Part shown: piece after piece, positions 1-64,000 of the stretch
How positions within the stretch are numbered: the stretch's first letter is position 1
Layout: the number at the start of each line of letters is the position of its first letter
Origin: Gordionus sp. m RMFG-2023
Lineage: Eukaryota; Nematomorpha; Gordioida; Chordodea; Parachordodidae
Direction: 5' to 3'
Assembly (NCBI RefSeq): GCF_954871325.1
Contig: NC_088776.1
Coordinates: 3,355,985-3,419,984, forward strand
DNA length: 64,000 nucleotides
The notes under the pieces: model-generated
Databases searched by the model: none
Told to the model about the DNA's origin: nothing
Seen by the model: only the letters and a program-made list of their open reading frames with translations
Position numbers and translations under genes: made by a program

Positions 1-1061
1 GTTAAATAAATTTAAAAAAAAAACAAAATCGATTAAAACAATTCACAAAATTGATTATGTTTTTGAATTAAAATATCATTTTATTTTTTTAATATTATAT
101 AAATATAATATTTATTGTATATAGTATATATATATTATATAATAAATATATTTATAATACTAGTAAATAGGAATTTTTGAAAATATATTTATTTAAGATA
201 AAAATGGGTCTGATAATTTAATTAGCCAGCCCTAATTTAACATCTGATTATTTACCAAATAGAGCTGCACCTTTAATCAATCAAATTTTTTAGATACAAT
301 CTAAGATAACAAGCCAAAATATTTTCTTGTAAAGGGGCTAAACATTCTCTCAAAATTCAAAAATCTTCAAAGATTCTTGTTCTTTTGTAAAAAAAAAATT
401 TGAGCATGCACAAAGAACATTAAAAATGTCTTTTATAAAAAAAGCTTCTTTGATTTACACTTTGATGTATTTGTTTAAAAAAGAATTTTAAAAAATTTTC
501 AAGATTTTTCAAATATTTTTATAAAAACATTTTTTAACAAGCTCAATGAAGATTTTTTTACAAAAAATATTTTTTCATTTTGCTCAAAAATCTACTTTGA
601 GCGTGCACAAAATTTTTTTAAGAAAAAATCTTCAAAAGTTCATCATTTGAAGATTTTTGTTAAAATCTGTTCCTGTATGACATCACCATTAAAATATAAT
701 CATAGTATATCTAGGGATATAAAAATAAAGTGTAAGTCTAATTTGGAAATTTTTAAATTTTAGATAATCAATTTGTTTTAGAAAGAATTTATTAAATAAA
801 TTAAAGAATTTATCAAATAAATTAAAGTTTTTAATTACACAATTTAAGAAAATGGACAAATTAAAAATTAATCATTATAATTAAAAATTTACAGAAAAAT
901 ATTGGTAAGTATATTTAAAATAATAATGGTAATAAAAAATTGAAAGCAAAATTTTGCCAGATGATATTTTCCACAAAGATGTACCAACCACATTACATAT
1001 GTTCCTAACACATTTCCAATAAAATACGCCTATCACTTTATAAATTTTTTAAATAAAAATT
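1..1061. other. 5' flank of INTS1
   Basis: A+T-rich sequence upstream of the proposed start. It has no convincing gene. Bases 340-670 form an imperfect inverted structure (AAAATCTTCAAAGATTCTTG on one side, a reversed version near 640-665) resembling 44040-44470, so it may be an old MITE-like repeat. No clear promoter motif was identified. Confidence 0.4.
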
Positions 1062-1089
1062 ATGAAAAGAGGAATAGCAAAAAATAAAA
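1062..1089 (+). CDS. INTS1: INTS1 exon 1 (codons 1-10)
   Basis: A short basic first coding exon, MKRGIAKNK, ends in phase 1 at donor GTAAGG. Human INTS1 also starts with a short basic stretch. The start is inferred from phase and may be preceded by non-coding exon sequence. Confidence 0.6.
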
Positions 1090-4000
1090 GTAAGGCAATT
1101 TTTTATTTTATTTAGTTTAAATATTTTTCTAAAATACAAAAAGGTCATCAGCCTACCGGTGACTTAATTGCACTCGGTAGTAAATCTGGAACAAGTTCAG
1201 AACGACCATCAGGTACCTTTGTTGGTACAAACAAGACTACTAATAAAGGATACGTTAAATACCCCTCACTAAGTTTTATTATCTAAGTGATTTACATTAT
1301 ATTTTTTATCACAGATGTACCTGCAAAGGCTATCCTACCTACATTAAATGTATCGAAAATATTATCATCTTATGAACATAAAGCTAAAGAAGGTGCAAAT
1401 ACTTTTTAAATATTTATTATTTTATTTTTTATTAATAAAATATTATGTCATAGATGATAATAATAAATTGCATATGATATATATTTATTTGTTAACAGTC
1501 CCGATATCAGAGTTTTTGGAGAGAGTTGTAAAAGCCAAGGAATCAAATAATAATGAACTTTGTGATCACCTCATTTTAGGAGCCATTAAGTGTCTAAAAA
1601 AATTTGTTACACCATCAGCATCATCGATTGCACTTGGGTTAAATTACCAAGTCAAACCAGAACTTAACCAAATTTTGTCACTTTCACTCATGGGGTTAGC
1701 AAAAAATTACCCAGCATTCTTTTTCCACAAAGAAATTTTGGAGGTAAAAAAACAATTTTTTTTAAATAATCCAAATATTTTTGACTAACAATTCTTATAT
1801 GATGATTTAACAAATTTTATAATATTTGCCATTTAAAAACAATTTGGACTGGGCTATATTTTCAAAAAAAAAATTAATTTAATTTAATATTTTAATTGTT
1901 TTTGGTTATTTTATCAATGTATTTTAAATTATATTATAGTTTATTTCTTGCTTAAAAAATATTTATTTTTATGACATTAATCAAAAATAGATGGTAAAAA
2001 TGTAAATATTGGATTGATATTGGTTAGCAGATTGTTTTTATATACATATTGAGATGAGTGGAAAATTTGTGGATTGACTCAACCCTACTTATTATATTTA
2101 TTTTATGTTAGGCATTTTGCTCATTGCTTCATAGAGATAATTTGGTTCAATCAACGACAGCAACCTCTTTAATGAGCCACCAAAGCAAGGCAAAATTTTC
2201 ACATTTTTCCAATTTATCTGTTGTAATTTGCAATATTCTATGTGTGGCTTACATAGATGAAGAAGATTGGCCAGAACTATTTATAAAAGTATGCATCTTC
2301 ATTATGTAAGATACATTTTGTATAGAAGGTTTAGAGTTAATATTAGCTATTTGTAAATAATACAATTAATTGTTAAAAATGTCCCATTCTTTGAATAAAA
2401 AATTTTTTGCACAAAGGTATACGTTGAAGATGCTATGCACGAAAGAATGTGGGTTGATAACATCGAATGCAAAAGCTATGTTGACAATATAACCACTGCT
2501 TTTAACACCAAACTTTCTTCGATCCCTATAGCTGGTGGTAATATTATATATATTTTAGCCAGATTTCTAACAGTTGTTTTAAATTAATTATTACATACAG
2601 TGTTGTTAATCCACTTGCAAATAAAGTTATTTTAATATATTTGTAAGTAAAACAACTTTATCTCCACTAGAAATAATTGTCAACATTTCGAAAAAAAAAA
2701 AATCTAACAACCCAATACATTGTGAGGTTTCATCTAAGACTATCATTTTAAACATGTAAAATAAGTTTATAATGCCAATTGCTAATAATATATATATATA
2801 TAATCAACTTCTGATTTGTTTACCATTTTTTTTAAACACTAAAGATAAACCACAATTGCCAAAATTGAACGAAAATCTTCCCATTTTTCCTCGGTAAAAA
2901 TGCTTAATTATTTTATATTTATTATTGTTATCCATATTGGGCGATGCAATACTTAGAATAGAAACTATTTATTTAGTTTTTTTTTCCCCTAAATTATTAA
3001 AAATGGAAGGCTTTTAAACATTACTATTATTCACGAGTAAACATATTTATCTCCCTGCTCCCATATTTTCCTTTTCCGAAGATACCTGACGCTTCAACCT
3101 CATATAGAAACCTTTGTAACTCACTCGGCTTCGGATTACCTGACTAACGCTTCCTTGAACAGCGGCAAATTGATGTCCAGCACTCCAATACTGCCCTCCG
3201 CCATGGAGAATCCGTCCAAACATTTCTTGAAATTCTTGATGAAAGTTTGTTGCTACCCAAAAGTCAGGCTCATGGCTATGCAAAGAATCGAGAATTGGCT
3301 TCAAAATCCTAAGGTTTGTTTTCGACATTTATTTATTGAGCCATAAGATGAATACTCTACTACTAATAATTTTTAAATGGATTAAAATAATTTATCAAGT
3401 CAGATTTTCGGAACATGAACTTTTTAGGACAAAATGGGCTAAAATTTTGAAAAATAGGTTTCCGGTTTTTAAATTTGACGTGGTTTTGAGGGTCCTTTTC
3501 CGGTTCCCAAATTTTGTTAAGGGCACAAAAAAAATAATTTAAATAATTCAATAAATTGCAAAATGAAATTACACAACTTTTTGAACAATTTACGTATGTA
3601 AACTACGTGCACTTTTGCTTGTAAACTGATCTTTTATATAAATTTTAAGAAAAGGGTTGATGATTGCTAGAGCTGCTACAGTTTTTTGAGAGTTCCAGGG
3701 GTTCCGGTTTCAAACCACATAATATATAGAATAGTTTCTTATAAATCCAATGAACTCATTTGGTTTCATTACGATATCTTTTTATAAAACAGTTATTTGT
3801 TGTAGATCGAAGAAATTGAAACGAAAAGTTCATTAACGAATTTTTTTAAAAAAAAATTTTTTTTTACTATGAAAACAAATTGGCAGCTTGTCGGTACGGC
3901 TCAAGATCTACTCGCGACTCTTTGCTGCAACATGAACGGAGAAGCTCCCGAGGACCAAGAATGCTTAGCCATTTTGCTCAAAATACGGTTTCAAAAAACC

Positions 4001-7000
4001 AACAAGCCAGGCCTTCTCCAACATTACATGACTTGTTTAGAGTTTTCAAATTACATAATATATATATTTTTAAAAATGATTGTTTTATTTATTTGTTATT
4101 TTTAAAAAAAATTTCTTTAGATCCATAATATATTTCATATACTTGATATAATTGTGATTTGTTTTATTTTATTGTTAAGCAATGTTATATATATTTTTTT
4201 AATATTCATATTTACCTATTTTGGAAGGTAATTACGCCAGGTCTTAAAGGAGGGGGATGCCAGGAAAAAAAATAATTTAATGATATACCCCCTTTTAAAA
4301 ACTTGAAACTATTTAAAAAATTAGATTGCAAATCTTATATTGCTGATAGTTTCAGCAGATAGAAGAATCTTTAATTACTTTCCCAAAAATTAAAAATATT
4401 TTAAAGATATAACAATTTATATATTGTTATAAAATATGTCAGAAAATTATAAAATAAGTAATTCAGATTACTATTGAAATATTATTTATTAAAACAGAGA
4501 ATGTAGGAAAAATGACCTAAAAAAATAAAAAAAAATTGAAGAAATAATTTATATTTTTTTAGGAAATATATATTTTTTTAGCACATAATATTAAATTATA
4601 TATATATATATATTTAAAAAAATTTTTTTTTAAAAAATAAAACCATAGAAACCTGCTTCTCGTCGACACTACTAAACGCGAAATAAATAGCGACATATTT
4701 TCTTCGGCCTTCAAACTCATAGTCTTAAACGAACTATCCAGCTCTCGTAATCCTAATAACACTGCACTCATCGAGTTTTGTGTTCGGCTTTGTTCGTTCA
4801 GTTCTGCTCAGGTATTTTTTTAGGATCCCTTATATCAAAAATTCTCTTTTTATTAAAATAACTTGATGGAAAATTTGATAGACTTGGAGACTGGCCATTT
4901 TGCCCCGTGCCTTAAAAATTGGGCCGGGGTTGATTCGGATCCAAACAAGGGAATTTTCCTCCCTCTCTCTATATTCATCTTCTTTTCTTTCCTTTTTTTC
5001 GTTCCGAATTATTTTAATTTTCTCTCAACCCTCTCCATGGCTTGTCGTAAAATTTTGTGTTTAAATAAAATTCAAATTGAAAATTGTTTGCCTTTATATT
5101 CTACTTAAGGTCAGCCGTTGACTTTCACTGCTTCAGTCTCGCGGCAAGACCCTCGTAAGGTCGTACATAAAAGAAAACTGTTTGAAATCGTTAATTATTA
5201 AATTCCCAACTCTTAAATTAAACACATTTTTGTCTCAAAAAAACGTCAATTATAATTTACGAGATTTTTAGAAGGGATTTTCCCCCAACCTGTCAGTATT
5301 TTTAAAAAACGGAAGAAAGAAAGAAAGAGAAAATGAAAGAAAGAAAGAAAGATTACAACCAATATGTTTGGTAGGTTTATTCTGTAAAGACATGTAGATA
5401 TTTGGGGCTCAAAAACTCACCGGCGTCCATTTTTCCGATTTTGATTATATTTTATTCGTTTTTATTTCGAAAAATTCCTCAAGACGTTGGCACAAGTATT
5501 TCTGGCTCTTCTTTGCAACCTAGAAGATTACGTTCGGGCTCTCAAAGCCCTTTATAAGGAAATCACCAGGACCGTCAAATATAAATTCGACTATTCCACC
5601 TTCGCCAAAACGCTGCTCAACGTAAATTTGACTGGGACCGATGTTTACCAACCCTTGATAGAATTAGACTCAACGCTCAAAGTTAGAATTTTTTTTCCGA
5701 ATATACGAATTGAATAATGAATTGTTCATATTCGGATATCTTTATCTATATCTAACAAATTGAATCATGTACATATACTAATACTAGTGATGTTAAAAGT
5801 TACTTTTGAAACATAAGTAGTTACAGTTACTAGTTACATTGGCAAAAACATAACTAGTTACAGTTACTAGTTACATTTTTACAAAAGTAACTAGTTATTA
5901 GTTACAGTTATTTTCAAAAGTAACTAGTTACTTACTTTATGCATCATTCATATGCGCATTATTTATTTATTGACATTTATTTAATATAAAAAAAACAAAG
6001 TATAATCAGTTATTAAATAATATACAATTTATTTATATAAAAAATATCGCAAAATTGAATATTTACATCGAATACAAAAATATATATTTGCATTGAAAAA
6101 AAAACATTTATTTTTCATAAAAATTAGAATCTAATAAATGTTTATTTGCTTTTAACAACAAATTAATTTCAAAGTTATTATCTAGAAGACGTGCTCGTTT
6201 ATCTCCAAATATGAGCTTACCTAGACTGAACATGCGCTCTACGGGAGCACTTGATGTTAGAACAACATTATATTTAATAAAGAGTAATTTTAACTTTGGA
6301 AAATCGTTATATAAAGAAAACGTGTTGTTATTAGATTTGATAAAGTTTTCTATAAGTTCATTATCCAGAATATTTTGGCGCTTTAGGTCAAAAAATCCAA
6401 CTACATCAAGTGATGTTGGTTTTGAGCATGATTCATTCGTCTGGGATTCACTCTGAGGTATTAAGGTATTTATTAAATTTAAAATTTCCTCCTTTTTTGC
6501 TTTATTCCTTTCTTGCCTAATCCAAGGCCAGTCAGTTTTAAATAAAGGGTGAAGAATTGAAGCAATGATGTTGTCATTATCATAAAGATTATTAAACCTA
6601 TAACATGATATTATTAATTTATAAATAATTATTTGATTTAAGTTACCTTTTTTCAATACTAGCTAATATAAAATCCTTTAGAGGTTGACAATATTTTAAT
6701 ACCTGCACATCTGCCATACATATAATTATTTGTGTTATTGTTGGGGTATAATAACCCAGATACATGTACTTTTCACCTTCAAGAATATCAATGGCTTTGG
6801 ACACTAGTCGCATAATCTAATTTTTAAATTGTAAATTTTTATAAGACTTTAATTTAAATTTACACTACAATATTCTTTTATAAAATCACGATCATCTGAT
6901 GTGAATCTACACAATTTTAATTCATCACATAATGAATCAAATTCCACAGGCACTTGATTTAAGAACGATAATATTTTGGCCAGGGATTTATAAAAGGAAC

Positions 7001-10000
7001 CCCACCTTGTTATAACGGGATATGGAAGTTGATAATGTAATTTTTTTAAAATAAGTTCGGCAGATGGCCCAGATTTATTTTGGAGGTTCCACAAACGTTG
7101 GCATTTAGATATAGCTAAGTTATAAACTTTCCTATACCCCTCATTGTTTAAAAGTAACTTGTTGGCATCTTGTGTTGCCACTAAGTTTAATGTATGGCAA
7201 GAACATCTTTGATGCTTGGGAAGGTAGTCGAAGTCATTAATATCATAACTGGAGAGCCCAGAAGAAGACATTATATCTTCTATTGAGATATATTCAATAT
7301 CAGAAACAGAATCTTCCTCCATTATAATAGATGGGCAGCTAAATACTCTAAGAGAAATAATTTATAAAATAAATTAGTTAGGCATACCTAAACGCCTTTG
7401 AAAAGTTGCTAGCATTATCCGTTATTGTGCAGATATTTTTATTTTGGATATGGAACTCCTTAAAAACAGCAGTTAAGGCTTTGATGATCACATCATATGT
7501 ATGCCTACCTTGTAGTCTTTGGCAGGCTAGAATAGCTGAACGCCTTTCCAATTTCTCCACATCAATCCAATGCACTGTTATACCAATATAGGAGCTATTA
7601 TTAATATAACAAAAGATAACCAAATGTATTGTGCACTTTAGTAAAAAATAATATTTACCGATTAAATGCTGTCCAGCAGTCAGCTGTTGTACAAACATAA
7701 TTAGGCTCTAACAATTTTTCTATTAGAATATCTTTCATTTGAACAAAATATTTTGATATTCTTGAGGTTAAGGTTTGTCTGCATATAATCTTCATATTAG
7801 GTTGCAGGGTGTTTATCAGCTCAACAAAATCTTCATCATCACAGGTTGTATATGGGTGATTTCCATTTATTATATATTTAATAATTTGTGAATCAAATTT
7901 ATCTTTGCTGATACCTTTAAAATTTGATTTTCCACCAAAGTCAAGTTTAGTTTGTTTTAACTTACTTGATGTGGCTGAATTGTTTTTTTTATTATCTATG
8001 GTTTGTTTTATATTTACGGATTGGTTAGGATGCTTTCTCTATAGATATATGTTTTATATATATAAATAATTAATTAATATTAATTATTGTTATAAAGTTA
8101 ATTCATTTAATTATTCTATATAATATTAATACAATTTATATAAACTTACAGAGATATGTTTCCATAAATTAGCTGTGGATGACTTAGATGCTGCAATATA
8201 CTTTTTATATGGTAGGCATAAGAGGCATTTGACAATAATATTAGTATTATTACCAGCCTTGTGGTATTCAAAATATTTTTCAAAACTTGGCCAAGGAAGG
8301 TCATTTTTTTTTGCAATTATTGTAGGAGAAAGTATAATTTCTTCATCTGACTCAGAATCCATATCCATATTGTATTCTGTTTCTTCCATCTAGGAGATAA
8401 ATATAAATAGCACTATCTAAATTAGGAATAGAATAATCAATTAGAGTGAAACATACAGTTCTAAAATGTGTCTATTTTATATATAATTTGAATATAAATA
8501 AAATTCAGGCTAGACCAAAAAATAAATTTCAGAAAGCAATCATTTTTTTAAATTTGAGTCATGTTCTTATGCTTTTGTTAGACATGGTTCTTGTAAGTAA
8601 TGATTAATAATTTAATATTAAATTCTAAAATAATCTGTCTTTGTTTTTCCTTATACTAAAAAATTTTTTTTATTACGTATGATATGAAGTTCCAATGCTT
8701 GTTACTTGACGGAAAAAAATATATTGTGCTACATTTGTAAATAAATATAATATTACCTTAACATCACTAACTAATACCATTTTCTAATTATATGAATCGA
8801 ATAGTAAGTTTTATTATTCGTGCAAATTCGAATAGTAATAAATTCGATATGTTCGAACGGATTGAATACGGACATTATATTATTTGATTGGTATTAGTTT
8901 TTTTTTTTGAATAGGCTATGGTTAGTTTATCCATAATTTTTTTTAGATAAAAAAGAGAAAGAAAGAAACAGAAAGAAGGAAAAGAAAAATAAAGTCTTTT
9001 TTTATATTTATTTTTATAAATAAGGTTTTAAGTAGTAAGTAGTTGTTTTTTTATATAAAAACTAAAAATGTAACATAAAAATCAGTGAAAATAAAAACCA
9101 TTAATTGATTGATACCTGACATAACTAACGCCTATAAAGTCTTTTAAGTTGACTGTTATGGAACATTCAAATTTTAGCCTGATTTTAAGGCCTTAACCAA
9201 AGTAAATGGCCTTTTGAAAAAAATGATTTAAATATTTTTTTGAACCCTCAACAGGACCGTTTTTTAAGCTCGTTGATAGAACTCCTGACTTTCAATTCCT
9301 ACCTAACATTCACTCCTTTCATCAAAGAATCATACCTGCAATGGATTCAGTCCCGATCCAATGATCCTAATCCGCCGGAAATTGTGGACGACCAAAATTC
9401 GCAAGTATGCGATCTGATATTTAAATTTAATTTTAGAAAGGATCAAGAATGAAACGCCTCAATTTTAAAGATTGGGTAAATGAGTTCCCATTGAGCTATC
9501 TATATTTTGCTATAAATTATTTTCTCTTGTTCGATCTTCAGTGGGACAGCCTTCCTTTTTTTTCGACCAACCTTCTCGACGAGGTTAAGGTTAAAAAGCC
9601 ATAAAGATCCACTAAACATGTAATATTTATGTATAAAAGAAACGTCTCTTTGGATGAAATCCATTCTTGTTATTAGGGATTAATTCTTGTTTATAATTTT
9701 CTATTAAATTTTTGATCATAAAAATTAGATTTTTAGCTATCGTAAATTTTTTAAAAATTAATAAAGGGCTGGTAAGTGGAACCAGCGTTTGATTGGTCAA
9801 GCGCGTAGAAATCGCAAATTTTGTTAGCGTTAAATATATATTAATAATAAATGGCTCAATAACTACAGGCTTACCTAACAATCGTTTAATAATATAATAA
9901 GGTAACATCGCAATTACGCGATTTCAAATCTGAATTGCGCGAAATGAGAACCCTCTCCGTTAGTTGGCTGTGCCACAAAGTTATACCTTTCTACAGGAGT

Positions 10001-13000
10001 ATTAAAGGATCTTCAACCCCTTCCGATGACATAGGTATGGATGATAGTAGTAATAACAATTCTATGGTCGGCAATGAAGAAAAGTTTTTCGTCGATTCGT
10101 AAGTTCTTTCTTTCTATTTTTTTTTCGTTTATTTATTTACTGATCGATATAATAGAAATAATCCATATTAGGGGCATAAAGGAATTCTAGTTTTTGCATT
10201 CGGTTCAGCTTGCATGCCCTGTTTGATTGTATTTAAATTTATACTAAAACGATTGTATACGATTTCTACGAAAATTTAGCGATCTTTAATAAAAATTTCG
10301 TAGTCATTTTGGTATAATAATTTAAATATAATTTTAATGATCTAAAACTAAATATTATTATAAACAAGATTTAGATTTCCTCTGTCCCCATTTTATGGAC
10401 TTTTATTATGTATGTAAATCAAAATAAAAAAAAATGTAATATTTATAGTTAATAAATTAAACAAATTTGCTAATAGATTAATATGTCCCACTCCCAATAT
10501 ATATATATATTTTAGATTGATTATACAGATAAAAAACCGATTTATGTTAGTGATATTAGTAATTTTTTAACTTACATAGATATACATATTTAACTTAATT
10601 TTAACCACAATAAAAGTTTCTTATATTCAATGAAAGAATTCATAATTATTATTTTTTTGGATTGTGCTGATTGTCAAACAGAAATTAATAATATGGTCGA
10701 TAAACGCGAATAATGAATGATTTAAAATGAGATTTTTTTCCCCCCCTTAAAATGTATTGCCTGATTTTTAAGGTCACTTATAAAGCTTGATTATAGGAAT
10801 GAACCCTAACATATACAAATAAGATCGTATTTATTCAAAATAATAGTAAAAGTAAGCTCAGATCCGATAATCTAGGGCTAGTATTATTGTTATCCAACCC
10901 CCCCCCCCCCCCTACAACTATAGCTATTGCTTTTTATTGAAGGGATTTATCCAACAACCAAACCTTGTGATTTTATATAATACTTTTCAAATACACTCAC
11001 CCCTCCCCCCCCCCTAATTCTTTATATCGGAAGACTCGTTAAACTCTACTACCTATCGGAATCCGAAACACTCCTCTTCCTCAAGGAGTTGAATCTTCCC
11101 GCTTTTTCTTGCAACCCAAATCCTAACTCGGTATCGTCTCAGTCCTTCGAACATAGCCTGGAAAAACAGCTGTGCCTGCAATTCCTCACCCGGCAAAGCC
11201 CGGTTAACCTCGAAACTATCCACCATATTTGCGAATGCGCCAAAAATTTCTGGGATATATCCGTTAAGGAAGCAGTATTGAACGCCATTCACACTTTGTT
11301 CAATCGATCGTCCTTATCGATTCAATATCGGCTACAGCAGAACGTCAGCGGGGAAGGTAGCAGTGTCGTTCCCAAATCTAATTGGTCTATCGATGCCAGC
11401 TTTTTCAAAGGTGATCTCTAGTTTTACGATCTCAATTTGATTATTCCCGGACTAGATTTTTTTTTTATAAACAGTGAAATTCGGTATGGGTTGGCTAAAA
11501 TTGGCCCTTAAATAGAATTTTATGCTCAAGTCGGGAATATTTCTGTCCAGTCTGGTAAATAGTTTTGTTGAGTATCTCCTCTATAAAAAGGCATTTTAAC
11601 TCTAAGTCATATCAATTTTTTTTTATGAGAACAATTTTAAACAAAAGATGTTGTTAGGTCTGGACCGGTCCAAATTTTTTATTGATTAAATGCCAAGTTT
11701 TGATTTTGAATAAGAGGAAATGGTATTATTGATCTATGTCTTGTTGTCCTTAGCTATGTTTTTACAGTGTATTTCTGTACTGGGTACTTTTGTCCGGGTC
11801 TTTTTGTCCAGCACATTTATGTCAGTTAGCCAGAAGTCCCACCCTTACTTCCACAATTTTTTTAAAACCGATATTGTTAGAATTCTATTATTTTATACCA
11901 ATAGTTAATTTAGAAACTAGTATTGTTAAAATGTCCGATTCTGGTCGATTATGATCAACATGTCTCTCGCGACTGTCCCTTAATTCCACTCCAAACTGTC
12001 ATTTACCAAATAACAAACATTTCGTTAGTTTTAGGCTTCGTTAGCTGGGTTAGGGTTTGGGCACTACGCTTATCTCCGACTTCTAGTCTCGATATTTTTA
12101 CCTTAAATAAGGCTATGCCCGAAATATATTTTTTAAAAAGGTCTCAAAACTTTCGTAACTTTATAAAATTATGAAACGTGTCCAAAATCTTACATTAAAT
12201 TTTTGTGAATTTTAAAATTTATAATTTCTACCAAATTATTCATTTCTTATTAATAATTTTGAAAAAAATATTCATTAATTTTGCTTACTTCTTTTTTTTT
12301 ATCTTAAAAAATTTCACAACTTTTTAAAAACTAAGGCTAAAATTGATTAAATTTTTTTTTATAATTTTTCCAACTTTAAAAAAAATTAATAAACTTTTCT
12401 AAATTCGAAAAAATGATTTAGGTCACTATTTTTTTTAGGTAAATTCCCATTTTTTTATTTAGGGTATTTCCAAACTTTAAACCAATAAATAATACCCGCC
12501 AAAACTGACAAACGTGGCTCAATTAACGACGAACCTAAATTTGATTGGTCGTATTATTTTTTAAATGTTGCGCGATACATTTTAAAGGGTTATCGATAAA
12601 AATTTTTTTTTATCGCTACAGAATTTAGAACCTAAACTTAGAACACTCGAAACCGCCCTAAAATTTCCCGACCAGATAACAGAACCTAGAATTCTGCAAA
12701 TTCAATTTGTTGCTTTATTTATTTTTTAGGCTACCCGAATTTTCATTTTAAGCCCTCTGTTCCAGTTAATTGGGAAAAAAAAATGATTCCAGTGAGTGAC
12801 TGTTGTTCAAAATATTTTTTTTTTTAAATTTCTCCAATTTAAATTAAAAATAAAATATGTCTTATTTTTATTCAGACCAACAAATATTTACCTGGCCCAC
12901 TGATCCGCCAAACGATCCCCCGCTTACGACCGAAAGATTTCTGGGATTGCAGGACGGTCTGCTCTCCTTGACAGTGTTACCCGTTCAGAATTGTTTCAAG

Positions 13001-16000
13001 GAGTTCGGGAACAAGTTCAAGGACATCGACGAATACCAGTGCTCGAATGTGGGGGTCTCCGTGGTCAAATTGTATTGGAAAGTTTGCCTCACCTTAGTCA
13101 CCTTGGTATCCAGCGATCCCCAGACTTACGGTTTTTTTTAAATTATTTGCATAAATTAATTGAACCACAATTTCGTCCCCGAACGAGTATGATATTAGTA
13201 GGAAAGTTCTGAAACACCAGATTACGGTTATTAATTTTTCTTTTACTTCTATTAGGACATAATCAATTTTAATCTCTTCCGGTGTTTTTTTAGGACCTTT
13301 AGTATGGAACCCCTTCTCCGCTGAGGATAGCGGCAAAGACCTAGAGAAATCGCTCGAATATTGCTTGACCAAAAAGGCGTCTTTTCCTTCGCCTAAAAAT
13401 TTTGCGATTAAATCGGCTTTGCGCGAGAGTCGAACCAATTCGCTGAAAAGTTTGGGAAACGTTCTGAAAGAGTTTAAATTGCTTTCTTCCATACCGGAAA
13501 CGATTACCGCCTCTTCATCTTCGGCCTCTAACAAGAAAAAGATGGCTAACTTAGGAACCACCACCCCCGATACTAATACCTTGGGATTGACAAGACATTT
13601 ACCGTATCTGGAAGACGTTATAGCTAGGCTGGAGAGAGCTACCTGCGGCTCTAATAGTTCCGCCCTTATGGATGTCGCTTATGATCCCAATAGCTGTGAC
13701 AGAAGAACCAAAGATATGGTACATTGTTCGCATAATGATATTGCTCGAAAGAGAAATAGTTTCGTTTTCTGTAAACCCTTAAGTAGTAAGGCGAAGAAAA
13801 AGAAAGTGAGTGGAGTGGTAGAAGGGGTCCATACAAACTCGCCATTTTATGGGAAGAATAGAAAGAAAATAACATAAGGTCATGATAAGAGATAACTATA
13901 ACAATTATAATAATAGGGCGCAATTTTTTTAAAAAAAAGAAAGAAAGAGATAAAGGAATAAAATGAATATAATACAATGTGGATAGGTATAGTCATAATC
14001 TGGCATAACTATTACAATTATGAGGTCCAAAAAAATATAATATCACTTCTAAACGATATTGAATCCACAGTGGTGTATGAATGAATCGTTTAAAGATCGT
14101 TTGCTATATTCTTTCCATATAGCCAATATTTTCCCCGGGGTATCTAATACCCCGTTATCTTCTACCCAAAAAACTATATCAGTAGGTGTCTTGCCAGATG
14201 TGGCCACGGAGATGCCCTGATAAGTCATCAGTAAAACTTCCAAATATAATGAACTTCCAAAGTTCGGAGGGACTTATATTATCGTGACAGGGTTTTTTTT
14301 TATTTGGTTATAAGGAAAAAGTTAGAAGAAGAAGAATATAGGAATATGGTTGAAAAGTTGATAAAATAAACTTTGGCTATGAAGTCGATATTCATGCGCC
14401 GTTTAAGATTGTTTTTGGTATTTTACGATTGTGTATAATATAATATTTATTTTTTATTTTATGTCACGTTTCAACCATAAGCGATGTTCTTATTTTAAAT
14501 GAGACGAATAACTATCGGGGAAAATGAAAAAATAAAACGCCTAATTATTCGCGATAATACCATGCTTCAAATATGGCCTTTGGCGAAATGTTCTTTATTC
14601 CTTGTTTTGTCATAGATTACCAAGTTGTTTTATTTTGAATAGGATATGTCGATTTTTTTCTTTATAACATTGGTTTCTAAAGATAGATGGTAAATATAAA
14701 CCATACTTGATCGGTTATCGGGTCGGTTTTGTATGAATATCAAAAAATACCGGATCAGTGTAAAGATCTGTAGATCGGCATAGACCCAATTTTTTTTTAA
14801 ACAAGGATTATATTAGACTTTTGGATGCAATGTTGTTTAAATATGAAGCGATATTTTATTCATTTAGATAGAATAAAAATACATATTTATGTTTAGGGGT
14901 AACGAATGAAAGAAAGGAAATTTATTAAATTAATTTTAATGTAGGAGGATTCCAATATTTTCTCGGCCGAAAGTCTCGTAATACTTCCGGCCCAAGCTTA
15001 CTCCAAAGGAAACGATATCATGGACGTTAGCGACGAGCCTCTTTCGAGGTTAGGCGTTGGGGACGCGTGGGATTTGATGGTGCGGAGATGGCCCGGTCCC
15101 GAAGAAAATAGCGCAATGGGTGGCGCTTTGAATAGCGAAATCAGTATGATCGATATAGGCAATAGGTATTACACGTATTTATTAACTGAAGTTCGGATTG
15201 GTCAAGATCAATGGCCCGCTCACCATCGGTCTTAGATTGACCGGTTGAGTGGAGTCCATCTTTAAATTTTCGTCCTGTTAGACCATGGACCGGACCTCGA
15301 CTCTTACCATCTTATAATATATTTTTATCTTCTTTAACAAAAAAAAATTGTATTAGCGATAAGAGCTTTCTCAAAGCGCTCGAAATTATTAACGAGACTC
15401 ACAAGGTGGGGTTCAAACTTTGCTCCTGCAGGCACCCCGACATTTTGCTTGATTTGATCAAATTGAAAAGCGCGGAGAACGGCACCCGTGGTACGATGGC
15501 TTTCGACGCTCATAATGCCGACCTAACTTCCCGATCATCCCACGGTGATCTCGATTGGTTATCTAATCTCATCGAAAATAATCAGCTGGATATAATAAAC
15601 GTAAAATATATAATAAACTAATTTCTTTTTTTCAGGACTCCAGAAAGAATCTAACCATAATTGGTGCCTTCCTTGACCCCAGCTTAAAAAACGTTTTGTT
15701 ATGACAACTATCTAGATTTTAATTTAAGACAATTTTTTTTTCCTTTTTACTTTTTTTTTGAACCAATCAACCAATCGAATTACTTATTTTGTCATTTTTT
15801 TAGCCCATTTTAGTTTAAAAAAAATATGGTTTATAATATTTTTAATAGTAAATCATAATAGTTATATTTATATATGACCAAAGTTATTATATCTTCCGGG
15901 GTTTAGCTGGGCCAAAAGAGGAGGACTTAATTTGACCAGATGGAATGAGGGTTTGGGTGTGTGAGGGGACAAGAGGTATCTTAGCAGAATGGGTGAACCA

Positions 16001-19000
16001 TTCTTTCCTTACCTCTCTTAATTCCTCCATTATCTTTTACTAATACCCTTACCCCCCCCCCCCCCCCATTTCATCGTCCACCTTCCAACTCTCCTAGAAA
16101 CGTAAGAAATGAACGCCTTATAAGTGAATCCAAAATTGAGGCATTTGTTACTTTTTTAAAAATATAAACGGAAATAATTTTTTTTTTCTTTTTGTAAAGT
16201 TTGAAATCAACAATTCTAATTTTATTTTTTTTTAAATTTTAAAATAATCTCAAGTCCTAAATTTGAAAATAAAATTTTTTAAAAACAAAACGTTTTAAAT
16301 ATGGCGGTAATCGCGTCTTTTTTTTTTTAAATAAAAAAAAAAGTCGAACGTTCTATTACAGAATCACTATTAATGGTGAAAAGGTAAAAATAAAAACTAA
16401 CAATTTGGGTGGGGGGGGGAGGGTATAAATATCCGGCTACCGCTATCGCTATTTGTTAAAAAAAAGTAGAGCGTTACCGCTATCGCTATTTGACAAAAAA
16501 AAGTAGCTCGTTATTATAGCTACTATTTTTTTTAAAGTAGCTTTAGCTACTTTTTAAGCTACTTTTTATAAAAAATTTTTTTTACATGATTTCAAAAAAA
16601 ATTATGTAATAAAAATAAATATTTATGGTAATTTGTTGCATTTTAATAATAAAATCATTTTAATATTATCATCCCCAAGTCTAGAGCGACGATCAGAAAG
16701 TATAAGTTTTGCCTTACTAAATAATCTCTCGACACTAGCACTTGAGGGTAAGGGGCGTATTTAGCCATAAATGTTATGCGAGTCTTTCTGCAACATTTAC
16801 GAGCAAAATCTCCAGGCTTGCCTAACATATTTTGCTAAAATATTGGAGGATTAGCCGTTTTTTTTTAAAAAAAATCTAGCCGTCTAACAATACTAGGTTT
16901 TAGTGATCTGCATCGGGCCTAATTTTTCAAGCCCGGCCCGGCCCGAACCCGAAATTTATTTTAAAATAATTTACCGGCCCGGCCAGACCCGAATTTATTT
17001 AAATATATAAATTAATTTTTTATAATTACTATAAATAAAAGACGTATGTTGTATAGCGTTTAGTTTCAATTAAATCAAAAATTTTTTATTTTACATTAAA
17101 AAATTAAAATATAAAATTGATAAATTTAGATATATTTAATAAAATTTTCGAGGTCCGATCCCACCCGGCCCGAACCCGATTATTTTAAATAGAATTAGGG
17201 CCCGGCCCGTTTGCAGACCTCTACTAGGGTTAAGGCCAATTAGGCCTTTTATCGAATAACAAATTATTCGCAATTATATCTGCACTATCAAATAAGAAAA
17301 GTAAATTCGATTTATCCTTTTCAATACGAATAGTAAACTATCCGATATGTTCAAATGATTCGATTACGAATTATTCGATTCGTGTTCGTTTTCGATGCTC
17401 TTCCAGTGCCAAATGGAACATACGGAAAACGGGGTCGGTTTGATAATTTCGTTGCTGGTTATGAGAAGGACTATATTTACCAAAAATTAAAACTAGGATT
17501 ACTTTACTAATAAATAAAAAAATGTTTACCTATGCAAATTTCTAGATTAACGATATATAGTAAAGAATTAAGACTTTTAATCTTTTATAATAACGTCAGA
17601 ATTTAATTTGAATGAACAAAAATTGTTTAAAACTATATATTTTTAAATATTCAAATTTTATTTTTTAAAATAACATAAATTGTTAACTTTATATTTTAAG
17701 AGTATAAAACCAATCAATTTTGCTTAATGTATAAAAATTTTTAATGTAATTTATATTAAGTTTTCCATATATTTTTTTATATAAATTATAACTGACTCAA
17801 AGGTTAACAGCAAAATTGTCTACAATTCATAAGATAGGTATTCCAAACATGATGGAATATATTTTCGGTAAAATCAGATTTTTAAATTTAACGCATTGCC
17901 GGAAAAACATCTCTTCTCTTCTCTTCTCTTCTCTTCTCTTCTCTTCTTCTTCTCTTCTCTTCTCTCTCTCTTCTTCTTCTCTTCTCTTCTTCTTCTTCTT
18001 CTCTTCTCTTCTTCTTCTCTTCTCTTCTTCTTCTCTTCTCTTCTCTTCTTCTTCTTCTTCTTCTTCTCTTCTCTTCTTCTTCTCTTCTCTTTAAAATACG
18101 AGTATCCCACTTAGGTGTAATATTGATTTCTCAATATTTAGGGCTCCACTTGTGTCTCCTCATACTTATCGGATAAAAATTCTAATCTTCCCTAGATATT
18201 TTACTTTAAACATTCTCGCCATTAATGGTATTTTCTCATTGTCCTTTCCATCGTCTTCGTTCGTACTTGAGCGTTTTGTTATAAATTATATTTAATTTCA
18301 CTTATCCCTTGTAATACCCTTAAATTTTCGTAATAAATAAACGCTATGGGGTCCAAAAGCCATTAAGGCCAAGGCACCCCACTAAAAACGTTCAAGTTTC
18401 CCGCTAGGGAAAAGGGGGTCTTGCCTTTTAGGAAGGAAATACACCAAACTAACTAAACTATATCATCATCCCAATTGTTCTATCTACAAATGGACACTTT
18501 AAAATATATTAAGCAATAAAAATAAGGGTTTTACAAACGAACCGATCGAATTTTCCCTTTTCTACTATAGAAAGGAAATGCAAATTATGGGCCCCTTCTT
18601 GGGAATCCAGCGAAAGGTATTATAGATTAAAATAAATTAAACCAAAAAACTTTATGAAAAGTTTCAAAACCGGAAGTGAGTCGTTGACATTTTACTCGAA
18701 CTCTGAACCGATATTCTCGATATCCACTCTGGTCATCGTATAAAAAAATGTATTTTATCTTTTATCATTATTAATTTATAAAAAAAAAAAGGTCTTACCT
18801 ATGGACTGCTTGTGCCGTTACCTTATGTCGGAATTGGAGGATTTTCAAACATCGGATTACCGTTATTCCAAATTTTCCGATCGCCGTGATGATTTACCGA
18901 ACTCGTTCGAGTTCCCTCGCGAACACGGGAACGGGTCAGAAATTTTTCAACTGCTCAAACTGAGCGGGGAGATATTGATAGCTAGGATGGATGCTATCGC

Positions 19001-22000
19001 CCCAGCTGGCGAGCAAAGTATTAAAAATGCAAAGCGTTGGAAGTCCCACTCTAGCCTCAAACACGTGAGGATCAATCAGATACTGGCCAAATTTCACCAA
19101 CTCGCCACGGTAATATAAAACTATCACTTGTTTACAATTATAGTTTTGTTTATTTTACATGTTTATCTATATATTTAGGGAATGTATGTACAAGCAACAC
19201 ATGTAGCGTTCCCATTTTCTTTGAGAGGAAGAAAAGTAAGGAAGGAAAAGAAAGAGAAAGAAAAGAAAAGAAAAAAAGAAAGAAAGAAGAAAAAATAGGT
19301 AAAAACCTATATCCTATTTTAAAAATAGAAACCTGGGTTGTTTAGAATTTTATCCAAAATTAGTGTTGCGGAAGCGTTCATGAACGGAGTTTGTTTCCGG
19401 AAAAAAAACTATAAACGGAATGTACGGCGTCTATTTTTTTGAAGTTGTACGCGAATGCGTTCGATTTATTTTTTAGAAACGCTTACGACACTAGCTAAAA
19501 TGTTTAAAAAAAATTAATTTTTTTTTTCTTCTATTAGATCATGATTGCCCCAAATATTTTAATTTTTTTTATCGATTCCAATAAATGTAAAAGGACCTAG
19601 CCAAGGGCGCGTCACTTCGCCATGTTTTCTATAGACCAAACGGTGATTCAAAATAAACAACGTTATTTATTCTATAACGAACATTCTTACTGAGAATTAC
19701 GAGGTCTATAATGCTTAGGCGTCAGTCTGAGCTGAGCTAAATTAATATTATCCGTCGTGATCTCGCTGATATCCAACATGTCGGGAAACCAAACTGTATA
19801 TATCAAGTTATATTCATGGGATACCTTCATCTTGCTCCAAGTAGTTCTTTATATTCTGTAATCAACTAGGATTTTTATATCCCTTACTCCTATAATGCTC
19901 TTCTACCAAACATATTAGCCGTATATTAAATGATTTACGGAGTGCCACATCTTGTCAAACTGTTAAGTTCATCTTCGACCCGAGGAGTCTAGCTTTGCAT
20001 CACCTTTAGCTCTCTCTGCCATTCACTTATAAGCATTTGTCATTCTCTATTTGGTTCTTACACGTTCGTTAAAATTATTATTGCTAACTGGAAATTACAA
20101 AACTTGTCTCTTTGATCCTTCACCCAGAATGCAGAATATCCACGAGATGAGGCAGCAGCGGGGCCTTGGAACTCATCTCGTTCTTTATCGATTTAATGTT
20201 AGAAACAACTATCGGCTTGATAGAAAAGGTGGGGAAATAATTCAGCCATGGATGGGTCCTTGTATAATAGATGGGATGAGATGAGATTGATAAAAGTAAA
20301 ACAAAAATAATTATTAAACAAAAATAATTATTAAACAAAATATTTATTATTTACGGAATATCGAGAAATTCTAACTGGGGAACAAATAAAAAAAACAAAG
20401 TTATATATATATACAGTGTTGTGCAGATTTGATTCAAAACATTTCTATATTTTATAACGTTTTTGTAAAAATTAATAAAATAAATAAAGCTTAATATTAA
20501 TTAAAATTATATTTAAAAAAAAAGTACAATGGTTTTAAAAAGTACATACAATTTTATTTTATTATATTTTATATATTATTCGGTCTAGAATTGGAGTGCT
20601 CCACTTTGCGTAAATGTTTTAAAATGGGAAAATCAGCATTTAAAAGTTTAAAATAAATTACAGGAAAAAGTTATTGATCAATTTTGACAATAACTTTGGC
20701 AAAGATTAATATTTTTTTAAATCCAGTTTTTATTTTTATATATATTTTGGGAATAAATAAGTTATTATATTCACTTCTAACTCAAAAATTTTGAAAATGT
20801 CGAGTGGAGCACTCCATTTATAGACCGTTGATATAATCAATAATAAAGCAGCTTTATAGATTATGAAATGATCGATATCCACCACTTCTTAAATATGTAC
20901 CTTTTAGAAAAATACATATATATATGAAAAGGTTGCAGAAATCAAAGGCAGAAAATAAATGTTATAAACGTATATTACGTCAATTTATTGATATTTAAAT
21001 TTAAAAAAATATAATCATCACATAATTCAAAATAGTTTTCTATATATATTGACAATTTAATTTAATGTAATTTATAATAAATTGATCTTTTTTTTAAAAG
21101 TTAAAAATAAAAAATTGAACATTAGTTTATTAAGTAAATTGATTTATAAAATATAAAATTTAATATTAGTTTATAAACAAATTGATTTAAAATATAAAAG
21201 TTGTTTTTTATAAAATTTAAAGTTTAATATTAGTTTATAAACAAATTGATTTAAAATATAAAAGTTGTTTTTAACAAAAAGAAAGAAACAATTCTTATTA
21301 CATTTGAAATATTTTAAGTTACGCCATAAATGGCTTAAGGATGTAAAAAAAAACAATTTTTTAAAGTTAATACTGTTTAACATTTCACACTTTTTTCTTT
21401 TTTTTCTATAATTTTTGTCGTTTGTCATTCTTGCTCGTTAACCTCTTCGTTGATCTTTTTTTTTGTTGTACGTTTTATCAATTTAGTTCCACACACAAAA
21501 AAACTAATTTTGTTTTAATATAAGGAAGAGAAAAAAAATTTATTATCAAATTTAATTCATTATAAAATTTTCAAATTTTCTAGGCAACACACTATTTCTA
21601 ACTGGTCTTTGAACGTTGCGATTCTGATCATTTACTTGTACATTTTGGTTTCTTGGTTCATCACCTCCCCTTCTAAAATTCAATGTATAAGGTGATGCAT
21701 TATTATTAACATTCGCTTAAAAAACTGTTGCACCGTTAGAAGATAGTTCTACATTAGTTGATCTTTTTTTTATTTGGTCCAAGTGTCTTTTTATAATTTT
21801 GTTCCCAGTATCTATATCATACAACAAATTTCCGTTTTGGAATTGTTTCATTTTATATTATAATTTTTTATTTAATTATTTTTATTTTTAAATTTTACTC
21901 CTTTATTTTTCAATTTGAACACTTTTTTTATATCATAATTTCTCTTTAACTTGTTCTTTATAACAAAATTTCTCTTTCTCCTTCCATTTTCAACATATGA

Positions 22001-25000
22001 TCTCCATATCGTATTCTTAATCTCCTTTTCAACATCATGATATTTAATCACCTTTGTTTTAATTTTCTTTTCCAAAGTTTTTTTAAATTTTTTATTAATT
22101 ATAAAATTTTTTATTTTATTATTTTCTTCAATTTTTGTTTCATTATTGTTTTTAATAACTATAATTTCTTCAATTGTTATCAAATGATTTATTTCTTCTA
22201 ATCTATAAGAATTTATTTTTTTAACAGATGGTATTATTTTTGGTACAGCATTTTGCTTTAAGCGAAGCTTGATATTGGTTTTTCCCACAAATTTTTTTAA
22301 AATATTTTTGAAGGCACTTAGCCAAGTTCTGCCAAGTAATGGACTCTTATTGCTATTAACAACGATCACTTGTAAATTTTTAGTTACTCCTTCATAATTT
22401 ACGCTAATTTGCGTCGTTCCTAATATTTTGATTTGATAGCCGTCATAGCCTGTTAATTTTAAATTAGATTTCTTTAATTCAGTGATGCCTGCGCTCTTAG
22501 CTATCGAACTAGGTATTATTGAGAATCTAGAGCCAGTATCGACCTGCATGATCGTTGACAGGTTATTCAATTTTAAAGTTACTTTATACGCGTTATTATC
22601 TGTGTTGTCTTTATCAGCATCCATATTATTTATGTCCAAGTTATACAAATTATATTCTTTTTTTTATATTTTATTATTATCATCCTCTTTTATTTCTTCT
22701 ATGTTTATGGTGTTTATTTTATTAGTGTATCGTGTTTGATTATTATGGTCGACATGATGTCTACAATTACATGCGTAACTTCCTCCTCGATTTCCATTAT
22801 AATTATTACTATGCCTTTGCGTGCATCTTGAAGTATCATAGCGTCTGTTGAATCCGTGATTGTAATCATAATAAAATCTTTGGTTATTATCGTTATTATA
22901 ACTGGTTCTATTTTCAAATCTTGAAAAATTATTGTATAATCCTGGGTAATTTGCCCTAACGTTATTGTAGTTACCCGCATTATAGTTCTGATGTCTAGGG
23001 TTGTAATTATTTCCCTGATAATTATTTCTTTGAAAGTTGTTGTTTCTCGTAGTCCATAGTTGTCTGTTATCGTTATTCGATCGTGGATTATGTCTATCGT
23101 CGTATCTGACCACCTGTTTGTTTTCTTCAACTTTCATGCCTCTTTGTCTTTCCAAATGTTTTACGCTTGTTTCTTCTTCAGTCTTTTCACTTAAAGAAAT
23201 GTTTTCAACTTTAGCTATTATATCTTCTTTTAATTCTGTCTCCTCAAAATCATCTCTTAAACTAAAGACTTCTGCTAACGTAATATTCTCTTTCAACGTA
23301 ATTTTCTGCCTGATACTTCTGCTATTTGATGAAATTTTTACTTTTTCAATGACTCTACTATCGCTTAACGAACATTCATTTTGTAAAATACATAATCTAC
23401 TTACCCAATTGATGTAACTTTCATTTTTACCTTGTACAGCTGCATTGAATAATAACAATTTCGAACTTGTAGATTTCCTCGGGTGTAATAACCTAAATTT
23501 TTCAATCAATATCGATGGATTGATGAAATCGGTAGGTGAACATATCGATTTGAGCTTGATGTATTCTTCGTCTGGTAGTCTTCTTGTGAAGGATCCTGCT
23601 TTTTCGATATCAGAGATCTGAGCATCGTTGAATATGTCTTCGAAACGACTTAGAAAAACATCGCCATTACCTGTGTATGTTGGAAATTCAATATTAATAT
23701 TAACGTTATTATTTGAGGTCTGTTTCATAATTTATAATTTACAATATCCTTGAATTTTTCTATTTTATAGTATTGGATTTTATAAAAATTTTAAGAAGTT
23801 AATTTATATTTAATATTTTAGAAAATTTTACTGCCACCATGAAAAGTCAGGCGTGTCTAAGTATAATTTACTTCCTCGTAGGCTAGAGGATTCACCAACT
23901 TTTAATATGATGAAACTAACTAAAGCTGGTACAGGTGCACCACGGAAGACCGCTTGTATAAAACATAGCATAGTTAGAGGAGAATCAACATATTTCGTTA
24001 ATAAGTGTGTTTTCGATGCATATAAAATATTTCTAATCAGTACTACACCTAAAAATATATGTTCTAATAAGATAAATATTGTCTTCTGTTGGCAAATCAA
24101 AGTATATAAAATTGCTGTTCCTAGTGACACTACATGTACGCAAATTATATATGTTTTGTCTATGTCGTTTGGTTGATTTTTAATTGCATTTCCATCACCT
24201 TCGAGAACTCTGGCGTTGGTCTGATTGAAAACATCAAAGTACAAATGTGCATTTGTACTAATGTACACTTGTTGAACGATGAAGGTTAGAACAACACACC
24301 CGATAGCAGCTGGAAGTAGAAGATATAACGGACTTCTAAGTGTTAGAAAAAACATACCTAGAATAGGTATCCAGCTAATTTTATGTAGGGGCAAACCTAG
24401 ATCTAAAGTCTTACTTGTCTTCTGTTGGTATATTTCTAAAGCACTACTATATATTTTTCCCCACGTCAAATGTCGTATTAGTGGTAATACTCCAGAAACA
24501 TACATAAAGATCCAAACACAGATAACAGTTGGATTATCAGCCGAAATGCTGGTATATGAAAAGGTGTCACTTAGATAATTAAATATTTTGGTTAAAGGTA
24601 GCAAATCCATACCTTTAAGAGCATACATGTCTTTATGACTATACGATTTGTCAAATAGCCTTGCACGTTCTAAATCATGTTTATCCAATAAATCAATGAC
24701 TATCTTATATCTTTCAAATAGAACTTCCATAAAACCACAATACAGAGTTGCTAAGAGAATGGCTATAACCCATAATAATACCATGAAGATCAGAAGAGGT
24801 CTGTCTACATACCCCCTCTCACCCCATGACAGTAATGTGGGTTGTAGAAATGCTACTTTTTGTTTTTCTATAATTTTTGAATTTATTCTTTATGGCGCCG
24901 CAAGAGAGAGGTTCATAGATAATATAAATAAATATGAAGCCAATGAATTAATGACAATTTTTTTAGCGTATTATTTAGCAAGAGATAAGGTAAAATTTTT

Positions 25001-28000
25001 AGATCCCATATGGTTAACTAGTGGTACGGAAGTGTATGAAACTCAACCAATAACACAGGGAGCGCTTAAAGGATATACGATAAAACCGCGCTATTGGGAT
25101 GAGAGGATTCTGGAACAGAAAAAATTAATTGATTACTCAAATATGTGTGAAATAGGGAGTAGCTTGCGAGGGGGTTTAGGTCCTTTACACATGTTTGATG
25201 GTTTCACCACTCTATTGAACATAAATTTTTTAAAAGAATTGTACAAAATGGGTGAGGTCTATATCCAGGACACTATGATATGGATTACTAATACGGATGG
25301 TTTCAGAGAAGAAGAGATTTTAGCTAGAAGAAAGGCTTGGTGGGAGAAAACATCCGTCATTATGTTTATGATAGTAATTTTCTTCATTTTAAAATATTTT
25401 CTAAAAACAACCGTCAAGGGTATTCAAGAGACAACGGGAAATCTGACACGTAACATGCACCCGGTTTACATTTTATCGATTAAGAGGTCTGTCTACATAC
25501 CCCCTCTCACCCCATGACAGGAATGTGGGTTGTAGAAATGCTACTGCAAAGATATAGATTACCAGGAATGCCATATGAACTTCACATATATACATTATGA
25601 TACCTCCTAAAATCGATAAAATGTAAACCGGGTGCATGTTACGTGTCAGATTTCCCGTTGTCTCTTGAATACCCTTGACGGTTGTTTTTAGAAAATATTT
25701 TAAAATGAAGAAAATTACTATCATAAACATAATGACGGATGTTTTCTCCCACCAAGCCTTTCTTCTAGCTAAAATCTCTTCTTCTCTGAAACCATCCGTA
25801 TTAATAATCCATATCATAGTGTCCTGGATATAGACCTCACCCATTTTGTACAATTCTTTTAAAAAATTTATGTTCAATAGAGTGGTGAAACCATCAAACA
25901 TGTGTAAAGGACCTAAACCCCCTCGCAAGCTACTCCCTATTTCACACATATTTGAGTAATCAATTAATTTTTTCTGTTCCAGAATCCTCTCATCCCAATA
26001 GCGCGGTTTTATCGTATATCCTTTAAGCGCTCCCTGTGTTATTGGTTGAGTTTCATACACTTCCGTACCACTAGTTAACCATATGGGATCTAAAAATTTT
26101 ACCTTATCTCTTGCTAAATAATACGCTAAAAAAATTGTCATTAATTCATTGGCTTCATATTTATTTATATTATCTATGAACCTCTCTCTTGCGGCGCCAT
26201 AAAGAATAAATTCAAAAATTATAGAAAAAAAAGTAGCATTTCTACAACCCACATTCCTGTCATGGGGTGAGAGGGGGTATGTAGACAGACCTCTTCTGAT
26301 CTTCATGGTATTATTATGGGTTATAGCCATTCTCTTAGCAACTTTGTATTGTGGTTTTATGGAAGTTCTATTTGAAAGATATAAGAAAGTCATTGATTTA
26401 TTGGATAAACATGATTTAGAACGTGCAAGGCTATTTGACAAATCGTATAGTCATAAAGACATGTATGCTCTTAAAGGTATGGATTTGCTACCTTTAACCA
26501 AAATATTTAATTATCTAAGTGACACCTTTTCATATACCAGCATTTCGGCTGATAATCCAACTGTTATCTGTGTTTGGATCTTTATGTATGTTTCTGGAGT
26601 ATTACCACTAATACGACATTTGACGTGGGGAAAAATATATAGTAGTGCTTTAGAAATATACCAACAGAAGACAAGTAAGACTTTAGATCTAGGTTTGCCC
26701 CTACATAAAATTAGCTGGATACCTATTCTAGGTATGTTTTTTCTAACACTTAGAAGTCCGTTATATCTTCTACTTCCAGCTGCTATCGGGTGTGTTGTTC
26801 TAACCTTCATCGTTCAACAAGTGTACATTAGTACAAATGCACATTTGTACTTTGATGTTTTCAATCAGACCAACGCCAGAGTTCTCGAAGGTGATGGAAA
26901 TGCAATTAAAAATCAACCAAACGACATAGACAAAACATATATAATTTGCGTACATGTAGTGTCACTAGGAACAGCAATTTTATATACTTTGATTTGCCAA
27001 CAGAAGACAATATTTATCTTATTAGAACATATATTTTTAGGTGTAGTACTGATTAGAAATATTTTATATGCATCGAAAACACACTTATTAACGAAATATG
27101 TTGATTCTCCTCTAACTATGCTATGTTTTATACAAGCGGTCTTCCGTGGTGCACCTGTACCAGCTTTAGTTAGTTTCATCATATTAAAAGTTGGTGAATC
27201 CTCTAGCCTACGAGGAAGTAAATTATACTTAGACACGCCTGACTTTTCATGGTGGCAGTAAAATTTTCTAAAATATTAAATATAAATTAACTTCTTAAAA
27301 TTTTTATAAAATCCAATACTATAAAATAGAAAAATTCAAGGATATTGTAAATTATAAATTATGAAACAGACCTCAAATAATAACGATAATATTAATATTG
27401 AATTTCCAACATACACAGGTAATGGCGATGTTTTTCTAAGTCGTTTCGAAGACATATTCAACGATGCTCAGATCTCTGATATCGAAAAAGCAGGATGCTT
27501 CACAAGAAGACTACCAGACGAAGAATACATCAAGCTCAAATCGATATGTTCACCTACCGATTTCATCAATCCATCGATATTGATTGAAAAATTTAGGTTA
27601 TTACACCCGAGGAAATCTACAAGTTCGAAATTGTTATTATTCAATGCAGCTGTACAAGGTAAAAATGAAAGTTACATCAATTGGGTAAGTAGATTATGTA
27701 TTTTACAAAATGAATGTTCGTTAAGCGATAGTAGAGTCATTGAAAAAGTAAAAATTTCATCAAATAGCAGAAGTATCAGGCAGAAAATTACGTTGAAAGA
27801 GAATATTACGTTAGCAGAAGTCTTTAGTTTAAGAGATGATTTTGAGGAGACAGAATTAAAAGAAGATATAATAGCTAAAGTTGAAAACATTTCTTTAAGT
27901 GAAAAGACTGAAGAAGAAACAAGCGTAAAACATTTGGAAAGACAAAGAGGCATGAAAGTTGAAGAAAACAAACAGGTGGTCAGATACGACGATAGACATA

Positions 28001-31000
28001 ATCCACGATCGAATAACGATAACAGACAACTATGGACTACGAGAAACAACAACTTTCAAAGAAATAATTATCAGGGAAATAATTACAACCCTAGACATCA
28101 GAACTATAATGCGGGTAACTACAATAACGTTAGGGCAAATTACCCAGGATTATACATTAATTTTTTAAGATTTGAAAATAGAACCAGTTATAATAACGAT
28201 AATAACCAAAGATTTTATTATGATTACAATCACGGATTCAACAGACGCTATGATACTTCAAGATGCACGCAAAGGCATAGTAATAATTATAATGGAAATC
28301 GAGGAGGAAGTTACGCATGTAATTGTAGACATCATGTCGACCATAATAATCAAACACGATACACTAATAAAATAAATACCATAAACATAGAAGAAATAAA
28401 AGAGGATGATAATAATAAAATATAAAAAAAAGAATATAATTTGTATAACTTGGACATAAATAATATGGATGCTGATAAAGACAACACAGATAATAACGCG
28501 TATAAAGTAACTTTAAAATTGAATAACCTGTCAACGATCATGCAGGTCGATACTGGCTCTAGATTCTCAATAATACCTAGTTCGATAGCTAAGAGCGCAG
28601 GCATCACTGAATTAAAGAAATCTAATTTAAAATTAACAGGCTATGACGGCTATCAAATCAAAATATTAGGAACGGCGCAAATTAGCGTAAATTATGAAGG
28701 AGTAACTAAAAATTTACAAGCGATCGTTGTTAATAGCAATAAGAGTCCATTACTTGGCAGAACTTGGCTAAGTGCCTTCAAAAATATTTTAAAAAAATTT
28801 GTGGGAAATATAGGTGATGATTATTGTAATGATAAACTTACTAAACTCATACTTGATTACAAACTTAAAATGGCCGATAAACCCATCTGCAAAACCAATA
28901 TCAAGCTTCGCTTAAAGCAAAATGCTGTACCAAAAATAATACCAAATGTTAAAAAAATAAATTCTTATAGATTAGAAGAAATAAATCATTTGATAACAAT
29001 TGAAGAAATTATAGTTATTAAAAACAATAATGAAACAAAAATTGAAGAAAATAATAAAATAAAAAATTTTATAATTAATAAAAAATTTAAAAAAACTTTG
29101 GAAAAGAAAATTAAAACAAAGGTGATTAAATATCATGATGTTGAAAAGGAGATTAAGAATACGATATGGAGATCATATGTTGAAAATGGAAGGAGAAAGA
29201 GAAATTTTGTTATAAAGAACAAGTTAAAGAGAAATTATGATATAAAAAAAGTGTTCAAATTGAAAAATAAAGGAGTAAAATTTAAAAAATAAAAATAATT
29301 AAATAAAAAATTATAATATAAAATGAAACAATTCCAAAACGGAAATTTGTTGTATGATATAGATACTGGGAACAAAATTATAAAAAGACACTTGGACCAA
29401 ATAAAAAAAAGATCAACTAATGTAGAACTTTCTTCTAATGGTGCAACAGTTTTTAAAGCGAATGTTAATAATAATGCATCACCTTATACATTGAATTTTA
29501 GAAGGGGAGGTGATGAACCAAGAAACCAAAATGTACAAGTAAATGATCAGAATCGCAACGTTCAAAGACCAGTTAGAAATAGTGTGTTGCCTAGAAAATT
29601 TGAAAATTTTATAATGAATTAAATTTGATAATAAATTTTTTTTCTCTTCCTTATTAAAACAAAATTAGTTTTTTTGTGTGTGGAACTAAATTGATAAAAC
29701 GTACAACAAAAAAAAAGATCAACGAAGAGGTTAACGAGCAAGAATGACAAACGACAAAAATTATAGAAAAAAAAAAAAAAGTGTGAAATGTTAAACAGTA
29801 TTAACTTTAAAAAATTGTTTTTTTTTACATCCTTAAGCCATTTATGGCGTAACTTAAAATATTTCAAATGTAATAAGAATTGTTTCTTTCTTTTTGTTAA
29901 AAACAACTTTTATATTTTAAATCAATTTGTTTATAAACTAATATTAAACTTTCAATTTTATAAAAAACAACTTTTATATTTTAAATCAATTTGTTTATTA
30001 ATATTAAATTTTATATTTTATAAATCAATTTACTTAATAAACTAATGTTCAATTTTTTATTTTTAACTTTTAAAAAAAAACAATTTTTTAAAGTTAATAC
30101 TGTTTAACAATATATATATGTATTTTTTTTAAAATACACGTTTCATAAGATTTTATTGAAATATAAATAAATATAGATGGCGTGAAATATTTTAACGCTT
30201 TTTAGATTATCCTTAGACTTTATTTTAACACATTCATCCTTAAAATATATGGCAGTCTTATGACTAATTAATTATATAATTTTTAAATACCCTTCAAAAA
30301 ATATATTTTAGTTGATATCTTTGCAGCATGTTTTATTTAATAAAGGATTTATTTATACACTCTATATCAAAAATAATTTTTATAATATATATAAATGTTT
30401 CATTAAGTAGATATTAAAGTGTTTTATTAAATAAGTAAAATAAGTAAAGTAAGTAAAAGTATTTTTAATACAAAATATCACGTATATATATATATAATGA
30501 ATTCAATCCTTCAGGTTATGTAATTTACAAACGAAAAGTTAATATTATATTCAATTTAAATTCAATTTAAAATAACATTTATATTATAGTTCTCCCCACT
30601 ATAAATTGAATTCATCGTGATAACGTAGTGGGGGTTTCGAAACTCTTTTTTCAAGAGTTGTATTCTCATGTTCTGCCTTTTCCACTTTTTCGGTCAACGT
30701 AACGGGTATTTCCTTCTCTTGTGTATGTACATCCCTCAATTGATCTGCATGCTTGTTTTTAACGATCCCCTCTGATTTCACATCGTACAATATTGCGCTT
30801 TTTCGTTGTAACACTTTTCCTTCATGCCACCCTGCTGTCCTTTCGTTTGCTATCCAAACTTTTTGCTGCTCTTCAAACTCCCGAGATTCAACACTTCTAT
30901 CTTTGTAGTACTTTTGTTTCCATAGAGCGTTTTTCGTCCTTTCTCTCGTTGATAATTTCCACTGATCTAATGTCGTCCTAAGCGACCTTACAAACATCAT

Positions 31001-34000
31001 CTCGGTAGGTGATTTACCAGTAGTTGCATTGGGAGTATTACGGTGAGTAATTAAAACATTCGCTAAATTTAACTGGTCCGGAGTCCCACATCTCCTTCCA
31101 GCATAGAAACGCGTCTTTATCATTCGTATATATCGTTCAGTCAAACCATTCGATTTGGGGCTATAAGGGGCCGATCTAAAATGTTTTATATTGTTTTTAA
31201 AAAGAAACGTTTTGAATTCAGATCCAGTAAACTGAGTACCATTATCTTAGACAATGTAGCGAGGTAACCCAAATCTAGCGAAATAATTACGCAGATTATT
31301 TATTACACTCGCCGAATTAATATGTGTTAAAATTGCAACTTCAACCCATTTGGTAAAAGCGTCTACGCAAATTAACCAATACTTTCCAGATACGGGGCCT
31401 GTCAAATCAATGTGTATTCGTTCCCAAGGTCGGGTAGGAATGTTCCAATTGTATAATGGCTCTTCTTTAGCTCCCGGCCTTCCTTCTTGACAACTCTTAC
31501 AACATTTAACAAAGTCTTCAACATCAGTATCGAGATTTGTCCAAAAAACGTAATATCTACACAATGATTTCATCCCTAGTATCCCAGGATGTCCTCGATG
31601 AATCACATATAAAACCTCCTTTTTTATAATATCTGGAATAATAATTCTATCATTATAAAATAATAATCCTTCTTCGAACGAAATATTATCTTTAATCGAA
31701 ATATATTTTTTTACAATCTTCGAATAATTATTTATATTATCAATATACCAATGATTTATTATTAATTTAATAATCTCTTTTAGGTTTATATCATTGCTCG
31801 TTTCACTTACGACTTTACTGCAAGTGAAAGATAAATCTTCTATTAAATTAATTTTTAATCCTCTGATTTCTTCTTCGATTTTTTTTGTAACTTCATTGGT
31901 TTTTGCTTTCTTCACCCCCAAACGGGACAGAGCATCGGCACATTTGTTATGATTACCTGGTCTATATATTATCTCATAATCATAATTTAATAGTTTCGTT
32001 GCCCACCGTATTAAACGGTTATTTGTTATTTTGTTAAGATCTCTTTTATCACCTAAAATATATTGATGAAACTTCTCGATAGCGAACATGATCGCCGAAG
32101 CCTCCCGATCAATTGTGGCATAATTCTTTTCAGCCGCCGAAAGTGTCCTCGATGCGTAAGCAATCGGTTTCTCCTGGCCAGTAAGAAATCGGTGTGCAAT
32201 AACAGCTCCTAGACCATCTTCGGAAGCGTCACAAGAAATCACGACAGGGATATCGGCTGAATAAGGAATTATTGTATCTTCTTTTGACAATATATTTTTA
32301 ACTTTAGTAAATATTTCATTTTCTTTAGCTGACCAAAACCAACCAACATTTTTACTCGTTAGTCGGTGTAAAGGCGCACAAATAGAATGCAAATTTTTAA
32401 AATGCCTCATGATAATTCACTATTTCAAGAAATGAACGTAGTTCTTTAACATTGGAAGGTGTTTTAAAATTTTTTATAGCGCTAATCTTATCTTCTGTAG
32501 AATGAATTCCGAAACTGTCAATAACATGACCTAAATAAGTGACTGACTTTTCTCCGATTTTAATTTTATCGGTCGTCGTGGTCAGTCCAGCCTTCACAAA
32601 TCTTCTTAATACTTCTTCCAAATTAACTATGTGATCGGAATTATTCTCACCTGCAATAATTATGTCGTCTAAAAATACACTAACCATAGGAATTAATAGG
32701 TTTTTCATAAAGCGTTGGAATATTATCGGAGCGCTAGTCAAACCAAATGGAATTCTTTGGTATCGGTAATAACCGACATGTGTCGAAATTACTAAAAGGT
32801 CCCTACATTCTGGACTAACTCCGAATTGTAAAAATGCATCTCTTAAATCTATTGTTGAAAATATTTTACCACCCGCGATCTTATTTGTTAGGTCGACGAA
32901 AGTTGGTAGTAAATCGTTATCGATCGCTAGATATTTGTTGATTGTTAAACGAAAATCTCCGCATATCCGTACGGCACCGGATTTCTTTAAGATATTAACC
33001 GTTGGCGTAGCCCAAGTGATTGGAGTTATTGTTGGATCCACCTTCTCGATAACGCCTTCGTCTAAAAGTCTGTCCAACTCAGCTTCAATGGTTCGACGCA
33101 ACGGAAAAGGAACTCTTCTTGCTGGTAATGCAATCGGTAACGTGTTCGGTTCTATTCGGATGACTGCCTTTTGCAGTTTGATTTCACCTAATTTTTTTTT
33201 AAAAACTTGAGGGAATTTTGAAGCAATCGTATTTAAAGAGGGAACCTTCATATTTATTTTATTAATACGAAATTCTTCCGGTAGTTTTATATCAAATTCT
33301 CTAATGAAAGGCATCCCAAAAATAAGGGAAATCTCTTTAACTACCCAAATAAGTAAAAATTTTGAAATATTTTTTACTTTGACTTCTACGGTACATTTAC
33401 CTAGTACTTCGATTTGGATATGATTATATCCCACTAATTTATAAGCCGGTGATAGTTGTGGTCTGCCAATACGATTCCAGGTGACCTCATCAATCACACT
33501 ACACGCGGCGCCGGTATCAAACTTCATAGCTAGCTGCAACCCATTTATCTTCGCATCGATGGTTGCTTTATTTGAAAATGACAGGCGAGGTGTCCGTGGC
33601 AGAATCATTTGTATGGCATGGGTTCTACAATCTTTCGCTATGTGGTTTGCCTTACCGCAACGAAAGCATATCACTTTATTTTGAATAGAGTTAGGTTTGA
33701 TACTAGGTCTATAATTATTATTAGGAATATAATTATTACTAAAGTGTTTATTATTATTAAATCTATTGACGTTTGTATAATTAATATTTCTAAAATAATT
33801 ATTTTTCGAACCCTGTGTTGGCTTATTTTTAATTATTTTATTAACTTCAGTCTGGGTTTCATTTTCCAACGAAGACAGCGCTATCGCTAAACGCACGGTC
33901 TCTTCAAAAGTAATATTGCCTTCGATATACTTTGACCGAAGTTCTTTGTCCAACTCAGGTAAGCCTACTCCTAGGATAAATATATCTCTTAAAAGTTCAT

Positions 34001-37000
34001 CAAAAGGCGGTTTAAAATTACAAAGAGAATAGGCAGTTTTAACCCTAATTGAAAAGTCAATAATCGTCTCACTGCATCTTTTTAACGTAAAAAGTTTTTT
34101 CCTATTTACGAAAATGCCCGAACTATCCTTGAACACCAAATTTAAGCTTTTTATTAAAGTATCATAATTTATCATCTCTAAATTTATTGGAAAGTGAAAG
34201 TTCTTAATTTTGATAAGATTGTCTGTTCCGATATAGGCTAAAAGCAGGTCTTTTTTTGTATTTAAATCTATAATATTTCTTACTTTATAAATTAACTCCA
34301 AGTTAAATAAGTAGTCCTGAATATTTACTAATTCTTTGACGAATTCTGGAATATGGAATTTAATAGGAACTACTTCCATTGAATCTTCAACTTTAATAGG
34401 AGCTACTTCCATTGAGTCTTTTACTTTAAATTTAATAAATCAAATAAATCTTCTCTAAAAATCGTCGCCAATAAAGTGTTTTATTAAATAAGTAAAATAA
34501 GTAAAGTAAGTAAAAGTATTTTTAATACAAAATATCACGTATATATATATAATGAATTCAATCCTTCAGGTTATGTAATTTACAAACGAAAAGTTAATAT
34601 TATATTCAATTCAAATTCAATTTACAATTACATTTATATTACAGATATCTTCAAAATTTGAAGTTGTCATCCAGCTGATTTTACTTAGTATTTCACTGGT
34701 AATTTTTTTATTTTTAAAAGTAACTATGGTCTTTAAATTTTCTTTCATCATGTGACTTTTTATCGAAACCATCGCCATTTATGATAAATTGAACTGAGAC
34801 TTTTTCCTTATCTGGTCTGAAGCCCAGTGGTCGAGTCCCACTAAACTCTATTCTGCCCCTTCGGTAATGCTCTGTAGAATAGTCCTGTCTCATCACAATC
34901 GTAAATATTACTCCTTTCATAATCTTTAATCGGAGATGGGAGTGTATTTTTCCTCCAATCATTTGCATTAATAATATCCACGTTTCCTCTTTCATCGCAA
35001 ACATTATGAAAAAAATATATTTCTGTCCCCCAAATTTCTGCAATCAGCTGCTACTAGGAATGCCTATAATTTATAATTATACATATTATAAAAATTTAAA
35101 TTTACCTTCATTGAATGTTTGGGCTAAAAAACATAGCTATTTCTAACATCTCTGGCCCATTTAGACTTCAATTTTAACTTCGCTTTTGGGTAGACTAAAC
35201 CAAGCTGCCTCTGTCTTTGGATAACAACTCATTCTAACTCTTTTAGTTGCGGGGTGGGGGGGGGGAGGTTATTCCTTAGAAATTATCAGCATGTGCTTGC
35301 TTCATTAGATTCCAAATCGGTAAATCATGGAAACGTGACATTTATAACTTAACGCTAATTGTGGTTTTGAAGTGGTGCTTAAATTTTCAATGATTTCCTC
35401 CTTTTCCTTGAGGGGGTTAACTATTCTAAAAATAATTATAATATGATTATTGTATATAATAAAATTATACCATTGGCGGATATATTTTTTTCGATAAATT
35501 TTTTTTTTATTTTTTCGCGTATCCGATTAAATTAATGTTATTATCATGTAAATGGGACCTGAAAAATTACACAATTATAAATGTAATTTAACATTATGCC
35601 ATAGTAAAAGATAAGAAAACGTTGATATATAAAAATTTCTTTATTTTAAATTTATATTACTAAATTTGAAAACTACAAATAATTAAAAAAGTAACCAAAA
35701 GAAAAAAAAATCAATTAAAGCGAAAAACAAGGTTACAGGCTAGCATATTTAATAGCAATTTAAGTTGAACGAATTTAGATATATATAAATATATATAAAT
35801 CAATCTCAATTAACATTATCAAAATCACGGGGGTCTCTCCGCATTTAAAAAGTGTTCGCATCTAAGCCATATGCGATTAAACGGTTTCGACTGTAAGACA
35901 ATTTATCCTCATTCTAAATCTAACATTAGTAAATGTGGCGTAATTTTATTTATAAATAATACAGAGATCTGAGATAGGCCATTTTTAAACACAACGTTTC
36001 GAACTACGTTTTTTTTACTGCTAGCGATTTTGATTATTTTTTTTAACCATTAAATACTTATAACTACTGTTGTTAAACGACTCAGTTTGAGCCGATTTTT
36101 AAAAACGGCTAACTCAATATTTTATTGGGAAAAATATTATTCAAGCCTTAAAATTTTGCTCATAGGGTGACATAAAGGTTTGAACATCTGTTATCGAAAT
36201 CTCGAACAAGATTTTTCTGGCTAAAATATTGAAGTTAACCGTATCTAAAAATGTGCTTAAATCAAGCCATTTAACAATACTACTTATAACGATTTAAATA
36301 AACAAATTGTTTTTTTTAAATATATATTTTTTATATTTTATAATAATTTTAAACCAGAGGAAACATACTTTACTAAAATAAAGTATTTTGTGAATTTTAT
36401 ATGCTTAAAAAGATAAAATTGTTTGATATTGCATCCATATCTTGTTGAGTTTATTGAGCACCTTTTTTTTTTAATCTATAATTTTTTAAATCAAAAAGAT
36501 TTTTTTTTAAAAAAATTAATTGAGCATCATTTTGATATAAATATATTAAAATAAAGTATTCAATAAATTTAAGGAAAATTATGATAATAGAATTATTAGA
36601 TAACTATTCATGATCATTATCACAGAAATGAATATTTAGCAGATCAGACATTACATTTATCTCAAATTTCTTGGAAAAATTACAAGCCTTTTATTGAAAT
36701 GGTTTTTTTTTACAATTACAATTTGCAAAAATTTCTACAAGAAATTTTATATAATTATATATATATATCAGAGTTGTTAAAAGATACTTTTTAAATGGAT
36801 CTAGATACAAAGAACAACGTCTAAAATAATATCTAGATACAGAGAACAACGTCTAAAATATTATCTAGATACAGATTATTTAATCAAAAATCTATCTAGA
36901 TACAGATACGGATACCACATTTTTATATCTAGATACAGGATCTAGATACTTGTATCTAGATCCTTTAACAACTCTGATATATATATTTATTAAAATATTA

Positions 37001-40000
37001 TAAACAATTATTACTTATTCTTATAGGATTTTAATTCCTTTTTAAGTTATAGCAGCATCAATAGATTTTCTATCTTTATCCCCTATTTAAGATATCCACC
37101 AAGATCGGGACCTATCGTTGTCAATTTTTTGGGGAATTCAAAATCTCCCATTTCGAAATATATATATATATGTCGCGTATTGGGATTGGATTCCGAATCT
37201 CTTGATGTTAAATCCTTTACCGAGAGCGATTAAAAAAAAATTTAAAGTTCGATTTAACCGGAAATGTATTCTAACATATGTATAGTATTTACCTTATAAA
37301 TTTCAGCCATTTTTGCCACGAACTTTAGAAACTACTTCTAATTTACATTAATTTCTGTATGGATTTTTCGCATAAATTAAAAAAAAATACTAAAATGTCT
37401 ATCGCTGAAATTGGCTGAAATTTATAAGGTAATAACTCTAAACATGCTGGAATACAATTCCTATTTTTAAAATCCAAAAATCGCCCTATAGTAAATGTTT
37501 TAAAATTGAGAAATTCCGAATCCCCACGAATTCCGAAACCCCATACGTATATATAATATAAAAAATCACTTATTTATCCAAGATAATGATTTCTCTCTTT
37601 TTTAAAAAAATTTATATAGGACGCGACCGACGATAATCAAGAATCCATGGAAGCCGCTAAGAACGCTTCTACCACCCCGGAAACAAACACGACCCATAGG
37701 GACGAAAATGCCGCTAAAAAATTGGTCAAAAAGACGGAAATCATGAATTTTTTTGGCGAACATTTGTGCCACCTATCATCTCACGTCAGAACTCAAAGCT
37801 ATAAAGTAAAGAAAAATTACATTTTATATTTTAGAGCCCAGCCCCTCTACCGGATATATTTTAGGATTTACCGGATCGGTCTAAAAAATAAATTTCCGCC
37901 GAGAATTATCCAGGAATGTAAAAAAAAAACAGTGGGAAAACAGGCTCAAATTATAATTTTAATTAAATTTTTAAAACACTCAGTAATTAATTGTTTATTT
38001 TTAAAAATAAAGATGAATGTTTTTAATATATATCATTAGGAGAGATAAATTAATTACTGAGAGATATAGCAGTTTAAGTTTAGGTTATGTATTCACCCTC
38101 ACAAAAAAAACTCTTGGATTTTATTTTTAAACATGCTTCTAAAGGGTTGAAAAAAAAACAATGTGTTTTTTTTAATAGCTAGAAACAATCCAATAAATTA
38201 TACAAGATAGGCGCTAGGCACTACGATTGTATAATTAAAATTATTTTAATATTAAAAGACTTTCTGAAAAAAAAAATACCTGGTTCAATTTATTAGCCAA
38301 AAAAGTAAGAGAAAAAAACAAGCCAAAATAAAGTGTCCTAAGTTCAGCCCAGCTCGGGCTAAAAGTATTAAATCGAACCGCAGGATACGACATATCAGCT
38401 GTTTTATAAAATTTTATATTTTGCTATCATTTTTTTTTGTATGATTAAATAAAAACATTAAGATACTTTCGCTGTTCACTCTCTACGATACTTTCACGGA
38501 CCACATATGCTTGCGTTTCGGTTCTCTACCCAATTTTCTTTCCTCCGTATTTTCTAGTAACCCAAATTCGACCGACCCCGTAACATCCGATTTCTTATCG
38601 GCCGTTTACTCGGAAATTTTTCTCGTGGCTCCCGTCATTTGGGGCTCTCGCGGTGACGATATAGCTACGCGCGTGGCATGCGCGGCTCTGAGCCGAGCCG
38701 AGACGGATCCCGTTAGAGTGCTGACTTATCTGAAAGGCCTGCTGGAATACGTTACGAAGAGTCGTCGAAAAAGTGAGGACGCGAAGGAATCAAAGGCGCA
38801 CGAAGAATGTGTCGAAGAAACGACGGAAGGGGAGGGAAAAGCAAAAGAAGGAATCGGATTGAAAGAATTGGCATTCGTTATTTTGGTAATCACTATTTCC
38901 ATTTTTTTATTCCCCCCCCCCACTCCTTTAGCCGAGATTTTGCTAATAGATGTTGAAATCTTTGTGCCATCTATGTGCAAAATTTTAAGGCTTGGAATAT
39001 TCTGGATAAAATATCGAGTTCGCCATTTTTAAAAATCGGCTCAAATCGAGCCGTTTAACAGCACTACGCTTAACGACAAAATGCCCTCCAATAAAATGTG
39101 CGCGTATCATGGGATGGTATTTTACTCTTATTGTTATAATTATTTAAATAATCCAGCCTCTTGCAACACCGTTTTCATATGATAAATACGAGAAAAATTA
39201 ATATTAAATTCTATAAAATATCGTTAGATTTTATATTTGGAAAAATACAATTTTATAATAAATTTTTAATGATTATTTTATATACCCTTCATAACAAACA
39301 TTATGAAAAAGGATAAATCAGTTATTCACATTGTACGAGGTTGTCCGAGCGTATTATTTTGCGTTGCTTTTAAAACGGTAAAAAATGTGATTGTCAAAAC
39401 ATGACTTCCTATCTTTTAGCTACAAATTTTTTTTTTACCGTTTTGAAATCAACATGAAAAATTGATGCCAGGAGAGAAGCTTTTACGCTGAATTTATAGT
39501 AAACGCGTTAGGTTCAAGAGTTGCGTTATTTATTTAACGCCATCGAAATCCGCTCCGATTAATCATAGCGTTAATAATTTTTGAAATACACGTCGCAACA
39601 TATGTTTTTCAAATTTGCTATTAATAAAATATACCTATTTATTGGCTTGATTTTGCTAATGCACAGCTTGAACATATCGCGTTTACTATAAATTCGCCCT
39701 TAGGGCTGTTCCAGAACGTACTAATGTTTGGGAAAGAGCATACAAGGAACATTTCAAAAATATTTATAATGGCCCATTTATTACTTTTTAAAATATGGAA
39801 ATTATTTGGAATTATTTGCAATTAGTATAAGCAGACGATAAAAAATTTTTTTTATTAAATGCGCAGACGATTTAAATATCCAAATTTTTGAACGATATTT
39901 GCACAGCTTATACAAAAATGTTAGCCAATGGGTTCGGGTTCAGTAAAATCGTAACCCTAAATTCATGATGGCGCGATTGCGATGGCGATTTAACAGCTGA

Positions 40001-43000
40001 CATTTTTTTTAAAAAAAATCTATTTTGGATTAAAGATAAAATTAATATTAATAAATGATAATTGATCTCATAAACAGATTTTTTAAAAAAAATCGATCAG
40101 CTGTTAAAGCGCCATCGCGCCACTATGAATTTTTAAGGTAAGCGGATTCTCGGCCGTGACTAGAGCTAACGCCCGTGATATTTAGTAAAATATACTAAAG
40201 CTAACACCCGTGATATTTAGTTAAATATACTAAAGCTAACACCATGATAATTAATAACATTTTATCATGTGACAATTCATTTTCATATGATAACCCGCTT
40301 AATTTAAAAATATATTTTAATGTTTCTATTTTTTGAATTAGACAAAGTTAGTAATAATTTTTGTAAATTGATTAATTAAATAATAAAATTTTATTTATAG
40401 ATATGCCTATAGATGTATAGAACCTCCATAGTCCATACAAGCAATTCAAATTCGGAATTAGACAAAGTTAGTAATAATTTTTGTAAATTGATTAATTAAA
40501 TATTAAAATTTTATTTACAGATGATACATTTAGGAGCAATATTTTCATCATATGATTCACTTAGTAGCATTATTAAAGAATATGAGCAGTCATGCCTAGT
40601 TAATTTATATATTGCAAGGTCTACATTGTTAAAAGCTCCCCATCCTGAAGAGCTCATAAATCTTTTTAAATATCAAAAGGTTTCTTATTCTTGTAAATAT
40701 GGGGGATCCATACAAAAAAATCGCTCAAAAAATATAAGGAATACTTCAACATTTCGTAAAATGTGCTCTTTTAAATTTACAGTGTGTCTAAAATACAAAG
40801 ATACTACCCACTTCCTACAAATTGTGACTATGGTCAATAAACATACAAACCATGATTTAGGTAAAATTTTACATAATAAATTTATAATAATCATAATTAG
40901 ATAAAAATACATTTGAATCTCTTCCTAAACAAAGAGTACTTTCTCTTGAAGAGAGAGAATCAGTTTTCAGCTGTAATCTCTCTTTTAAATATCCTCAAAG
41001 CATGAAAAATACATATGTGAATATTTACTGCTGGGAAACTTTCATAGAAGGCACTTCTATCTGCCATATCTTTATCAGCCACAATAACTTCAAGCTTTGT
41101 TAAATTATTATTATGATATTTCATAATATCACACATTTTTTTTACACATTTATAGCTTTCACTTTGTACAAGCCAAAGTGACACTATTTGTGATTCACCA
41201 TTTCCATCAATTATTAAGGTAATGAAGAGAGGCATCCCATAATTATTTAGCTTGTAGGTTGCATCCACAAACATAACCTCTGGATATCTTTTGAGATTAT
41301 GTTGCATCATCTCATCTTGAAAAAAAATTCCTAATAGAATATCATTTTCTTCAGTGACCTCAACAATAGATCCTTTATTTCCTTTAAGCAGCTGGAAAAT
41401 GCTGGCTAAATCATTACACTTTGATTTATTAATATTAGTTTGTAAATTGTGAATATCTTTAAGGGTGATATTTTTTCCTAATTTAAGCATGGATTCTTGT
41501 ATTTTTAGCTTGTTAGCTTTTAAGTTTAAGTACTTTTCAACTGATTCTCTCTCTTCAAGAGAAAGTACTCTTTGTTTAGGAAGAGATTCAAATGTATTTT
41601 TATCTAATTATGATTATTATAAATTTATTATGTAAAATTTTACCTAAATCATGGTTTGTATGTTTATTGACCATAGTCACAATTTGTAGGAAGTGGGTAG
41701 TATCTTTGTATTTTAGACACACTGTAAATTTAAAAGAGCACATTTTACGAAATGTTGAAGTATTCCTTATATTTTTTGAGCGATTTTTTTGTATGGATCC
41801 CCCATATTTACAAGAATAATAAACCTTTTGATATTTAAAAAGATTTATGAGCTCTTCAGGATGGGGAGCTTTTAACAATGTAGACCTTGCAATATATAAA
41901 TTAACTAGGCATGACTGCTCATATTCTTTAATAATGCTACTAAGTGAATCATATGATGAAAATATTGCTCCTAAATGTATCATCTGTAAATAAAATTTTA
42001 ATATTTAATTAATCAATTTACAAAAATTATTACTAACTTTGTCTAATTCCGAATTTGAATTGCTTGTATGGACTATGGAGGTTCTATACATCTATAGGCA
42101 TATCTATAAATAAAATTTTAATATTTAATTAATCAATTTACAAAAATTATTACTAACTTTGTCTAATTCAAAAAATAGACACATTAAAATATATTTTTAA
42201 ATTAAGCGGGTTATCATATGAAAATGAATTGTCACGTGATAAAATGTTATTAATTATCATGGTGTTAGCTTTAGTATATTTTACTAAATATCACGGGTGC
42301 TAGCTCTAGTCACGGCCCGGATTCTCAGCCTTGATATGTTGGAGGATAGGTTAGAAATCGCGAAAACAAAAAATCGCTAAAAAAATGATACCTCCTAAGA
42401 AAATTCTTGAAACAATATTGGAAATAATATAATGGACGCTAAGGAAAGGAGTAAAGCCACTTGTATTTAAATTGAGTTTGTTTAAAAAACAAAATGGCTG
42501 AAATTTGAGGTTCCCACTTTTAGCAAAAAATAATTCAAATATGTACTTTTAAAATAAAATTATCGAATTCAAATTTTATATAATTTTTCTTCGCATTTTT
42601 TATGCTAAATATTTTTGCCATTCACGTCCATTTACGACTCGATTATTTAAAATTTTTGTTTTAAATACGTCCCAATCATATTTAAAGGTGTTTGCTATAT
42701 TTCAAAATTATTTTTTATTTTTGAATACTATTTTTTTTTATACAGAAGAATTTGCATGATTTATGAATTTTTCTTGCATTTTTTTTTGGTACTAAAATTT
42801 TATCAACGGAAATATAAAGTATCTTTGCCATTAGCGGAAAATTTGTCCTTGTATCACGATCCTTTTTAAAAAAAAAATTTTAAATCATATTTTCATTATT
42901 TGTATGGTGAAGAAAGTAATCCTGAAATCTCTGTTTCTCAACCTCATAGGATTTTTCATCTCCTAAGCTTATCATTCTTCTCATGGTTGAGTGAAAAATA

Positions 43001-46000
43001 TAATGTCATTGTTTGACAAATTTTATTTGTATTTAAAAAAAAAAATGGTTGACAAAATATTAGAAAGAAATTTAATAAATTGTTGCATTTTATATATAAA
43101 AAAAAAATAATAACGCGAAGACTCTGTCAGATTTTATTATAGATCGTTTCGAAATATTGACGCGTTGTCTGTCCGTCGAAAAATTCGGAGGAACGAGTGA
43201 TTCGCCTGAAAATGGGGACGAGGTCGCCGCCAATAACGATGTCACGTCGCGAGTGACTGTCAAATTGTTTGTCTCCTTCATACAGCAAGCCCTCAAATTT
43301 CAGATAGAAACTAACAGTTTGGATTCCCTTTACAGGGCTATGCTGCTCTGCGAACAAAGTTTATTTAAAAAAATCATGAATTTTAGTATTGGACCTCATT
43401 TATTATAAAACGCGTTATCTTCAAGCGTTGCGTTATTTAACGAAGCGTGTTATGACAGCTGATTCAGTTTTAAGAACTAATTTAAGAAAAAGCTAAAATA
43501 TTAATAATTATTTTATATTGCCGTTGCGTTATTATAAAATAAATCCATTAAATAGGTATAAATTTATAAATGTGAAGCGTTACGATGATAACGCTACGAT
43601 AAAATTTGAAAAACATATGGTATGATGCGTTGAAAATGTGATACGATTATAAAAATAACGAATTCGATATTAAGTTATATGGTTTTTTTTAAAATATTAT
43701 ATAAAATAGTTGTCTCTATTTTAGCTTTATCTTAAATTAGTTTTTTTTCTAAACTCAGTCAGCTGTCATAACACGCTGCGTTAAATAACGCGTTTACCAT
43801 AAATGAGTACCAGAAGAGAATGAGCGGAGGAAAAAAAAACAATTTTTAAAGAGATCCGTGGAAAGTAAGATGGTTTCCTCTGTAGTTAATTATTGGTAAT
43901 AAAAAGAACATGATAGTTATGATAAATATCTTAGACAAAGGCCCTTATTAGAGATATAAAATATGATTTTTATTTGACTCAATAGTTAGATCACTTAATA
44001 ACCATACCTGGCATAGTTGTTAAAGGATTGATAGGATTTTGCAAATTGTCTGGATCATTTGATCCATTAAAATAAATTTGAAAAAAAAAATGTGGACCCA
44101 TCCATATTCTTTCTTTTCATTTTGCTTAAAAATCTTCACATTTTTTGATCTTCAAAAGAACGATTATTTTTTGAAGATTTTTGAATTTTGAGAGCAAATG
44201 TTAAACCCCGAAAAATATAACATAAGAATTTATTTATTTATTTTTTTGTTTATAAGTTTTTAAAAAATTTAAACTGAAAATAAAAGGAATGCTATATCCC
44301 CTAATCGGAGTTTGAAATGTTTTTTCGGAATAAAAAAGATCTTCAAAGAATTTGATTCCTGAAGATTCTTTTCGAGAATCCGCTCAAACAAAATTTTTGA
44401 TCAAATTTTACCTTTGAAATTCCAAATTTTTTAAAGAGGAATTTTGATCTTTTTAAATAATCTGCAATTTTTATAATTTTTCTATCAAACTCTGTATCTT
44501 ATTCTACGTGTTTGCCTTAAATTTATATTCTAATATTAATTAGATTAAATTTTTCTAAAAATTATTTTCATACCCCCAAGTTTTTAAAAAAATTTATTTT
44601 TATATTGTAAATCGGTGTTAGATCATCATCCAGCGATGACAGAAATATCAGAGCCGGAAATGGATGCTGCTAGTACAAATATTGCTAAACCGTTGTTGAA
44701 GGGATGCAACGCAGCGGTTAGCGACAAATTGGCCAGATCGCAACTAGGGGATACAGAAGAAGATATGGAACCTTTCAGAATTTTGCAGAGACATTTTTTA
44801 CCCCCCGGTTACTGTTTGGTGCTCCCGGCTAAGGTCGTGACGGCTAATCTGCTCTTGATACTGGCTGTCAGGAATAAGAATTATGGAAGTAAAAATAATA
44901 TATATAATATTTTTCCACAAAAGCAAAAAATTTTGAATTTTACACACACGAGGAACATAGTAACTAATTTATTCAAAACGATTTTTTTGGTTTCACCCTA
45001 AAAATAATAGTCCCCAATTTCGAAGAGCTCGAACACCTGACCCAATTTTGGTTTCCCTCTTCGATTCATTCCAACGACAACATTCCGCCTCCTCCAGAAT
45101 CGGCCATTATATCCATATTTCCTCTCGGATCGATAGAAAACGTCAATTTAGATGGGGCTATATACCAGCCTAGGTCTATTATTGATTTCGTACCCTTCAA
45201 GTTCAGGACTCGTATGCTTTATTGCCACCACGAGGAAGATGAGTATATAGGTTTGAAAGTTCAAATAAAAAAAAAATGTAGAAATAGTTTGGTACTTAAT
45301 ATAAAAAAAAAAATTTATTCAGAAAAAAATTCTGTTATAGTGGATATGGCTTTGGCTGACCTTACCAGCTTTGTCAGACTCAACTACAAAATGGCGGTTA
45401 ATAAGAACTCGGATAACTCGGCGTTCTACACCCAACTCTTCGGTTACGTTCAACTGTTCGCCCTACCCAAATACACTATCAAGTTGATGACATTTCTTAT
45501 CACGCCTCCTCTCCCCCCCCACCTTCCCCTTTCCCCATCTCGACCTTATTGTTTAGTATTTGCGTGTAAATGTCCAGGGTGAAATTTAAATTTTCCGAGG
45601 TCGTAGATTTAAGGGGAGCGTATTGGTCCCACGAAAGCGGGCCGGTCGTAACTAGTGTTGCGGCTCAATTTGAGTCGATTTTTGAGAACGGCTAACTCAG
45701 TAATTTAGCTAGAAAAAAATATTGTCTAAGCCTCGAGATTTCGTTAACAGATGTTCAAACCTTTGTGTGCCCCTTATGAGCAAAATCTTGAGTTCCTAAT
45801 AAAATATTGAATTAGCCGTTAAGTAAAAACTCGGCTCAAAATGGGCCGTTTGACATCGGTAGTCATGACATAATTAATAAAATTTAGGCCCTGCCCAAGC
45901 TCCAAAAAAAAAATATTAATGTTGTACTCACCTACCTACCTTTTCTTTTTTTTCTTCTGATCATCACAATTTTCTATAAAAAGCAAACTATTAGACATGT

Positions 46001-49000
46001 TGGATCATTTGGCCCAAACCGATTTGGAAAGCGTGAAAGCGGCTCTCCGCGTTTTAAATCTAATCGATAATCACAATCCGACGACTCCTTCGCTTACCCC
46101 CTTTTTGCGTATGGTCAAAATGCGAAATGTTTCCTCGCCCAAAGCCGAAGGGAAGGGGCACGTCTTTTTAAAGCTCGTTCTTGCTGACGAGAACGGCACC
46201 GATACAGGAATCCAGAATATGGAAGAAGCCATGACTATAGATGACGCTGAAAAGGAGGGTAAAATTTATGGCGTTTTTTTTTTTTATTATTAGTTTGAGA
46301 TCGGAGGGAAGGTGTAATCTGTACCTAACCAAATATGCTTCCTTTAAATCTGTTATTTAGGCGCCAATTTTAATTGGGGTCATTTGATCCTTCATTTTTT
46401 TAGCAAATACTATACGCGCATAGAATTTAAAATTTAAAGATGGCGTAAAAAATAAATACGAATCACGTGTGTCTCTTTATTTTTTTTCTTCTTCTTCTGT
46501 AAAACATACTTTAACTTCGCCCGATATTTTTTAGTAATGCTCTGTAAAATTTTTTAAATCAAAGTTCTTTTGTTAGCGAATCTATTTCAAAAAGGAAATT
46601 AATTTTTTTAGACCGGAAATAGCCCGATTTATTCTAAGGTCCGAATGGGACCCTAATTTGTATTTCTTAAGGTCTTGGTCCAAAATACAAGCCCAAGATT
46701 GACACAAGGATCAGGTAGAGATTCTCAAAGGAACCAAGGACTATTTCTAAAAAAGAGATGTCAGTCATCTAAAATGACTTGATTCTTGGAAACTTCTCAA
46801 TATTTTAAATCATTTTCATAAAACCTTTTTTTTTAAATCTCAATTTTAGAATATCTTATTATTTTTTGGGGGTATATTTATACCAAGTTCCTCCTTCCAC
46901 TTCTAGGCTATGATATAATGTTCTATCTTCGATTGACCGAAAAATAAATAAATTTACCGAATTCTGTCATTTCAAACTAATCGTTTATATATATATTTTT
47001 TTTTCTTTATAAAGTCGATATCGCCATGACACCTATACCTGCACCAAGTTTGTCGTCAATATACGCGAAGGCTGGGATGATGGATGAATTTAAATGGAAT
47101 GCACCATGTATGAATAATACTCATTTTTCCAAAATTAAAAAACAAAATTATTGTTTTCTTTCGTTTTTTTAAAAATCTAAAAAAAACATGGTAAGATTTT
47201 TCTTCTTCAAAAAAAATTTGGTGTTTTTTTATCCTACTTATTTAGATTATATAAAAAACAACATTATGTGACTAAACTTCAGATAATTATTATTTATTGT
47301 ATAGAGGCCAACGATATTACCTAGATTGCCGATGCATTTATTAAAAGTGTACATCAATGAAAACAGCTGGGGGCGCCATTTTGATTACCCATATCATTAT
47401 TAAAAATTTTAAACGAGAGGCCAATTTATTCCTATGTCTGACGCAAACTTTATCAAAGAATTGCCTGATCATCGAGATTATATAAGGAAACAAGTTATCA
47501 AATTTAATAGTAGTTTTTAACGTGAGAATAATTACTATACGGGTTACCAAAATGGCGGGTCCAGCTGATTTGCATTCAACGACGCTTTCGAATGCGTTAT
47601 TATGAATGAAACGTCAGTCAAGTTATTATTATATGTCGTTGGTAGAGGCTTCTCTCTAAAGTCATAAAAAGAATATAATGTTTGGTGTTGAAGGGTCCGA
47701 CGAAAATTAAAGATTTTAGCCAAAAATAAAATTAGGTTTGAGTTTGGCTTTAATAGATATCCAAACCTTTCTGCCACCTATTAGCAAAGTCTCCCGAACT
47801 TGCGTAACATATTTTGGCGGAAATCCAGGGTTAACTATTTTTTAAGAATCGAGCCGTTTTAACAACGCTAATTATGTTTTGACGAGGAAAATTGTAGGTT
47901 ACTTTATCCGGGACTTACACCGATTAACATTCCAGTTTAGAATTAAATGGTCCTAACTTGCTTCAAATTATTTAAAGACCTAGATAGTTGTTAAATAATA
48001 TAGATATTTGTTTTTTTTTGCTCCACGAGGATGTCTAAAAATTGTACGAAATTATGATACTAATTTATGATAATTGAAAATTTGTAAGTAATAATGTTGG
48101 GAATTAATTTTTAGTTAGATTCAAAATGTTATTAATCGTTATTTAAATTATTATTTTTTGCATGAGAATCATTTATTTATAAGTTTAAATCGAAATAATT
48201 GATATATTTATTATTTGCGCAATTTATATATTATTTACCTTATTTAACAGTGTTATAAATGAGATATATTATATATATTATTAATGTTATAAATGCCATA
48301 TACAAATCAATCATATATATATATAAACCAATTGTCATGAGATAGAATACTTGATTTACATATACATATTAAATAAAGAAACTGTATATTGGCGACGAGT
48401 ATGGGATAAACATACTAAATGCCAGTATCCATGGTAGTCCAAATAATGGTATGCCATTGTCACCACAATCGGTAGTGATCTGCTTATCTTTTCAAGACGA
48501 AACCTTACCATAGTCTCACCAAGTACACCCAGCGGTTGGTCCATATACTGACAAAGGTTTGGTTGGTCCAAGCTTGGGTCGGCCAATTTCATCCCAATAT
48601 TGTTTCCCAATCACCGATAGCTGTGCCCCCGTATCATAGTCAAATTCTATAGGTACTCCATTTATCCTAACAGATATCCTCGCACTATTTCTACCAATTT
48701 GGGAAATATTATTAATTGAATCTGATGAGTTATTGTCATCTTGATGCATAGCATGTAACTTCCGTCCCTTACAATATTTAGCATAATTCCCTGGGAGTAT
48801 ATCATAGGACAGCAATCATATCCCGCTAATATGATCGTATTTTCATTGACCCATTGTAATGATTTAAAAAGCAAATGAGGCGTTTTTTCAACAATCATTA
48901 ACCCAGATCCAGAAGTAATTAATGAGTTTGATAATGTTACGATCTGAGTTGGGGAAAGGTTAGAGGTATTCAAAAGGGTATCGGAATCATTCAAAATATT

Positions 49001-52000
49001 ATTTAAGGTGGTTTTGTGATTGGTAATTTGGGATGAGGTTTGAAAAGGTGAGATTACAGGAGGATTTGATGAGATATCAATCAGACTTATAGTACTGTCA
49101 TGAGAACACCATGCTAATTTGTTACCAGTAGAGGAAAAGCTTACCCCAAGGACCCAACCACTATATTCATTAGTAAATTCTGCTAATAAACTACCAAATT
49201 TTTCAACATTTCCCCATAGTGATGGAACATTATTTTTATCAAGTTCTGGTAATATAGCTGAATAAATCCGAGTTTTAAAGTCAATTGCAATACATTGTCA
49301 GGATGCCAATCTATACAGGTAACTGTAGATTTTATTGATTTTTTAATATGTTTGCTGACCCACCAATCATTCTCTTCATCAAAATGGCAAACCTATACAG
49401 GTAACTGTAGATTTTATTGATTTTTTAATATGTTTGCTGACCCACCAATCATTCTCTTCATCAAAATGGCAAACCGCAACTAGCTTTGCACTACTACCCA
49501 CAGCAAATTTGTTGTCATTAGGGGACCATTTCACACACATTGCTGCACGATTAATTCTTAACTAAACAAGAGTTGGTTTCCATCCTTCTTCAAAGCAAGT
49601 CCAAACATAGGCATTTCTATCTTCGCCACAAGTAGCTTGTTAGTTTGTTTTGGGACACCAATCAATTGCAGTAACTCTCAACTCATGTTTTTCAAGGGTA
49701 TCAATGAGCTGCCAATTTCTACCAGTATAGGCGTATATGTTTACAAAATTATTATTAAGACTTAAGGCTATTTGATAACATTGTTCATTCCATGCATGGC
49801 ATGTAATTGGATCCAAAATTATAATGCCTCGCCATTAATTCTAATTTCCCAAAAGTTGCACGCTCTGCTAGCGACGTTCTTATTATGAATGCATTAGAGA
49901 AAGATATTCGCACCAGATTTCCAGATGGAATAAATGACATGGGAGAAAGGGTGAGTTTTCAACAGGTTTTAAATATGGCTTTGGCAATGGAAAGGGTTGA
50001 GGATGAAGTGACAAATATGATGATAAAAAAGTCAATAAACCTTAGGAGCAGATAGAGAATAATCAAGGAAATTTTTCTAATCAAAAGTACCCATATAATA
50101 ATAATACAGAAAAAGGAAATTTTAGTTATTACAATAATAATAATAATAATTTTAAGTTCAGAGATAACAGTAAATTTAGCAATAATGATATGTGTAAGTA
50201 CAATGAATGCTCAAAATGTGGATGAACTCACCCCCCTTTTCAATGTTTTGCATCAAGGATGAAATGTTATAATTGCCAAAAGGTAGGGCATTATGCTAAA
50301 TATTGTAAGGGATGGAAGTTACATGCTATGCATCAAGATGACAATGACTCATTAGATTCAATTAATAATATTTCCAAAATTGGTAGAAATAGTGCTAAGA
50401 TATCTGATCGGTGATTGGGATGAAATTGGCCGACCCAAGCTTGGACCAACCAAACCTTGGTCAGTATATGGTAACAAACCGCTGGATGTATTGGTGAGAC
50501 TATGATAAGGGTTCGTCTTGAAAAGATAAGCAGATTACTACCGAATGTGGTTACCCGTTCAAATGACATACCATTATTTGGACTATCATGGATACTGGCA
50601 TTTAATATGTTTATCCCACGACAAGTTATTATACGTAGTATCACAAGTAAAGAGGTTATGACAACCGATAAACAAATTGCTGGCATGACGACAGAATTTA
50701 GTGTTTTTGATGACAAGCCAGGACGGGTGAATGATATGGAAGTTAGCATACATCTGAGTGAGGCAGCAAGGCCGAAATCATGGCCAGCTCGTAGGGTACC
50801 TTTTCCATTACGAAAACCAATTGAAATGGAACTCGATAGATTGGTTAAATCGGGAATATTGAAGGAGATTGACCCAACAAAAAGACGTATGACATGGGCT
50901 ACTCCAACAGTAAACGTACGCAAAACAAATGGAGAAATCAGGATTTGTGCGGATTTTAAGATGACATTAAACCCATATATTTTTTACGTCATATTATACC
51001 AGCGGTGGATGATCTTTTAACCAAATTAAAAGATGGGTTGAAATTTACGGTAATAGATTTGAAAGATGCATATTTACAATTACCAATAAAAGAGAGTTCA
51101 AAAGAATACTTAACCATATCAACCCATATTGGTTATTTCCAATATCAATGTATACCTGTCGGTCTTTCTAGTGCGCCAACCATTTCCCAAAGATATATGG
51201 ATAATTTATTACAAGACTGCCAAATGACCGGAGTATATCTTGACGATATAATCATAACGGGGAAAAATGATGTAGAACATTTGAATAACGTAAAAAAAGT
51301 ATAAATGAAATTAAAACAGTTGGGTATGAAGGCAAAATGGGCCAAATTACGCTTTTTAAATGAATCAGTTTCTTTTCTAGGTTTTGTAATAGACAAAAAT
51401 GGAATACACCCAGCTAAAGAAAAAATAGATGTTATTCGAAGGATACCAACTGCTAATAATATACACCAATTACGATCTTTTTTTAGGACTTGTGAATTAT
51501 CACGAGAGATTTTTGCAACATCTGCATGGAATTGCTGCTCCACTGCATAAATTAACAAGCATTAAATGTTGCTGGGGTTGGTCGGACAGGGAACAAGAGG
51601 TATTTGATAAAATAAAACAGCTTTTGTCAACAAATAAAACGCTAATTTCATATTCGCCAAACTTGCCAATTATATTGGAATGTGACGCCTTCAACACTGG
51701 TTTTGGAGCTGTGTTGTGTCATTTAGTAAAAAAGGTCATTTGCCTCGCGAACATTATTGGAGTCAGAGAAAAATTATGCACCAATAGAATCTATATTGCG
51801 AACAGATCACAAACCTTTAAAAAAATTATTTGGTGATAAACGGGAACTACCAAAAATATCCAATAGTCGATTATCGCGCTGGGCTTGGAAAATGTCCGCA
51901 TATGATTTTGATATTGAATATCGTCCAGGAAAAGAAAATATAGTAGCTGATACATTATCTAGACTGCCAGTAGAAGGTATAGAGTCAAATAACGATCAAA

Positions 52001-55000
52001 AACATGCATTAAAAATCAGAGCTATAAATTTGCACGATATAAATATTAGTCAAGTTGAACTCCAGAAAGAAACAAGGAATGATAGCTTGCTTAAAAAAGT
52101 AGTAAAAAACATTGAGCATGGATGGGTGGAGTTTTATGCGAAAAAAGATACAGAGTTAGTTTGTTTTTAAAATCGTAGAGAGGAATTGTCAGTAGATCAT
52201 GATGTTATTGAATGGAATGGGAAGGGAAGGTAATTCCAACCGTTTTGAGGAAATCAATATTAACGATTATACACAGAGGGCATCCAGGAATAAATGCTAT
52301 GAAATCAATTTTTAGAATGTATTGTTGGTGGCCTAATTGCGATAAAGATATTGAACAATATGTTCGTCAATGTATGCCATGTCAAAGTAACCGGTCGAAT
52401 ATTATGGAGGTTCCTTTATATTCGTGGAACATATCTAATATGCCATGGGAAACGAATTCATTTAGATTTCGCGGGGCCTATTGATTCGTATTCATGGTTA
52501 GTTGGAGTTGATGCACATACTAAATGGGTTGAGGTTGAGTTAATGAGAGAGACCACGTCCACGACAATGATCAGGGTTTTAAGGAAATGGTTCGCACGGT
52601 TTGGAACACCTAGACAAATCGTATCAGATAATGGACCTCAATTTATTTCTGGAGAATTTCGAAAATTTTGTTTCGAGAAAAATATTAAATTGATACATAC
52701 AACACCGTACCATCCAAAAACGAACGGTTTAGCGGAAAGAACAATACGAACCCTCAAGAGTCTATATTTTGCAACTAGGAAAGACATCAGGGAGCCTGAG
52801 GAAGCCATGGGAGAAGTTTTGATAGCATATAGAATGGGTGAACATCAATCAACTGGACGTTCACCGGCAAAGTTATTATTGGGGCGAAATTTAAAAACGG
52901 GATTATTGGTTACATCCAAATGTTAGGGATGAAATGGAACGATCGAATATACGACAAAAAGTAGCGCATGATGAACATAGTCAAATGAGGGAATTTGTGA
53001 TTGCACAACCGGTATGGGTGCATAATGAAATAAATTCAGGTTGGAGAGAAGGAGTTAAAAAATCCGGAACTGGTAGATATTCTTATTTGGTAGAAAGCAA
53101 GGATAGAATGGTACGAAAGCATGCGGATCAACTTCGAAAAATGGAGGTAGCTAAAGAAATAGAGAAGTCTGGGCCAGGGGGAGAAAATAAAGAAAATATG
53201 GAGTCAGAGAGAGAGGAAGAAAATCCAGAAAATATGGAGTCAGAGAGAGAGGAAGAAAATAAAAAAAATAGAGAGTCGGATATAGTTGAGATTTTGGAAA
53301 ATGTGGAAGATAACGGAAAACTAGAAATGCGGAAATCACAAAGAGCTAGGAAACCTACAAATCGACTGATTGAGGAGTTGTAAGATCATATGTGTGGGGA
53401 TATGTTATAAATGAGATATATTATATATATTATTAATGTTATAAATGTCATATACAAATCAATCATATATATATATATACCAATTGTCATGTGATAGAAT
53501 ACTTGATTTACATATACATAATAAATAAAGAAACTGTATAAACAGTATTAATAAACAATGAATGTTATCCTAAAAGCTATGGAAGATAGCTTAGTTTCGG
53601 TTTAAATAATTTGAAATAAATTAACTCTTCACCTTAATTATTTTCTACCCCTTTATATATTTTTTTGGCGATATATTGAAATAATTCAACACAATAATTC
53701 TTTCTACTTTTTATATTTTCAATTGTCACGAGAATTTTACCAATTTATTAAAATATTTAATAAATTTCTCAAATTTGAGAGATAGAAAAATTATTGGGGG
53801 TCCGGATAGAGTTGCTAATCAACTAAAAAAATTTAATTCCTGTAAAAATAACAATGATTATTGTAGCTTATGTAAAGAAGGCGCAGGTGTCAACTAAATT
53901 AAAACTATTTGCTGTATTTTCATCTTTCAATCACAATGTGGTTTGCTTTAATGTATTTTTTTTAAACTTTAAATCATTTTTTAAGCGCGTATTTTTTTTA
54001 AATTTTAAAAAAATTTGATTTTACCGGAAATGTATGCCGCCATGTTTGGAATACCTTACCCAATGAATTTCATTACAATTTTTCCGTGAACTTTTTAAAA
54101 CCTAAAATAATTTGTATTAAATTTTCGATATATTTTTTTTTTACATAAATTTATAAATGAACTCAAAGGTTAATATAGCAAAATTGTCTACACGATTCGT
54201 AAGATAGGTATTCCAAACATGATATGCATTTCCGGTAAATCAGATGTTTGAATTTTTAAAGAACCCGCTCAAAAAAAAATGATTTAAAGTTGCAAAAAGA
54301 ATAACACGTTGACGCAAACACACATATATATATTTACAAATTTTTCGAAATATTAAAGTAAAAAATATAACATAACTGCAGCGATTAGCGATGCCGAATC
54401 GCTTCATTCGAGTCGATTTTTTAAAAACGGCAAACTCGGTATCTAATCCAGAAAAATATCGCTGTCGAGTCTGAAGATTTCGCTTACAGAGATGGCAACA
54501 AAGGTTTGGACATCTATTAGCTAAATCACGAGGTTTAGGACAATATTTTTTTTTCCTGGCTAAAATATTGAGTTGGCCGCGTTTTTAAAAATCGCCTCAA
54601 ATGGGGCGATTTTGCATCACTTATGCCCCATAATGAATAAGTTAGTTATTCAGATGTAAACTTATAATTAAACAATCGCGTACATAAATAAATAATTTAA
54701 TATAACGATAAACCTTGAAATACATTTTTTTTATAATCAATTCCCGACATTATTACTTGCAATTTTTTTATCACTTATCACTCACTAATTATAGCTAAGT
54801 ATCATTAGCCTTCACTCCCAGTAATTCTTCTAACTCCGCCGCTTAAATATCGACCATTGGCCATTTTATAATGTTTGTAATTGGCCTTTTTTGTATTTTC
54901 ATACCTTATTAGATGTTTTAGGCGGGAAAAAAGCTATAATATCGCCTACCACCACAATCGTAGACGAAATTACGGGTCCCGTACCACCGCGCCACTTAGA

Positions 55001-58000
55001 AAAGTCTTTTAAGAGCCTATACGCTCGTCGACTGATTATGGGCGGTGCCGATTCTAAAAACCAGGAAATGATTGACGGGCTTTACGAAAGTTTTTTAAGA
55101 GTTGCCAAAGGCTTCAGCCACCGAATATGCTCCGATATCTTTTCCAAGTTTAAAACATTTATTGGCATCATTAAAAATTTACTGACATGTGTCAGGCCAT
55201 CTAAAAAATAAGATTAGACCTTTTCAGGAATTTTTAAATAAAATTATTGTATTTCTCTCGTTTTTTTTTCGTAATATCGTTTTAGACATTTTGAGGATTT
55301 TACATTTAAAAAATATTTTTATCGTCTGCTTACTATTTTTGTATTAATTACGAATAATTTTTCCTTATTTTTCAAGGTGTCGGTAAATAGTCACATGCTA
55401 AGTATATATTTTAAATCCCATATATATATACATATATACTTTTCGTTTATTTTGAAACTTACCCTATCTCATATTATTTGTGTTTTATAGAAATAAAAGC
55501 AGATGAGATAAATAATATGAATCTCGAAAACAAATTTGAAGAATTATGAAATGTAATCTTATACATTTTTAAAGTAAAACCCTAGCTAAAACCAGGCCTT
55601 CACCCCTTTTTAATGCATATAAACCCTATTGTCTTACATGAGGCATAATTTAGGAGGACTTTATGTAGATTACTTTAATTTCCAATTTTAAGTATCATTT
55701 TAGTATGTGACTATCGACCGTATAAATAATCTATATTTTATTGTGATACATTTAAACTGCCCTGTATAACTTTAATAATTGTGTTGTTTAAAATGATTAC
55801 CAAACGCTTTGTTATGACCTTAGCATAAAGGCGGATTTGTAGTAAGCGCATTATCTTCAAGCGGTGCGTTATTTATAAAAATTAAGTGAGCGTTATGATG
55901 ATAATACTGGACACAAATTGAGCGTTTCAAACGCTGCGTTGCAAGCGCAAATAATGCATTTTAAAAGGCCTCGCTCAAATTGGTAAAATTACCGTTTGGC
56001 GTTAGCAACCATCTTACGCAAATAAGTTTGCTTTTTCATTACTTTTTTTTATTCTTCGCTTTGGAATATTTTTTAAAATGTAATATAAATAACTTACTTA
56101 TATTCTATAAAAGGAATATTTAAGAATTAGAGAAATAAGAAAGGCAGACGATAAATATAATTTTCAACAAATCCTCTTTTTTTTAGAACTTATTTAAAAT
56201 TTTGAATCGACGATATTAATAAAAAGGCAACCTCAATTAAACAAGCTATGCGTTACGTTTTTTTATTAAAAAATTACGGCAAAACGTAAATGCTCAATTT
56301 GTATGCACTACAACGCTGTGTTGAAATTTGAAAAAACTTACGCTGTGATGCGATGATAAAAAAAATATACGATACGATTATAAAAATAATAGCAAATTCG
56401 ATAAAAAATGATACCATATTTCTGAAATATTATATAAAATGTTTAGTTATTTAAAAAAAAAAAAATTAACTCTATGAAGAATCAGCTGTGATTTCGCCTA
56501 GCGTTAAATAACGCAACGCTTGTACATAACACGTTCACTTTAAATTCAGCTTTTAGTAATATTTTTCGCAATTTTTTGACCTTTTAATTAACACTATTTA
56601 CATTTTCTTTGATTTTTGATATATACATTCCCCATATTTAAGATGGATCATATAAGTTTTCTTTTTTTTTGGTTATATGATACGCTACGAATGGGTAATT
56701 CAAAGTTCTCATACATCTCAAAACCAATAACGACATTACCCTCCTCCAAAATTTTTAGCTCCTGCCCCCTCCCCCCCTCCTCACCTGGAATAGACGATAG
56801 CGTCTTCCTATCATCTTACTCCTCCCTTCTTACAATGACTATCCTGTGTCATACCTTCTCACCCCCTCCCCTTAGTCTGATTTGGCATGGAATTCATCAT
56901 TTTTTTGGAAATGATATACAAATAAAGATATATCGATTTTATTTTAAACATATTTAAATTGTCTTTTGATTTTGAGTTTTTTTGTTTGTTTCCGGTTAAC
57001 TAAAATATAGTTTGGAAATGATTCAATACCTTTTTATAGAGATTCTACAACACCCGTTACCAGTGATTATATCAATGATGATGATGACGCGATTAATTCC
57101 TTCCTCAGATTCTCGCTGGATTGGATCATTCGGATCAATTCCACCAGGAATATAGAAACGAAGGCTTTCGATCAATTGGTCCACATCTTTTTCGCCAAAT
57201 ATGAAGATGGTTTAAAATTTTTACGAAATGAAGAAAAATTCAATTTTATAAATGTTTATTGCATCGTCGATTGAGAATTAGAGTGCTCTATCCCAGAATT
57301 AATTTTTTTTTAAAAAAAAGAAGAGATTCTCGTAATCAAAATTTGAACTGAAAGGCTTTTGGTTGGAGTCGATAACGTAAAACTAAATTGGCAATCATTT
57401 TTTTAAAACGGAATTGACCCGTTTTTCCAAACAGTGATTATAACCGAACTGTTAAACCGGTTCTTAAACGGTTTTTTAAAAAAAGATATTTGTATTTATT
57501 TAATTTGAAATGATTAGCTTAATTTAAAATAATTTTTTCAAAAAAACACTAATGGTACATTTTTATATATGATTATGTTACTTAATTTGTTATTTCTTAT
57601 TTAAATTTAAATGATAAAGAAATTCAACTTTATCTTCTTGAATATTTTTGATAGATTATTTATGGGTAAAATTAAATTAAAATATATATATTATGATTAA
57701 TAAAGATTATGAAGAACCGAAAAGAACCTATGGAAATTTGTTTCAAGAATATCCGGAAACGAAACCAAATCAAACCTTTTCAAACTAAAAACCGGAAATT
57801 GAACTGAAATATGACGACTCGACTTCCTGCACAAAACGTTGCGAATTAGTGTTGTTAAACAGCTTGTTTTGAGCCGATTTTTTAAAAACGGCTAACTCGA
57901 TATTTCACCAAGAAAAATTTTACGCAAGCCTGAAGATTTTGCTCATAGAAGGAACAAAGGTCTAGATAAATACTTTTCTGGCTAAGATTCTGAGCTAGCC

Positions 58001-61000
58001 GTTTTAAAAAAATCGGCTCAAAATGGGGCGTTTAACAACATTAGTTGCGATGATTGACTGCTTTTATTTTGATGATTATTTACTATCAACATATATTCTT
58101 CGAACATTTGAATTCTTAGGAGCGAACCCTATAATCCCCGAAAATGGCGTCCACCTTAACACGTTCCAGGAGCGCTACCAGTATTACCTACCTTTCCAGA
58201 GGTTCGGTCTTTCGCTCATATGCCACGAAGCTGGCTGGAACTGTGTGGGAAAGGTCATAGAAAAGTTATTGGACATGTCCGGTATTGGTTTTGGGCTCAA
58301 AGCTATATCCCCTCAAAATATGGGTGAGTATATAACATACATTTTTTATTTTTTCTCGTTTATACTTTTTTTAAGGTAAGGCGAAACTTCGAAACTTTAT
58401 AAATAATGTTTTGATTGACATCGAAACATTTAAATTTCTTAACATAGCATACATATATTTTAAATGGCAAAAAAATTAAATGATTATTTTTTTAAAAAAA
58501 AAAAAATTAGGTTATCACCCAACGTTGGTATTAGACTTTTTGCAGAATTGTTTGGAATTGCCTAGGATTTGGCAAGGAAGGGATATGAGAAATAAAAAGG
58601 TTAATTACGCTTTTTTAGCATTTTTATCATCCATATGCCTATATAATTGTTATTAGAAATACCTTTTCTTCGGTAATCTTATAAATAAAGAACAGCTGGG
58701 TGGTGGGAGATTTTAGCTAAAATAATATCATGTAATCCTCGACATTTGGCAAATTAGTGGTCCAAAACCTTTCTGCCATCTACGATCAATCTGGGCTTAC
58801 GTTATATTATTTTGGCGAAAATCTTGATCGGTCCCTTTTTTTAAAAAAAAAATTGGGGCGCTTGATAACGCTTACCGCCGAGTGTGTCCACGTGACCAAG
58901 ACCCTTACCAGGTTTTATTGTTTTTTTCTTCTTCTTTTCTTTTGGGAATTGTCTGGCACAGAAATACGAAGAGGAATTGATACTGGATTTCGACGAAAAC
59001 CAATTCAAGGCCACGCTAGTCTACGTGATTCGGGAGTATAACAACGACAGTATTCGCGAAAACGCTGCCGCCACGAAATATCGAAACGAAACCGCTTCCC
59101 CCAGAGTAGACAAACTGCTGAGGCACTGCCTGTTAACCAAACCGGCGTATCTCAAAGTGTTTGTAAAGTTTGTCTGCCGAAATTTGGCGAAACTCGAGCT
59201 TACGGTTAAAAGTGTCACCGGTTCTTCGAATGATCGCAGGTTTAAAAATCATATTTTTTTAAAAAAAAAAATATTTCAGTATTTGGATGGAAGATATTTT
59301 AAAAATGTATGCCTTCATACCAAAAATTTTGTTCTTTTTTTTTTAAAAAAAAAGAAGTATTTATTTTTATTGTTGTTAAACGGCTAACTCAATATTTTAT
59401 CCAGAAAAAATATAACGCAAGGTTGAAGATTTTGGTCATAGATGGTCAAAGGTCTGGACATTTGTTAGCGATATCTTGAGGCCTAGGCAATATTTTTCTG
59501 ACTAATTGAGCCGTTTTTATACCATTAATCTTTTTTATGAAGGTTTTTTTTAAGAAATATGTTTGGAAATAGTTTAAATACAGAATTGGGAGATTTTAAC
59601 TGGGGTTTCTCTCGGTTACTTTCATAAACGAGAAAACTTAACCCTATACCACTGTCTTCATTTTTGGCGTCACATTTGATGAACTACACGATTAATATCT
59701 TCCTTTATCACCCTCAAATAACCCCTTTAATTCCGCCTTGACTCTTTGGAAATCTATGATCCTACCAGGATCTGTTTTATTCACAGTCTCTTAACACTCC
59801 AATCAATTTTTGAACCTTTAAATTAAAAATTTATTAAAATAGTCTCATCGAATCCCTCTTCGGGATCTATTCCAACTATTACATAATGATGATTAATTGT
59901 ATCTGATTGGTCAGAACCGTTACCAAGTCGTAACCTTTCAATGCCATGGACCACCGAATTAGATGCGGTATCGTTCAATCGCGCACATGTATTAAATGTA
60001 ACAAGTTGGTGGATTTCATTCTAAGTCTTAATTGTGTATATATAGTCGAGGCTTGCGGCGATTAATGCAATAATTAGTCATCGTCTTACGAAAGGTCTCC
60101 CTAATATTTAAACATCCCGGAGCCTGATAATTTATCATCAGCTGATGCACCTGAGGCCAGATGGTATGACTTCAGTACCGTGGTTTTTAAGTAAATCCAT
60201 CACTCGGCACTTCGCGTGAGTCTCTTCCTTTTCCGGAAAATGTTAATTTTAATCCGATCCCCGCGCGCGAGACAAAAGAAAATATTTTAACTACCATTTT
60301 TAATGAATGACCATTTTTTTTTTAAATTATCGTAATGTAATAAAAGTATTTATTTTGATAATATTTTTTTTTGCATATTATGCCTTAGGCCGTAGTGGGA
60401 TCGGACCCGACAAAATTTAACAGCTGATCGATTTTTAAATCGGTTTTATGAGAATCAATTTTTTTTATAAAATAATATTAATTTTATCTTAAATTTTATA
60501 CCTGATAATAACCTAAGAAATATCGGTTTTAATAAAGAAAAATTGATTCTCATAAACCGATTTTAATATCGATCAGCTGTTAAAGTCGTGTCAGATCGGA
60601 TCCCACTATGAATTCGGCCTTATTCATGTGGTGTGTAGGTTAGAAGGGGGGGGGCTCATGCCACTTTTAAAAAGAAAAACTATTGGATAAGACTAGAAAC
60701 ATGTGTATTTTTTTTTATAAAAAAATCGTGTATTACATTTTTTTATACATATCAGCTGATTAAAACCTAATTTCGGGTTTGCGGAAATTCAAAATTATTT
60801 TATTTCTTTTTTTTTAAATTTATATATAATAAAAAATAACAAAAAAGTTCATTTTTAGCCATCACCCAACGCAGTCTATGTCGCCTCGCCTATGAAACGT
60901 ACCTGCGATTCCCCAAATCCTTGCACCTATATTCCGACTTCCGGAGCACCCCATCCCTACCTTCTCATATCGCAGCGGAAGAATTTCTTGATAAAACGAA

Positions 61001-63670: not shown

Positions 63671-64000
63671 GTATTTACTTTTTTTTAAAGGGAGGGGAGA
63701 GGGGGTGAAAAATAAGTTCTTGTCTTGATCAGAGATTTTGTAGCGGTTCCTTCTTTGTTATCAGATGCTCTTTCTACCACTAGATTTTCCTCAGAATATA
63801 GGGGACCGCTTGAACCTCTATTAACCACCCGGAGATGTTGTGCCACTCCCCCCCACTCCCAACCACATTATTACGAATTAAATGAATAAACGCGAAATAA
63901 ATAAAGAAATAAAAGAAGAAAATGATGAATCTTATTTTATTTTAAAAATATATATATAATTTATCTTGCACTCTCATATCTAAAAAAAAAATATGAACGA
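63671..64000. other. Start of INTS1 intron 36
   Basis: No further exon recognised before the right edge. Confidence 0.65.

Follow-up and report, generated by a model that had tools for sequence, protein, structure and literature searches.

The window analysed here, a 64,000-nucleotide stretch of the Gordionus genome lying within a 64.4-Mb contig, carries a long inverted structure flanked on the left by a dispersed repeat and on the right by a Gypsy element (Table 1). Self-alignment of the assembly placed its arms at approximately 21088-25481 and 25611-30080, around a centre of 129 bp. The inner ~3.2 kb of the arms (22281-25481 against 28808-25611) are 99.56% identical over 3201 columns, with 11 mismatches, and the outer segments (21075-22282 against 30090-28891) are 98.5% identical over 1209 columns. 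Within 21088-25481, 17 substitutions and several indels separate the two arms, one of the indels being an 84-nt stretch found in the right arm only, so the palindrome is not a single read joined to its exact complement. The original prediction of two near-identical inverted arms, separated by a spacer of about 130 bp and differing at individual sites and in length, is thus borne out, and the palindrome is confirmed as real in the assembly. The gag-like, DTGS protease-like, 318-aa membrane-protein and integrase-tail open reading frames (ORFs) were all found as described, and the polymerase is indeed missing; a second open stretch in the centre region, NS3/NS4A-like, was absent from the earlier gene list. 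The window holds another inverted repeat, at 40194-42310, probably of a DNA transposon.

Table 1. Features of the palindromic unit (window coordinates; "." marks features without strand).
Feature	Position	Strand	Basis or remark
Left target-site duplication ATATA	20920..20924	.	Inside TA tract
Complete LTR, 3' LTR of left arm, TGTTAAACAG...CCTTTTCA	20925..21382	-	Aligned with LTRs of L009, L010, L017
Polypurine-tract-like stretch adjoining LTR	21383..21410	-	Sequence; named by position
Protease-like ORF, 258 aa, without the 84 nt, left arm	21872..22648	-	Pfam PF13975, E 1.3e-7
Gag-like ORF, 354 aa, left arm	22664..23728	-	Named by position; no Pfam match
PBS-like TGGTGGCAG (23831-23839) and last 7 nt of LTR (23840-23846)	23831..23846	-	Compared with L010, L012
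Piece A, 2K-NS4B-like, left arm: ORF 24784-23828, 318 aa, and 64-bp overlap 24794-24857	23847..24857	-	Frame continuity and collinearity; own signal weak
Element sequence, ~20 nt, from beside polypurine tract, between viral pieces	24858..24879	.	Mirror 26213-26232
Piece B, NS3 C-terminus/NS4A-like, left arm	24880..25481	+	97% protein identity to right-arm copy
Centre (hairpin loop), comprising a 64-bp repeat (25482-25545) and a spacer (25546-25610)	25482..25610	.	Runs on into right-arm B
Open NS3C-NS4A-2K-like stretch, 234 aa (query B)	25482..26183	-	hhalign profile match
Piece A, 2K-NS4B-like, right arm (ORF 26305-27261)	26233..27242	+	Mirror of left arm
Gag-like ORF, 354 aa, right arm	27361..28425	+	Mirror gene of left arm
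Protease-like ORF, 283 aa, right arm	28441..29292	+	Pfam PF13975, E 1.5e-7
99-aa ORF, C-terminal tail of the family's integrase	29323..29622	+	Near-same sequence ends L022 and L023 integrase-side ORFs
Right-arm LTR, truncated, broken in A-run	29789..30079	+	LTR alignment
Inverted first 39 bp of LTR, ending exactly at LTR terminus CTGTTTAACA	30071..30109	-
Right target-site duplication ATATA	30110..30114	.

A Gypsy-type element and its relatives

In each arm, 2.7 kb on the outer side belong to a Gypsy-type LTR element and the inner 1.6 kb form a captured part. The original prediction had seen no LTR, whereas a complete LTR lies at the left end and a truncated one at the right; LTRs being present at both outer ends, the unit extends to 20920-30114. 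These LTRs have TG...CA ends, the right one being truncated and patched, and they face each other inverted rather than in the direct orientation of an ordinary insertion. The outer junctions carry a target duplication, ATATA on both sides of the unit, which has the family's 5-bp length, an agreement made cheap by the TA tract in which it lies. Such 5-bp duplications flank four of the five ordinary copies with both ends found (L009, L010, L011 and L028); L012, which has none, was counted as a miss. No empty site with joined flanks was found in our search.

The element itself is internally deleted, with dozens of related copies in the genome. Its protease-like ORFs carry DTGS and match the Pfam gag-asp_proteas model at E ~1e-7, its integrase-tail ORF is open at 99 aa in the right arm only, and its putative primer-binding site was named by position. 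At L009, the same gag/protease/LTR unit stands by itself as a 3.5-kb non-autonomous copy, in which LTRs, a gag-like ORF and a protease are found and no reverse transcriptase or integrase core was seen; the proposal of a new type of parasitic element is thereby contradicted. Two relatives, L022 and L023, encode RVT_1 (Pfam E 5.2e-17 and 1.6e-26, respectively) and rve (6.7e-16 and 1.2e-14), with RNase H also recognised by Pfam in L023. Across the 38 sampled family loci, the internal region occurs on one strand only in 31 and on both strands in seven, the window locus included. Other inverted structures, at independent loci, have arms that are 91-99.9% alike. The search for further copies therefore points to a largely one-off rearrangement, albeit in a family where inverted copies recur.

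Captured flaviviral sequence and its junctions

In profile-profile comparison, piece B aligns with the flavivirus NS3 C-terminus followed by NS4A/2K (hhalign against NS3C-NS4B: probability 94.4, E 8.5e-8, 206 columns, score 60.2). Controls scored at most 24.4 for 40 shuffles, 16.6 for the reversed sequence and 19.8 for three other polyprotein segments. The best BLASTP E-value against 15 polyproteins was 0.006; B had no Pfam match above cut-off, the best, to a nematode GPCR model, reaching 14.6 bits against a cut-off of 22.8 (E 0.02), and no match in PDB or IMG/VR. On this profile evidence, B is flaviviral in origin.

Piece A is collinear after B, with a local score of 21.3 that was reached by none of 100 shuffles, by 2/100 under a second setting and by 7/100 in global mode. 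On a long segment, its hhalign score was 20.5 against a shuffle maximum of 20.9, with hhalign probabilities of 0.7-1.5%. It has no match in Pfam, PDB or IMG/VR and no recognisable homologue, matches only itself among 5.8 billion proteins, and against the 15 polyproteins gave only BLASTP E-values of at least 1, several of them elsewhere, e.g. in NS5; its AlphaFold model, built without relatives, has a pLDDT of 39.7. We infer that the 318-aa ORF is probably NS4B, as its position indicates and its sequence suggests only weakly. The membrane-protein gene reported earlier is present, but as captured sequence, with a flaviviral N-terminal half, rather than the element's own.

At the DNA level, no second copy of the inner part was found in the genome, and a host membrane gene was rejected on this ground. 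Protein B matches only the window locus in the genome at E<=10, and in tblastn searches of the remaining flaviviral loci A and B reached a best E-value of 0.40. Pfam flavivirus models match other loci of the genome and none was found in the window copy, while the Pfam NS3 C-terminal model has no matches in the whole genome.

Of the matches to the element elsewhere, the window's own arms apart, none extends beyond window position 23846, and the element/viral junction lies 7 nt from the LTR/PBS border. The element insert between the viral pieces has exact matches of 17 nt (left) and 20 nt (right), both above the longest chance match of 16 nt in 300 dinucleotide shuffles, and the same joints, this insert included, occur in both arms. 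Arm divergence shows no clear difference between the viral part (4/1634) and the element part (13/2760; Fisher p 0.32), as if both had been copied together.

At least five other Gordionus loci contain flaviviral fossils, among which NS1, NS3 and NS5 of the flavivirus group are represented. Viral pieces stand in opposite orientations at three loci (L039, L041 and L050). At L040, inverted LTR-bearing arms enclose an in-frame fusion of NS5 and an integrase core; no matching target duplication was seen by eye for these arms. The inverted repeat at 709-3510 of L039 does not belong to the fossil: it is a high-copy sequence with long inverted ends that inserted later, and it was left out of the count.

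Origin of the palindrome

The unit probably derives from a single palindromic cDNA that was copied from two RNAs, those of a non-autonomous Gypsy-type LTR element and of a flavivirus, and then integrated. This reading starts from what the locus itself shows: the order of the sequences, their junctions, the flaviviral B, the identity of the element and LTR-type ends that are each bordered by ATATA. The order of switches, the snap-back priming and the supply of enzymes in trans are inferred, and the scheme is a reconstruction that requires at least four switches. Minus-strand cDNA would first have been made from the element RNA, through the LTR, integrase tail, protease, gag and primer-binding site. 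Some 7 nt into U5, reverse transcriptase would have jumped to plus-sense flaviviral RNA (NS4B-2K), returned briefly to the element beside the polypurine tract (20 nt), switched onto minus-sense flaviviral RNA (NS3C-NS4A) and then moved back onto plus-sense RNA of the same region (2K-NS4A-NS3C). By then the cDNA would end in a stretch able to pair with sequence synthesised shortly before, and would fold back with a 129-nt loop and prime its own extension to the LTR, yielding the palindrome. At the far LTR, synthesis would finally switch within an A/T run onto plus-strand LTR DNA, restoring the U3 terminus, and the integrase of an autonomous relative would insert the whole palindrome as one unit, duplicating 5 bp.

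The mirror could instead be younger than the insertion, a single-arm chimeric element having integrated first and been duplicated in inverted orientation by replication or repair (fold-back, break-induced copying). Inverted copies are frequent in the element family and might also arise by post-integration events; nematomorph mitochondrial genes contain palindromes of unexplained cause, for which replication template switching is discussed (PMC6649704); and the window has its second inverted repeat (40194-42310). However, the right-hand boundary falls precisely on an LTR terminus made of the inverted 39-bp LTR start, with ATATA and a TA tract as on the left, a point where a repair event is not expected to end, and both arms share their joints down to the 20-nt element piece. 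We therefore consider this sequence of events unlikely. An assembly artefact, in which a hairpin or missed-adapter read is joined to its complement, is much less probable still, as had been anticipated: palindromes are a known artefact type, but the arms differ from each other, the outer ends are asymmetric, the 129-bp centre is non-palindromic, the termini are of LTR type with a short duplication, and inverted structures recur at independent loci.

The membrane ORFs might also be a host gene or an envelope-like gene of the element rather than viral, an idea favoured by A, taken alone, having no recognisable homologue. It is hardly tenable against a profile match of B that is specific to flavivirus NS3C-NS4A, the searches of the genome that found the inner DNA and protein B at no other locus, and the NS1, NS3 and NS5 fossils elsewhere in the genome. 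The gag-like, protease and membrane ORFs, open in both arms, would suit a new particle-forming mobile element whose normal form is the palindrome, but no further copy containing the membrane part was found and most sampled family loci show the internal region on one strand only, which leaves this proposal a negligible probability. The palindrome is a single chimeric insertion and does not represent a new family of elements.

Comparison with known systems and significance

Non-autonomous LTR derivatives include LARD, TRIM and internally deleted Gypsy elements. L009 resembles them in having LTRs, gag-like and protease sequences and no reverse transcriptase or integrase core seen; it differs in that gag-like and protease ORFs are kept, and the copy in the window is chimeric. 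In copy-back defective viral RNAs, the two strands of one region stand head to head around a loop, whereas the Gordionus palindrome consists of DNA that a retroelement enzyme probably synthesised, and is joined to an element. In acutely infected cells, LCMV sequence has reportedly been found joined to sequence of the LTR retroelement IAP and integrated, in a form not known to be palindromic. That case resembles the window in its joint of virus and LTR retroelement and differs in virus group; the LCMV-IAP fusion cDNA is cited in PMC8166107.

Flaviviral fragments in an animal genome have been tied to Ty3/Gypsy elements, with template switching by retrotransposon reverse transcriptase called likely and one viral insertion lying inside a full-length Pao-Bel element (PMC5497376), and a retrotransposon-dependent route has been suggested elsewhere (PMC5512259). 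Unlike those fragments, the Gordionus viral piece is mirrored, is enclosed in a single LTR-element cDNA that integrated with ends of its own, and has switch points readable to the base; "inverted" is absent from the main text of both papers and "palindrom" from that of PMC5512259. In insects, helicase domains of plus-RNA viruses are fused to retrotransposon proteins in one reading frame, for which a chimeric cDNA from retrotransposon and viral RNA is the model (PMC6338049). These fusions come closest to the NS5-integrase fusion at L040, but they involve helicase domains of other plus-RNA viruses, and the accessible part of that source mentions no palindrome. Nematomorph mitochondrial DNA has coding palindromes of up to 284 bp inside genes (PMC6649704). 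These too are long inverted repeats of a nematomorph genome, but they are short by comparison and mitochondrial; "nuclear" and "retro" are absent from the paper's main text. Open-licence titles and abstract openings yielded no such architecture for palindromic or snap-back retroelement cDNA, palindromic viral fossils or LTR-virus chimeras.

For non-retroviral RNA viruses, the way into animal chromosomes has mostly been deduced from location, from fossils lying near LTR elements. Here, a single integration can be followed at close to single-base resolution, with its exit from the element RNA, entry into viral RNA of each sense and fold-back, and the cDNA would have integrated with element ends despite that fold-back. 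Palindromic cDNA is thus suggested as a route of endogenisation for non-retroviral RNA viruses, flaviviral fossils are documented in a nematomorph, and a link is drawn to the inverted repeats already puzzling in this phylum. As a speculation that we hold doubtful, LTR-retroelement reverse transcription in horsehair worms may regularly yield snap-back cDNAs that capture replicating RNA viruses from both strands, and the integrated hairpins could give double-stranded RNA and so act as heritable antiviral RNAi loci. If so, the window locus, the NS3 hairpin on C5 and the NS5 loci would be the candidate RNAi hairpins.

Mirrored arms and the outer LTR element

The palindrome (window 20920-30114) lies in the genome of Gordionus sp. 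m RMFG-2023, a horsehair worm of the phylum Nematomorpha. Self-comparison of the window bore out the two long mirrored arms with a short spacer described in the original prediction, with 99.56% identity over the inner 3201 columns, 98.5% over the outer 1209 columns and a centre of 129 bp. Between the arms there are 17 substitutions and a number of small indels; in addition, the left arm lacks 84 nt that are present in the right. Substitutions amount to 4/1634 in the inner viral part and 13/2760 in the outer part, a difference that is not significant (Fisher p 0.32). The viral part, the element part and the window have G+C contents of 0.34, 0.26 and 0.31, respectively.

The outer part of the palindrome is an LTR element. 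A search of the worm's own genome (287 Mb, 267 contigs) using the left arm as query returned at least 110 matches and, among the matches listed, none extends beyond window position 23846 except the window's own arms. An ordinary 3510-bp copy (L009) features two 463-bp LTRs that are 99.8% alike, a gag-like and protease region, an integrase tail and a 5-bp duplication; such duplications were found in four of the five ordinary copies with both ends located (L009, L010, L011 and L028), and none in L012. The family is a young one: among the 12 fetched copies that have an LTR pair, divergence within the pair is 0.2-1.7% for eight copies and 3-6.5% for the other four (L013, L019, L021 and L027). Kin of the element at L022 and L023 harbor ORFs with reverse transcriptase and integrase core domains, with an RNase H domain in L023, and the window's 99-aa ORF represents the terminal part of the integrase-side ORF seen in these kin. 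The window unit would therefore be an internally deleted derivative, dependent on enzymes supplied elsewhere.

The LTR, held to be invisible in the original prediction, is complete at the left end and truncated and patched at the right (see table). Small target duplications had been proposed as a check, and the five bases ATATA are indeed present outside each end of the unit, though both copies lie within a TA tract. No empty site was found elsewhere in the genome using the joined flanks as query. Of the left flank in this query, roughly the outset 140 bases belong to a dispersed repeat. A separate Gypsy element is located beside the palindrome (window 30415-34644, LTR-like repeats at 30415-30589 and 34472-34644), and a host ORF of the window, on contig C2, has an apparent paralogue on contig C1 (93% over 79% of the query).

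Coordinates of the palindrome features (window positions) and of two further flaviviral loci (contigs C3 and C5 of the same assembly)
Feature	Position	Strand	Description
Left arm	21088-25481		inverted arm, self-comparison
Right arm	25611-30080		inverted arm, self-comparison
Left LTR	20925-21382		complete
Right LTR	from 29789		broken in an A-run at about 30079
Inverted first 39 bp of the LTR	ends at 30109		follows the broken right LTR; ends exactly at the LTR terminus
A	24784-23828	minus	open stretch, 318 aa
B	26183-25482	minus	open stretch, 234 aa
L050 NS3 palindrome	C5:30680500-30690400, arms 3417-4489 and 4882-5951		self-comparison
L040 NS5-integrase fusion	C3:47102500-47111500, 481-5965		flanked by inverted arms from a different element family, each bearing an LTR-like repeat

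Flaviviral affinity of the inner part

The inner part of the palindrome is foreign. A DNA search that passes over very common words gave no genome match for window 23828-25620 besides the two arms; further copies, which the original prediction suggested looking for, were found for the element part and not for the inner part. The last 64 bp of B recur as the start of A, indicating that the two were formerly consecutive. Pfam gave no match for A and none over cut-off for B (best, the nematode GPCR model Srd, E 0.02), and neither has a relative in PDB or IMG/VR. Only A itself was recovered among 5.8 billion proteins, and only the window's own arms were recovered with B in this genome.

Eight stretches of this genome score over the cut-off of the Pfam NS5 model, the best with an E of 4.6e-83, and the control genomes have none; the flavivirus helicase model had three matches here, with signal in 3/14 control genomes as well, over cut-off in two. 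The NS3 piece of flaviviral locus L050/L051 (Flavi_DEAD, 1.2e-30; Peptidase_S7, 8e-13) retrieved 36 flavivirus polyproteins, the best from Tabanus rufidens flavivirus at 37% identity. Fourteen of the 36 were cut into segments for comparison, five of them nameless and nine named (flaviviruses of Tabanus, Culex and Aedes among them). In hhalign, B matched the NS3 C-terminus-NS4A-2K segment with a score of 60.2 (E 8.5e-8, probability 94.4; 206 aligned columns), against scores of at most 24.4 for 40 shuffles, 16.6 for the reversed sequence and at most 19.8 for three other segments. Plain BLASTP aligned B at the expected place with an E no better than 0.006.

The score of A against the long segment (20.5) is not significant, shuffles scoring up to 20.9. 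Against the part after B, the score of A was 21.3, a value that 0/100 shuffles attained; a second, full-length setting also gave 21.3 (2/100 shuffles), and the global alignment gave 6.7 (7/100). In none of these did hhalign itself assign a probability above 1.5%. BLASTP gave an E of 1 or worse, partly at the wrong place in the polyproteins. We take A as NS4B because of its position and frame rather than its own score. A host gene as the alternative source is considered very unlikely. The original prediction counted this 'membrane-protein' gene as part of the element, but it belongs to the foreign inner part, beside the flavivirus-matching B.

Junctions and proposed template switches

A is joined to the element inside the LTR, in its final bases and 7 nt upstream of TGGTGGCAG, which resembles a primer-binding site. 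Between A and B, an exact match to the element next to its polypurine tract covers 20 nt (right arm) or 17 nt (left arm); the longest match among 300 dinucleotide shuffles of the element is 16 nt. As A and B point in opposite directions in both arms, and an unbroken open stretch spans the centre together with right-arm B, the simplest source of A and B would be viral RNA of both senses.

The sequence order is directly observed, and the template switches may have followed one another in time as follows. Reverse transcriptase would have left the element RNA for viral plus RNA, returned briefly to the element, then copied viral minus RNA and next plus RNA across the same region. The resulting cDNA end would have folded on itself with a 129-nt loop and been extended to the LTR, the U3 terminus of the patched right end being restored via the A/T run. 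This patched end and the ATATA repeats are consistent with integration of the completed molecule.

Mirror-image copies and other flaviviral loci

Inverted copies were counted in 7/38 loci of the window's LTR family, the window's included (loci built from 45 rows; two of them are supported by pieces as short as 152 and 52 bases). Within a non-random set of 20 fetched loci, hand-picked from the list, self-comparison revealed large inverted arms at L022, L023 and L024, a smaller inverted repeat at L020 and an inverted LTR pair at L016. The family seems prone to mirror-image copies even without virus, as at these loci. A second inverted repeat of the window (40194-40965 / 41539-42310, 772 bp, 99.1%) flanks a MULE-like transposase ORF; together they probably represent a DNA transposon whose inverted ends are long.

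Mapping with four flavivirus polyproteins placed viral pieces in both orientations at three of the five other flaviviral loci (L039, L041 and L050) and in one orientation at two (L040 and L042). NS5 pieces are opposed at L039 and L041; L039 was also struck later by an insertion, about 2.8 kb in size, that is high-copy and has long inverted termini. The L050 arms (97.2% over 1076 columns) enclose a 392-bp middle with the NS3 protease and are joined to E/NS1-side pieces, one matching Flavi_NS1 (1.3e-31) and the other without Pfam match. At L040, an integrase core (1.3e-15) is fused in frame to flavivirus NS5 (E 3.7e-55) with its NS5 thumb (4.4e-32) in a single 403-aa ORF. The inverted arms on either side are 92.8% alike over 1522 columns; both contain a repeat that is LTR-like by its pattern of matches, together with an ORF that reads outward and has a zinc knuckle scoring under the Pfam cut-off. 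This plan resembles the window's with another LTR family, but no matching duplication is seen at the ends.

Published work describes viral integrations near Ty3/Gypsy elements in Aedes, with template switching deemed likely (PMC5497376; cf. PMC5512259), viral helicase domains fused to LTR-retrotransposon proteins in insects (PMC6338049), LCMV joined to an IAP element (as cited in PMC8166107) and palindromes of unknown cause in nematomorph mitochondrial genes (PMC6649704). Searches of the open-licence literature turned up neither a palindromic chimera of virus and LTR element inserted as one unit nor flaviviral fossils in Nematomorpha; passages of PMC9854234, PMC12942856 and PMC11097642 name no such fossils. 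The palindrome itself holds, but its reading changes: instead of the new type of parasitic element initially suggested, it is probably the fossil of one aberrant reverse transcription with flavivirus capture.
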